A stretch of DNA of 64,000 nt from Prostheceraeus crozeri (Eukaryota > Platyhelminthes > Polycladida > Euryleptidae). Numbering within the stretch: position 1 is the stretch's first letter; each line of letters begins with the position of its first letter. Positions 1 to 64,000 of this stretch are shown here, in pieces. The position numbers were made by a program, and so were the translations under genes. The notes below the pieces were generated by a model. That model saw only the letters and a list, made by a program, of their open reading frames with translations. It was not told the DNA's origin and ran no database searches. Location of the stretch: contig CAJQUW010005701.1 of NCBI GenBank assembly GCA_907163375.1, positions 248,001-312,000 on the forward strand, read 5' to 3'.

Positions 1-1315
1 AATGATTTTACGATAGAACAACAACAAGAAACTGACGGAATTAATCATATAATGTAAAGAAGAGGGAAGTTGAATAATTTGATTAGGAGGAGTGCAAAGT
101 CATATTGAGTCAAATTAAATCAGTTAAAAAAGCTTCCGACACGGTTTAATCCGATGGCAATGTCACCAATATTGAGGTAGCCTTTCTCCGTTGCACCGCA
201 GTCGCTGAATCAAGAAAGATTGAGACCTTGATTCTCCAGCATTATGCCTGACTTTACTCGGAACATCAGACACACATTTTATGACTGACGGTTGCCATAG
301 GATTGCCATGTTTATACGCAGGGTGAGAAAAAGAGGATGATAAATAGCAATTCTTTTGGCGTCCATTGTGGCAGTTTTCCTGGTTGCCCTTGTTGATAGC
401 TCTTGTCGTCGTGCCTTTGATTAAGATGTGAACATTTTCATATGATGGCATGAATATGCTGCAGCTCAAAATGCCGTGCTCCAAAATATTATTGCCTCAA
501 CTTAACATGTTTGAAAATTGAAGCCTGAATATATCTAAGCAGAAGTACGGCTAAACTTTATAGAATTTTATGAGTCAGATGATGAAGAGGAAGTGTTTTT
601 GATCGTTGGAAAGTTCAGGAAGTGAACTTTTCTTTCTGTATGAAATCATTTATAAGGAAATGGCATGGCTTCATGCCATTTAGGAAAAGTAGATGTTTAT
701 GATCTTCAGAGCCACCGCTCACAAAATTCAAAAAGTTTTGAAAACTGAGGTCGATGGAGTCAAACATTGTATACGTCTAAGTTTGGTGGCGAAATTCTAA
801 CAGAAAATGTCTCAATTTTATTATGAAAATAGTTTAAAGAGGTGTATTGAAAATTTTTTAAGCGGTGCAATTGGAATAACATATCTATGGTCAATATTAA
901 AAAAATAGCGTGAAAATGTGATGAAATAGCCCGGGAATTTGAAGCTTGAAATCTGGTCGCCACCCTGGGCTTAAGACAATAAAAGGAAAAAGTGAATTTG
1001 TTACTAGTCCTAGTGGTGAATTCTGGATACAGCAATTATTCAGATAATTGAATAACGTAAAACGTACAAACGGAACTTACAAACACAAAAAGACTTTCAA
1101 GTCGCATTCCGTTTGGATCACGGATATGGCTTTTTTGTTTATAAATACGGTAAATAAAATTTGAATATGCCTGCGCATCACTCGATCCAAAAAAATTACA
1201 TGTGCATCGAAATTACCTGCATATTACATTATTATTGCATGTAAGTTGACGAAGAATGTTGTTTTTAACAACGATAATGTTGTTACCACAGAATTAGATT
1301 GTTTAATCGTAGCAC
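1..1315. other. No gene recognised
   Basis: AT-rich DNA. The open frames are short and on both strands, and their translations do not resemble any family I know. No inverted repeats, tandem arrays or splice-flanked exons stood out. It may be intron or spacer upstream of the USP14 exon at 5089. Confidence 0.5.
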
Positions 1316-1815
1316 TTTGCTAGAAGTGCAAACTGATTCAAACAGATGGCACATGCAGGAACTTAATAAGTGGGCAAAAAGAAATTTTTAACACCTTGCA
1401 GAGATAGGAAAAATAGTCGTGCGTCGCTTGCGGATTGCTCTGAATTCCTTCAAAATGCTCCGATCGCCACGACTCCTTCAGATTCGAAGAATTGAGATCA
1501 TTGCACAAAAGTATTCTCGATAATGTTGGGCCCTCCGATCATTATCAAAAAAGTTAGCAGGCGCATGAAAAAAGTTCACAAATTTCTCTGTAGAACTTGA
1601 TATCGTCTGTCTCTTTGCTGTGTGATCCGGTTGATAACAGTCACTGAAACTTTGCACAATTTGGCGTGTTTAATGTTGAGCTGGCCGTTCATTGTTCGAT
1701 TGATGTGGTATTTAGTCAGCAGATGATGCCATTTCATTTACGTTGCATGTTCCAATGCTTCCCTTCTAGTCAAACGGAAGAAGAGACGACCTGTCTAATT
1801 CTGTGGTTGTTACAC
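1316..1815 (+). repeat. Dispersed repeat shared with 45421-46022
   Basis: This stretch and 45421-46022 share long blocks in the same orientation. Examples are TTTGCTAGAAGTG near 1318, AGTGGGCAAAAAG near 1371, GAGATAGGAAAAA near 1401, CCTTCAGATTCGAAGAATT near 1475 and TCTAATTCTGTGGT near 1795. The second copy lies in the gypsy element between protease and reverse transcriptase coding, so this copy is probably a stray fragment of the same family. It is diverged and carries no usable frame. Confidence 0.6.
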
Positions 1816-2830
1816 TTACAAAAAGTACGTTTATGATCCGAAAATTCAATTCTCATAAAAAATTAATTCCTCCAAAAACCGCCAATAATCCTGCCCGGAA
1901 TCCTTTAAAAATCCCGCCCAATTCCGCTCGCGGGATTAATCCCGTGCTAGAACTGATCAACTTTCAAAAAAGTCAAAAATTGTCTATTTAATGAATTTTG
2001 TTAGAGAAAAGTACACCAAATTTAGGCCCTAAGTGTCGTACGCTTATCGGTCTTTCTGAACGTAGAGCCTTTCCTCTGACGGACCTGAACCTGCGTCTTT
2101 CTGTCTCTAATCGATCGAAATCATTCAACTCGAACGCAACTTGGATCTTCAGCATTGCAAAGACCAAACTTTAGAACTTTGTCGGAATTGCCCAGATGAG
2201 CCAAGTCGCATTTACCCGGTATCCGTTTTACAGTACCAAAATCAATCGACCTTTGCAAATGAACAGGTATTCGATCGAAACCCCAATTTCGTGTGGATGA
2301 ACTTGACATCTCTCTGTAGCAAAAAAAATCACCCATAGTTAATTCTAGCTTGCTTCACGAGACTGCAAAATTTGTTGCTGTAAAACAAATTAGCCACATT
2401 TTCAAAAACTGCCAAATCTTTCATGAAATGCCATGATAACCGTTAGCAATATCTTTGCGAAGCAAAATATTGTACAGATCAGCTATCGATGTAGGTAGGC
2501 TACAAATGGATACAAAATGAAAGACCAGCGGTTTTTTTGATGTTATCGAAATTTGTCGCATTTCCCCCAAGCCACCCTAATCATTATAGTAACCTACCTC
2601 AAAATGGTCGCCATGACTGAAAGAAAGAAAGGATTTATTCACGGCATGATGCATACATGTAACTACGTACAAATACTATTGTGTAACTACATGTAACAGA
2701 TAAAAAAGTCAGATGAGATGAATAATTAGGCATGTAAAAGTGAACTTTGCAGTCTCAGGAATCCTTTTATTGCTTGTATTGCTGCAGAAGATTTATGCGA
2801 ACAACCTCGAGTTTCCACAGGCAGCTTGTT
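1816..2830. other. No gene recognised
   Basis: Short overlapping frames occur on both strands around 2121-2338, but neither matches a known protein. Nothing else is supported. Confidence 0.4.
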
Positions 2831-3341
2831 TCAAAAACTGGGCCCAAAGCATCTCAATGTATAAAGACCGCTTCTCTTTGTTCGACATCTAGGTTGAATG
2901 AACACGCTTCGATGCGATTCCGATGGTGATGGTGGAAACATGCTCAGAAAGACGACTGGAGCATATCCTCGGTCAGTTTGGCAAATTTTGTCAATTTCCC
3001 TTTCATCCACTGTTTTACTTCTCAATAAGGTTGCTTCAACTGACTTCATGAACCTGTAAAGACTTTGGTGAAAGCGCTCATTCAAATTTTAGGGCATTCA
3101 AGGAGGCCTGAAGTTCTGATAGAGGGGAACGATGGCCCATCGTCGCAATTCGGAAACATCTTTCATACATTGCTTCCAGTTTTCTTTTCGATGTGCGGCT
3201 AGCAAAAATCAATAACGGTGAAGCATAATCGAAATGCGGAAGAATGTAGGTTTCGATTAATCTCCAGCGCGTCTTTCTACCCACAAACTTTCGCAATCGA
3301 TTTATACCACAAAGACTGTGTTCCTTTCGCCTCTTCCTCAC
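2831..3341 (-). pseudogene. LINE ORF2 C-terminal fragment
   Basis: On the minus strand the translation from 3341 contains an ILPHFDYASPL stretch followed by KRKLEAMYERCFRI and SPLSELQASLNALKFE. This is the usual layout of the region after the reverse transcriptase palm in non-LTR retrotransposons, where a site of the type LPHLEYASP is followed by a helix and a P-SELH motif. The reading then shifts frame near 3080 and continues as a helical segment rich in charged residues to about 2831. It is a 5'-truncated, frameshifted fragment of about 170 residues. No endonuclease or catalytic YxDD motif is present. The exact LINE clade cannot be told from this piece. Confidence 0.55.
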
Positions 3342-3477
3342 ATGATACGCATGTATTATTATTCTGTATTATTTGTGATTCAACCGTTGTTATCTATTTT
3401 GCTGTTCGTATACACGCACGTTCAAATCGATAAAACTTACTTAATGGAATTTCTCTCTATTTGAAGTTATGTTTTAA

Positions 3478-3505
3478 TACATACGTACATACATACATAC
3501 GTATT
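3478..3505. repeat. ATAC/GTAC microsatellite
   Basis: Short run of ATAC and GTAC tetranucleotides, about six to seven units. Confidence 0.8.
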
Positions 3506-3907
3506 TTATCAACTACTTACTTTCTATCATGTAGTTTTTCTTATTAATATTGTTCAGGATATTCTCTGTTGACTACCTGACACATTGCAGCATGCTGCAA
3601 TATCATAGCGAATTTGCTTTTCATATTGGGCGTAATATAAACACGGAATTCTAACTTCCGTAATTGTAATGCACTTACTATTGTTGAGATGATCAGAATA
3701 CTTTGTCGATGAACGATTGACACCGCCTGAGCTCTTCTTGCCTAATCAGTACTGTCATGTGTAAAGTTGCAACTTTCATTCCATCCGGACTTGACTTAGG
3801 CCTGAACAAGTCGAAACGTCGTCCTGGTAATTTTTTTTTAATATTCAGGAGGCTACCTATCGAAGAAATTATTTGATCCTCTTTTTGTCTTACAACGCCG
3901 GTGCACA

Positions 3908-4142
3908 TGAAGAAATCATCTTCTGTTTCCTAAATGCATGTGTGCAATAGACCTATGTGCTACATGTTCCTTTCTTACTTGTAAATCCCAGTTATGTGGA
4001 GAACTCGTCTTCTACTTCTTAAATGCATACAGACTTATGTGTTACGTGTGTCTTTCTATCTTTTAAAGTTTCTTTACGTGGAGAACTCGTCCTCTGTTTC
4101 ATTAAAAATATATAGATAGACCTATGCGTTGCGTGTGTATCA
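3908..4142 (+). repeat. Degenerate ~85-bp tandem repeat, three units
   Basis: Three successive blocks share the order GAGAACTCGTC(T/C)TCT, then TTTC(A)TTAAA-like, then ACC/ACTTATG(T/C)G and a G/CGTGTGTNTC tail. The units begin near 3908, 4000 and 4081. The second and third units share GTGGAGAACTCGTC exactly. It lies in non-coding DNA upstream of the USP14 exon. Confidence 0.6.
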
Positions 4143-4765
4143 TAAGAAATTTTGAAATTAGTTGTACATTATTTGCACTTTGCATCATACAATTTATATT
4201 GGAATCCGTATTAATAGTAATAAGTGCATCTTCTATGAGCACTGGTGTATACATCACGATCTGAGAAAATCAGGATTATCACCATTGAATCAGGATTGTC
4301 TTAAGCTTTCAGATGATATACTGTTTTTCGAATTTCGACAGCATTTAGTACAGTTTTATTCAACTGACACTTAATGCAGTTTTATTCGACAACATTTTGT
4401 AGTCTTAGTGTCTTATTCAAAAAATTTTGAATTTAATTTAATTAAGGTAAAGACACTTTTACCTGATTTTGCGCCTACTGTCGCGTTAACAAAGCTTTTA
4501 GCGGTCAAATGCACACAACTTAATAACTTTTATTGCATTAATGCTTGCGCTTTCGAGTTTGGGTTTAAAAGAATGCTGGTGTTATCAGCTCCAAGAATAT
4601 GTACGATTTATCAAGATCGGTCCATCCGTTCACTGGCAAACTTCAAATTTGTCTTATTCCCACACTCAGTCATTTGGTGAGTCATCATTTCCCTCGGTTG
4701 ATGTCAGAAGATTTCGTATTTTTTCTCATGACATTCACACAATTTTCGGGAATTCGAGTCATTAT

Positions 4766-4845
4766 ACCGGGTGCCCGGAAAGTCACGCAATTGAGATCAG
4801 AAATTTAGTATTTCAATTACTTCCGTGACTTTGCAGGCACCCGGT
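4766..4845. repeat. Short inverted repeat (hairpin or mini-MITE)
   Basis: ACCGGGTGCCCGGAAAGTCA at 4766 is mirrored by CGTGACTTTGCAGGCACCCG at 4824-4843. The 22-bp arms have two mismatches and are separated by 36 bp. The termini resemble those of small DNA-transposon relics, but there is no coding and the target duplication is unclear. Confidence 0.65.
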
Positions 4846-5088
4846 ACCTATCTCCCATCGACTTCGGATCTATCGGAAAACCGTAGAGAAGGAAAAAAGG
4901 AGGAATGCAGATACACATCACTATATTTTACTATCCTTGAAACTTAATCTTCCTCCAATCGTCGTTTGTTTGGACGATCGTTGGCTAACAGATTGTTTCC
5001 AGTAAAAATGTAGCCTAATTTTTGGAAGTCTTTGTTTTGGCTTTCATGTGTGTGATTTTAAATTACCCACAATTATCTTACATTACAG

Positions 5089-5267
5089 ATTATTGGTTGA
5101 AATTTGATGACGACAAAGTTACGGAATGTACTTCTGAAGAAGTGTTGCGTTTATCCGGTGGTGGAGATTGGCATATGGCATACGTTCTAATTTATGGACC
5201 CAGGCGATTGGAAATAGAATCAAATAGTGCTGATGACACTAAGGATACACCGATGGATACCTCTTGA
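5089..5267 (+). CDS. USP14: Ubiquitin carboxyl-terminal hydrolase 14, last exon
   Basis: USP14 is a proteasome-bound deubiquitinase that trims ubiquitin chains from substrates at the 26S proteasome. This exon starts after a pyrimidine-rich acceptor ending in TTACAG (AG at 5087-5088) and completes a split Asp codon. It encodes YWLKFDDDKVTECTSEEVLR followed by LSGGGDWHMAYVLIYGPRR and a short acidic tail to TGA at 5267. The W-KFDDDKV and GGGDWH-AYVL-YGPRR blocks match the end of the USP14 catalytic domain closely. The upstream exons, with the catalytic Cys and the GHY histidine motif, are not recognisable between 1 and 5088, so they are probably upstream of the window. The frame is intact and looks functional. 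Confidence 0.9.
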
Positions 5268-5404
5268 TTATTTTTCCTATTTATTGTCATCTTTGCTCAT
5301 CACTTGACACTGGCGCATTTCATCGATTTTTTTTTGATGCTCCGATTGTCATTTTGAATTAATGAGGTGCTCGTGTTGGTTTTGTGCTTTTGTTGACATG
5401 GATC

Positions 5405-5410
5405 AATAAA
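5405..5410 (+). terminator. Polyadenylation signal of USP14
   Basis: A canonical AATAAA lies 138 bp after the USP14 stop codon, followed by a T/G-rich stretch. It is the most likely 3' end of that transcript. Confidence 0.7.
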
Positions 5411-6544
5411 TATCTGTGTACGAATGCGTATTTTCCATTTACATCAAATGTACATGTAAATCTATGTAGTAAATTGAGACTTCGCGGAGTAGATGTTGTC
5501 TACTCGTACACTCCTTAGGAGCAGTGGTTGTCGAAAATCAATAGTTTTGTCCATCGAGCGCCTGTAGTTTATTGAATGATGTATACGGAAAAATTTCGCC
5601 GCATGTCTCTTGACGGCATTGGCCAACTAAATCAATGCTTAATAATTGTAGGTTAATCAAATTGGAAATTTCCTATTAGTTTCCAGAGTGACGACTTGCT
5701 CTCAAATTGATGGCGATGATCAGGAAGTTATTGGCTTAATGGCATATTCAGTGCAATCAAAGTTTTCTCTCTCCTTATATTACCTTCGAGGTGCAATATT
5801 TACCAGTGATGCAACCTCGATTAGATCTTAATCGAGGTCGGCCCGAATTAAGTTATATAATATTGATTGACTTAGACATTGGGTACTTACATGAAAGGAA
5901 AACAAAAATACTTGTATTTATCATGTTATTAATCATATTGTGTCAACACACTGAAGATCTCAACATACTCACTGATAGTTTGAATAGTTTCATATGATAT
6001 GAAAATAAAATCTGTTTTATATTAGCTATTGCAGATAAAAAATGATAGTTGTGAACAGATGCGCTTAAAATATTATTTTATGCATTATGTAAAATCGCCA
6101 CAAAACAACTTTGTAAGTAAAAACAGTCAAATTCATTGAAATAATCTTATAGCAAGAGGCCTTTTCGAGTTTCTTTGATCTACCGCTAAGATCAAGGAAA
6201 AAGTCACGTCAATTGAAGGGAAAATGAATTTTCGTCCAAAATGTCAATTTGGTGTCTTTAATCCGACTATGCGATTTCTTTTAACTCCAACGTCATAATG
6301 GTAGGCACGATATGTCGTCACGTCGTCTTCTATCACGTTCAATCAAGTACTAAAAACAACTTTCGAAGTGCGATATTTGCAAAAGTGTGGTCAAAGAATT
6401 TGACGAAGATTTTACTTGGCGTGTTTAAGAAGTTCCCGCATTAGGCATATTTTGTGCAAGCGACAAAACCATTCAATCTAATTAGCATTATTCTTAGAAA
6501 TCCTGATCATTATGATTTTTAGAGCCTAAAATCAGCTTTCCAGC
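5411..6544. other. No gene recognised
   Basis: AT-rich spacer. The frame at 5791-5997 has no recognisable domain and no splice or repeat context to support it. Confidence 0.4.
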
Positions 6545-6760
6545 TGATGCAGTGATCCTACTAATGCCCGAATACCAAAACGTTACGCCCGAATTCTCGA
6601 AAAATGCTTGAAGGCTCGAAGTTTTTCAGAAAATCCAGAATGCCAGTACTTTGCATTCAGAAAAATGCCTGAATACCCTAACTTTGTCCTCAAAAAAATC
6701 CAGAGTGCATGAACTATTTCTCCAGAATTACCCGAAAATAATCTCAAATATCTTGAAGGA
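6545..6760 (+). repeat. Degenerate ~40-bp tandem repeat
   Basis: Four to five loosely conserved units contain AATGCC(C/T)GAATACC or CCGAATTCTC, then AACTTTG or AAGTTTTTC, then AGAAAAATGC. A stray related piece (AGAAAAATGCCCGAATTTTC) is at 8296. The units are too diverged for exact boundaries. Confidence 0.4.
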
Positions 6761-8473
6761 TTTTGACTTTTGCGGATCCTTCGATTGCAATGTTATCTCA
6801 TTGACCTTTCCTCTTGTTTTGTGTGTTAAATTAATTTCACTTCTTGCGTGTTGTATAGATTTGCATCCTGTGTTGTCGTGTTTTGCTTGTTGCTGGAACT
6901 ACGGTACGTAAGCGAGAATTTCGATTTTCGCACCATGTATCCGCTGCTTTCTAGACAGCGCAAAAAAATGTGGCCTATTGTAGTCTAAAATTTGTAAATA
7001 ATTTTAGCCTAGTAAATAGGTGAATTTCGATATAACAAGTAACATCTTTTTTTCAAGTGGTCAATCAAAAATTGTGTTGAATACATGGATGACTTCGACG
7101 AATGTTTACATTTTAAATTATGTGTGATCTCCATTTCATCTGCGCTCACATCTCCAGCATTTTCATCATACCTTTCTACAAGACATTTGATTGCTGATAC
7201 CTTCCTCCTTATCGGTGCTACCGGCCCTTCGAATGTAATTTGGAACATGTATGTTGTAATCACAATTTCAAATGTTATTTTGCAGTTTGTCTTGTACGTC
7301 CGTTGATGCGAACTTCAGAAAATGGAAGTTGATGTGACTTTAATACAGAAGGTCGGGGCTTCAAAATTGAACAATCCAAAAATGCTTTACTTTCGAAAGA
7401 CATAAGAAAAGACAGATATGGTCGCAAAAATGAAGTGAAAACAGAAGCAAATTTTGAAGGCTAATGGAGGAGCAATTGTAGGAATTCTCAGTGAAGTTCG
7501 ATGAAGAAATTGAAGATTCTCATAATAGCAAGCTTTGAATAAAAAAAATGGCTGACTTCCAAATCCGTCCTAAAGAGACATCCTCTATATGTCTCATCAA
7601 ATGGATCTTGAAGCACGAGGGAACAAGAGACGGAAATACAGCTTTGCAAGCATTTTTACTGAGATTGATGCAGATTTTTACTAAACTTTACCACATTTTC
7701 TTGCAATATTTACACATTGCTGTCATTGCTCTTTGAAAACTGAAAGTCAAACATCAATTTAGCTACACGCTCAAATACAACATGTTTGTATGAAATTAAC
7801 AAGTTTTGTGAATGCCAAGTTACAGAAGTTTATAGGCAGATGAACTTTAAAATAGAACAGGGAATACACTGGTAACGCTTTCTTGGGGTGTGATGTGGCT
7901 GGCGTGTAAGAAATATTATGCATATATACTATGATAAGGAATAGTGAAAATCCTTTTTTCTTTTTTAAAACTTCTGTTGATAAAATTTTCCGTATGTCAA
8001 TTAGCAAAATTGTTCGTACTGTATATAAGAATACCCGTAGGCCTATAAGGATGTTTTGTTAAATTTTTCGCTTGAAAGCTAGGTCATCGAATCAAAACGA
8101 GCACTACCAGGTACATAGCATTCTACAAAATGTTGTCGCTACCGGTTCCGATTTGCATTCAATTGGCGTCAGATATATTTGGAGCGTTAAAATTGAGCTT
8201 AATAGCTTAAAATGAGGTACTTTACTCGAGGATAGAGACTGTAAATATCCCTGTATGCGCAAATATATCTATAACGGTAAAAATAGGGTTTTAAGAAAAA
8301 TGCCCGAATTTTCTGAGAAATCCGAGTAGGAACACTGCTGATGTCCTTGTAACTTTATTAGCACGAGCTTTGTATAGAAAGTTGAAAAATACTTTGATCA
8401 TTGTGGAACTGAATGCACTTTCGACCACACATTTTTCTCGCATTGCAACAAGATTGCTAGCCTACTGAAATTT
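6761..8473. other. No gene recognised
   Basis: No named gene. The minus-strand frame at 7009-7263 (reading ITFEGPVAPIRRKVSAIKCL in part) looks somewhat protein-like and could be an exon or an old element, but I do not recognise it and its flanks give no clear splice sites. Confidence 0.35.
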
Positions 8474-9408
8474 TTAAGCAACTTCGACAAACAAATCTAA
8501 CAATTTCTTCACGCAGAAAGTTTTCAAGTGATGCAAGCGGTGTAAGGAGAGATGACTGACACTCAGAGACGATGAAAGATGTGCAAGACCGATCACATCA
8601 GCCACAACGGAAACCGCACACCGGGAAATTATCGAAAAAGAAACGAGAATCAGTCTTCGAGTGCTTGGTGAGGCAGAGGGTGTCTCGAAAGACTGATTCC
8701 TACAGATGAACTTCGAAAACTTTGTTACACTTGGATCTGCACCATCTTGAGGACGATACGACAACAAAAGGCAGCGAATTTCTTGTGCAGTAAACATAAT
8801 CACTTCATTCAATGAGAATTAATTTAAATTCAGCATTGGTCACAGAGGACGAAAGTTAGTCTGCACAAAAGCCATTACGAAAACTATTTTCTTTGAAAGA
8901 GCCTTTATGAAACAGCACTGACAAAGCAACAAAATGAAGCTCGATGTCATCCTCACGAACCGAGAGCAACTGTTGGTCATCCAAAGTTGACGAACAGGAA
9001 GACATTGCTGCTCCTTGCTTTTATACAGGCGACGGAAAAATTGGTGCCGATGCTTGTGCTCAGGCCAGACGCTCATCTCATAAGATCACATGGAATTTTC
9101 ATCTGTACTAATGAAGGAAGGTGACGACATTCTCAACGAGCGAATCCCGCAAACCTGAAAGAGCTGTTGAGGCAGCACGACAGCGCACGACCTCATGTGT
9201 CAAAAGAAACGATTGATTTCTTCAGGCGAAGAAGTGTGAGACTAGTGAAGCAATGTCCATACAGTCCTGATCTGAATCAGCGCGACCTCTGGGTGCTGAA
9301 ACTCTCGAAAAATGAATTTTGAGGTAGGAAATTCGCAAACGGCGTAGAAGTTCTTCCACTTGCAATGCGAACTCTTCGTTCCCTTACAAGGGAAAAGTTT
9401 CAAAATGA
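8474..9408 (+). pseudogene. Decayed mariner (DD34D) transposase, 5' part
   Basis: Reading the plus strand across several frames gives the mariner order. A helix-turn-helix region reads ETRISLRVLGEAEGVSK near 8640-8700. A VTEDES block with the first catalytic Asp is near 8840. Then comes RQHDSARPHVSKETIDFF, with the second Asp, near 9170-9225, and CPYSPDLNQRDLW near 9255-9295. The spacing from the second Asp to the last Asp is 34 residues, the DD34D signature. Stops and frameshifts are frequent, so it is long dead. The coding is cut at 9408 by the hAT insertion and resumes at 12801. Confidence 0.75.
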
Positions 9409-9848
9409 CCTTGAACCAGTGGTGTATTGCAGGGGGGGGCTCAGCCCCCCTTGTTAAATTGGTTTGATCAATTGAGGGGGCTCTGACAATTCAAAATTTC
9501 ATGAAAACTTAACTTGACTCTATATTTTTTGGTGAATTATTATTTAAATGTGTTTGACTTTATATATTTCAATATTCTATCATACTGTACAATTGAGTCT
9601 ATATCTTGGTTTATACATGTTAGCAGATATTGTTGATAAATTTACAAGTAGTGCATCATATGTGATTTGTAATAATGTCATGAATTAAGTGTCAGCCAAT
9701 GACTGCATTTCTACACAGATAAACTTTTTAAACCATCGCCATGATGAATAATGGAGCAGGCGAGCTGAACTGATCGTAAGTCGATAAATGTTTTTTATTT
9801 CTAAGTCTTTCTTTCTGGGAAGCGTAGAGATACATCAGAAAATTCACA

Positions 9849-10532
9849 ATGAATAAGTCGAACAGCTCACGAAAACGCAAGATCGAACCTCCGAAAATGA
9901 AAGGAAAGAAATGCCTAACGTTGACATCATGGCTCCGCCAGAAGTCTGATGATATTTCATCAGAATCAGCAATAAGTGCCGCTCCTTCGAATCCCTCAGT
10001 TGTGAATGCCGCTCCTTCGAATGTCTCAGTTGTGAATGCCGCTCCTTCGAATCCCTCAGTTGTGAATGCCGCTCATTCGAATGTCTCAGTTGTGAATGCC
10101 GCTCATTCGAAACCCTCTAATGCTGATGCTGCTCCATGGAATCCCTCAGACACGGATGCCGCTCATTCGAGTGCTCATTCATCAAAATTGTTGTGGCCGT
10201 CATGCTGGACGAGAGAACGATTTGACAATTTTTCCCGTAATTATTCTTGGCTAACTGTAGGATCTGAGGGTCGCTTAGGGTGTAGAGTTTGTTCCACTGT
10301 TACTCAGTTAGGCGTGTATCGTAGCAAGCATGTTCACTTGGCAAAAGAATGGATAAATTATACTGTTGGGGTGGGTGTTGAGGGTCACTTTGACAAAAGA
10401 AAAATGCAGAAATCGATCCGCAAAAAGATTGCAAAACATGCTAATAGCAAAGCTCATTCTGAATGCGAGCAGATTTGTAAGGATAAGGAAAATCAGCAGA
10501 TTGAGAATTCCACATTGACTTCTTTAACCTAA
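9849..10532 (+). pseudogene. hAT transposase, N-terminal part
   Basis: The ATG at 9849 starts a basic N-terminus (NSSRKRKIEPPKMKGKK) followed by a disordered segment made of ten-residue repeats (consensus AAPSNPSVVN). A zinc-finger-like region follows, with WLTVGSEGRLGCRVCSTV and, further on, KKIAKHANSKAHSEC. The Cys-x2-Cys and His-x5-His spacing is typical of the BED/TTF-type finger of hAT proteins, and the whole resembles vertebrate KIAA1586 and its invertebrate relatives. The frame stops at 10532 and the protein continues in another frame from about 10532, so one frameshift separates the two parts. It would be a nuclear DNA-binding protein. Confidence 0.7.
9978..10157 (+). repeat. 30-bp coding minisatellite, six units
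   Basis: Six consecutive 30-bp units begin GCCGCTCCTTCGAAT and keep the frame, encoding AAPSNPSVVN-type decamers. Later units drift (AAHSKPSNAD, AAPWNPSDTD). A partial seventh follows. Confidence 0.9.
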
Positions 10533-11860
10533 AAGCCATCACAAAAAAGGTATTGAGAACAGCCTATTACCTTGCATTTAAAAATCGACCTTTCACGGAC
10601 TATACTGATTTGGTCCAACTTCAAAAAATCAATGGGATTGATATGGGTATCATTCTTCATTCTCGTGCTTCATCAGTAGCCATAATAGAGTTAATAGCGA
10701 ATGATATGCGTTCAAAGATGAAAGAACTGATCTTAAAGGGAAGCGCCATTTTTCATTTGAAATCTTTCGTTGATAAGCTTTACTCTCTATATTCTCAATC
10801 ACCTAAGTTAGTGAGGAATCTTGAACAGATTGCTAATGATCTTGAAATACAACTGAGAAAAATAGGTCGAATATTAGACTCTAGATGGGTTGCTTCCTCA
10901 TACCGCACTGTATCTGCCATACTGAATAATTATAAAGCTTTGCACGCTCATTTCAAAGCCATGAGTCAGTCAAGAACAGAAAAAAATAAAGCTCAGTACA
11001 GTGGGTTGGTGAGAAGAATGGAAAGTGTTAGTTTCGTTCAGGACCTTACTCTATTCAGTGACTGCTTGGGTCAAATTTCTATTCTTTCTCAACATCTTGA
11101 GGATGCCAAGTGTGATATAATTTCTGCCGATAGGAACCTTCAGTGTACTATTAACGCACTTTGCAGAATTAAGGAGAATGTTCTGAATGGTGTCTATAAT
11201 TTTGATCACTTATTTCCCAGCGGAAAGACAGAATTCAAAGGTGTTCAGCTTGAGAGAGAAGGCATGCATTGGAAACACTATCAATCTCTTCCACATTTGC
11301 AGTTCATCCAGTCGTTGATTGACAATATTTCTTCTCGATGTTTTATGGAGAAGTCACTATTGGAAGAACTGGAGGTAATCATTCCGGACCGCTGGCCAAG
11401 TACAGTATCCGCTCCATGGTTTGAAGGAGAGAGAAAACTTCTTGATATTTGCAAACGTTTTAACGTCGATCAAAAAAATATTATCCCCGAATACCGCCGA
11501 TTTGTAGACAATCCACTTCGAATTCCCGATATCATTCGAGATCGTGTTTTGAATAACATTTTGAAAATTATTCCTATAAGCTCATCTGAATGTGAACGAG
11601 GGTTTTCACAAATGAACAATATCTGTACAGAACAAAGATCGTGTATTACTGTATCACACATGTCGGCTTGTTTGTGTATATCCTTAAACGGTCCACCCCC
11701 ACATTTATGGAATTGTGATACTTCGGTTACTGCATGGCTTAAATACCATCGTTCTGCTACTGACAATCAAAGCAAAAAATGTAAAATTGAGTTGAGACCG
11801 TTTTCAATGACGATCTCAATGAAAAACAGAAAATATTTTGTTGATCATTATCGAAGTTAA
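10532..11860 (+). pseudogene. hAT transposase, C-terminal part with deleted core
   Basis: From about 10532 the protein continues as KAITKKVLRTAYYLAFKNRP and then runs 435 residues from the downstream Met to the stop at 11860. It ends with the hAT dimerisation region (NILKIIPISSSECERGFSQM at about 11550-11610). KIAA1586-type proteins normally have a long central RNase H segment with a conserved Asp and a cysteine/histidine block after the MKELILKGSAIF region. Here GSAIFHL is joined directly to KSFVDKLYSLYSQSPK, so that core, including at least one catalytic Asp, is missing. The copy could not transpose by itself. Family placement is from sequence memory. Confidence 0.75.
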
Positions 11861-12800
11861 GTAAAGTAATAGTTACCAAACATAGTTTTATTTCTTGAGC
11901 TAAACTTCAATACCCGGTACTGATATGAATAATTAAATATTAACGTGTGCAATACTGGTTCGTTGCAATATGTTCGTGTGTGTTTTTCTTTGTTTATTAC
12001 AACGCATAAACAATATCAAAAATTCGATTTTAATTTGATTTTCATGTAATTTCTTAGAGCGAAACCGTTATCATTATAATTCACCAGAATCTAATAGTTA
12101 AATTATCTGACAATACTGTCGTTGTATAGTTAAAACATTATTTATGTATTATCATTTAATCTTGATCATGTAGGCTATTCATTAATTTGTTAATCTTGTT
12201 TGATAGGTCTCTGCCTAAATATATATCTACCACTAAACATTTATTTTGTAAGTGAGCGACAAGTATCGTGATGACATACATGTATATACAAAATATGTTT
12301 ATATTGGTGTTTACATGTAGAGAAATCCTAAATCTATTGAAATGTATTCACTACAGTGAGGCCTACATGTGCATCTTATCATAAGATGATCAATATTATG
12401 TAATATGATACTGTAGAAAACGCGAAGTTGCGATGTGTGCTTTATTAGATGCGTACATCGCTCTTAAAGTGCTATTGCGCACGACTGACCTTCGTCCAAC
12501 TCCAACGTCATGTGCTTGTATTAGTCATTCTCAGAGTTACATGTGGACAGACGGCAGCGGCAAGCTGAGTTACAGAGCGTTGGGGAAGATACAAGCAGGC
12601 AGGAGGCGGTCGCACAGTAGGGAAGATAATGTAAGAGAACGATCGAGGGAATTGTCTTTGACGGAGTCAGCAGAGAGTAGTGGACACAGGCTTCGTTACA
12701 ATACATACCGTACTATATGTATGTCAACCAATGTGAAATAAACTTTTTATACATAGAGCCCCCCTTGTTAAACTTTCACGAATACACCACTGCCTTGAAC

Positions 12801-12849
12801 GTGTTCTTGAGCATTGTGCATTGACCATTGAATGTTGTCAATGCTGGTA
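12801..12849 (+). pseudogene. Decayed mariner transposase, 3' part
   Basis: Removing the hAT and one copy of its 8-bp duplication joins REKFQNDLE at 9390-9415 to RVLEHCALTIECC here. This gives the C-terminal helix of a mariner transposase and supports the nested-insertion reading. Confidence 0.6.
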
Positions 12850-13190
12850 ATTATGTCCCGTGAATAGGCCACCGTGTGAATCGTCTGTTATTTTTCCATT
12901 TGCGAGTGAATTCTGTTTCTGTCGATACACAGAATTCTGCATTTTCGCGGAGCTATACAAGGCTCGAGGTAATATAGTTATAAAGACATCAGCTAGAGCG
13001 TTGGTTTTAGGGTATAAAAAGCATAATGATCTGGATTTCTAAGAATAATCCTGATTCGATTGAATGGCTTTGTTGTTTGCGCAAAATATACCTAGTGCGG
13101 GAATTTATTAGACATGCTAAATATTTTTACCTTACTAAGATTCTTATTGAATCCAAATTTGCTTAATTTTTTGTAGGTGAAGGTGTATGG
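12850..13190. other. No gene recognised
   Basis: Spacer between the mariner/hAT nest and the possible membrane-protein exon. I see nothing in it beyond AT-rich sequence. Confidence 0.4.
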
Positions 13191-13608
13191 TTACATAGCT
13201 TCATGCCAGCGGCGATTATTGTCTCTCATTCCCAGATAAACACCCAAACCTATTAAACTTAGAATCAATAGGCAAACAGCAGGTCCAACTATTATGTAAT
13301 TGTTCGCCTTTTATCCTATCGTTTTAAAATGCATACGAGTATACACTTGTACAGCACTTTCTGTCTGACCAGCAAACTCATCGGTTTTATACAAAACTTG
13401 CAATTCAGCACGAAATGTGTTTGGCAAAACATGCATCTTATCTTTATCAATAGTACAAAACAAATCATTATTAGATAAGACAGATATAGCGTTCCCGAAA
13501 CACTGGGTAATGTTTGAGAGGAGTCTTTGCCCTGATGTCTGCCAAATCGAGATATCAACATTGATGACGTTTATCAACAAACGATGTTTCCATACCAATA
13601 CACAATCA
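13191..13608 (-). pseudogene. Possible exon of a single-pass membrane protein
   Basis: The minus-strand frame open from about 13608 reads an extracellular-looking segment (ISIWQTSGQRLLSNITQCF, with possible N-glycosylation at NIT, and LQVLYKTDEFAGQTESAVQV). After one in-frame TAA at 13311 it continues as KANNYIIVGPAVCLLILSLI, GLGVYLGMRDNNRRWHEAM and a stop at 13191. That last part is a clear hydrophobic helix followed by a short basic tail, the layout of a type I membrane protein C-terminus. I do not recognise the gene. The in-frame stop and the lack of a clean acceptor upstream suggest a pseudogene or an exon I have misread. The Kolobok element begins only about 25 bp beyond it. Confidence 0.35.
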
Positions 13609-13634
13609 CATCATGTGTGAGTTTATCTGCTTAA

Positions 13635-13798
13635 AGGGGAATTCCACGCATTTTACAACATGGGCTGAAATGAAAGCTATTATCGAGTAGAACAATGAGT
13701 GGCGATTCGTTTTTGCGCTAGCGATGTTGTTAGCGCTAAAAATAGCTTTAACTGGTGACGTGTGACGTCACTTCGCTGAACAGATGAACGCCTGCCGT
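13635..13798 (+). repeat. Kolobok left terminal inverted repeat
   Basis: 164 bp matching the complement of 26214-26378 with two substitutions and one single-base indel, about 98% identity. It contains internal short palindromes (AGCGCTAAAAATAGC region and GTGACGTCAC). The near identity suggests recent activity compared with the decay of its genes. Confidence 0.9.
13763..13770. promoter_or_regulatory. CRE-like palindrome in left end
   Basis: TGACGTCA is the consensus cAMP-response element (CREB/ATF site). With the hAT removed it lies 94 bp before the start codon of the ballast-domain gene. Promoter function is inference. Confidence 0.4.
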
Positions 13799-14232
13799 CG
13801 AGTCGATTTACTTGCTGCTCTGCGTCAAACAACAGTTAGCTGATGCGTTATTCTTTGTACCAGTGGCGGCGCGAGGACGTTTCGTGCCCGGGGCGGGTCA
13901 TTTATCAGTGCCCCCCTCCCCAATGAACCCCATTCCCAGCCAATTCTAATAAAATTATGAAGATTTATACACCGATTCTTTCCTTCTTTGGGGAACGTGT
14001 ACCTACTATATTTAAGCTTATAAATTAATTCATAAACATTCATATTTTGAGATTTAGATCATTAAAATGTAAAATGAACAACCTCTTAATCACTCGCTGT
14101 GACATTAGCCTAATTATGAAACTGGTAAAGTGCATGTACTAACATCAAAAACAAAATCAGAATATTACCAGAGAATATATTCGAGAGAAAACGGTATAAT
14201 CATTACGTAGACCAACGCACAGTAAGATAAGG

Positions 14233-16967
14233 CTAAATCTGAACTCTGCGCGCCTTGCATTTAGCAAAAACATCAATGCATTCATCAATATCACAATTAT
14301 TCAAACGAAGACGTTCAATAGAAATAAGAGACAAATTATTTAGTCTTGCTTGAGTCATGGTCGATCGTAAGTGGGATTTTATAATTTTCAATTTAGAAAA
14401 GGATCGTTCACATGTTGCGTTGCTAACGCAGACTGTTAAACAAATTCGCAAAAGGACAAACAGATTAGGTACCGATTCCTGAAACTGATGTTTTACGATG
14501 AAAGAGAGAAGGTTATGTGACGTATCGTTGCTCTGATAGTTAAAATCGTCTTCTGAACAAGAATGAAGCAGATACTTTAAACGAACCAGTTCCGGCTTAA
14601 TGCCATCAAGATCCACTTCCTTCTCATAAATGCGCAGTTGATCCAAATCGAAATCAGTGCCTTTCAGGACTTGTGACCTTCTTAAAAAAGAAAAACGCTT
14701 TGCCAGTGTACGATGTCTTTCAAATCTTGTGTCAAATTCGGATTTCACTCTATCAAGACTTGGAAAAGTTCTCTTCTCATTTCATCTTTGAATGACATTT
14801 CTTCATCGGCAGTGTCGTCAAACTGTTGCTTGCGTCTTCTCTTCTTCGTTGGAATATATATATCATTATCCTCTGCAACACTCTCTGCGTTCGAAATTGC
14901 ATTGGTGATGAGGAAATCGCGTTTGTCGCTGAGATATTCACTTAAGCTTGACAACTTCGCTACTGCTTCATCAAGAGTAAGAGTGCTGCGTTGGAGGTAA
15001 AGCTGGACTACATTGATTTCCGTCAAATTGGAGACCACAAATTCATATAACAGACGAAAGGAAAAGTTGACATAGAATTAAACAATATACCGGCGTCACC
15101 ATCGGTTGAAGATAGATCCTCCAGACAGTCACAAATATCAGATAGTTGGTCTTAAAGACGTCAATTGCTTCGTGGTAAGAACTCCAGCGGGTATCCACAA
15201 CACGCTTCACAACCCGAGGCAAAACTTGCTTCATTTCTTCCCATCGTTTTGTGGAATTGGCAAAGAATGCATATACTTTCTGAATTGTTGCAAAGAAAGT
15301 TACCGAGTTGGGAGTTACCTGAGCAGCATGAACTCCAACCAAGTTCAAACAGTGGTTCGAGCAAGGTATGAATTCAGCTTTGGGAAATCTAGTTTTAATT
15401 CGTTGTTGAACTCCATTACGGTAACCGCTCATAACAGCAGCATTATCATAACCCTGGCCAACACAGCAATGCATGTCTATAGCCTGTTTTTCCATGGCAT
15501 CGTAGATAAGTTCCGAAACATCTTCTGCCGTCCTACCTTCCTCTACAATGAAATCGACAAACGATTCAACTACTTTGATCTCTCTGTCAACAACTTTCAC
15601 GTACCTTAGTACTTGGCTCATCTGGACTTTGTGACTTATGTCAGGCGTTGAGTCGAACAAGATTGAGAAATATTTGCACTCCATTACATCCTGGTGAATA
15701 GCATTTCGGATATGTTGGGCAAGAATGCCAACAATTTCGTTCTGAATTTCATGAGAAAAGTACGACACTTTGGACACCTTGTTCATGACATTCATGACGT
15801 GCTCTTTTAGTACGGAATCGTAGTTAGAAATCAGTTTGACCAATGATAAGAAATTTCCTGGGTTGGTTTCATCATCATGAAGACTTTCCCGATGGCCTCT
15901 GAGTGGGAGATTCTGTTGCGCCAAGAAGATAATCATGTCGAATAGTCTCTGGAGAATACTTCGCCATTTCTTTTCGGCTTTCAGAAGCTGTTCCTGGTTT
16001 AAGCGATCAATAGCTTTATCGGATGTCAAGCGTTTTACAAGATCTCTGTGTTTTATGGAATTTGTGAGATGCTTGGTCGACGACTCGTGTTCTTTCACCC
16101 GTGGGTTTAGTTTCCACCATTGATCAAATCCCGTCGTAGCAAAGCTGCTGTCAATATTTGAACGTTCTGAAAAAAGTACGCATGGAAGACAAAACAGTGC
16201 TTTCTTCGACGGAGAGTAGCACATCCATGTCCGCTGAACAACTTCACCATTCGGCAGTGAGATCGAAAACCAATCTGAAGTCAGTGACCGTGTTGATCCC
16301 TTTGTCTCAAGCCCGCGGCGATCTTTCTTCTCAAACGGACCACACTTGTTCTGGAAATATTCCGTTTCAAGACGCGCCACCTCACAACGTACAACATCAG
16401 TTACAGGTGACGACGGCAGCAAACCTAGATCATGCTTCAGGATGAAATGATCAACACTGTTCGGTGTCGGTATAGCCTCACTGGACGGCTGTGACTCGAC
16501 AGGACTCGGAGCAGACGGCTGTGACTCGACAGGACTCGGAGCAGACGGCTGTGACTCGACAGGACCTGGAGCGGACGGCTGTGACTCGACAGGACTCGGA
16601 GCAGACGGCTGTGACTCGACAGGACCCGGAGCGGACAGCTGTGACTCGACAGGACTCGGAGCAGACGGCTGTGACTCAACAGGACCCGGAGCGGACGGCT
16701 GTGACTCGACAGGACCCGGAGCAGACGGCTGTGAATGGAGAGGACCCGGAGCGGACGGCTGTGACTCGACAGGACCCGGAGCAGACGGCTGTGAATGGAG
16801 AGGACCCGGAGCGGACGGCTGTGACTCGACTGTGACTGGACAGGACCTGGAGATGCAGTGGTCTTTACGAATTTCAACATGGATCCTGCCATTTTTCGTA
16901 TTTCTTCTTCTCTCTGCCTCTTGCGCTTCCTTCCAGCCGCTCCACTAGGGTGTTTGTATGGCTCCAT
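14233..16967 (-). pseudogene. ZMYM1-like hAT transposase
   Basis: Read from 16967 down. A basic N-terminus (HPSGAAGRKRKRQREEE) is followed by a long repeat of RPLRVLSSHS-type decamers. A TTF-type zinc-finger region then reads WMCYSPSKKALFCLPCVLFS with a downstream STKH. Next comes the RNase H-like core with SILFDSTPDIS (first Asp), GQGYDNAAVMSG (second Asp block) and CSNHCLNLVGVHAA. The end is the hAT dimerisation domain (CVSNATCERSFSKLKIIKSH at about 14363-14425). All main domains of a TTF-type/ZMYM1-like hAT transposase are present in order, over about 900 residues. Frameshifts lie near 16430, 15125 and 14745, so it is inactive. It is nuclear and DNA-binding. Confidence 0.85.
16484..16830 (-). 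repeat. 30-bp minisatellite in hAT coding, ~11.6 units
   Basis: The unit is GACGGCTGTGACTCGACAGG plus ten more bases, repeated in register with variants (CTCGGAGCA, CCCGGAGCG, and GAATGGAGAGG in two units). It lies in the N-terminal disordered part of the transposase and encodes decamers on the minus strand. It is also open on the plus strand. Confidence 0.95.
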
Positions 16968-16969
16968 AA

Positions 16970-18655
16970 TCTGTTTTTTTTCACTGGATTTACCGTTTCA
17001 AACAGAAGGAAAAAGTTATATTGGTAAAAACGATTTGATGTTCGTCAGCGTTTTTCGATGAACAAGACGACTTCTGATGATTCTGGTGTAGTGTTGTTTT
17101 TTGTAATGTCTGTAAATTTTCGAAGACGAATAGGGTAACAGTATCCGTTTTCGAATCTTCTCATGATGCTCTCATCTCCCTGTCGATGCTCGCGCGGGTT
17201 TGGATCCATCAATTGCACACATCCACTCTCTATCCACTTGGGCAAGCTCATAGAGAATGCTTAGTTGATAGAAGAAGCAGCTGCAAAACTTATGTTACAT
17301 CGACGGTCAAGTCAAGATACTACATTGTGGGTAAGTGTTATCTGAATTCCAGTCCCAATTGTATCAAGTGGCCAAGTTTATCAGAAGAAGGCTCATATTA
17401 AAACGTTAAAACGTTGATGAATGATCTATTGATAATTGGTTAAATCAAACCATGGATTCCTTAATAGTAGTGGCCGGGATGGGAAACTTGAAATTAGGGA
17501 AATACGGAAGAAGGGTCACTACCGCTCGCTCGCTAAAGGTGTGGATGGTAGCACGCAGTTGATATTTGACATGCATAAGTACCTAATCGCCTTTTTTTGT
17601 AATCATGTGCACTGTCTGCCTTGAGAGAACAAGCACATTGTTCGCATCACTACCTTTATATTATCAATACCACGAATATAATAACTAAAAATTCATAGCT
17701 AATAGTTTATTAGCATTAAATGGACCTTCATCTCAAGAGGATAAACGTGTCTAAATTTTGCAGGATCAATTTCAAATTATAATAGCAATACATTCTTTTA
17801 TCCTTGGCTATCGATAAAAATGAAAACAATCAGAATCATAAAAGAAATCGCTTAGTGAATTGAAAAAGTGAATCCAACACAACGGAATTGACAATTGATA
17901 TGTCATACAAAGTTATCTATTATCAGTGTTGTCAACTGACTTTTCAAGAAACTCAGTTAAAACTAGGTTAACCAAGTTTACCAGAAATTAACCAAGTTAA
18001 GTTAAACTCGGTATACTGAGTTTTTCAAAAAAACTCGGTTATAACTCAGTAAAATAATTCGCTAAAACTCAGTTAACTCAGTTACATAAAAATTCATGTA
18101 AAACTGTCAGTATATGCATAGGCCGTCTGAATTTGATTCTGAAAAATTGCATGTTATAAGCGCTCCAGTCAATAACTTTTTCATGAAAGTTTGGGCGTAT
18201 TCACAGGCAGTTGTAGTCTAAGCATAAAAGCAAAATGATAAGATACGCAATAGGTAGATGAAAAGAGAAAAGTAAAGATGGAAACTTAGAAAATGAAAGC
18301 ATTATCTTACAAGGTTTAAGAACGTAACAAAAGAGCTGATCTAAATTCGCACAAAAATATATGACTAGAATGACTGATACTTATAAAAGTAACCAATGTG
18401 TAGACTTTCTATGGAAGGATGAGTCTGTATGTTTATACAAAAAAGATCTGTTTTAGCAGGCATAAGCCTGCTACAGCCTATATACCTAAACTAAACTGTA
18501 TAGCTTCAAAGTTGCGGTACATGATTTTGTCTATAATTGAGATCTAAACTTCATTACTTGTTGTAGCTAAGTTACAGCATCTTCCAGTATAAGCAAAATT
18601 ATCTTGATAATATCTAAAAGGGACATTCAGTAATTAATTGGTCAGCTTATCTCAA
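16970..18655. other. hAT interior, mostly non-coding
   Basis: 17447-17530 is the left arm of an inverted repeat whose mate is near 20087. 17940-18090 is a patch of reiterated AACTCAGTTAA/AACTCGGTT motifs of unknown origin. No gene is recognised. Confidence 0.45.
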
Positions 18656-18659
18656 CTTT

Positions 18660-18768
18660 GGTCTCGCGCATTTTTTACTCATCCCTGCCCAACCCAAGGC
18701 ACGAAGCCATGCTAGAAGCTAGGGATAGGACAGCGCGGCCGTTAGCCAACTGAGCTATCCCACCACCC
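18660..18768 (-). repeat. tRNA-derived SINE or tRNA pseudogene
   Basis: The minus strand begins GGTGGGATAGCTCAGTTGG. TAGCTCAGTTGG (18746-18757) fits an RNA polymerase III A box and GGCTTCGTGCC (18698-18708) resembles a B box. The anticodon arm does not fold well and no CCA-type end is visible, so it is not a working tRNA. A tRNA-headed SINE fragment is the best reading. Confidence 0.45.
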
Positions 18769-19294
18769 AGTATGAACAATACACAAGCTAAAATAATCCT
18801 ACGGAATGCACCAATGTAAATGAAGATGCTTTAAAAAATAAATTAGACATAAAATAATTCGACAAAAACATTTTCTATTCTTCTTCTGTTTCCTACCATA
18901 GCAGTTCCTAAAATCCGTATTCATACATCCAAGTGATTACATTTGCATCACTGCTATAACAGTTTATCAGAGAAGCGGTTTTTCTTTATATTTAGACTAC
19001 GAAGCAAGCATAATATCATATAGAAAAACAATACAAAATATCACGCATTAGTATTACTTTGAACTGTGACATAAATCATCAATTACGCTTCCATGATAAT
19101 GTGATCGAAGCAAGAGCACATTTATCACAACAAATACCTTCAAAAACAAAAGCCGGATAGAACAAATAAGGGAAGTTCAGAAGAAAGTTTTATTGTCGCA
19201 ACATGACAGATGCCTCCAATAATTCCAACTTAAATGCACCTCTTCGAGCTTCGGAAGATGCCACAGACACAGACACATCCTCATATTCATTGCA

Positions 19295-19708
19295 TTACTT
19301 TTGTTGTAGGCCTATGTGCAAAAATATATTTAATTCATGTCTAGAAATTTTTTTAAAAAACATTTTATGCGGTAGGTAAATTGTGACAAGCTTACACAAA
19401 ATTAAGTTTATGTAACCTAAATATTTATAACCAGCGAACTCATTTCGCCTTGTTCGAATATTACCTTGTTGCTGTTTTCTTGAATTGTTAGAATACTCGC
19501 GTTCAATAATGAAGTCGTCGTTTCTAAAACGTTTGAAGCACAAAAAAGCATTCTTTGCTTTATCCCGCGTGAATCCGTCATCTTGATGACGTACTCTTCC
19601 GTACAATTTATCAAAAATCTTTCGAAGTTTATGAAGTTGAAGAGAAACTCCAGGAGACTGATGTCGCAGAACACTTTTATAAAAAAATTGCAATTCGGAG
19701 CTGAGCAC
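19295..19708 (-). other. Unknown open frame inside hAT
   Basis: A 137-residue frame that reads in part LSSELQFFYKSVLRHQSPGV, KLRKIFDKLYGRVRHQDDGF and TRDKAKNAFLCFKRFRNDDF. It is charged and helical in character and looks more protein-like than its neighbours. It does not match any family I know. It may be a captured exon or part of another element's protein. Confidence 0.3.
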
Positions 19709-20574
19709 AGTTAGGCGTCGTCAAGCCTTCACATACGCGAAGTATAAAATGTGACTAAGGAAAGGAAGGCATGTAAACGTATATCTTATCGACTTTTCGT
19801 CTTATAATTCCTCATGAAGTTAAGGCTTTCAACCGTAATGTGTTGTAGAACGGGAACATTGTTTATTTATTTTGCTTGTTCCTCCCTTTGATTTGGCCAC
19901 TGACCAACAGGCTGTAGGTTTCAATGTTCATCACTTGGTCAGAGGTTCTCTCTGTTTCGCGATAACGCACAGGTTTGAGGGAAAATCTGCTTCTCCAAAA
20001 GTGACCCTTCTTCCGTATAGCCGCGATGAGGGAAATTTCACAGTTTCCCATCCCGGCCACTACTATAAAGGAATCCATGATCAAACGAATGCACAAAAAC
20101 AATTGATGTTCTAATCATGGCATGCGGTCGTATGAATACTCAAGAATATATTGTCAGTGTCAGAGTTTATTTTTCAGCTGTTCTTATAATTCATTTCCGA
20201 TCTCGTGCGACGATAGACATGGACAGGAGGAAGAGATAACAAGTTAATCATTTTTCAGTTGACCACCCACGTAGCACGTGTCTCAAATACATGTAATTAC
20301 ATGCAACGCACACACCAACCACACCGATAAATCAACGCTAATTTATGAAATAGACAGAATTAAACAGCGTTAAATGATAAATGTAGATGTAGGTAAATGC
20401 AAATCTGAGTTCTCAGATTGAATTTTAAATGAAATATTTGATTCGAAAATCATATCAACATTTTTCAAGATTTAGATTTCCCCGAGCGAGCCTCTGACCG
20501 TGCCCCTTGAATCTCGGTGCCCGGGGCGGACCGCCCCCCGCCCCCCCCTAGCGCCGCCACTGCTTTGTACGTTG

Positions 20575-20606
20575 ATGGAATCGGACGAAAATCATCAGAA
20601 TCATAG
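20575..20606 (+). CDS. Ballast-domain gene, first coding exon
   Basis: ATG at 20575 encodes MESDENHQNH plus two bases of an Arg codon. It is followed by a consensus donor (AG|GTGAGT at 20605-20612). Joining it to the acceptor at 21933 keeps the frame and gives HQNHR-IAPYLHEPRAP. The exon starts four bases after the hAT target duplication, so the hAT split the 5' leader from the rest of the gene. Confidence 0.6.
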
Positions 20607-21042
20607 GTGAGTAGACTGAATTGATTAATTTATTATTACCTACTTTACTGTAGATATTTTCAATTCCATAAGGTGCTCAGAATTGTGATTTAGTCCTTCA
20701 AAACCTATTTTGATTCTTATATGATTCTAAATTCGGATTCTCATTACCCGAAGTTCGACGCTTGCGTCGAAAAAATCTTATTGACCACTCTATTGACAAA
20801 TCATTGTCGAAAGTCTACGATGTTCAATGTGAATGTGAACCAGGCTTAACTTTTAATGTTGGCAATAGATATAACACATAACGTAATAACATGAAATTAA
20901 CCTAATATACTCGAGTATATTTTGATAAGCAGTGAAAATGACAGTGAAGTATGAAAACACTTATCAAGTGAATCAATGAACATCTATTATTACAGCAGCA
21001 GACTCATTTTGCAATAGACTTACTGTTCACTTGCATCCAAGC

Positions 21043-21790
21043 TCAGACAATGCCCGATCCCGAATGTAATATATGCAAGCGTAGGACTTCTAAAAATATT
21101 GCCTGTCGCCACTTGAATGTCTTTGGTTCAGAAATACGCCTTCTAATCCATCGTTTTGTTGACTTCCGCCATTCATTCTTGAATTTCGTATTATCACTAT
21201 GGCTACCGATATTGAAATTATGATCCATAATAGCCAGCATGACACGACATCTATAATAATCTTGGCGAAAATGAAGTCTTTTAGGAGCATATTTCAGAAG
21301 TACAGAATGGAAGCACTCCAGAGCTGACGTATGAATGAACATACTCATTTGTCGAATGTCTTTTACTAATTTTCGGTCCGTCACTATTTCGAAAATCTTT
21401 TGGAAAGCTTTAGAGTTAGGGTCTAACCAAAGCCGATCCTCCTCCAACGGCTCATGAGCACACTTCAAGAAATATTGTCCTGTCGACCATTCATGAACAT
21501 TGGCTATATGTTTACTGATCGATTGAAATTTTTCGATCAAAACATCACGATGTCCATCACAAGAGGCGGCGGGGGGGTGGGGCGGCGGACCACCACAGGT
21601 GGTTACAAATCGATTTCGTCCATAAAGCAATATCTTCGCAATCGGATGATGACGCTGCCATGTGAAGTCGCTTTTTAAGACTTTTGGCTATATGCCAAGG
21701 GTCAAACTCATGACGAATGGATGAAATGCATTATTATCTATCGCGATCGTTACCGCTCCAGTGAAAGGATGTGTTAATATGATTAATCTA
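21043..21790 (-). pseudogene. Kolobok transposase, C-terminal part
   Basis: On the minus strand the reading HEFDPWHIAKSLKKRL (21692-21712 for HEFDPWH) is followed by WTKSICNHLWWSAA, then CDGHRDVLIEKF, NVHEWSTGQYFLKCAHEPLE, SALECFHSVLLKYAPKRLHF and AIMDHNFNIGSHSD, to the stop at 21043. This is the conserved C-terminal half of THAP-containing Kolobok-type proteins: a FD-WH block with a probable catalytic Asp, an HLWW block, and an LE-FH block with the probable catalytic Glu. A GC-rich insertion of about 16 bp after WWSAA shifts the frame, and stops lie upstream near 21745. It is not functional as it stands. Confidence 0.75.
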
Positions 21791-21933
21791 TTATTTTATT
21801 TTTCTGATAAATAAGAAGGAAATTAGAGTATACTACTTCTCCTTATTTATGAAACCTCCAGATCACAACCATAATGTATCTGTCATTTGAATCACTGTTT
21901 TTTTATTTATGGCTTCTATCCTTTACATTTTAG

Positions 21934-22371
21934 GATTGCTCCGTACCTGCATGAACCTCGTGCACCAATGGATTTCAATGCAAGTTCGTCAAAAATTCAT
22001 CGAGGAAAGAAGATACTCCTTCCATAATGCCTCTTGAAAGCTGGTGTTGGTGTGGTCGATGTATGATAATGCCAAATCTCAAAGAAAATAGCTGCTGTTG
22101 GTCATTGAAAGAAGCATCTGAGCGTCGCGGAGAAGCAGCTTGTGTAACGTTGGTTGAAGGTTTCGAAGCTTGTTGTCTCAATCAGGAAGTTTTACGAATG
22201 TGTATGGCGCGAGATCGAATCAGACGATCATTACCTCCAGGTGTTCGAAACCCACAAAATATAGATTACGGACATAATTCATACGCAAATTTCATTAATT
22301 GGATTTTCAGCCATTCTTCACGCCCATCTGTACGAATTGATTCATTCTTGTTGCGTACTAATCATCCGTGA
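21934..22371 (+). pseudogene. P2X7 ballast-like (ZCD) domain gene, main exon
   Basis: After the acceptor TTACATTTTAG (AG at 21932-21933) the frame reads IAPYLHEPRAPMDFNASSS. A frameshift near 22025 leads into ESWCWCGRCMIM, CCWSLKEASERRGEAACVTL, GFEACCLNQEVLRMCMARDR and SYANFINWIFSHSSRPSVRI, ending at 22371. The spaced cysteines (WC-x-C-x2-C, CC, C, CC), the GFEA-CLN-VL block and the final W-x5-S motif match the zinc-binding cytosolic tail of vertebrate P2X7 and the invertebrate proteins named 'P2X purinoceptor 7-like' that lack a channel. No P2X channel part is present. Length about 157 residues with the first exon. One frameshift disables this copy. Confidence 0.7.
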
Positions 22372-22523
22372 ACATTTCCCGAATCCTGCTGATGTTCCTT
22401 ACGTTGGCTTTTGTGGTATGTACTGATAGTGTGATTATATGCATAATCGTTTTGGAAATACGTAAATTACATATATCTATTACTGTATCTTCTCGTTTTA
22501 TATTATTAGTCACAGAATAATTA

Positions 22524-24353
22524 CAGCTGCGGCCATAGGTATCCGGACACTATCCAATTTTCTAGTAAATTATTCTTTTTTTCAAATAAATGTGTTTTGT
22601 ATTTCCACATAACTTTTTTCTGGTAAATAATTAAATTCTAATAATTTTTTTAACAAACTGAAGGCTGTACGAAGAAAAATGACATTATTTTTTAATTTGT
22701 GCTTTTAATTTCAGCTATTTATATGAGGTTTATTAATTTCAGGAGTTTTAGTGTTTTTTTTCAGCTTAGATTTTTCTGTTACAATTATTATTGCCGTCAA
22801 AAGATCTGATGTCCAGAGTATCAAAAACTATATTTGAGCAACATAACAGATAATGTAGGCTTTATAATGATGTCAGAAGTAATCAGTATCTGGTTGGAAA
22901 CCTCTGTGATTGAGAACGGCTCGAAGTCTATCAGGAACACTGTTTACAAGTCTTTGACAATCACTTTCGTCAATTGACCTGTACCAGCATGTATAATCGC
23001 GGAGATGAGCTCTTTTCCGGTTTGATGGCATCTTCGTTCAACAATTTTTCCAACCATGGCCCAAAGATTCTCGATTGGGTTGATATCCGGGCTTTGGCCA
23101 GGCCAGTCACTAATCCAACGGTCGAGATGATATTTGTTAAAGTATTCCTTCACTGCCTTTGCTCGGTTGACATGGCGCATTACCGTCCATAAATACGCCA
23201 TTGTGTTGATGAAGTTCGCGATCTGAGTGATCCAGTTCATTCTTTAGTACCTCCAGGTAGACATGCTGATTTATTCTTTCTCCTTTTTCGAAGATCTTCA
23301 GTCTTCCAATGCCGTTCCAAGACATGCATCCCCATATCATTACCGATGGGGGATGCTTGAAGGTTGGTAAAACACATTGTTTAGAATATCTTTCTCCTGG
23401 ACGTCTCCAAACTTTTATGCTGCCTCTGTTTCCATAAATATCGAACGAACTTTCGTCTGAAAATATCACACGTTTCCAGAAGTCGTCACATTTTTGAAGA
23501 TAATGGCGAGCAAACTTCAAACGGCGCTGTCTCTGGAAAGCGTTAATAAACGGCTTCTTCGAAGTTCTGCGAGATTTTAATCCTTGTTCTCTCAATCGGC
23601 GACGAACAGTTCTCACACTAAGAATCTGGGCTGGATGAACTCCTCCGCGAATTTCAGCAGCACTGGAAAAACGCGACTTCAAACATTCTCTCACTAAGCA
23701 TCTGTCAGTAAATACTGTTGACTTCCGAGCTGAACCTTTACGTTTTGGTTGGAGATCCAAACCCATCTGGTCGTTTGATCCAGCGCTGCTTGATGTCACT
23801 CACGGTAGACTTGGTATGCCAGTACGCTCAGATACTTTTCGAATTGAAATATCTTCACGTAATAGAGTAATAACGACAGCTCTTTTGCGAGGAGAGATTT
23901 CTTTTGACTTGGGTATTTGGTTTAGCGACGACCATACACAGAGCAATAACGGAAGGCACTGTTTGTCACACGATATGAACTACGAATGATTCTAAAATTG
24001 CTAACTGACACGCGTGTGTTGCAATTGTGAGGTTGCAGATACGTCGACCGATTCCATTGGCATCGCTTTCTACCAATGAGATTGCAGGAAACCTGTAAGC
24101 ATTGATAGTTAAAGAAACACTCTCATGGGGAATCGGATGACGTCAACCATGGTGCTCTAAGAATAACAGCACGCTACTGTTCAAGACAGCTACAATATGA
24201 ACACATTTCGTCTACTTTTTGATTCACTATAACATAAATTTAGTTGAAGATGTCGCACGACTAAAGATTACCCACCTATGGAAAAAATATAACTTCGAAA
24301 CTTCAAAAACTCCATATCTTTCATACGCGTCCGGATATCCATGGCCGCAGCTG
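22524..24353 (-). mobile_element. Tc1-like transposon, 1830 bp
   Basis: Ends start CAGCTGCGGCCATAGGTATC at 22524 and, on the other strand from 24353, CAGCTGCGGCCATGGATATC. They are about 26 bp with three mismatches, and each is flanked by TA (22522-22523, 24354-24355). One transposase is encoded on the minus strand. It sits within the Kolobok element, between its two transposase segments. Confidence 0.9.
22873..23940 (-). pseudogene. Tc1/mariner transposase, DD37E-like
   Basis: The minus strand reads an N-terminal helix-turn-helix (RAVVITLLREDISIRKVSER near 23840-23900), a second DNA-binding part (VRRRLREQGLKSRRTSKK), then VIFSDESSFDIYGNRG with the first catalytic Asp. VFMDGNAPC follows with the second Asp, and DWPGQSPDINPIENLW with the final Glu. 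Counting across the single-base frameshift near 23180 puts 37 residues between the second Asp and the Glu, compared with 34 in classic Tc1. Further frameshifts lie near 23800 and 22990. The C-terminal reading LVNSVPDRLRAVLNHRGF runs to a stop at 22873. About 340 residues originally; inactive now. Confidence 0.85.
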
Positions 24354-24355
24354 TA

Positions 24356-25196
24356 TAATCTCCATTGAAAATTAACTGGATACTGTGAAGTATTTAGCCT
24401 ACATTATTATTAAGTACCGTCCCGTACTCATGAATATGCCTAATTAATTTGAGTGTAAGGCATGTTTCGTTTAAAAATATAATTCATTTTTTTCATAAAC
24501 CTGTAGGTAAAATTGCCACGTATGATAACGAATATCTCAACAGACTAATTCTATTCTCGAATCTCTACCATTATCGGACAATGAAAAATTATCAAAATGA
24601 TATTAATAAGTGTTAGTATTTGATAATCATTAGATATCTGCTAGCTAATAACTTTGATTCTTGTTAAAAGATACTATTAACATAGATCGGATTACTAGCA
24701 TAATCGTTTTGTATTTGCTTTATATGAAGACTTATTAGTAAAATAACTTCAAATCCATACTTCGTTGTTATAGCTTGATGTAGTTTTGAAATAGATGTAC
24801 ATCAAATCCAGACAAATTGAATGTCATACTCGTAAGTTAGAAATTCGTGGACAGCCCACTAACAGATTAGTAAGTTTACCTGATTTAGGCCTATGCTAAT
24901 TTTGTATTTAGTGTATATATTTTTCATCTCATTTTCGGCTACCGTTTCCGTCTGTAATTCTTTTTTTAAGATTGAATACAAGAATATTTTTAAGCCAAGT
25001 TACGTTTTACATTCGGGGCGCGTTTACAATAAGATCAAAATCAGGGTTTCATTATGTTTTTGAATCTTTAAAATCGACGGATTGCATTTGAACCGCATAA
25101 ATATTGAATTTTTAGCAATATCCAGGTTATTAAATTAACGGTATGCCTATGATCAGATTATGATGATAAAAAGACAGCATCGCCAACTAAAACTTA
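24356..25196. other. Kolobok interior without recognisable coding
   Basis: The stretch of transposase between the GDGR motif and the FD-WH block should be encoded between 25196 and 21790. I find no convincing reading here on the minus strand. It is probably deleted or is an intron. Confidence 0.4.
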
Positions 25197-26123
25197 TCTC
25201 CCATCACCGACTAAAACTGCTGATTCCATGCGAATTTACTGCTGCCGTCACATCATCAAGTTGAGTTCGATAACATTTCGTCACAGTGGGTGAAATCCAA
25301 TTACTTTGCGATTCATAGAATAACGACTTCGATGGAACAGACAAGTTCATTGTCTCAGCAATTTTACACAATGTTTGATGTGTATTACCGGACAGAATTG
25401 TTGCAGTTGGGAGGGCAATATTTCCTAAGTATATATTGGTATTGGGTAATTTACTTTGGGATTCCCAGAGATTCTCGTGACCTTGGATGCAACTTGTCTT
25501 AACTTTCACCACGGAACCGATTATTTGGCGTTCGGTTACGCCGCTTTCTAATGGAGAACCACATTGGTTACACCATTTAAACAAATTCAGCAAATTTGAA
25601 TCGTAGACAAGATAACAGCTTTCATTAGCCAAAGTACAAGCCGTCACACCTAAGTCAGCGTCATATGAATCATTCGTTTTCATCCGATGAGTAGGGTCAA
25701 AATCATCGTTCGACTTGTCAGATCTATCAGAATCAAAAATTTCAGAGTTTGAAGGATTAGTGATAAGTTGATGACCAGTTGAAGAAGAGGAATCACATTC
25801 CCGAGAAAGACGGTAGATCTTGGTTTTGGTTTGGGAGTTGGATGGCTTGAAATGGGTAGATGAAGAGTGGGAATCGCTGTTGATTTCAGTGGTCGTTTGC
25901 ATTTAGGCCTGTCTTCTAGTTTCAAAAGATGATAATGAGTCTTTTAGAACGAATCTTCTGAAAAATGGTCACTGCAAATCACTGCATTAGATGTCGGATT
26001 GAAGTTTTTACGTCGGCACGCGTCTGTGCATTTCTTTCGGAGGCGCTTGTCTTTCGGAAAAGTAAACAGTCTTTTTCCTTTTCCTGAAGCCGTAGAGCAG
26101 CCGAATACAGCGCAATTTGGCAT
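25197..26123 (-). pseudogene. Kolobok transposase, THAP and N-terminal part
   Basis: The ATG at 26123 begins MPNCAVFGCSTASGKGKRLF, then FPKDKRLRKKC and VICSDHFSEDSF. This is a THAP zinc finger (C-x4-C, then C-x2-H about 45 residues later). After one stop it continues KCKRPLKSTAIPTLHLP, the usual short block after the finger. A frameshift follows, then a Ser-rich stretch, KWCNQCGSPLESGVTE with a CxxC knuckle, VVKVKTSCIQGHENLWESQ and ILSGNTHQTLCKIAETMNL. It ends at VLVGDGR (25197-25208), where the Asp is probably the first catalytic residue. This is the N-terminal half of a THAP-containing Kolobok transposase. The start lies 119 bp inside the CRE-like site of the right end. Confidence 0.8.
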
Positions 26124-26213
26124 CGCCGCGTCAATATGATAAATGATCGTGAGGTTATTGTGGGCTCCTACACGCGACTCTCTGTTTGATTCGACATTGC
26201 ATTGGTCGCATAT

Positions 26214-26378
26214 ACGGCAGGCGTTTCATCCGTTCAGCGAAGTGACGTCACACGTCACCAGTTAAAGCTATTTTTAGCGCTAACAACATCGCTAGCGCAA
26301 AAACGAATCGTCACTCATTGTTCTACTCGATAATAGCTTTCATTTCAGCCCATGTTGTAAAATGCGTGGAATTCCCCT
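26214..26378 (-). repeat. Kolobok right terminal inverted repeat
   Basis: 165 bp, mate of 13635-13798, ending GGAATTCCCCT next to TTAA at 26379-26382. Confidence 0.9.
26243..26250. promoter_or_regulatory. CRE-like palindrome in right end
   Basis: TGACGTCA, the mirror of the site in the left end. It lies upstream of the transposase start codon. Confidence 0.4.
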
Positions 26379-27141
26379 TTAATATTAAATCTTCTTTCAC
26401 CATGTAGATTTCGCCACTTTTTGATGTGTTGCTAATACGCTTCAAATATAGTAGTACAAATATTAAAAATTTCTATAATAAGAATTGAATTTCTAAAATT
26501 TTCTTTTAGGAAGAATTGCTCCATTATCATAAGAATGAAACGGTAAAAGTTTGATCATATTGAAAGCAAACAGTGTTCGCCTTAATTACCCTGAGGAATC
26601 GCCACTGCTTCATGTCCTAAAGACATATCATGCCTAAAACTGTGGCTGGAGTTAATAGGTCTCTCATAGCCGGAGTTAACACATGAAACTGATATTTTGG
26701 TCGAAAACTTCAATTCAAAACTGCGCGGATGAGCGGTTTGAGGTGCGCGTGCTCGGATGAAGGTCTCGGAAAAGTATTCTTTTGTTAGGGACAGAGCTGT
26801 GGAGCCGATGCGTTATCTCAACGGCACCGGCACCACGACACTGATGTGAAAGGCTCCGGCTCCAACTTCAAATTCAGGTTCTATCTATGCTGGTTATCCT
26901 GGATCCGTTGAACGGGTTTTTTGGATAACGGTGTGGCCTTTAGAGGTTTGCTACAATCATCAAATCAGTTTTCATTAACAAGCAACGACTTAAGTTAATA
27001 ATAAAAATGATAATAGCCTAATATAATGATAAATAGCATACTTGTCATATATTTTTGCATGAATTGACTATCTCTGAAAGATAAAATAAAGTTATAGCCT
27101 GGATTGGTTTAATTAGATAAAGATCTCCCGCAGTGGCTAGA
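26379..27141. other. Spacer with hAT-terminus-like motif
   Basis: 26804-26820 reads ACAGAGCTGTGGAGCCG, like the CAGRGCTGTGGAGTCGG ends of one common hAT group, and GGCTCCGGCTCCAAC follows at 26851. A related motif (ATCGGAGCCGGAGCC) is at 30412. The mirror-image terminus is not found, so no element is called. No gene is seen. Confidence 0.4.
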
Positions 27142-27143
27142 TA

Positions 27144-28545
<1,402 letters not shown>

Positions 28546-28547
28546 TA

Positions 28548-31278
28548 TAAATTGGCCTAGCCTGCAACCAGTCTACTACGAGGCTACATTAAATAAGACC
28601 ACATGAGTGATGATGATATACCTAATTAGCCGTCACAGGGGCCGAATAGTAGCATAAGCTTTTTAACAAAGCGTGAATATGAAACTGGATAGCGTATGCC
28701 TCTAAATATCTTATAGGGCCTGTATCTACTCGAACATGGAAAGGGTATACGCTTTATAGCCAAATATACCGTATCAATAAAGATATCAATTGCTTTATTG
28801 AATATTAAAGTGTATATAGGCTAGCTTAGGTTGTTATTGCTATGTCATTGCCTTTATCCAATAGTCTGTTGGTCCATGAATAATATGATCGGTGGGTATC
28901 CCACGACTCATCATCTGTAGAAATTGTAATTTAGATAGTCTCATTGCAGTGTAGGCTAGAAATGTACAATTGAAAATTATACTTAAAAAATTAAAAATAT
29001 CTAATTTAGGACGAGTTTTGTAATTCTATGCAGCATACTTAATAAGTGAAGGCTTAACTTACATTATGTTAATTTCGTATTTTTCATTATGGCGTAAAGT
29101 TGCACTAAATAATTCATCAATGATTCATGCATATTATTATATTCAATTTATGTATAACATATACCACTATTCCTCTGATGATGGTTAGGCAGATGAAACT
29201 GAACTCGGAGTATCACACAGCATGTTGCAGGGTGCAATGCATAATAAAAATTTGACTGCGAGCATCGAGCAGAAATCCCATCTACTTTGCTAGCTTTCGA
29301 ATGCGCATGCGGTTTAATGTCACAGACAATAGAAAAGGGAGGTCAAAAGGCGCCTTTATTGAGAGCGTCTCAGTCTTTTTTTATTGTTTACATATAAGTC
29401 AACATGATATCAGCATAAAGTGTTGACAGACGGAAAAAATAATAATGAAAATTCTTGAAATCCACAGGTCTATGACATTTGGGAAAATATTATTACACAA
29501 TGCGGCTCTTGTGCAGTCCTCCCCCCCTCCCCATTTTTTCTCTGGTCAAAAGATGCAGCACCATTGGATGTCCGTTTCAGCATCACCGGTTTGAGTGAAG
29601 CATTCCGTGCTGTTGTAAAAATCTACGTGGGTAATTGCGATGTCATAGTCGCAAGCTTCGTCAACAAGTCAACATTGTAATTTGCCTTCGGGTTTTTTCG
29701 CATTGAAATATACCCTTTGAATTTTGAAGTCAAAGGAAATTCATTGTGAATGAGATACCTTTAGAATAATAAGGCGCTACTAGAAGTGGCTGGGTCGCTT
29801 ATTGCTATAGCCATGCGAGGACTTGTAGTCAGGTCATTCGTGTGAGTGTGAAGAGTTATCCCTCCAATCAAAATTGATCAAATTGAATAATCGATTGTTT
29901 TGAAAAATGTAGGTGGGGGGACTGCACAAGAGCCTACAATACAATCCAAGGAAATTGGCATTGTCACAGATGCCAGTAGCCATACCGATGGATGGTAACC
30001 TACATAGTAACCGTATTAGATTTAAGAAATTGCGCAAGAAATGTAGCTATATTATCTTTGCTGACTGAACTGGAAATGTGTACATAAATGACTGGCGACT
30101 TGTCTCTAGGAATCTACAATCATCTAGTTAGCATGCATATAACAAGTCTTCAAATTAATGGATTTTGGAGAATACGTTGTCACTAAAAGCTATGGAAATT
30201 AGTCTTGCGAAAAATATGTAATAAACAATATTACACATGTGTGTAAATATAATACATATAATACAAAAGAAGGCGCAACTGCAAAGAAAGATATCGTGGA
30301 GGACATACACGGTATTCATTGGTATACTTAAAAGACATATCTTCAGATTTCAAATGATGTAATTTTTTTATGCCTGAATGAAAATTCTAGATTTATATCA
30401 AAGCTCAAACTATCGGAGCCGGAGCCTTTGTGATAAATCGGCTCCGACGAAAACCATCGGCTCGGTTATAAATTTAGAAGAGATGTTTTTTGAAATCCCG
30501 GTAGCTTATTTCTTTCTCGTAAATGCATGCATACAATCAAGTTTTTTTCTACTAGAACTACTACTTTGACTTTATTTAACATGATTCAACTTTTAGGCTA
30601 TCGATGAAAATGTATGTAGACATATAACTGAAAGTGACTTTGATTTGATATCCGAATTTTCTAACTGATATTTGTGAGTTAAAACGATTGGGATGTTTTG
30701 TTAAGATTAAGGTTAAAATAACGTGTTTTCATTTACTTACGTTTTCATCAGCTAAGTTTTAGCTCAAAGCATAATTAGCTTGGAGCCTGTTATCGATGTG
30801 GTTGAGCTAAAATGGTCATTCGCATCAGTGATCTTAAAGGAAGAAATAGATCGATATATTTCTAACTTGGCTCACGTGCGCGGAAGTCAGGTTATGTGAC
30901 TTATAACGTTTCATATAAGTTTCTATGCTTTAAATATCTTATAGAGCTTCAAAAGTAAGCACGCCTCCATCTGTTTAACATCTGATAAGCTCAAAATATT
31001 AGTGCTCCAACACAATTTTTCCAACAGCTATGAACGAAAGACAGCAGAGAAATATTACATCAAAGTGAATTCACCAGCTATGAATGTAATTCTCAACCAA
31101 AATCCATAGATGTATAATTTTTTTTCAAATTTTGTATGTAAATGTGTTGATAGAATTCTTTTTACCATCAGACTTGTAAAAGAGACAGTCGAAATATTGT
31201 CATAATAAGATCTTATTTATTGGCCTCGTCTTTTCTTTTTATTTATTTACTCTACCGGCCAATGGCGAAATTCATCAT

Positions 31279-31282
<4 letters not shown>
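28548..31282. other. Intergenic or intronic DNA
   Basis: No coding is recognised. 29503-29933 is bounded by GGCTCTTGTGCAGTCC and its complement and may be a small non-autonomous element. The rest is AT-rich. The 5' untranslated exon of the palmitoyltransferase gene is probably somewhere in this stretch. Confidence 0.4.
29503..29933. repeat. Possible 430-bp MITE
   Basis: GGCTCTTGTGCAGTCCTCCC at 29503 and GGGGACTGCACAAGAGCC ending at 29933 are inverted, with about 17 bp perfect. No clear target duplication and no coding. Confidence 0.4.
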
Positions 31283-31319
<37 letters not shown>

Positions 31320-31380
31320 TATATATATATTATATATATATATATATCTATACATGTACGTACATATATATATATATATG
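31283..31380. repeat. (TA)n microsatellite
   Basis: Two TA tracts separated by a short TACATGTACG interruption, just upstream of the palmitoyltransferase exon. Confidence 0.95.
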
Positions 31381-31433
31381 AAACACTATATGCTTGAAGA
31401 CTTAATGCGACTTTTTCGTTTCAGGTTTGAAAA

Positions 31434-32267
31434 ATGTACATACCGAAGCATTTCCCGGACAATCTCGCATATTTCTTTACTGTCTTCATGGTGATTTATA
31501 TAAGTATATTTCAAATATTCGTAATGCTTCCGTTATATTATAACATGTCAGATGTCATGTTCTGGGTACATCTTTTTTTCGGAATTTTAATTCTTATCAA
31601 TGTGATTGGTAATCTGTATAAACTGATACATGTTGACAGCACTATTCGTGGTGTGTTTTTTGCGGCGAATTCTACGACGAATTGGCGATTCTGCTCTGTT
31701 TGTGAAATACCTTGTCCTCCCAGAAGTTACCACTGTTTTCTGTGTAACGTGTGTATTCTAAAGCGTGATCATCATTGTACGTTTACTGGATCTTGTGTCG
31801 GGTTTCGTAATCATCGGTACTATTTGTTGACAACGATGTACTTCTCTTTGGCTGCTATCTACGCTGCAGTTTTCAATACTAGTTACGTCGTTCAAGTTAT
31901 TGGTGGCTGGGGATTTGTACCAATTGTAAAAATGATCTTGCCGCTTTTTTCTTTCATCATTGGTAAATTAACCCTTGTTCAAACCATATTTGCTTTAACC
32001 AATGTAGCCTGCATAGGTGGTGGCATGTTGTTGATTACATTGACTTATTTTCATTGGGTCATCCTTGCTGCCAGAAATAGAACTGTTTTTGAACGAGCCA
32101 AACGAATAAATGACTATGATTTGGGTTGGCAAACTAACCTTTATCAAATTTTTGGTAAAAGATGGCTCATAACATTTATTTGCCCATGGTCAGAATCTGA
32201 ATTACCAGTGGATGGCATCACTTATCCTATGAAGGGTGGACGTCAAGAAATATTCAAAAATCAATAA
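31434..32267 (+). CDS. DHHC palmitoyltransferase, ZDHHC24-like
   Basis: Adds palmitate to protein cysteines at Golgi/ER membranes by an acyl-enzyme on the DHHC cysteine. The 277-residue protein has two hydrophobic N-terminal segments (about residues 12-32 and 42-62). The DHHC cysteine-rich domain (about residues 80-130) contains RFCSVCEIPCPPRSYHC and RDHHCTFTGSCVGFRNHRYY, keeping the zinc-binding Cys/His set and the catalytic Cys. Two or three further membrane segments follow (about 135-215). Length and layout fit ZDHHC24, although the ZDHHC11/24 group cannot be separated by eye. The ATG at 31434 follows a TTTTTCGTTTCAG acceptor (AG 31423-31424), so the whole coding region is in one exon with an upstream leader exon. 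The frame is intact and looks functional. Confidence 0.88.
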   Translation: MYIPKHFPDNLAYFFTVFMVIYISIFQIFVMLPLYYNMSDVMFWVHLFFGILILINVIGNLYKLIHVDSTIRGVFFAANSTTNWRFCSVCEIPCPPRSYHCFLCNVCILKRDHHCTFTGSCVGFRNHRYYLLTTMYFSLAAIYAAVFNTSYVVQVIGGWGFVPIVKMILPLFSFIIGKLTLVQTIFALTNVACIGGGMLLITLTYFHWVILAARNRTVFERAKRINDYDLGWQTNLYQIFGKRWLITFICPWSESELPVDGITYPMKGGRQEIFKNQ

Positions 32268-32543
32268 TTGATCATTTTGTTGTACTTCAAAAACTTATGT
32301 TTCGTTAATTACCTTGTTAATATTTGTATAGAGATATATCTGGATTTTACATGCTTTTTTACTGATTCATTACTACTTATTGTCTGCATATTGGATCCGT
32401 CTTTCAGCCAACCTTCAACGCATTTCTTGATTACAAAGTGAACGGCTATTACACGATTTCACATTTATATTTTGTGGCTGTGAATTTGTATCACTGTTGT
32501 ATATTAATTATGTTTTATGATTACAAATGTACTGTATTTTATA

Positions 32544-32549
32544 AATAAA
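32544..32549 (+). terminator. Polyadenylation signal of palmitoyltransferase
   Basis: AATAAA 277 bp after the stop codon, in an AT-rich 3' untranslated region. Confidence 0.65.
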
Positions 32550-32653
32550 ATTCTCAAATTATATATTTGTCGTGGTCGCTAAAGAGCAGGGATGTAGGCT
32601 ACAGTATACAAGCGCGATGAAAACTTGATTTCATTGAGCCGTAAGTGGTATTA

Positions 32654-33614
32654 CAGTAGTATTCGGATAACTCGTCACCCCTGGGGAGCGGCCAAAGATG
32701 ACGAGTTATCTTATTTGACGAGTAATCCGAAGTTGTTATTTTAATGATAAGGAACCACTTACATTGAATGCACATTAATGATATTTGAAATATAGTATAA
32801 TATCACCGCTACACCGCCAACTTCATCCCTAATACATGTACGTGTACATGCATGTAATACAGTACTTACAAAGCTTAACCTTAGATAGTACATGTAGGCC
32901 TATATGTATTAAACTTGCCTGCTAGCCTGCTTCCTACTACGTGTATGTAGGTAAATATACAGCACACTGCTATTTGTAAGTTTGCAGTACAGTACCGTAC
33001 TATTTGTAAACAGTGTCAGCTGTACACAACGGTGACAGACTGTACAAATGGTGGTACTGTTTTATTTCCCCCCAAATACATGTAGGCCTACCTTTGATCG
33101 TCTAGAGACTGTAATCGGATTGAATCATCATTTGTAGCTGAATCATCATCTCAGCTAGCCTTTGAGATGCAAATGAGTCACATGATCTCGTGTGCAGACT
33201 TCTTCAATATGCAGAATTCCATATAAGGTATTTTTCAGGGTTTCACTTCCATATAAGGAAATCCATAGAGGGAATCTACCTGAATGTGTCATGTTATTCT
33301 GCATGTAGGCTGCTACTTAAAAATTCTAAGTTAATCAGTAATAATTTAATTTTTTTTATCGTTGGTAAGAAATGAAATTCATGTACACTGTATCAAATTA
33401 CGGTACACGGCTCTCTGGTAGGCTACACGGATAGTGATAGCCCAAACCAGTGGCCTACTATTAAGCTGAACAAGTGCGAAAAAATATCGACGAATTATCC
33501 GAAGAAACTTTCTTTTTGGACTATTTTCTATTATATGTGTTAGATAGCAGATTTTGAAGGGATTTTTTTCGATGACGATCTAAGTGTGAATGACGAGTTA
33601 TCCGAATACTACTG
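32654..33614. mobile_element. pogo/Tigger-like MITE, 961 bp
   Basis: CAGTAGTATTCGGATAACTC at 32654 is mirrored by GAGTTATCCGAATACTACTG ending at 33614. Both are flanked by TA (32652-32653, 33615-33616). A second GACGAGT(T)ATCCGAA-type repeat lies just inside each end (ACGAGTAATCCGAA near 32730, GACGAATTATCCGAAG near 33488). There is no transposase, so it is non-autonomous. The terminal CAGT with TA duplication fits the Tc1/mariner-pogo group. Confidence 0.8.
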
Positions 33615-33616
33615 TA

Positions 33617-34620
33617 TTTCGACTGTGCGTCATACGCTGTTCTGTCCTGTTATATGCCCAGGATTAGTGCACGGCGCTCATACATGACATATTCATGATC
33701 ATGCCTATAAAATTGGATCATGCAGTCTGAAGAATTCAGCTGACGCGCATTATTGGTTTTAAAGCTGTATATCAACATTCCTAAGAAATCACTTCAATTC
33801 AAACTTGACAATTAAGTGGGCGCGCTCCGGTTTAGCTGACCTAAGTGCGCTCCGATTTCGGAGAATTTAGGATTGTGCTCCGGACTATTGGCCTACTCAT
33901 AAATGACTCATAAGTGAACGAATCTCTTTGTGAATCTAACTGAGGAATTGTTGTTATTAAAAGCAAAATGATTCTTTCCATGATATCGAATATCTTCAGC
34001 AATCCATGATCTCAACGGATCGCTGATGGAGTTATGAACCCACGTTAGTCCAAACCGGCATCGTGTAATCTGCTGATCGCTGTTTGCTTGATTAACCAAA
34101 AATAGCAGAAAAGTACGGGTAAGTTAGAAGAATCTCGGCAGTTGTCATAACAGGAAGCATAAAGCACAACCTCTCTTTACCACTCTCTATTTCTCAAAAT
34201 TCAATTGGTTTTAATTTCATTTGAAAATATCCAAGTGCAGGTAACGGTGCATACAATAATTCAAATATGAGATTGATGCAAATGACTCTCAAATATACAT
34301 ATGAATGAAAATGTCAGATAAGCTGTGATGATCAATAATGAAGTGAGTCGTAAAGTTCAATGTCTATGAGCGTTTAACATGCAACGAGATGAGATGACAA
34401 ATTATGCTGGGTTAAGGGTGTAAGATGAACGTAAGCATGATCAACTGAGATTCGAAATATTTCCAGGAGAGGAGGAATCATTCAAAATGTGTTTTGAGAG
34501 TTTTGCCATGTTATATCTAGTTTTCATGCTAATTTAATCTTTCGTCATTCGCGTCCACAAACATTCCTTTGGTAAATACGAATTATTTAGCTACTAGGAG
34601 TCGCATTTGTAAGGGACCGG
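33617..34620. other. No gene recognised
   Basis: Spacer between the MITE and the P-element-like transposon. No domain is recognised in the short frames. Confidence 0.4.
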
Positions 34621-37600
34621 CACTAGGTGACATTCCCACGCGTAACGGAGCACCCCAAACATCCGTGGTTAAGGCATGGACTTCTAAATAGTAGCTACTG
34701 GACATGAAACTTGTCGAGTGAAAGCGTTGTGTCTTGCAATTGGAGGCCAGTGAACGCGCAAATGAAAACATTGTACTTAGTCTAATGAACAATGCAAGCA
34801 GGCGTGAGCTTTGCAGCCGTCGACGTGTTATTGATCTACGACCAACCTTGATTGTGAAGTCAATTTATGATGCAGCGCGTGGGAAGCACGTTGTTCTCCT
34901 TCTGATCGTTATGCCGAATAAGTGCGCCGCTGTCGGATGTACATCTGGATACTCAAACCACACAACTGCACCACATGTAACGTTTCATCGATTTCCTCTC
35001 AAAAATCAGGATTTACTTCGAGTTTGCATTAATCGAATACCTCGAAAAGACTTCACACCAACTCAAAACAGTCGCTTGTGCTCCCTACATTTCGTGGAAA
35101 CCGATTTCTCAACCAGCAGCGTTGACATTAATGTAACGCGGAAGCGTAAACGTGGTGATCAGTCACTACAACGAAGAGTTTTAAAATCCGACGCCATTCC
35201 ATCTCTTTTTCCTAACCTTCCTGTGCGTTTTTCATCGACTCCAGTGTCTCGCCGAAGTGAAAAGGCAACGTCGAGTTCTCGTATCCAAACCCAAAATGAA
35301 AACTTTGCAGATCTTGCTGAGCAAATGCTCTCCGAAGATACAGTATCTTCGATCGAAGAATTGCACAGCGGCTTAACTTCAGAAGTAGCGAAGCCGACAG
35401 GATTTCATTTGTTTTTTAATAATGGAGTATTGATCATTGGGCTAATTGACTCTTCGCATGTCCCGTTGTTTAAAGTCTCAATCGTCGTCGATCGTGAAAT
35501 GTGTGCTCGTGCCTACTTGAAAAATGTTCTTCTTGTGTCTTCGCAGTATAATCATATAATTCCTGAAAAAGTAACAGCTGTTTCTCAAATAAGCAATCTG
35601 ATGTCATTTTTAAAATCTATATGAAGACTACGTCCCTAATCGCTCCATTCAAGCGTGCATAGATTATCTCGAGGATGCATTAGAAATGTACGATGATGTT
35701 CAGGAATCATCTCGATTGAGATTTCTGATTGAACAATTGAAATTGTCGACAACTTCCAAACATGGGCGACGGTATACTCCCGAAATTATCGTTTTTTCTT
35801 ACGTGTTGTATTCTGTAAGCTCATCTGCCTATGTTCAATTATGTAACAGTAATGTTTTATACTTGCCATCTGTGAGAACATTGCAAAAGATCACGAAAAT
35901 GACGAGTTCTAATGATAAACTCGATGATAATGAGTATTTGAAACTTCGAATATCGAAATTAAATGATTTCGATAAATCTGTAATTTTGGTGATTGATGAG
36001 ATTTACGTTGCAAGACGGCCAGAGTTTACTGGTGGTCGTATTAGTGGTTTGACTGGTGATTGTGATATAGCGAGGACAGCTCTGTGTTTTATGATAAAAT
36101 CGTTGAGTTCGAAATATCGAGATATTGTTGGTATCTTCCCGATAAAATCCTTGACTGCTGATAAACTTTTTGAATGCTACAAGCATATAATGAGCATTCT
36201 ACATAACATAGGATTTCTTGTAAGAGCCATTTTAGTGGACAACAGCCATCCCAATCGTAAATTTTTTATTTCCCATCTCTGTGGTGGAACTCTTAAACCA
36301 TCTGTTGTGAATTTCTGGACTAATGAAGAAATGTTTCTGATTTTCGATCCGACACATAATGTCAAGAATATTTATAATAACTTTCAAAAACGTCGAATTT
36401 TCCAATGTCCCTCCATGCCACGATATTTCGATGGTGCAACTGCCAAGTTTTCTTATCTTGAGTTTGTTTTTGAAATTGAAAGTGATAAACCCATGGGTCA
36501 TAAATTGACTAAAGCCGTTTTAATGCCCAAAAGTATCGAAAAAATATCGGTAAAATTGTCATCTGCCGTTTTACATGAGTCGACGATTAATGCTTTGTAT
36601 CACTATGTATTTTAAATCATATTTTGTACCTATTGAAAATTAACTAGTCATTAGCTTGTTTTTTCTTTATTTTTATTTTTGTTACCTTGACGCACTTTGC
36701 TACGTTGAATTATGGTCGCCATGAGACCGCTTCTGTTTTGGGATTGTTTCCGAAAGTATGGAAAGTGTTAAATGTTAAAACCACTTCTATAGGCCATCAT
36801 AAGCGTGACATAGCTCGCGATAGTGTGTCTTCTATTAACGACTGGAAACTCTGTTTTAGAAGAGTTTGCTGACTTCCTTGAACGGTGGGAACAAAGTAAT
36901 GGACAAGGGATGACATCGGAAACTTTTCTTGCGAATATTCTGACATGTCGCGCATTACCGGAATTTGCTAGCTTTCTGATGCAGTCATGTGGTTTCAAAT
37001 ACGTTTTGTTGGGCAACAATCCGACTGCTTGGAAGGAAGATTTGGATGGATTCGCCAACTTAGTGGTGCTAATTATTATATTTCTGTACGTCAACTTTTA
37101 GAAAGCTGTAATAAGATCAAAACCATATCGCTGATGAAGTTCTCTCATATTGATGTGAAGACGTTGTCCTGCATAGCTTCACAAAATTCAAAAGATTCAG
37201 ATTGTGTGAATAGTGCTTGTGCTATTGAAATTTATACCTGTCTATCAACGTTTCGTGATCCTGATGATAGTGTTGGCAGTGATTTATTATGTGGCTGGAG
37301 CTTGTGCCCGATCTGTCTCTCGTATCCATAGATGTAGCCTATATATTGCAAGGATAGTTTAGTTGAAGAAAAGACCCCCTTTGAATTTGAAATGGAAGAA
37401 TCACCAGAGGCTTCGAAATTTCTGAGAGAAATTGACCGAGGTGGATTGTTAGAACCACGTGATCACACTTTTCAGTTGTGTATTTTTGCATGGAAAGTTT
37501 TTTCAGACATCACATCATCGCCTTCTCTATTAAGTCAGCTTTTATCGGCTCCTAATCAAACTTTGGTTTTTACCAGCGTCGTCGAAAACGTAATCAATGA

Positions 37601-38412
37601 TAATTTTGACATTTTTATAGGTAATACTCATTGTGCAAGTGGTCATGACCTCATTTTTTCTCTCAGTAAGAGTTTTTTCAACTGTATGGCTAAAATGTTT
37701 GTTAGAAATTTATCTGATTCTTCCAGAGACAACAAATCTATAGAAAGGAAAAAGAAAAAATTGAATAGTAAATCCTGTCTTTGAGTAAATTTGCATATTT
37801 ATTTGAACTCCTCTCATACAGTCATGTGTAATAAAATAGCTACTGAGAATATTGCTTTATTGAATTGTGTTCAAATAGTACGAATGAATATATGAATATG
37901 CTAGCTTATGTAATCGAAAAATGAATTGATTTGTTGATAGTGAATGCCTATAAACCATGAGACAACAAAAATAAAGCCAGAATTTCTGTCAGCCATTGGC
38001 CTCCAGATGTAAAGAGGAAAATTAGTTTCATGTCCAGGTGCCATATATATCTAGAAGTCCATGGTTAAGGGCATACCTCAGCACGTTGCACTAAGAGTCA
38101 GCAATCACGTGATCTGATGCTGTCAAAACATGGGGAATGTTTATGAATCCGCGCGGGCGAGCGTTCATAGTTTACGCGTTGCCGCTTGAATCACGGATGA
38201 ACCGCTCAGCATATTGTCTGCCCTGAACATGAAATTTAGGTCCTATCACATTGTTTAGCCTCCACATATACAGGCAAATGAGACGCAAGTCTTTGTATCA
38301 GGACTGCCTACATACATGTTGCCGCAATGTCACGCGCAGCTGCTCGGATGTTTGGGCTCATGTGTGATTACGCGTAGCTTGCGCGTAATTGAACGTGTCA
38401 TGTCACCTAGTG
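34621..38412 (+). mobile_element. P-element-like transposon (THAP9 group)
   Basis: CACTAGGTGACAT at 34621 is mirrored by ATGTCACCTAGTG ending at 38412. A second, inner pair (CATGGACTTCTA-ATAGT...GGACATGAAACT) is at 34675-34712 and 38024-38063. P elements have this outer plus subterminal inverted-repeat layout. The 8-bp flanks (GGGACCGG and GGAAAATG) do not match well, so the ends are approximate. It encodes one P-type transposase on the plus strand. Confidence 0.75.
34911..37784 (+). pseudogene. P-element/THAP9-like transposase
   Basis: The ATG at 34911 begins a THAP finger (MPNKCAAVGCTSGYSNHTTA, then LCSLHFVETDF). A helical region comes next, then the catalytic core with SVILVIDEIYVARRPEF and AILVDNSHPNRKFF (Asp residues) and FLIFDPTHNVKNIYNNFQKR. 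The later domain reads ALPEFASFLMQSCGFKYVLL and GWIRQLSGANYYISVRQLLE, and the C-terminus ends at 37784. This matches the order in Drosophila P transposase and human THAP9. Frame changes lie near 35622, 36600-36690, 36850, 37060 and 37330, with loss of coding at about 36615-36690. The protein would be 850-900 residues; this copy is dead. Introns may account for some of the breaks, since P-type genes can be spliced. Confidence 0.88.
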
Positions 38413-39274
38413 GGAAAATGATGCTAGAAAATGTCACAATGAATACTTTAGGAATTGGATGTATACAACAGATCTGTTGATCTAGTCACACAACAGCTGT
38501 ATGCTGCCGCACGATAAATCAGGAGTTTCGAAATCACACACTCGTGATGTTTATTTGTTTTTTTTTTATTTTATTTTGCTAGCGATGTTTATTTGCCGTC
38601 AAACTTTTGATTATCAGGTCTATTTGGATGAAAGATAAACAACTTCCTAAAAATGTCAATTTTTCATTTCGTAATCGCAATTGATAAGACAAAGAATCAG
38701 ACGAGCAAAATTCAAGCCTTTATCAGAATCAGATTAAGCTAAACGCGCATTTGATTGAAATCAGAACATATTGGTGTGCTATTTATGATGTCATAAGCAC
38801 ATGGATGTAGAATACCGGTAATTACCAATACATTACCGGAAAGGTAACTTAAAAAAATTACCGGTATGCACGGTAAATTGCCGGTCTAGATTGTCAGCTT
38901 CTTGAATTCATCATGAATGCCGCGACACTTCCATTGGGAGTACATGTCCTCAGCTGACTAGTGCTGTAAAGAAATAAATAAAATGATGTATATTAAAGAT
39001 ATACAATATATATGACAAGTGTAAAGGTATATTTACTTTCGGTCATCACATCGACCCCTCATATCAGTAACTCGGCTGCAGATCTCTTAAAAGTAATTAG
39101 ATTGTGGTTTAGCATACATAATGTAGGATATCTCACAAGAACCACATACATTAACAGTCAAGAGCAAAATAAATCAAATTTTCGAGAATTTTTTGAGTGG
39201 ACAAAAAAGGAAGAACACTTTTGCTGGATATTGCCATATATTTTTCAAAAACTTTTGATCGGAATTTTGGTCAA
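38413..39274. other. Spacer with TACCGGTAATTACC repeats
   Basis: 38814-38886 reiterates TACCGGTAATTACC-type blocks in both orientations, probably a remnant of a small inverted-repeat element. The frame at 39012-39281 is not recognised. Confidence 0.4.
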
Positions 39275-39350
39275 GCTGTGAAAATATGTTCTCTACATGC
39301 GTTGAGTCACACGTGTGACTCAACGCATGTAGAGAACATATTTTCACAGC
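39275..39350. repeat. Perfect 76-bp palindrome without spacer
   Basis: GCTGTGAAAATATGTTCTCT begins the left 38-bp arm at 39275. The right arm is its exact complement and ends at 39350. The centre is CACACGTGTG, with symmetry between 39312 and 39313. There are no mismatches and no loop. The flanking bases break the symmetry on both sides. Confidence 0.97.
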
Positions 39351-39977
39351 ACCATATTTTCACATCTGGTACCAGATGAAAAACATTGGTAGACTTTCCA
39401 CGACGACGACGAAACTACTGTTTTCATAAGTAATTCAGCTTATAGGGTCCCTCAAAAAACTTCGGAACTGCTTTCTAAAACTTGATTAGTTTGCATATTG
39501 GAAGATGTAAAAGACTATTAAATCGTGAAATTTTGAAACTAAATTAAGAAATATGTGATTTAAAAGAATCTGATAGCCTCTATCTTCTGGCGCATTGTCC
39601 GATATCTTCGTTGAGGACAAACTGCACATCTTCTATTTCAGATAATTCCGAATCGATTTCAGATCTGTGGAAATGAATTTCAGACATTTGCAGATGAATT
39701 GAAGATACTCCAATTGAATTTGAGATCTTTTCAAATTTGTTTCTGAGATATCTGACATTCAATTAGAGAAATTTGAATTCCATCTGATGCCTGAAATTCA
39801 TTTTAAAGGTTTGAAATAGACATGGAAGCTGATAATGTCAAATAATAAGTGCATAGATTTCTGTTTCGGCGTACAGAGGCAGTCAAGAAGAATCGGAGCG
39901 TCTTCCATGCCTTAATGCGTATTTACAAGTTTCACTCTGCACACTTTGAAATGAGTAGAGGATGGAAGTTTTAGTAG
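39351..39977. other. No gene recognised
   Basis: Contains several TTTGAAATT/GAATTTCAGA-like short motifs (39640-39800), loosely reiterated. No coding is seen. Confidence 0.4.
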
Positions 39978-40936
39978 GGTAAACTCGGCAAAATTGGATA
40001 CTTTTTAACAAAACTACGGGAATTGGAAGTCTTAATCAAGCATGTAATGGGAACAGATACCGGGATCTTCACTATAGATTAGTTTAAGGTCAATGTGAGT
40101 CACTTAATCGAATCCGTTGTCAATAACACCGCAAAGCAAGATAATTCGTTCCCTCAAGCTCGCATGTATGAAAAAATCACATAAGCAAAGTGCAGCCCAA
40201 TCCTTATTTTCAACGGATGCGTGCAAAGTGAAGGTGAGTAATTCAATTGGTGAATTTTATATGCTGACTTACCTAGGGAAATCAAGATTGCGTTTTGAGC
40301 TTGTAAGTTATTCAAATGAGAATCTATGTCCAGATATTATAAAATAAAGGTAGTTGAAAACTTGGACACCATGTTTAGGGTAATTTGGACTCCACATCAG
40401 GGTAATTTGGACACTGGTTGCAATAATTAGTATGTAGCCTGTGAGTAATTAGGCTCGTATAAAGTTGATCTGCGTATGGCCCATAGTATGACTCTGACCT
40501 GGCACGAATGATACCCGATTGACTAGCATAAGGGTTTGTTATTGTTGTCCTACATCAACAAAGAAGACTTTCTATTTTAGAGACGTTGAAGTCGCTTTTA
40601 GATTGCTGTTGGTAGTTTTCTATATACTTAACATCATAAGTACGGTATGATGAAAAGTGACTTCATTATACCCTAATTTTTAAATATGCCTATAGTGCAC
40701 AGTCTATATGCTACTGTACAATTTATGGGTATCTCGTGGCTTGCTAGTTTATTCGCCTACAAAATTGAAAGACATAGGCCTACATATCAAGGCAGTGATC
40801 TATATCCACTAGGCATAACATGATTCACAGGAATGAACCCTCCACTTGTGCATGTACATAAGCTATAGGACTCATTAGATTCAAATAGTAGGCCAAAGGC
40901 TGACAACTTGATTGTGTATTTTCAGACATAGCCTAG

Positions 40937-43483
40937 ATGGGTGGACTCAAGCGCGATCGCCATTATCAGCAATGGACCGCAACAGAGATGCGAAAAGCTA
41001 TAGAAGAAGCGAATAGGGAGTTTGAAGTTTCCAGATGTTCGAGAAAAGAAGATGCTATTGGTAAGTGGTGATTTAAGGTCTACAGGCCCATGCCTGCATT
41101 AAATACGCTAACATGGGTTTTTTGGAAACAATCATTGCGAACTTATCAATAGGGCTTTCATAAAGTAGGCCTACCTTAAATTAAATTGCTCGGGGCTATC
41201 CACCTCTTTGTGGCTATTAGGCATAGTCCTGGGCTTACATGCAATTTAGACTGAGCTTACTTTTTTGTGTAGATCTGGAATTTACGTAAAATGCTCATTA
41301 CATTACATATAATAAATAAGAGGTAGATAACTGCAATAATTTTAGGCACATGTAGGCCTAAATCAATTTATCAAAATGCAATAGCGTTTGTGCATCGATG
41401 ACGACCGTTCCATTAACGGGCTTCAATATCAGTATCTTAAGAATAAACGCTCATGGGGCCTATATGCCGTCTACATGAGTGCGTAGGTACCCGCGGGTCT
41501 GCATGTACACCTGTACATAATCAGAAGCACAAAAAGAACTTCTGTGTGAGTTGATCGTGAGTAGGCAGAAAAGGGGTTTCCAATGACAGTTGATATCGCA
41601 CGGACACTTCTGGTTGAATATTGTGAATTAAATAACATTCCTCATAATTTTGATAGCAAGAAACAGCGAGCCGGATGGGACGGGTGGGTTGGTTTTAAAA
41701 GGCGTAATCCGGGAATTGTATTGAGACAACCAGAGAACCTCTCTAGAAACCGTGCCCTTGGATGGAAGAAATCATAGCTTTTTCCAAAATCTTGACGAAT
41801 TTTTCACTATTGATGATATGAAAGATGCCCCAGATCGCTTTTTCAACGTAGATGAGACGGGCTTGCAGACCAAGGAGGCAAGGTACTTGCTCAGAAAGGT
41901 TGCAGAAATGTGCAGATAATTGTGTCAGCTGAGTGTGGCTCTACCACAACGATTGTGGCTGCCTGTAGCGCCGATGGCTACTATAATACCAGGGATGCGG
42001 AGTCCTATCATTTTTATAGGACTCCGACTCCGGGGTTGATAGGACTCCGACTCCGGGTGGCCTTGTTTTTTGAAAAATTAACTGGCAACCTATATCATAG
42101 ATCATTACAGGCTTAACTGAACCTATTTTCAGGGATCATTGCTGTATCAATTATCAATCATTTTCGATGAAAGTTCATTAAATGTCGCTTTCAGTTGGAT
42201 GCATACGACCCGGCTCCTCCCATCTTCTTGATGTGTGCTTCACACGGTTTTTCTCCAGGCTCTACCACGCACATCCTTCTCAAAAATATGAGTACACTTT
42301 CTATTTAAAATATGCGCTTTAGAGGACCCATCACACACGATTAACGTGAGGGTAAGAGGATAATGTTCTCAAACAAACTATAGTATTTCATTTTTGTCTC
42401 TCATGTGACCTTCGGCGCGCAGGTGTGATCGAGGCTAGGAAGGCTTGTTTTCTCTACTTAATCACCGAGTGAAAAGGCAATCCCTTTTTCACTATCACAA
42501 GTCATTCCCTCAACTATTTCAAGCTTTGCATGCGCTGCTGTCTCTGTACTTTTGTTTGACGGAGAAAGTTGATATCAAGATAGTGTACGAAAATAAATAA
42601 TTTGCTTGTATTATATTTCGGGTCTAATGATAGGCCGGAGTCCGGAGTCCTATCATTTGATAGGACTCCGACTCCAGCATAAATGATAGGACTCCGACTC
42701 CGACTCCGCATCCCTGCTACATACCACTAATAGTCATCTTTAAGGGAACTAGGAAACCCACCGCTGAAGTAATCGAATCCTTGCCAAAGGAAACAGTCGC
42801 AGAATATGTCCAAATCTGGCTGGATCGATAAAGATCTGTTCATGAATTGGTTTAAACATTTTCTGAAGCATTTGCCAAAACGATGCCTAAATGAGAAATT
42901 GGTTCTCTTATGGATGGACATCGTAGTCAAGAGAGTCAAGAACTCTTTCAGGAAGCCTCAAAAAATAATGTTGAGTTGATTAGTTTGCCATCAATCAAGT
43001 TTTAGTGTTTTTGGGCCTTTGATCATGTCGAGAAAGATGCCGGTCATTTATTGATTAAAACCCCGGTAAGGTAATATCGAAGACTTCTTTCTGTGAGTTG
43101 TTCTCGGGAGCCTGGAAAACTGCGTGTAAAAAAGAAAATGCTGCGAGTATTTCAGGCTTCCGGAAGACAGGATTATTTCCGTTATCATTTGACGCATTAT
43201 CAAAAGATAGTTTTCTTATTTCCACAGAACTTCTTGGTTCCAACCAGATTGAAGTTAATGAGGAATCGACTTCTCCCGAAAGTGATGAAAACAATTTGTC
43301 TCTGTCTTAGGTGCTCTGCAAAATGTGGGAAGTGAAGCACCGCCATGTACTCTTCAAGAAGATGGTATAACTACCAGCAACCATCAAGGTGAAATAATCA
43401 CGACAGCTGATGGTCATACATACCAATGCATTGGTAGCTCTGCACACTCTACTTCTCTTCAATTAGACACTCTAGATGCCTGA
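40937..43483 (+). pseudogene. pogo/Tigger-type transposase, split by a MITE
   Basis: First exon: ATG at 40937 reading MGGLKRDRHYQQWTATEMRK, ending before a GTAAGT at 41061. Second part from about 41562: GFPMTVDIARTLLVEYCELN and AGWDGWVGFKRRNPGIVLRQ, the CENP-B-type DNA-binding domain. Next is DAPDRFFNVDETGLQTK with the first catalytic Asp near 41850, then VLAQKGCRNVQIIVSAECGS. After the MITE the core resumes as GTRKPTAEVIESLPKE, LLWMDGHRSQESQELFQEAS with the second Asp, and a degraded FGP block near 43010. The C-terminus is FSGAWKTACKKENAASISGF, RKTGLFPLSFDAL and a last piece to 43483. There are several frameshifts. This is the order of pogo/jerky transposases; no catalytic activity is expected. 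Confidence 0.82.
41990..42716. mobile_element. hAT-type MITE of GACTCC repeats, 727 bp
   Basis: Begins CAGGGATGCGGAGTCCTATC and ends with the mirror GACTCCGACTCCGCATCCCTG-type terminus at 42716. Subterminal GGACTCCGACTCCG repeats occur at both ends. It interrupts the transposase reading cleanly between GCTACTATAA and TACATACCACTAATAG. Flanking 8-mers (TATAATAC, CTACATAC) agree only in their last four bases, so the duplication has decayed or the ends are off by a few bases. No coding. Confidence 0.75.
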
Positions 43484-43599
43484 CGAGGCATCTTTTGACA
43501 GATTAATTCTGCCTTCGCATACGAATAGAAGACTGGGGTTGTGTATTAGTCCCGATAAGAATCAGCTAGATTCTTATTATGAAATAAGGTTCTGTCTGG

Positions 43600-44151
43600 T
43601 TCGAATACGTTCACTCCGGCGGAGTGTGTTTTGGGGAGTACCACCCTAAGCGTTAGTGTGTGAAGGTGAAAGAGAAGAAGATGAAGAATGTGCTGGAGAA
43701 TAGGGACCTTCGTCGGGAACAGCAGCAGCAGCAGCAGCAGGAGAACGTGACAGTGTCGACTCGAAGAGATCAACCGTAGGTGGTTCAACCGTGGTGCAAC
43801 GCTGGACTGAGGACGTCGCCATAGGCGGAGTAGCAATAAGCGAGTTCGGAGGAGACAGAGGAGCTGGGAGTCGATGTTGAGACTGAGATTGCGGTAGAGG
43901 TGACAAAGGAACATTGACATCGACTTGGTCAATGTGTCTACGGTGCAAGGTGCCGTCAGTTTCCATCCCTACATTCTGTCTCCAACCTTTTTCAGAAGAA
44001 TACCTTGACATGGGCGGCTCTCGTTCCCTCTGTAGAAAACTACATCCGTAATGTCAATATTGGCCGTCGTCCGCTTGTTCCTGCCGTGTAGTAGGTAAGA
44101 CGGTGTCTTCCCAGTTGTCGCGTGAAAAATGTGTTGTGGAGCCTGGTGATC
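43600..44151 (-). pseudogene. gypsy integrase C-terminus and Pol tail
   Basis: Reads HATTGKTPSYLLHGRNKRT, then RPCQGILLKKVGDRM and, after a frameshift near 43970, LHRRHIDQVDVNVPLSPLPQ. These are the last part of the integrase core and the C-terminal DNA-binding domain with the conserved LHRRHIDQ end, followed by a low-complexity Pro/Ser/Leu tail. The catalytic D,D,E residues are absent because the preceding segment is deleted. Confidence 0.7.
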
Positions 44152-44152
44152 C

Positions 44153-44153
<1 letters not shown>

Positions 44154-44187
<34 letters not shown>
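44154..44187. repeat. (TA)n microsatellite at gypsy deletion
   Basis: About 17 TA units lie between the RNase H and integrase readings, at the point where several hundred codons are missing. Confidence 0.95.
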
Positions 44188-44190
<3 letters not shown>

Positions 44191-44229
44191 GTGGGATCCA
44201 TACAAACATTTGTGGAGTCTTCGGACAGA

Positions 44230-45400
44230 CTAGATGATGGCGAGAGCCTCACGTTGCGTTTGAGAGTAGTTCTTCTCAGCTGCTGAAAGGCTTCGGGAAA
44301 TGCTGAGGATGGGATGGCCTTCTTGCTCCAATACAGCTCCTAGTGCATCCTCGGAGGCATCCACGTAGAGGTGGCAAGTTAAACCGACTTTGAAGCTACG
44401 AAGCACGTTTCCGTTGACGATGGCGTCAATCAAGTTGTCATAGGCGATGTTAGCTTCTTCGGTCCAAGTGAAGGCTGCTTCAGACAGGAGGTCGAATAAT
44501 GGCTTGGCCTTCGCGGCGAAGTTCTTCACAAAGCGGCTGTAATATTGAGCAAACCCAAGGAAAGATTGAAGCTGTTTGGCTGCTGTAGGTTTGGGTGCCT
44601 TCCTAACTGCTTGAATACGCTCTATATTCGGATGGATACCTTCTCCGTCGATGCTGAAGGCCAAATAAGTGGGGCTAGGTACACTGAACACAGACTTCTT
44701 CTCGTTAATTTGTACGTTATACGTTGAGAACTGAAAGTAGCTTGTGTAAACGCAGATCAGGTTTTTTTGATTGCTTGCCGAAACGATGATGTCATCCTGG
44801 TACGCTCTTACACCAGGTAATCCTTGAATGATGTTATCGATGACCTTTTGACAAATTCAAGGAGATGTAGGTAAACCGAACGGAAGGAACTGATATTGAA
44901 ATAATCCCCAGATGGTATGTACCGTTGTTGGCTCCTTTGAAGATTCGTCGAGGGATACTTGCAGGAAAGCGTTTGTCAAGTCTATTTTTGAAAAGGCAAC
45001 AGATCCAGCGAGTCCTTGAAACATGTCTTCGACTTACCTCGTTGTGTTGGCAGTCTGTTTCAGGTGTGGGTTCAATGTAACTCGAAAATTTCCCCAGCTT
45101 AATTCTTCCATCACTTTTAAGTGGCGTGACTGTGGGAGTAGCCCATGAACTGGATTGGACTGGCAGAAGGATCCCTTTGGACACAAGTTCGTCAATGTTC
45201 TGTTTTACAGCGCTCTGTAAAGCGAAAGGCACGGGCCTTGGTTTCTTGAAGATCGGGTCCTACGTGACTTTCAGGGCAACTGGTTCGATTTTGATGCCAC
45301 CGTTGTTGTTTGCTGCTTGATGGATGAGACGCGATATGACGGAAGGCAGTGGAGGCTGAACAATGTTAGCAACGTTGATTGTGACAGTCACAGAATTTAA
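44230..45400 (-). pseudogene. gypsy reverse transcriptase and RNase H
   Basis: From 45400 down: VPFALQSAVKQNIDELVSKG and ILLPVQSSSWATPTVTPLKS (fingers). A shifted stretch follows, with the FQYQFLPFGLPT region and AYQDDIIVSAS (the YxDD active site, near 44790, reads YQDD). The connection reads LQSFLGFAQYYSRFVKNFAA, and RNase H has LYVDASEDALGAVLEQEG and QTQREALAII. The domain order is that of Ty3/gypsy Pol. Frameshifts near 45120, 45020, 44850 and 44700 make it non-functional. Confidence 0.82.
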
Positions 45401-45420
45401 TATTTTGTTTATCTGCTTCG

Positions 45421-46022
45421 GTTTGCTAGAAGTGTGATTAATACGAAACTGACGGCACATCGAGGAACCTATTAAGTGGGCAAAAAGGAATTCCTTATAC
45501 CTTACAGAGATAGGAAAAAGAGTCGTGCGTTGCTTGCGGATTAATGTGAGTTCCAGCAAAGTGCTTCGATTGCCAAAATTCCTTCAGATTCGAAGAATTC
45601 AGATCATTGCGCACAAGTTTTCTCCATAATGTTGGCCCTTCTGATCATTATTAAAAAAAGTAGCAGGCGTACGAAAATTAGTTCACTTGGTGATTTCACA
45701 TCCTCTCCTCGGCATTGCTCCCTGTATAGTGCATACATTGAATCGAAGCCAGGCATCGATGTGTGTTTTGGTGTGTGCGAAGTGATATCACAACAGGCAC
45801 GCATACCTCAATGCCTCTGGTGCACAGACCTAGGATGTGCTCTGGTGTCCTCTGCTGACAGCTTATTGTTTGCCATTTCCAGTAGCAAGCGATACACGAA
45901 TTATCCATTCGAGAAGGAGCAAGTTGTCTAATTCTGTGATGTGCCATTTCGATATTAAGGTGACATGCAATTCTTCCTTTCTAGGAAACCGAAGCGCGCA
46001 CAGATGAATCTAATTCTGTGGT
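45421..46022 (+). repeat. Dispersed repeat, second copy
   Basis: Mate of 1316-1815, here between protease and reverse transcriptase coding of the gypsy element. Most of it has no open reading on the gypsy strand. Confidence 0.55.
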
Positions 46023-46916
46023 GACAGTGCTTGATCCAGGTGTGTTGGTGTCTTCTTCTTTTACGATCTTAAGTCGTTTCAGATCAAATCGTCCCAAAAC
46101 GGAAGGACCTCCATTGTTGACGAGAAAACGAATGGCAGCAGCCACACCGTTACTGGATCGTACTGGAACCTGGGATTCTCCTTCGGTAACCATGTGTGAT
46201 CCGGTCACACCCTGGATCGAGTCAGAAGTGCGTTGAATCATGGAAGAGGTAGAAAGGCGCTTGAATTCGTCTCGTGACATAAATGAGACTGGACTTCCTG
46301 TGTCGATAACGAAATCTGCTCGCTTCCCGGTGAGGGTGAAGGTTAAACAATGATAGAGATGATATTCTTGTAGAGAGGGTTTCACAGCGAGTGCTTGAAG
46401 TTTGGCAGAGGGCGAGTGGATTGAAATGGAGTCTGATGAATCGCCGTTGGCTTGGACTATAAGCGAGGAAAAATTTATACCTTCGTCAAAGTCATTTGTT
46501 GAATCTTCTAGTGTAGAATTCTCGGTGTGCACGATGTTGGATTGGTGATGGTGTGAGCGTGAACTGCGGAAAACCTTCGTAAGATGTCCCGTTCGCTGAC
46601 ACTTATAGCAGACTGCATTAAGAAATCGGCAGTTGCGGCGTCTGTGTGGTCCACCACAAGAGTCACAAGGGCTGATAGCTGGAGTCGTAGGGACAGGCGT
46701 AGAGTTGGACGCTCGCTTTGAGTGAGGTCTGGCCTGTGACAATGACTGCTGATGACTTGTGGCTCGGTGCTGTCCCGCGTGGCGAGTGGGATCTCCGTAG
46801 GCAGGGCGTGATGACTGTCTCGGCTTGTAAGACTTTCGATGACGCGATGCAGAATGAGTTAGGCTTTGCGAAGTGTACTTGTGCGACCTGTCCAACAAGA
46901 GTGTTATTAACATCAT
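45981..46916 (-). pseudogene. gypsy nucleocapsid zinc knuckle and protease
   Basis: A basic region is followed by SCGGPHRRRNCRFLNAVCYK and CQRTGHLTKVF, two Cys-rich knuckles of which the second is a CCHC type lacking its last Cys. After an acidic linker comes ADFVIDTGSPVSFMSRDEF, the retroviral-type aspartic protease active site (DTG), and LVNNGGPSVLGRFDLKRLKI, the flap and closing helix. It overlaps the gag frame by about 250 bp in another frame, which is common in these elements. It runs open for 311 codons. Confidence 0.85.
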
Positions 46917-47382
46917 CCCAATCTTCCTGGATGCTCTTCGCCTTGGTGTAAGTCAAAGACGGTTTTCGAAGCAGTCGCTTCTGAATCTCGCGGTCGTTCA
47001 CGCCAGCGACTATCCTATCTCGCAGTTGAGTGTAAAGTTCCGTGCCGAAGTTACACTTGGCTGCTTGACGCTGTAGACGTAGTAAGAACTGTCGTAGTGG
47101 CTCATCAGGACGTTTGGTAAGGTTATGAAAGCAGGCTCTCTCGGTCGCTTCGAAATGTACTGGCTTCAAGAACGTTTGACGCAAAGTCTGCAGTTGTCCT
47201 ACCGTTTGCGAGCCAAGATCATCCGGCTGGGCAAGGTCAGTCAAAAGATCGTATGTGTCTTTTCCGATCATGATAAGGTAGAACGCAGTCTCGTTCTTAT
47301 CCGTGATCCTGTCGTTGGTGACGACGTAGAAGCGGACGCGCTTGTGCCAGGTCTCTACAACAGCTGGGTCGAAAATGTCCAT
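46663..47382 (-). pseudogene. gypsy Gag (capsid region)
   Basis: The ATG at 47382 begins MDIFDPAVVETWHKRVRFYV. Helical blocks follow, with LQTLRQTFLKPVHFEATERA, FHNLTKRPDEPLRQFLLRLQ and RIVAGVNDREIQKRLLRKPS, the retrotransposon Gag capsid pattern (Q-FL/RL and RD-IV-G/RLL motifs). The Gag reading moves to the next frame somewhere between 46916 and 46780. Confidence 0.8.
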
Positions 47383-47400
47383 CTTCTCTAGACATTGCTC

Positions 47401-48348
47401 GATCGTAGTTGTCTAACCCGTACTGCTTCACAGTACAGGAACCTAAATATGAGATGAGCATTCAACCGTTAGTTTCCGTTTGAGCACATTATTTGAGCAC
47501 AGCTGAACTGAGACTTCATAGTTGCCTGCAACAGGTTGACTGGCTTCAATGCATGGATTGCAAGCGATGGGAGCACAAAGATATTGGCAAATGTACTGTT
47601 GGAATTTTTTTCTGTCCATTTTGCGCTAAAATGTGATGGAAATGTCTCCTCGTTGAAATTTGAGTAATTCACGTGATGAGTTTATGCATTTATAATTGCA
47701 TGCTGAGGAGTATAGATCTAGGCCATTCTGCGTTTAGAGTTGATTGACATTCATGAAAGTGTGTACAGCCTAGATGCACGTATTTTATACGGTTTATATG
47801 ATTTATATTTGTAAACATATATTTGTGTTTGATATAAATGTAAGAGTGTTTTTTATGAAATATAAACATGTTCAAATCAAAATCTTGCTTTGAAATTTAC
47901 GGATCAGGAGTGTCATTAGTTACATGCAGGCATATGCTTACTATATAATCTACATGAAGTGATGCATAAAGGCTACATAATTCAGTCTCACGGTTCTAAT
48001 CTGCATGTACTACTATATATGATTCTAGTTTTTAACTCAAAAATTATTTTCTGATGAGTTCAGTGTAAAAAATCATCAAATTGCAGAACCTGTTTGCTGA
48101 AACATTCTAGTCGTAATATTCATTATAGGGAAAATTATTCTTAAGTTTTAAGAAAATTAGGTCAAAATTTTGCTGCCCAAATTATCCAAGGAGCATTCTA
48201 TAATGTATTAAATAGTAGCTAGTATCAGATGTCCAGATTAGCCGAGTACGTATCCAAACTAGACTGATGTGGTGTTCAAGTTAGACGAGTAGCATTGTAT
48301 GTATTAGATTGGTGTTTGTAAAAATTGTCCAAATTAGCCGAGTTTACC
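47401..48348. other. pogo element 3' end region
   Basis: No gene. AT-rich, with subterminal repeats of the pogo-type element at about 48225-48300 (GTCCAGATTAGCCGAGTACG) and the terminal repeat at 48327-48348. Confidence 0.5.
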
Positions 48349-50984
48349 TTTATGTTGTTATTTTGCAAATCATCGAAATTGGAGAATTCAGTTCACCATG
48401 TCATATTGACGTTCATAAACAATACTGTTGATGGAATGATTAACAAACCTTGATTCAGAGCGAGGTCACATTATCATTAATATCACAAATCGATTAAATG
48501 GTTATGATACATATGCCACGTCTGTCTAGACAACACAACCTGCGATCAACAAGAAATGTTTCTGGAAGTCGGCCCAGACAGAGCTGTGGCAAACAGTAGT
48601 TTTCCTTAAGTATGAGATGGCTTCACAAATTACATATGTCCTCAAATTTACGTTTAAATTATTGCAAGGAAAAAAATTTGCAACAATCCCTTTAGAATTA
48701 TTTGCGCATTACCCGCGTTGCATTTTGTAAAGTTAATGTCTGATTGTCTGACGCATCTATTGATTGCATTTCATGCGCCATAAAATTCGTTGAACGAATG
48801 AAAAGATTTGGAAAAATTCTTGAGTTTTACACACATAAATTTTATCTTTCATCATTTGTGTAATAATTGAATATCTCATCATAGAAGTTACCATGGAAAA
48901 ATCAGTAAAAATCAGTTAACAGTAAGAAATATAATATATACAAACAAATGCAAAAATTGCTCAACTTTCAGATGTGAGTTCTTGTTTGAAATGTGAGGAA
49001 ATGTCTGACCCCACGACTCAAAACTCTTTATTTTGCATTAATTTTAATCATGCAAAATTCCACAGATATTTCCAGTCTGGTAAACGTATGAACTTAATAG
49101 ACCGGACTAAAGGTGTAGTCATACTCCATGGCCATACTCCATACTACTAACCATGTTAGCAGATAATAATGATGTGAGTATAGGCGAAGCAGACCAGAAG
49201 CATTGCTACCAGGAGCCGTGCACGCTTGGCGACCGCACGACAGCCTGCCAACGCGGCGAATGTATGTATTATGTATATGTCATTGATAGAATGCATCATA
49301 GACATCGAACATTAATCATTAAGTTCTAGACTGGACAGCTGGTTGTTGTTCTATGTCTATGGTATGCATATATTTGTGTATTTGGCACTATTATATATAA
49401 TATAGCAGAACAACCAGAAGATATTTAGTGCATGGAAGGGCCCAATAGATAAAGAAGCATTAAATATCTTTGAGACAATCTGATTTCTAGGAAAAGAACA
49501 AGTAATATCTTTCAGGATTGTTTCTAAGGTTTGTTTAACTGCTTCAATTTCAACATCTATAAGTTTCTATGAGGAATTAGCGTCGCAAATACTACCGATT
49601 CAAATGTACTGCATGCATTTCATCCCTATCATATCAGATTCATCGTGTTAAAAGGATTCATCATTTACTTGAGAAACATTTTTATTGAAATATTTTTCAT
49701 AAATCCACCAGTTTTCTCTGTGAACGTTCGACGTGCGGACTTGTCTCTAGGATAATATTTTTCAGCTAGTGAACATAGCGTGCCAACTATTCCGACTAAC
49801 CCTCGTGTGGATGTAGCCGGCTATTCATGTAAAGAGCAATCATGAAAATCGCTGTAGAATAATTAAGTGCCATTAACTGATGGTCAAGACGTTCTGGGAA
49901 AGTAAGTAAAACAGCGTTATCGTTCTCGTTCATCGTACACGAGTGCGGCCAGCTGGAAATAAGAAAAACATGGACATCAAAGATGTCGGAGATTCCATTG
50001 GATGCCCTGAGACCATGTTCAGATTAGGAATCTCAAAAGTTGATAGTAATCATGGAAAACAGTAACGAAGCTATCAATGGAAATGCTAAATCTAGGTAGG
50101 AGTGAATTGGGTGATGGCAGTTGGGTGACATAGCACTGAACCTCTATCATAGAATCTGTCAACTAGAAAGAAAATCTGAAATATACGAAATGCAGCTTTG
50201 TGTTCAGCAGTGAACGACAAACTTTTTCAATTTCATAATTATTCTGAATTTTTTAAAATTATTGCATTTTTCTTAGCCTGTCATCAATATGAATGAATGC
50301 AACACATTTGCAGGCAGATAGCTGAATGATTTAATAGATTATGTGGATTTTTGCCTATTTGTTGATGTCAATTATCATAACCTTGAGATGATAGCTAATT
50401 TGCTTCAAAAAATCTAATGTGGTGACATGGCAGCTTTTCTATTTTTGCGATTCAACGATTCCTGGTCAATGATGAAAATAACTAAATCCATGACGGTCAT
50501 TCAGCAAGAATTCGGATCCATTAAAATCATGTTGACTATTACTTTTAGATAGGCGAGCCATTGCAATAGATGAGGCATAAATTTCTCATTCATAACTATT
50601 AGGGAATGTGCCTCAGTCACGTCGCCTGAACATTTCTCGGGCTGGGTGGGGGAGGGTTCAAGCCTTCTCGGGGGTTGCTGCTAAATTTCACTTTAAAATG
50701 CAGAAATGTAACAAAATTTTCAAAAAAATTTCACGAAATTTGAAGATTTTCTTATTCTCGGGGTGGTGAGTACGGTAACCAACTCCCTAAAGACGCTAAT
50801 GATGTGCATTGATTTCATATCAGTTAGTTCTTAACAGTAGATTTATATCTTGAGAAAACGCGCAAGCTCTGATCGCTTCCTTTATTCGTTTGTTTGCATT
50901 GCTCTATACTGAATGACATCTTTGACATTTTGTTTTAAAATATATTTTATCTGGCTTCAAATCTTAGGAAACTAGAAAATTACA
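48349..50984. other. Long stretch without recognisable genes
   Basis: No frame here exceeds about 60 codons and I found no transposon ends. A host intron or spacer. Confidence 0.45.
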
Positions 50985-52660
50985 TATGTAGTACGGGTTT
51001 TCCCGCATCAGCTAGGGGTTGATTCCTCAGAAGGCGCTGAAGCAATAGTACATAGCGTTCGTAATTTCTTGCAAATGAAGATGCTATCTTCGAACTCTAA
51101 TGAACCGCTTGTGATGGTAAAGATTGATTTTATAATGCCTTCAACACCGTGAGAAAGGATGTGGTTCTTCGAGAAATAAGGACCTCATCTAGTGACCTCT
51201 TCCTCCTTACATGGCAACTTTATAGTCGACCGACCAATATGTTTTACAATAACCATATTATTCCATTCGCAGAGGGAATGCAGCAAGGGGATCCGTTAGG
51301 ACCGTTTGGATTTACTATGGCTCTGCAGTTGTTAATAAATAGGCTTCTGTGCGAGATCAATTGTTGTTATTTGGATGTCGGCTGCATTATTGGATCTCCG
51401 CATCAAGTACATATTAAAAAAACATACATGTTTTGACATATCTTTAAATATCAAAATGACCTTGGCCTACAGGTCAATCTGGAAAAAATGTGATCTTTTT
51501 GACCCAATGTCAGTAGTCCAAGTGAAAGATGCTCCATTCAAATATACATTTCCACAATGCTACTCTTCTAGGTTCACCTCTCTTTATGCCCACTGCGGAA
51601 GAAATTCTCACCAAGAAACTGGATAAATTGTCTACTCTTGTCGAAAGACTTAAATCGCTCGATGCGCATTATTTGTTCTACCTTTTGCGGAATTGTTTTC
51701 TGATACCCAAGTTGTTATATTTGCTGAGAACATTCGCATTCCTCATGTTCTCCTCAAGTTTGATGATATTCAAAGAGAAGCTTTGCAGGAAACTTTGAAC
51801 TGTAGATTGACGCTCCATTCCTGTATACAGGCATTTCTTGCAATATTCCTCGGTGCCCCTGGGCTGAGACGCGCGCATGATTTGTCTTTGTCGGCTTTCC
51901 TGGCGTCCTGTAACGGCGTTTCAGAGACAGTTGGCTATTCTCACTGATTCACTGTCCAACTCTGATTTGGAAGAGGCTGCTGCTGCTTGGGAAGCAAAAA
52001 TGTCCAGATAATATTTTAAACAGATCAACAGAGATCCTTGCAAAAGTATTGGGATAAGCCATTACAGGAGATTCAGTACTCAGATCTACTGACCAATGCA
52101 TCCGATGAAAGATCAAAAGGCCGTATCCTTGGAGTTTCATCCAAGGCAGCAGGAGCTTGGCTTTCGGCGATCCCTCATTTCGACGTTTCTTTCACTTGGT
52201 TTGAAGCTGTCAAATGATCAGCTGCGTATCGTCATTATCCTACGACTAGAGGCAACAATATGCGCACCTTATAAATGCAAATGTGGATCCGAAGTAGATA
52301 GTCACGGAAAACATGGATTAGGCTGTCGATTTAATGCAGGAAGACTGGCTCGCCATAGTGAAGCCAATGAGATAATAAGACGTGCACTTGTCTCTGCTGG
52401 TTTCCCATCAATTCTAGAACCCTATGGATTGAGCCGAAATGACGGTAAAGGACCAGATGGGGCGACGCTTATTCCTTGGGCTAGAGGACGTTTCCTTCAA
52501 TGAGATTTTATATGCGTCGACACTGGCGACGAACAATCTTCCGCTATCCCACCAGGAACACGGAATCATCGCATCGAAGGCGGAGGACAAAAAGCGTAAG
52601 AAGTACGAAGAGCTTGCGATTGATTATCACTTTTGCCCAATGGCCGCAGTTTGAAGAAGA
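50985..52660 (+). pseudogene. Reverse-transcriptase retroelement, inactivated
   Basis: Read across frames: SSEGAEAIVHSVRNFL-type start, MVKIDF then NAFNTVRKDVVLREI (first catalytic Asp region, about 51115-51170), IIPFAEGMQQGDPLGPFGFT, and CYLDVGCIIGS where the active-site YLDD has become YLDV. A thumb-like part follows (LLGSPLFMPTAEEI, LLRNCFLIPKLLYLLRT). The C-terminal domain has CKCGSEVDSHGKHGLGCRFN, AGRLARHSEANEIIRRALVS and KGPDGATLIPWARGR followed by a CVDT-type block. That is a Cys/His cluster with a PD-(D/E)XK-like endonuclease motif, as in a group of invertebrate retroelements with a C-terminal nuclease. There are many frameshifts. Family not named with certainty. Confidence 0.7.
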
Positions 52661-52738
52661 GGTTTGAAAAGTTTTTAGCTGTAGTTTGAAAAAGAGGTAA
52701 GGAGTTATGTTATTATATGTACGGATGTGTGTTGTGCA

Positions 52739-52744
52739 ATAAAC
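52739..52744 (+). terminator. Polyadenylation signal after the retroelement
   Basis: AATAAA about 80 bp after the last recognisable coding of the reverse-transcriptase element, possibly its own 3' end. Confidence 0.4.
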
Positions 52745-54463
52745 CGTTTCACAATGAACCTATTTGTATGTTGGCCCCTATGTCTGTTGTCCAAATCGAC
52801 TCGCACTAGACACATCTACCTCCGTTGTCCACGTGGATTATAGGTTCTAATGCACAGATATTTTGCAGGGTTTGGGCATTTTCAGCTTGATGCCAACATA
52901 CGCAATGTGCACATCACTGTACTAGCAAATATACTTACACTTGCTCCTCATGAAAACGATTCGAAAATCAATCAACAAATCTATTGAGTTGGTAGAATTC
53001 AGTTGAATAACTTAAACCAATATTTCCAGCAATACCACAGCTGAACTAGTTGTCAGTTGGTTAGCGTCATTGCCCTGATTACAACAAAAATCCGGGTTAC
53101 GTTTCATTCTCCCAGGTATCCCGAAGGTCTCCTTGTCGGCTTTATATTATAAACATGATTTTCATATTGTCATTTGGTAAATTAAAGATGATCGTTGAGA
53201 TAAGATGAACATTTAGCCTTGGTGCATATTTCGACATCATACTTTTCAACATTTCTGTCATACTTTATTCTCTTTTTTCTCGATGACCACTGCGAGGTCT
53301 GATTTTGCAAAGCAAGAATGCTGGATCAAAATACAATGGGCCCGCTGGGATACATTATCAAAGCAGTCATTTCAGTAAATGGCCCTGAAGCTCGTCTTTG
53401 ACGAAGCGGTCCAAGGAAAGCCTCGAAATGAAATTTAAATGACAGGAACATCTATGGCATCCTGTAGTAACATTTTAGCCGGAAAACCAAGCCCTTCACC
53501 GCCCTTGGAGGCTCTTGGAGAGAAAATGTTTCTGCCCAAAAAATCAAAACAACAATTTGGCACTAGCGCTTTCAATATATCATCTTTAGGCGCGTAAGTA
53601 ACAAGTCACGCATCGCACAAGTAAACGGGCATACATTCCAATTTATTGGAAAGAAATATCAGTGCCATCCTGCAGTAGAATAAAGTATGAGGAATTCAGA
53701 AGTAGACATCGTTGAAGTGTTTTTCTTAAACCTTGCGCTCAATATCATTGTCCGAATGTATCTTATAGAAAGAAAAGATATCTATAATAACTCATTTTAA
53801 GTTGACGATATTCTTGAGTGCCAACGGCGGTGGAACAATTTTAATCGTGGTCGGCCACTCAATTTTCTGAATTCTAAGAATAGGCTACTTTCAAAATTCG
53901 GTAGTTTTGGCTTTTTAGATAACTAATTCTGTCTGTATCAAGCTTTACTCTCTTCCTTTGAGAGACACACACAAATTCACGTATGAGTGAAAAACATATG
54001 GACAGGACCGACCATATATCTGAAACACCATACATGCAATAATGCGATTGAATGTAGTCAATCTATCTACCTATCTACAGAAGTCACTTAAGCCTCTATT
54101 TTTTCTAAGAAGCATTTCTTCCCAAATCAGTTCAGATACTGTTGGTGTAACTATAAATTTAAAGACTACTCGTTTATGAATTGATATATATCCACGTCCC
54201 AAATGCACTGCACATTTCCAAAGAAACATCTTCTACAGTCATTTTTCTCCACAAATTCTTTAAGCACTGATGTGGTCGATACGCGTTCAGTCAAAGATTT
54301 GTGTATATTCACACAAGTCAGTTGATTTAATCTTGATTGACTCATACGTAGATAATTTTTTATTCGTCACAGGCAAGAAAACCTCCTCTCCGCAGTCGCA
54401 TTAGATATACATGTAGGTACGGGGTAATATAGGCGCAGTAGTAAATCAATTTGCGAAAACAGT
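52745..54463. other. No gene recognised
   Basis: Spacer. 53045-53120 has a weak tRNA-like look that I do not support. Confidence 0.4.
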
Positions 54464-55735
54464 TCATTCATATTCGCCGATGTTGTGAAAATCGAAGTCA
54501 AGTTCTTGACGGATTTCACATGAACACTGTTTTTGAGTGGGATTGTACGTATTTATCAATTCCGGTAGCATTCTCAACTGGATAACCAATCGTTCCAAGT
54601 CGATTTTATTTGCATATAATTTGAACTTCTCGTACACAGCAAGATTTTCAACAACTCCATCAGCTGTATTTATCAAAGTAATCTCAATCGAACGTAGAGT
54701 TCCAATGTTGCTTGATCAAATTTTCTCCGATTATTCATCAATAACATACAAAAGATTTCGAAATACGTTGCGTGAAAATGTGATTTCGTGTCTTCCCAGT
54801 TATGCATCGCAGATCCATCATCATATCTTCGGGGTAACTTTCGTTTTCGGGGCAATTCAGGTTCATGAATATCCAATGAACTTGCTTTCTGTAGTGCGTC
54901 ATTAAATAACTCCCGAAAAGCATTATCATTTCGTATTCTTATAAAATTAGATTCAAGGATTGCAATGCTGCTCTTGACTTCTTCGGCAGTCACATTAGGT
55001 TTCTGGAAGCATTTTGCAATCTCTTCGCTTCGTTAAAAAAATGACAGTGCTATGCGCAGTCCTGAGAATGTTTCAAATTGCTTCTTCAACGCCAGAATTC
55101 CTGGTGCTTTTAAAGCCGCTTCGGTGTTTTCATCAGCGTCCATTATTCTTTCCAGTGTCTTCATCACGACTAAATAGTTTTGAAGTAAACTTCGCATTCC
55201 ACCGGTTCCAATAGTCCACCTAGTCGGACAAATGGGTTTCAAGGTAGTCAACTGATCTCTTTCACAAAATTGGCTTTGGATTTCTGTGAATAAATTGAGT
55301 TGCTTCGGAGAGTTTTTTTATTGCATCATAAATTTGCTTTCACGAACAACGTGCATTGTTCAGAGATGACCTCTAGTCATATTAAGTTCAAAGCATGATT
55401 CACTGTAAAACGCGAAGATAAGTATTCTCAAATACTCTATTAGTGCGTCAGCATATAGTTGATACTTCTCAAAGTTTGAATTTGTATTTAACATCAATCT
55501 TGGTAACACTCATTCAAAGCACGCTGAACATTACCTCATAGCTTTATGCTATGAAGTAGGGCAGTTAGATATCAGGGGTTTGACATAGACCGTTACATCA
55601 CACAGTGAATTGACAGGGCTCTTGGATTAATAGCCTTGATCCTGGTAGCGACACCTTTGTGTACACCTTGATGCACGGAAGCACCGTCGTACGTTTGTCC
55701 TCGAATTTTCATTATGTCAAGGAAGTATCTCACAA
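54464..55735 (-). pseudogene. ZMYM1-like hAT transposase remnant
   Basis: From about 55735 down, the minus strand reads IRGQTYDGASVHQGVHKGVA (the second Asp block of the hAT core), a decayed stretch, LKPICPTRWTIGTGGMRSLL, VTAEEVKSSIAILESNFIRI, PELPRKRKLPRRYDDGSAMH and SHFHATYFEIFCMLLMNNRR, ending near 54464. The CPTRWT and P-RKRK-P-R-DDGSA blocks are characteristic of invertebrate ZMYM1-like transposases. Frames change near 55030 and 54673 and more before 55250. The zinc finger and C-terminal dimerisation region are missing. It is a different subfamily from the copy at 14233. Confidence 0.75.
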
Positions 55736-56199
55736 AAATGTCCTCAATCATAATCTAGAATAAATACATGTATACTCGTATATAGGTATTGTAAAAATTA
55801 TTTCTTATGTGTTCATATATAATTCCATGATTAACTGATTGGCCTTTATATTCAAACTATTCATTTGGATCGAATAAGAACTAGTTATGATGTTTATATT
55901 TTAAACCAAGTTCCCCAAACAGTATTATCAGGGAATCCGTAAAACCGATCTTCGTTTTCTGCACTATATTTGTGAGATCTTTCGACCACTGCACGCGGCC
56001 ATCGTCAGACAACTGAATGAGATACAGCTTATTGAAAACAGTTAACACAAATAAACATCACTTCAAAGATCAATCCAACAGAATGACAAAGATGAGAAAT
56101 TATAAAAGAATGGCTGAAAAATACTACTAACAAAGGACACAAGTAAGCATAAGATAAGGCACAAAAATCCAAAAAGAAAGGAAAAACTATCAGTCAGAG

Positions 56200-57137
56200 T
56201 TAAAACTTCCAGACATCACTTAAAACGTGCTTTGTCCTGTTATCAGAGGAAAAGCGATGGGACAAAAACGCCTCCTTCACAATTCTTCTCTTCCAGCTAA
56301 CTTCTCTGTCGATGACTTCGATGTTCTTGGTGTCGATTGTATGTCCACACTCAACTGCGTGATGGGCAACCTCCGATCTCATCACGTCCATCTCGCGTAT
56401 CGCTCGTTCGTGCTCCTTTCTCCTCTCCTCAACAGGTCGCTGTGTTTCACCCACATAAGACCAATCACAATTGTCAACGCCACAGGGAATCTTGTAGACC
56501 GCGCCAAGAATCTTAGCTGGCTCCGGTCTCTTCCTGACCAACAAAGACCGAAGAGTGGAGACAGGCTTCATGCTCACGCTCACATCAACAACTCGAAGGA
56601 TTGATTGTAGTTTTTCCGATATCCCCTGAACGTAAGGCAGAGGATACTTTACCCTTGAAGATATCGCTTGATCGCGGACACTACTTTCTGGAGACGATGA
56701 GCCACAACGCCACCATCTCTCCGTCTCAGCTGCACCATAACCATTGCTGGTGAGAGCACTCACTACATGTCTCTTCTCCTCCTCCAGAGACTCCGGGGAA
56801 CAAACCAAATGCGCCCTGCTTGAAAGTGATCGAACTACACCTTTAAAGACGCTTCGCGGATGAGACGAATCCCGATGCAGGTACCGATCAGTATGGGTAG
56901 CCTTCCTGAACACAGAGAAGGCGAAACTTGCTTCGCCACGAGAGATATTAACATCCAAGAAGGACAGCTGATTGTCAGTCTCCACTTCCTTGGTAAAACG
57001 GATCGATGGACGAAAACAGTTAAGGAAGGACACCAAGGACTCCAAATCATCATCAGAATGAGGCCACAGTAGGATAATGTCATCCACATATCTCAACCAT
57101 AAAGCTGGCTTCGGGATTCCACGAGACAAAGCACAAC
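56200..57137 (-). pseudogene. Penelope RT fragment and GIY-YIG endonuclease, left arm
   Basis: An open frame of about 310 codons begins inside the reverse transcriptase (ALSRGIPKPALWLRYVDDII, with the YVDD active site) and runs through LSFLDVNISRGEASFAFSVF. The GIY-YIG endonuclease domain reads DNCDWSYVGETQRPVEERRK and SEVAHHAVECGHTIDTKNIE, ending VLSDVWKF. It lacks the N-terminal reverse transcriptase motifs because of 5' truncation. Its frame is open across the site where the right copy has lost one G. Confidence 0.85.
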
Positions 57138-59007
57138 TGTTACTGTCTGGAAACACAACTGTTACATCTGTTACTGTCTCGAAAATACCTCATTCGGACT
57201 TTATAGCTTCCTTGGAGACAGCTATACATGGGTGTAGTGAAGAGGACAAGTCTTACGTTCGGAAGCGGGCATCCGCAGTTCTTCGAAACACACGGAATCC
57301 GAAGTCGAACTTGAGCATGGGTGAAAGGAATGCTCTCAAGCGACTGAGAAGAATGGATGACGTAATAATCTTGCCAGCGGACAAAGGTAATGCCACTGTG
57401 GTTTTGGACAAGGATGCATACATGGAAAAGCTAAGGGAGCTCGTTGATGATGGTCCCTATGAGAAGTGCTCAAGAGATCCCGGTCAGAGAATGAGAAAAG
57501 AACTGCACCGTTTCCTGAATGGCATCGTTAGAGACCAAAGGATGACCAGAGAAGAAATGCTACGTCTTTGTCCGACTTACTTTCAAATGTCACATTTATT
57601 TGGTTTGCCAAAAGTCCATAAGCAAGGGGTACCCTTGCGTCCAATAGTATCCATGAGTGGGAGTTTATGGTCATCTCTATCAAGGGTATTGGCGAACATC
57701 ATGAAGCCATATGTGATTGACACTGAATCCTTCGTTTTGAACTCGTACGATTTCATTGAGAAGATGAAGCGGCATCACCCGACGGATGGTTGTTTGGTAT
57801 CCCTCGACGTTGAGTCGCTTTTTACGAACGTCCCTTTGGAGGAGACAATTCGTGTGTTTGACACTCTTTTACGACGTGATGTTTCGTTGGTGGCAAGATC
57901 TCGTTGGACTGTGGAAGAAATTGTAGCTTTGTCTAGAATGGTCTTGACTTCCAGTTATTTCAAGTTTGATAGTGAGATTTATAGCCAGAAAGATGAAGTT
58001 GCCATGGGAAGCAGCTTAGGTCCAATTGCGGCCAATATTTTTATGTCTCATTTTGAGAGGTTGGCAATGGATTGTGCTTTGTCTCGTGGAATCCCGAAGC
58101 CAGCTTTATGGTTGAGATATGTGGATGACATTATCCTACTGTGGCCTCATTCTGATGATGATTTGGAGTCCTTGGTGTCCTTCCTTAACTGTTTTCGTCC
58201 ATCGATCCGTTTTACCAAGGAAGTGGAGACTGACAATCAGCTGTCCTTCTTGGATGTTAATATCTCTCGTGGCGAAGCAAGTTTCGCCTTCTCTGTGTTC
58301 AGGAAGGCTACCCATACTGATCGGTACCTGCATCGGGATTCGTCTCATCCGCGAAGCGTCTTTAAAGGTGTAGTTCGATCACTTTCAAGCAGGGCGCATT
58401 TGGTTTGTTCCCCGGAGTCTCTGGAGGAGGAGAAGAGACATGTAGTGAGTGCTCTCACCAGCAATGGTTATGGTGCAGCTGAGACGGAGAGATGGTGGCG
58501 TTGTGGCTCATCGTCTCCGGAAAGTAGTGTCCGCGATCAAGCGATATCTTCAAGGGTAAAGTATCCTCTGCCTTACGTTCAGGGATATCGGAAAAACTAC
58601 AATCAATCCTTCGAGTTGTTGATGTGAGCGTGAGCATGAAGCCTGTCTCCACTCTTCGGTCTTTGTTGGTCAGGAAGAGACCGGAGCCAGCTAAGATTCT
58701 TGGCGCGGTCTACAAGATTCCCTGTGGCGTTGACAATTGTGATTGGTCTTATGTGGGTGAAACACAGCGACCTGTTGAGGAGAGGAGAAAGGAGCACGAA
58801 CGAGCGATACGCGAGATGGACGTGATGAGATCGGAGGTTGCCCATCACGCAGTTGAGTGTGGACATACAATCGACACCAAGAACATCGAAGTCATCGACA
58901 GAGAAGTTAGCTGGAAGAGAAGAATTGTGAAGGAGGCGTTTTGGTCCCATCGCTTTTCCTCTGATAACAGGACAAAGCACGTTTTAAGTGATGTCTGGAA
59001 GTTTTAA
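57138..59007 (+). pseudogene. Penelope reverse transcriptase with GIY-YIG domain
   Basis: Reads SKIPHSDFIASLETAIHGCS near the junction, then DDVIILPADKGNATVVLDKD, YFQMSHLFGLPKVHKQGVPL, RPIVSMSGSLWSSLSRVLAN and GCLVSLDVESLFTNVPLEET (first Asp). Next are KDEVAMGSSLGPIAANIFMS and LRYVDDIILLW (the YVDD site), then the same GIY-YIG domain (WSYVGETQRPVEERRKEH) to TAA at 59007. All reverse transcriptase motifs are intact. A single missing G near 58582 shifts the frame between the two domains. The N-terminus is truncated at the junction with the left arm. In the family, the reverse transcriptase copies RNA at a nick made by the GIY-YIG nuclease. Confidence 0.9.
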
Positions 59008-59198
59008 CTCTGACTGATAGTTTTTCCTTTCTTTTTGGATTTTTGTGCCTTATCTTATGCTTACTTGTGTCCTTTGTTAGTAGTATTTTTCAGCCATTCT
59101 TTTATAATTTCTCATCTTTGTCATTCTGTTGGATTGATCTTTGAAGTGATGTTTATTTGTGTTAACTGTTTTCAATAAGCTGTATCTCATTCAGTTGT

Positions 59199-59227
59199 CT
59201 GACGATGGCCGCGTGCAGTGGTCGAAA
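59199..59227 (+). ncRNA. Hammerhead-like core in Penelope 3' region
   Basis: CTGACGA (59199-59205, the CUGANGA box), then GGCC...GGTC as a possible stem II, then GAAA (59224-59227). The same core lies in the left arm on the other strand. Penelope-like elements are known to carry hammerhead ribozymes. I could not place a convincing cleavage triplet and stem I/III pairing, so this may be a decayed or merely similar motif. Confidence 0.35.
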
Positions 59228-59522
59228 GATCTCACAAATATAGTGCAGAAAACGAAGATCGGTTTTACGGATTCCTTCATACTGAATATAAATGATGAAT
59301 ATTCCGTTGTTTCAAACTAGTATTATCAGGCTTCACCAAATGGTTCATCGGACAGAATTGGGGGAGGCAAATCGACCGCTTTGCAAATGTGGTAGGGCCA
59401 TGACCCTGCAACCCCCCCCCCCCGGTTCCGCCGCCTATGTTGAGTGCCTATCCATTGTTTAGGAACACGCATTCTTCTTTGATATATATATATTTAATAA
59501 CTTTAATATATTTAATAATTTT

Positions 59523-60365
59523 ATGTTTTTTATATTCAATAATAAACTTATACGATTCCATGAATTAGAGGAACGATTAATCAACCTAAACTATCCTATG
59601 GAACTAATAAGAAATTCGATTAAACGAGCAAAAGAAAATACGTGTACAATGAGTAAAAGTTCCAAGACTAATAATGATGATGAAATAATTCCTTTCGTTC
59701 ATACATACAACCCCAATAATCCAAACTTATTTCATAACATAATTCATCCAGTGGCTAATACTTTAAAATCTTTTGAAAGTTTTGCCAATTGCCAATTCAA
59801 ATCTTGCATGAGACAACCAAAGTCTTTGCTATCCATACTACGCAAAAATAAGCGAATTCAAATAAAAGGAGTAACAAAATGTAATCAAAATCGTTGCAAA
59901 TTTGCAAATATTGCGATTAGGTCTAACTTGCAGTTCTCCTAACCTCATATATAAATTAAATTGTTTAGGTTGTAATGATTATTATATCAGCCAGTCAGGT
60001 GATACTCTTCGCCATAGAGTTACTGTTCATCGACAACAGATTCAGGAAGCTAAATACTCTTACCTACCTGTCAGCAAGCATATAGGAGACTGTGCAGCTA
60101 ACATGGAAATCAAATTTTCTATCACACCATTCTATAAAATGCCTTTGGGGTCCACAAGAATAGATCGTGAACATAAAGAGGTCATGTTCATTAAGATCTA
60201 TGAACCATACCTCAATGCCACATGAAAGACTATGATTTCTCCAAAAAACAAGATATTTCATTTATGAAATCAAATTTCTGTTGTATAATTTTTGTAAGAA
60301 TAAATTTGAATCACTTGCCGCCTTGAGAAGCCAGACTACTGGCAGAAACATGTTGGCGTGAGATC
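59523..60365 (+). pseudogene. Second Penelope-like fragment (3' end)
   Basis: Reads IIPFVHTYNPNNPNLFHNII and HPVANTLKSFESFANCQFKS, the linker after the reverse transcriptase, then KCNQNRCKFANI. After a frameshift near 59920 comes LIYKLNCLGCNDYYISQSGD and TLRHRVTVHRQQIQ, a GIY-YIG domain whose Tyr-Ile-Gly motif reads YYIS. The coding ends near 60225. A CCAGACTACTGG hairpin with GAAAC follows at 60331-60348, like the decayed hammerhead region of this group. This is a different subfamily from the element at 55931. Confidence 0.75.
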
Positions 60366-60416
60366 GGTAGTTTTTCATTTTTGATATTCACTTACACTTG
60401 CTTTGATTTTTTTATT

Positions 60417-60435
60417 TATATATATATATATATAT
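60417..60435. repeat. (TA)n microsatellite
   Basis: About nine TA units, 50 bp after the second Penelope-like fragment. Confidence 0.9.
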
Positions 60436-60721
60436 CGGTCATTTCACGACGATTCACCCAATGGCCTGTGGCACTTAGTTTCCGATTTTGCTCATTATCG
60501 GATAAATGTTTGCTATGCATTAGAAAACACCAAATTTCAAATATTAGCTTCCAACTTTGAATATCTAGTGCTATTTTTCGAAATTTCATTTTTTCCAAAA
60601 TTTAGAAATTCCCAAAATATGAATTTTCACGCAGCTGCAACTTTTTTCGGTTTATTCGTTGCTCAACCAAACTTTGCATTCAGCATCAGCTCGGTATAAA
60701 GGAATTCTTGTATGAATTTCA

Positions 60722-61190
60722 ATGGATACCCAAGTATTGCTACCCGCAATAATTATGAAAATTGTGTTGCTGTATTTTGCAATTTATCTTATTATCTATA
60801 AAAAGTGTAATATCATGTATGTGGGCCAGACATCCAGAATGGTGTGTGAACGCATTTCCGAGCATATCCGAAGTAAACGTTCTTTCTATATTACTTCTGT
60901 ATCTAAACATTTAAATGAGATTTGCAGCATTAGTGATTTTTCTTTTGTGGCCCTTGAACATTGTCCTTCTGAAATTAAAAGGCTAAAAAAAAGAACTTGT
61001 GGATAAAGCGCCTGAGCTCTTTGTATCCGAATGGCTTAAATCATGAACTAAATGAGCTGGATAATGCTCATCTTGTATTGCCATACAGTTCTTGTAGCCA
61101 GCGTGTTTTTCGTTATTGTCAGAAAGCATTTTATGACATAGGAACATGTCCTTCGTACACCACTTAGAGAAATGTGCAAAGCCTGTTGTT
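60722..61190 (+). pseudogene. Third GIY-YIG retroelement fragment
   Basis: Reads YKKCNIMYVGQTSRMVCERI and SEHIRSKRSF, then SVSKHLNEICSISDFSFVAL, and after a frameshift near 60990 WIKRLSSLYPNGLNHELNEL and VLPYSSCSQRVFRYCQKAF. MYVGQT is an intact GIY-YIG core motif, and the SLYPNGLN block is the usual end of such domains in retroelements. No reverse transcriptase part is found upstream. Confidence 0.65.
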
Positions 61191-61779
61191 CAAGAAGTGA
61201 ACATCTCTCTTTGACTTTCGATTCAATTCAACTTCCAGTTCAGTTTGTGTCCTGTGTCACTGCATTGCATGTGGAATCGATAAAGATATATGATCGAAAC
61301 CAGTTTTCCACAAACAAGAAAAGACTTTTTGTTTTCTCACAAGGTTGGATCGTAGCTGGTGCGGCGTGAGAGCTTGGGAATACTCTTCTGAGTATTTTCA
61401 ATATACATATATTTGTATCTCTGAGGACCCGCTCCGGTTATGACTCGAACCTTTGTGGGAAGATCTTATCAAAGAAACTAACAATCATGGCAATCAGTCA
61501 GGTGATCAGAATCGACAGCGTCCATCTCGCTGGACTCATCACAATCGGTCGTCAGATCGGAATTCGTCTGATCGTCGAGTGCGATTCAATACTGGGAATT
61601 TGCCAACAAATCGACACCGAAGTCATCATCGTTCATAGAGGATGTGTAGTGAGGCTTTATCCACTGATCGCAATGGTCACCTCCCTGTGTTATCATATCT
61701 TGTCTCTGTGTGTGCTCGTGCATCGAAACTTCATTGTCAATATTATGAAATTCGTAAAGGTTGGCAGCAAATCACTATC
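61191..61779. other. No gene recognised
   Basis: The overlapping frames at 61453-61834 do not resemble known proteins. Confidence 0.35.
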
Positions 61780-62475
61780 TAGGCAAGTTTTATTGCATAA
61801 AGTATCTCAATCGATCTTATTAACTTTCAAATAGTGATGTTCCACTTGTTTATATAACTTCTTTTCGTCATTTATTAAATGATGCAAAATACATTTCGAT
61901 AACCATTTTATAATGAAACGGTACTTCGGATTGTGACAACGTCCATCCTCAGGGCTACAAAAATCTACATGAACTAGAATTTATAAACGTCCTTAGATAG
62001 TAGATATTTAAATTGAAGCTATAGAAAGTATAACATAAAATCAATGAAGGAATATCTGAATATGGAAATGGGAAATAGAAATGGATTGCTTGCTTTCAAT
62101 GAAAAACATAGACATAAATATATGAAAATGTATGCACAAAGTGGTTACATGAACATTAGTCGATGGGTCAAGCTTTGATTTTGTTTAATCAGGATCGGCT
62201 GATGTTCTGAAGAAAAACATGCTGTACTTTCTATAGCTTCAATTAAAATATTTACTATCTAAGGACGTTTATAGATTTTAGTGCGTGTAGATTTTTGCAA
62301 CTCAAAGGAAGGACGTTGTCACAGTCCGAAGTACCGTTTCATTATAAAATGGTTATCGAAATGCATTTTGCGTCATTTAATAACTGACGAAAAGAAGTTA
62401 TACAGACAAATGGAACATTAATGTTTAGAAGTTAGTAAGATCAATTGCGATACTTTATGCAATAAAACTTGCCTA
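61780..62475. repeat. Fold-back element with ~250-bp arms
   Basis: TAGGCAAGTTTTATTGCATA at 61780 is mirrored at 62475. The two arms (61780-62031 and 62227-62475) stay complementary over about 250 bp with scattered differences, around a 195-bp centre. Shared blocks include CGGTACTTCGGA/TCCGAAGTACCG and CGTCCTTAGATAGTA/TACTATCTAAGGACG. No coding. A MITE or foldback transposon. Confidence 0.85.
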
Positions 62476-62984
62476 ATGAAGAAACTTACTTCATTCACTT
62501 GTTAAGAAGCACCTGAAGAATATGCAGAAAGCGCTCGTGCTCTACACTTCACTTTTTACGGTCTACATTTTTTGCTATATAATTCCATATACTGAGCAGT
62601 ATTTTGAATTGTCGATTATATATGTAAATACGTATTTGAGTGTATATAGGAAGCAAGTCATTATCTTTACAAATGTTTCTGAATTGTTCATCGTTTTGTA
62701 ACTTAAAACATCTTTGCAAGATTCGCTGAGTTTTCCGATATTGTTCTTTTGTTTCTCAGTTTAATGATTCAAATGCAATTACTGATATCCATTTTATTTT
62801 ATAAAAAATACACGACGCTTTGGACCATGAAACACGGTCCATTCCCAAGTGATAAAAATGGTGAATGCACAATGCGTTTAAAATTCAAAATAACTACATA
62901 TGAAAGCAGTGGCAAAAAAATAATGTTGATATCTAAATCAACTATCGTCTGATACCACAGCATAGAAAGTGAAGCTAAACAACC
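62476..62984. other. No gene recognised
   Basis: AT-rich spacer. The frame at 62749-62952 is not recognised. Confidence 0.4.
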
Positions 62985-63262
62985 TTCAATTGTCTAGTCA
63001 ATCCCATGTCCCTCTTGTTCAATATTGTTGCCTTCTCCTTGATTAAGATAGCCTCAGCAATTTGAAGTTGAGTTCTGTCGCAAAATTTGACCAGTATTGT
63101 TGTTGAATTTATAATGTCTTTTACCTTTGTTTTATGGGTTTCCAAGAAATGTTATTTTATCGAGCCGTTGTTTTCATGTTGCTTCGTTTGAGCCTTCAAC
63201 TCATTTGTTGCATGACCAATATATTGGACATTTTTACAATAGTCGGCAGGACAAGTGTTTTG
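62985..63262 (-). pseudogene. Fourth GIY-YIG retroelement fragment
   Basis: The minus strand reads TCPADYCKNVQYIGHATNEL, KAQTKQHENNGSIK, one stop, then HFLETHKTKVKDIINSTTIL and AEAILIKEKATILNKRDMGL. NVQYIGHATNELK corresponds to the GIY-YIG motif and following helix, and LIKEKATILN to the C-terminal part with the metal-binding Glu. One in-frame stop breaks it. Confidence 0.6.
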
Positions 63263-63849
63263 GTACACGAGCATTTATTATAAAAGATGGAGGCCCTACC
63301 TTAAAGATTTTGAAGTTTTCTGACTATCGCACGACATAGAACGCGAAACAGTATCTACTTCGGCTTTCTTTTTGCAGAATTTTCACTGCTAGCACAGCTA
63401 TGAGCCAAGAGCGAAACTAGGAGTTACTCAATGAAATCTGAGTGAATTAGATTATTTTAAATAAGCAAAAGCAAAATAACAGATCTTCTAATCTGATTAA
63501 AATTAATTTTGTGACTATCAGAGTAAAATCAACCTAGTTAATGTAATGGTTGAACGACCTGGCAAAGGTGCACTCTACATGATAGAATGTTTATGGTTCT
63601 CATACTTGATGCTTATCGAATTATTATTCACTATTGGAAGCTACTGTACATTATGACAGTGTCACACATTTCATACGGAATCTTTTCTCGAAAACTTTTC
63701 AAAAACTCGAATCATTTTCAGTTTCTAGACAAAATTTAGAAAAGTGAAAGATAGCAAATGTGAAAATTGTTACAACATGTTGAGGCAATTGCGGAAGCTG
63801 TATTTATGCCTGTATCACATTCCAGAGAGAATCCTCAGCATAATACATA
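63263..63849. other. No gene recognised
   Basis: Upstream flank and probable 5' leader of the calcyphosine-like gene. No promoter motif is clear. Confidence 0.4.
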
Positions 63850-63986
63850 ATGGCGGCTACGAACAGAACTTGTAAGCAAATGATGCAGGAAATGGAAAAA
63901 AAAGCAGAAACAACTAATGACCCAGTTGAAAAACTTCGATGTAAATGTCTTGCCCGAGGAGCCTCTGGAATCAAAGGATTAGCAAG
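63850..63986 (+). CDS. CAPSL: Calcyphosine-like protein (CAPSL), first coding exon
   Basis: Calcyphosine-like proteins are small four-EF-hand calcium-binding proteins, often linked to ciliated cells. The ATG at 63850 encodes a charged helix (KQMMQEMEKKAETTNDPVEK) followed by LRCKCLARGASGIKGLAR. The L-CLARG-SGIKGL-R block is the conserved N-terminus of calcyphosine and CAPSL just before the first EF hand. The exon ends inside an Arg/Ser codon at AG|GTAATA (63985-63992), a normal donor. The next exons, with the EF hands, are beyond the window. The frame is intact. CAPS and CAPSL cannot be told apart from this exon alone. Confidence 0.85.
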
Positions 63987-64000
63987 GTAATATATACACA

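What the first reader, a model, noticed from the sequence alone, without database searches (positions are those of the whole stretch)
20575..22371. P2X7 ballast-like domain gene inside a Kolobok-type transposon
A two-exon plus-strand gene within the TTAA-flanked element encodes the zinc-coordinating cysteine domain (WCWCGRC, GFEACCLN, SYANFINWIFS) known as the cytosolic ballast of vertebrate P2X7 and as free-standing 'P2X7-like' proteins in many invertebrates. If this is a normal second gene of Kolobok elements, it would explain why these proteins are so numerous in invertebrate genomes. It would also suggest that the P2X7 tail came from a transposon accessory gene. I do not know of a description of this link.
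Basis: partly seen in the sequence, partly recalled or inferred. Interest (0 to 1): 0.92.

Follow-up and report, generated by a model that had tools for sequence, protein, structure and literature searches.

The report
Broken Kolobok transposon carrying KolX gene
The sequence is a damaged copy of a known kind of animal jumping gene (Kolobok) whose second gene, KolX, is related to the tail of the P2X7 receptor; the link between the two was already published in 2022.

Summary
The observation largely holds. A Kolobok-type DNA transposon (13631-26382, ~168-bp inverted ends 98% alike, TTAA at both) carries a plus-strand two-exon gene with a P2X7-ballast domain (Pfam P2RX7_C). This copy is a wreck: a 6.7-kb hAT-type insert, a Tc1/mariner-type insert, a ~547-bp deletion and at least two frameshifts in the ballast gene. 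Own-genome copies (about 4.75 kb) show the design: THAP transposase on one strand, KolX on the other, each gene's second exon inside the other's intron. Of fetched copies with both ends and both transposase exons at least 80% covered, 9 of 9 carry KolX. Genome-wide, 63 of 150 scored ballast matches lie within 5 kb of a Kolobok transposase exon (chance about 0.1), 63 of 63 antisense; 45 more fall in copies of a 2.5-kb element that has KolX but no transposase found; 42 are unassigned. So: a new member of a known kind. KolX's role in transposition remains unknown.

The parts
13631..13798 (+). left terminal inverted repeat with its TTAA (13631-13634); the element proper begins AGGGGAATTCC at 13635
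   Evidence: 40 matches of this end scored (78 candidates) in own genome
26214..26382 (-). right terminal inverted repeat, 98% identical to the left one, TTAA at 26379-26382
20575..20606 (+). KolX exon 1 (ATG, 32 nt, then GT donor)
   Evidence: same 32 nt in L021; found in 29 of 30 stretches examined, missing in L034
21934..22426 (+). KolX exon 2 (ballast domain), broken by at least two frameshifts; 22424-22426 matches the stop of open copies
   Evidence: Pfam P2RX7_C
22027..22371 (+).
21043..21726 (-). remnant of the transposase C-terminal (DDE) exon, antisense inside the KolX intron; its 5' part is lost in a ~547-bp deletion at 21726/21729
25197..26127 (-). transposase N-terminal exon with THAP region (approximate limits, mapped from L021 by hand); the window ORF 25204-25902 gave no THAP hit, so the frame is broken here
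   Evidence: THAP E=7.3e-17 in the L021 exon; mapping
13861..20562 (.). nested hAT-type insertion, ends CAGTGGCGGC/GCCGCCACTG, 8-bp target duplication CTTTGTAC (13853-13860 and 20563-20570)
   Evidence: DUF4371 hit on ORF 15043-16422; that DUF4371 goes with hAT is recalled
22522..24355 (-). nested Tc1/mariner-type insertion at a TA; the empty site is seen in L011, L014, L021, L027
   Evidence: HTH_Tnp_Tc3_2

Best explanation
The finding is one decayed copy of a Kolobok DNA transposon of the kind that carries KolX (Kol0 lineage by gene content), about 4.75 kb when free of inserts. SHOWN: TTAA target, 5'-AG/CT-3' ends, a THAP transposase split by one GT-AG intron on one strand, and on the other strand KolX, a two-exon gene for a 177-aa protein (in L021) with the P2X7-ballast domain; the transposase intron holds KolX exon 2, and the KolX intron holds the transposase DDE exon. 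SHOWN: KolX accompanies the transposase in the nine full copies fetched and in a related family, and between families it bears the mark of purifying selection. INFERRED: KolX is a soluble accessory protein of transposition. My guess at how: the ballast of P2X7 binds zinc and GDP, and KolX keeps residues matching rat R546, H547 and R578, so it may be a zinc-stabilised, guanine-nucleotide-bound part of the transposase complex, somewhat as P-element transposase needs GTP (recalled). Many of the free-standing 'P2X7-like' genes of this genome are then transposon genes, not host genes.
For: TIRs and TTAA. Differing outer flanks (by eye). P2RX7_C in the window ORF, in P0001 (E=1.6e-19) and in L021 (E=2.3e-20). 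THAP E=7.3e-17. KolX exons in 9 of 9 copies with both ends and both transposase exons at least 80% covered (rows; with the script's looser cut-off 10 of 11, the miss L016 being a deletion derivative). Splice sites. Same exon order in L047 and L048, two copies of one family about 61-63% identical in the DDE exon, and in L035. 63 of 150 scored ballast matches within 5 kb of a transposase exon, 63 of 63 antisense, about 0.1 expected by random placement; by contig name 19 of the 63 are the window's own family, so 44 are other families. pN/pS of KolX L021-L048 0.37 (bootstrap 0.27-0.47), L048-L049 0.49 (0.38-0.61), L021-L049 0.62 (0.50-0.78); transposase DDE exon L021-L048 0.26. Profile match to P2X7 chains E=2.8e-12, residues 473-593. 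Published precedent: Kojima & Bao 2022.
Against: The Kol0 placement rests on gene content, not on a tree with reference Kolobok transposases. The DDE exon gave no Pfam hit above cut-off, so 'Kolobok' rests on ends, target, THAP, DPWH motif and KolX. Of 122 merged transposase loci 59 have no listed ballast match within 5 kb, partly because both lists were capped and broken KolX copies fall off (the window's own copy is among the 59). 42 of 150 ballast matches remain unassigned. KolX exon 1 was not located in L047 or L048, so interleaving on the KolX side is shown for the window's family only. Synonymous sites are saturated in the pN/pS comparisons. No expression data. The accessory role and the nucleotide idea are untested; R574 and K583 are not kept, and Rump et al. 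say that only R546 and R578 are conserved in invertebrates.
Confidence: 0.95

Rival explanations
1. A host ballast-domain gene was captured once by a transposon, or lies by chance in the interval between two ends.
For: Of the 31 contigs with a scored TIR match, 10 lack most of KolX exon 2 (hand tally).
Against: None of those ten has both transposase exons at least 80% covered: they are internally deleted or truncated. All 9 copies with both have KolX. A family about 61-63% identical in the transposase has it in the same place. 63 of 150 scored ballast matches sit beside a transposase exon.
Confidence: 0.02
2. A true P2X7 receptor gene or its tail exon in the host genome.
For: Profile match to the P2X7 C-terminus.
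Against: The genome's 13 P2X channel matches (18 of 18 candidates scored) lie on C3332, C8300, C11391 and C4722, none of which bears one of the 150 scored ballast matches; the window's contig C4742 has no P2X match.
Confidence: 0.01
3. The element is piggyBac-like, since piggyBac also uses TTAA and a few piggyBac families are reported to carry a KolX-like protein.
For: TTAA targets; report of KolX-like C-termini in a few piggyBac families.
Against: No piggyBac transposase domain among the hits of the ORFs scanned; THAP domain present; ends are 5'-AG/CT-3', the RR/YY pattern that the paper gives as the Kolobok distinction; the ballast cysteines are kept, whereas the piggyBac versions lack most.
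Confidence: 0.01
4. KolX is not needed for transposition itself: a passenger, or a protein that counters host silencing.
For: 59 of 122 merged transposase loci have no listed KolX within 5 kb (a capped comparison); in the KolX-only family coding changes look near-neutral (dN/dS 0.64 between subfamilies, few sites).
Against: KolX is constrained between families and present in the nine full copies; neither shows what it does.
Confidence: 0.3

Closest known systems
Kol0 lineage of Kolobok transposons with the KolX protein (Kolobok-1_XT type), Kojima & Bao 2022, PMC9587614
   Same: TTAA target, RR/YY ends, transposase plus a second protein KolX similar to the P2X7 cytoplasmic ballast
   Different: No difference found in what was tested. 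The interleaved antisense exons and KolX-only elements are not mentioned in the parts I read ('antisense' has 0 occurrences in the main text). Repbase was not available, so whether this family is listed is unknown
P2X7 receptor cytoplasmic ballast / ZCD (Rump 2020, PMC7016195)
   Same: Cysteine pattern WCxCGxC...CC...C...PSC, RH and R578 equivalents, GF near the end
   Different: No P2X channel part; lies in a transposon; R574 and K583 equivalents not kept
Nanor (zebrafish) and free-standing ZCD proteins
   Same: Short proteins with the domain only; the paper says Nanor aligns with KolX along its whole length
   Different: Not compared with this sequence here
piggyBac families with a KolX-like protein (reported in the same paper)
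   Same: TTAA target
   Different: Other transposase; lack most of the seven cysteines

Membership tests
Kolobok superfamily | TTAA target duplication | tested here: met
   TTAA at each end that matched from the first base of the query and whose flank was in the stretch; outer flanks differ between copies (by eye)
Kolobok superfamily | Termini 5'-RR ... YY-3' | tested here: met
   TTAA-AG...CT-TTAA; rule
Kolobok superfamily | DDD/E transposase with C/DxxH motif | tested here: inconclusive
   DPWH read by eye in the L021 exon; no Pfam hit above cut-off for that exon; no alignment to reference transposases
Kolobok superfamily | THAP domain in the transposase (recalled as common in Kolobok; the word is not in PMC9587614) | tested here: met
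   PF05485 E=7.3e-17 in the L021 exon; frame broken in the window copy
Kol0 lineage | Second protein KolX with ballast domain | tested here: met
   P2RX7_C E=2.3e-20 in L021; P2X7 chains E=2.8e-12 with profile A2; KolX reference sequences themselves were not at hand
Kol0 lineage | Place in the Kolobok transposase tree | not tested
   no reference transposases at hand
P2X7 ballast fold | Seven conserved cysteines | tested here: met
   3+2+1+1 pattern invariant in the four sequences (L049, P0001, L048, L021); the CC pair falls in shifted columns against P2X7; which residues bind zinc was not looked up; the window ORF has six
P2X7 ballast fold | Same three-dimensional fold | tested here: inconclusive
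   single-sequence model of P0001 had mean pLDDT 41 and was not used
P2X7 receptor | P2X channel domain in the same gene | tested here: not met
   P2X matches on four other contigs only
piggyBac | piggyBac transposase domain | tested here: not met
   no such hit in the ORFs scanned

The most novel reading that the evidence does not exclude
Transposase and KolX work as a two-part system that can be split between elements: in this genome copies of a 2.5-kb element with KolX and no transposase found, and transposase loci without a listed KolX, exist side by side, so KolX-only elements may persist by supplying KolX in trans or by using it in cis.
Probability: 0.06. Interest if true: 0.55.

Novelty: new member of a known kind. 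Interest (0 to 1): 0.28.

Why it matters
It supports, in one more animal genome and with counts, a published point: genes annotated as free-standing 'P2X7-like' in animals may be transposon genes. In this 2.05-Gb genome 108 of 150 scored ballast matches are tied to Kolobok-type loci. That is a practical warning for gene annotation and for studies of P2X7 origin. The open question, what the ballast does in a transposon, can be tested.

Tried and rejected
Selection on KolX in transposase-less elements: I first thought the many open frames of about 205 aa meant selection. Thirteen copies (L049 and 12 fetched, L050-L061, most of them picked because one search showed them open) gave dN/dS 0.64 between subfamilies (4 against 5 copies) and 0.62-2.59 against L049, with two copies lacking synonymous changes and very few sites in all; youth explains it and the idea is dropped. 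A first pN/pS run misregistered sequences holding stop codons; it was rerun and is not used.

Structure of KolX from one sequence: pLDDT 41, unusable; no fold search was made. PF20700 (Mutator) as a second transposase probe gave only 2 matches. Relatives in viral contigs and genome contigs: none. Protein database: only P0001. Host species not identified. Papers: Kojima & Bao 2022, text parts 1-4 of 6, section 16 and found passages; Rump 2020, found passages only; PMC9319628 and PMC13093298, found passages only, which do not treat the link; McCarthy 2019, seen only as a citation; others, search listings only (in one search, 20 of 61 papers were listed).

Full report
OBSERVATION. ORF 22027-22371(+) matches Pfam P2RX7_C at E=1.2e-7, above the cut-off. 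The element around it is real: inverted ends 13631-13798 and 26214-26382, 98.2% alike, both beginning TTAA-AGGGGAATTCC. Own-genome search places the window on contig C4742 of a 2.05-Gb assembly with no name and finds 68 matching pieces, the longest at about 96% identity, with 40 of 50 candidates scored, and 40 scored matches of the left end from 78 candidates.

ANATOMY. I fetched 29 stretches picked from the copy search and 9 more: seven on contigs with an end match that I had not yet fetched, and two with weaker copies, L047 and L048. TTAA stands at each end that matched from the first base of the query and whose flank was in the stretch; outer flanks differ by eye, so the element is mobile. 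Copies without large inserts are 4.6-4.8 kb. In L021 the plus strand has KolX exon 1 at 233-264 and exon 2 at 2132-2633 of the oriented element, together 177 aa; P2RX7_C E=2.3e-20. The minus strand has an N-terminal exon with a THAP domain (E=7.3e-17) and a DDE exon with the DPWH motif, joined by a GT-AG intron with matching sites in L021, L047 and L048. KolX exon 2 lies antisense in that intron, and the DDE exon lies antisense in the KolX intron. The exon order DDE-KolX-N is the same in L047, L048 and L035; KolX exon 1 was not located in L047 or L048.

THE WINDOW COPY IS BROKEN. Against L021 it is interrupted by a hAT-type element at 13861-20562 with an 8-bp duplication CTTTGTAC, a ~547-bp deletion at 21726/21729 and a Tc1/mariner-type element at 22522-24355 in a TA. 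Six of seven ballast cysteines are in the frame of the ORF.

NORMAL SECOND GENE, NOT CHANCE. One search examined 37 stretches (29 + 7 + window; L047-L049 left out). KolX exon 2 is at least 90% covered in 26. By the rows, nine copies have both ends and both transposase exons covered at 80% or more (L011-L014, L018, L021, L026, L027, L030), and all nine have both KolX exons; with the script's looser cut-off it is 10 of 11, the miss being L016, a deletion derivative. Coverage is of DNA and does not mean open frames. The 29 stretches were found with a query that spans KolX, which favours KolX-bearing copies; as a check, the 40 scored end matches lie on 31 contigs, of which 21 carry KolX exon 2 and 10 do not (hand tally), and none of those ten has both transposase exons at 80%.

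GENOME-WIDE. P2RX7_C gives 150 matches, 150 of 262 candidates scored, all 150 over the cut-off. The DDE exon of L021 gives 134 matches, 129 of 430 candidates scored. 63 of 150 ballast matches have a transposase match within 5 kb, 63 of 63 on the opposite strand; about 0.1 is expected by random placement. By contig name 19 of the 63 are the window's own family. In 52 the DDE exon is on the 5' side of the ballast domain, as in L021; in 11 it is on the 3' side, another layout. Of 122 merged transposase loci 63 have a listed ballast match within 5 kb and 59 do not; the window's own copy is among the 59, so this is a lower bound. P2X channel matches (13; 18 of 18 candidates scored) lie on four contigs that bear none of the 150 scored ballast matches.

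KOLX-ONLY ELEMENTS. L049 holds a 2.5-kb element with TTAA at 2018 and 4510, 28-bp inverted ends (93%) starting AGACCCAGTCCGCCC, and an open KolX frame; no transposase ORF was found, only a weak THAP-like remnant (E=6e-4). Only this copy was read end to end. DNA search gives 78 matches, 40 of 202 candidates scored, 88-100% identity for the long ones. On contig C3634 eleven ballast matches stand in a row, nine of the ten steps 2647-2651 bp. Of the 87 ballast matches without a listed transposase nearby, 36 fall in this family (taking the C3634 row as one interval), and 9 more lie within 2.5 kb of its left end (read by eye: C11308, C2077, C11595, C5081, C13461, C11186, C10630, C505, C10894). So 63 + 45 = 108 of 150 are tied to Kolobok-type loci and 42 are not. 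TTAA ends were seen only in the window's family and in L049.

SELECTION. KolX pN/pS: L021-L048 0.37 (bootstrap 0.27-0.47), L048-L049 0.49 (0.38-0.61), L021-L049 0.62 (0.50-0.78), with saturated synonymous change; transposase DDE exon L021-L048 0.26. Within the KolX-only family nothing departs clearly from neutral.

MECHANISM. Shown: a partner gene kept across families, kept cysteines, a profile match to P2X7 residues 473-593. In that alignment KolX keeps residues matching rat R546, H547 and R578, which Rump et al. list among the GDP contacts, and not R574 or K583; Rump et al. themselves report only R546 and R578 as kept in invertebrates; the window ORF has lost the first. Inferred: KolX is a zinc-stabilised accessory protein of transposition, perhaps nucleotide-bound. 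That P-element transposase needs GTP is recalled. A passenger or counter-silencing role is not excluded.

WHAT IS KNOWN. Kojima & Bao 2022 (PMC9587614) state that Kol0 Kolobok families encode a transposase and KolX, that KolX is similar to human P2X7 476-595 with the ballast fold and seven conserved cysteines, and that P2X7 arose by fusion of a P2X4-like gene with KolX, Nanor being a likely domesticated KolX. Rump et al. 2020 described the domain across animals; the term 'transpos' does not occur in its main text. My other searches listed no further paper on the link; two listed papers that held some of the terms were checked by passages and do not treat it. The finding is therefore a new, decayed member of a known kind; the interleaved exon layout, the KolX-only family and the genome-wide counts are the additions, as far as the library searched goes.

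Noticed in passing
L049:2018-4513 (G000:C8314) and G000:C3634:151072-180161: A 2.5-kb TTAA-ended element with an open KolX frame and no transposase found, with many copies, and a row of eleven ballast matches at about 2.65-kb steps on contig C3634.
   Followed up: partly
C5605, C10127, C10915, C7297, C5408, C3233, C9207, C9873, C8566, C1276, C1625 (places): Eleven loci where the transposase exon lies on the 3' side of the ballast gene, several with transposase open frames of 350-800 aa: a second gene layout, perhaps without the split exon.
   Followed up: no
window 13861-20562: hAT-type element with a DUF4371 ORF and 8-bp target duplication; a 60-bp tandem repeat at about 16483-16830 beside or in its coding part; within it an inverted pair 17451-17520/20000-20079, perhaps the ends of a further nested element.
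   Followed up: partly
window 27141-28548: mariner-like element with 31-bp perfect inverted ends and a Transposase_1 domain ORF.
   Followed up: no
window 34734-36615: THAP domain ORF followed by an ORF with a TNP-like RNase H domain: a P-element-like transposon.
   Followed up: no
window 55926-59281: 1.2-kb inverted repeat at 99.6% identity; one arm lies in a reverse transcriptase ORF, the other in an ORF whose end looks by eye like a GIY-YIG region: perhaps a Penelope-like element copied head to head.
   Followed up: no
window 31434-32267: DHHC palmitoyltransferase ORF of 277 aa, probably a host gene.
   Followed up: no
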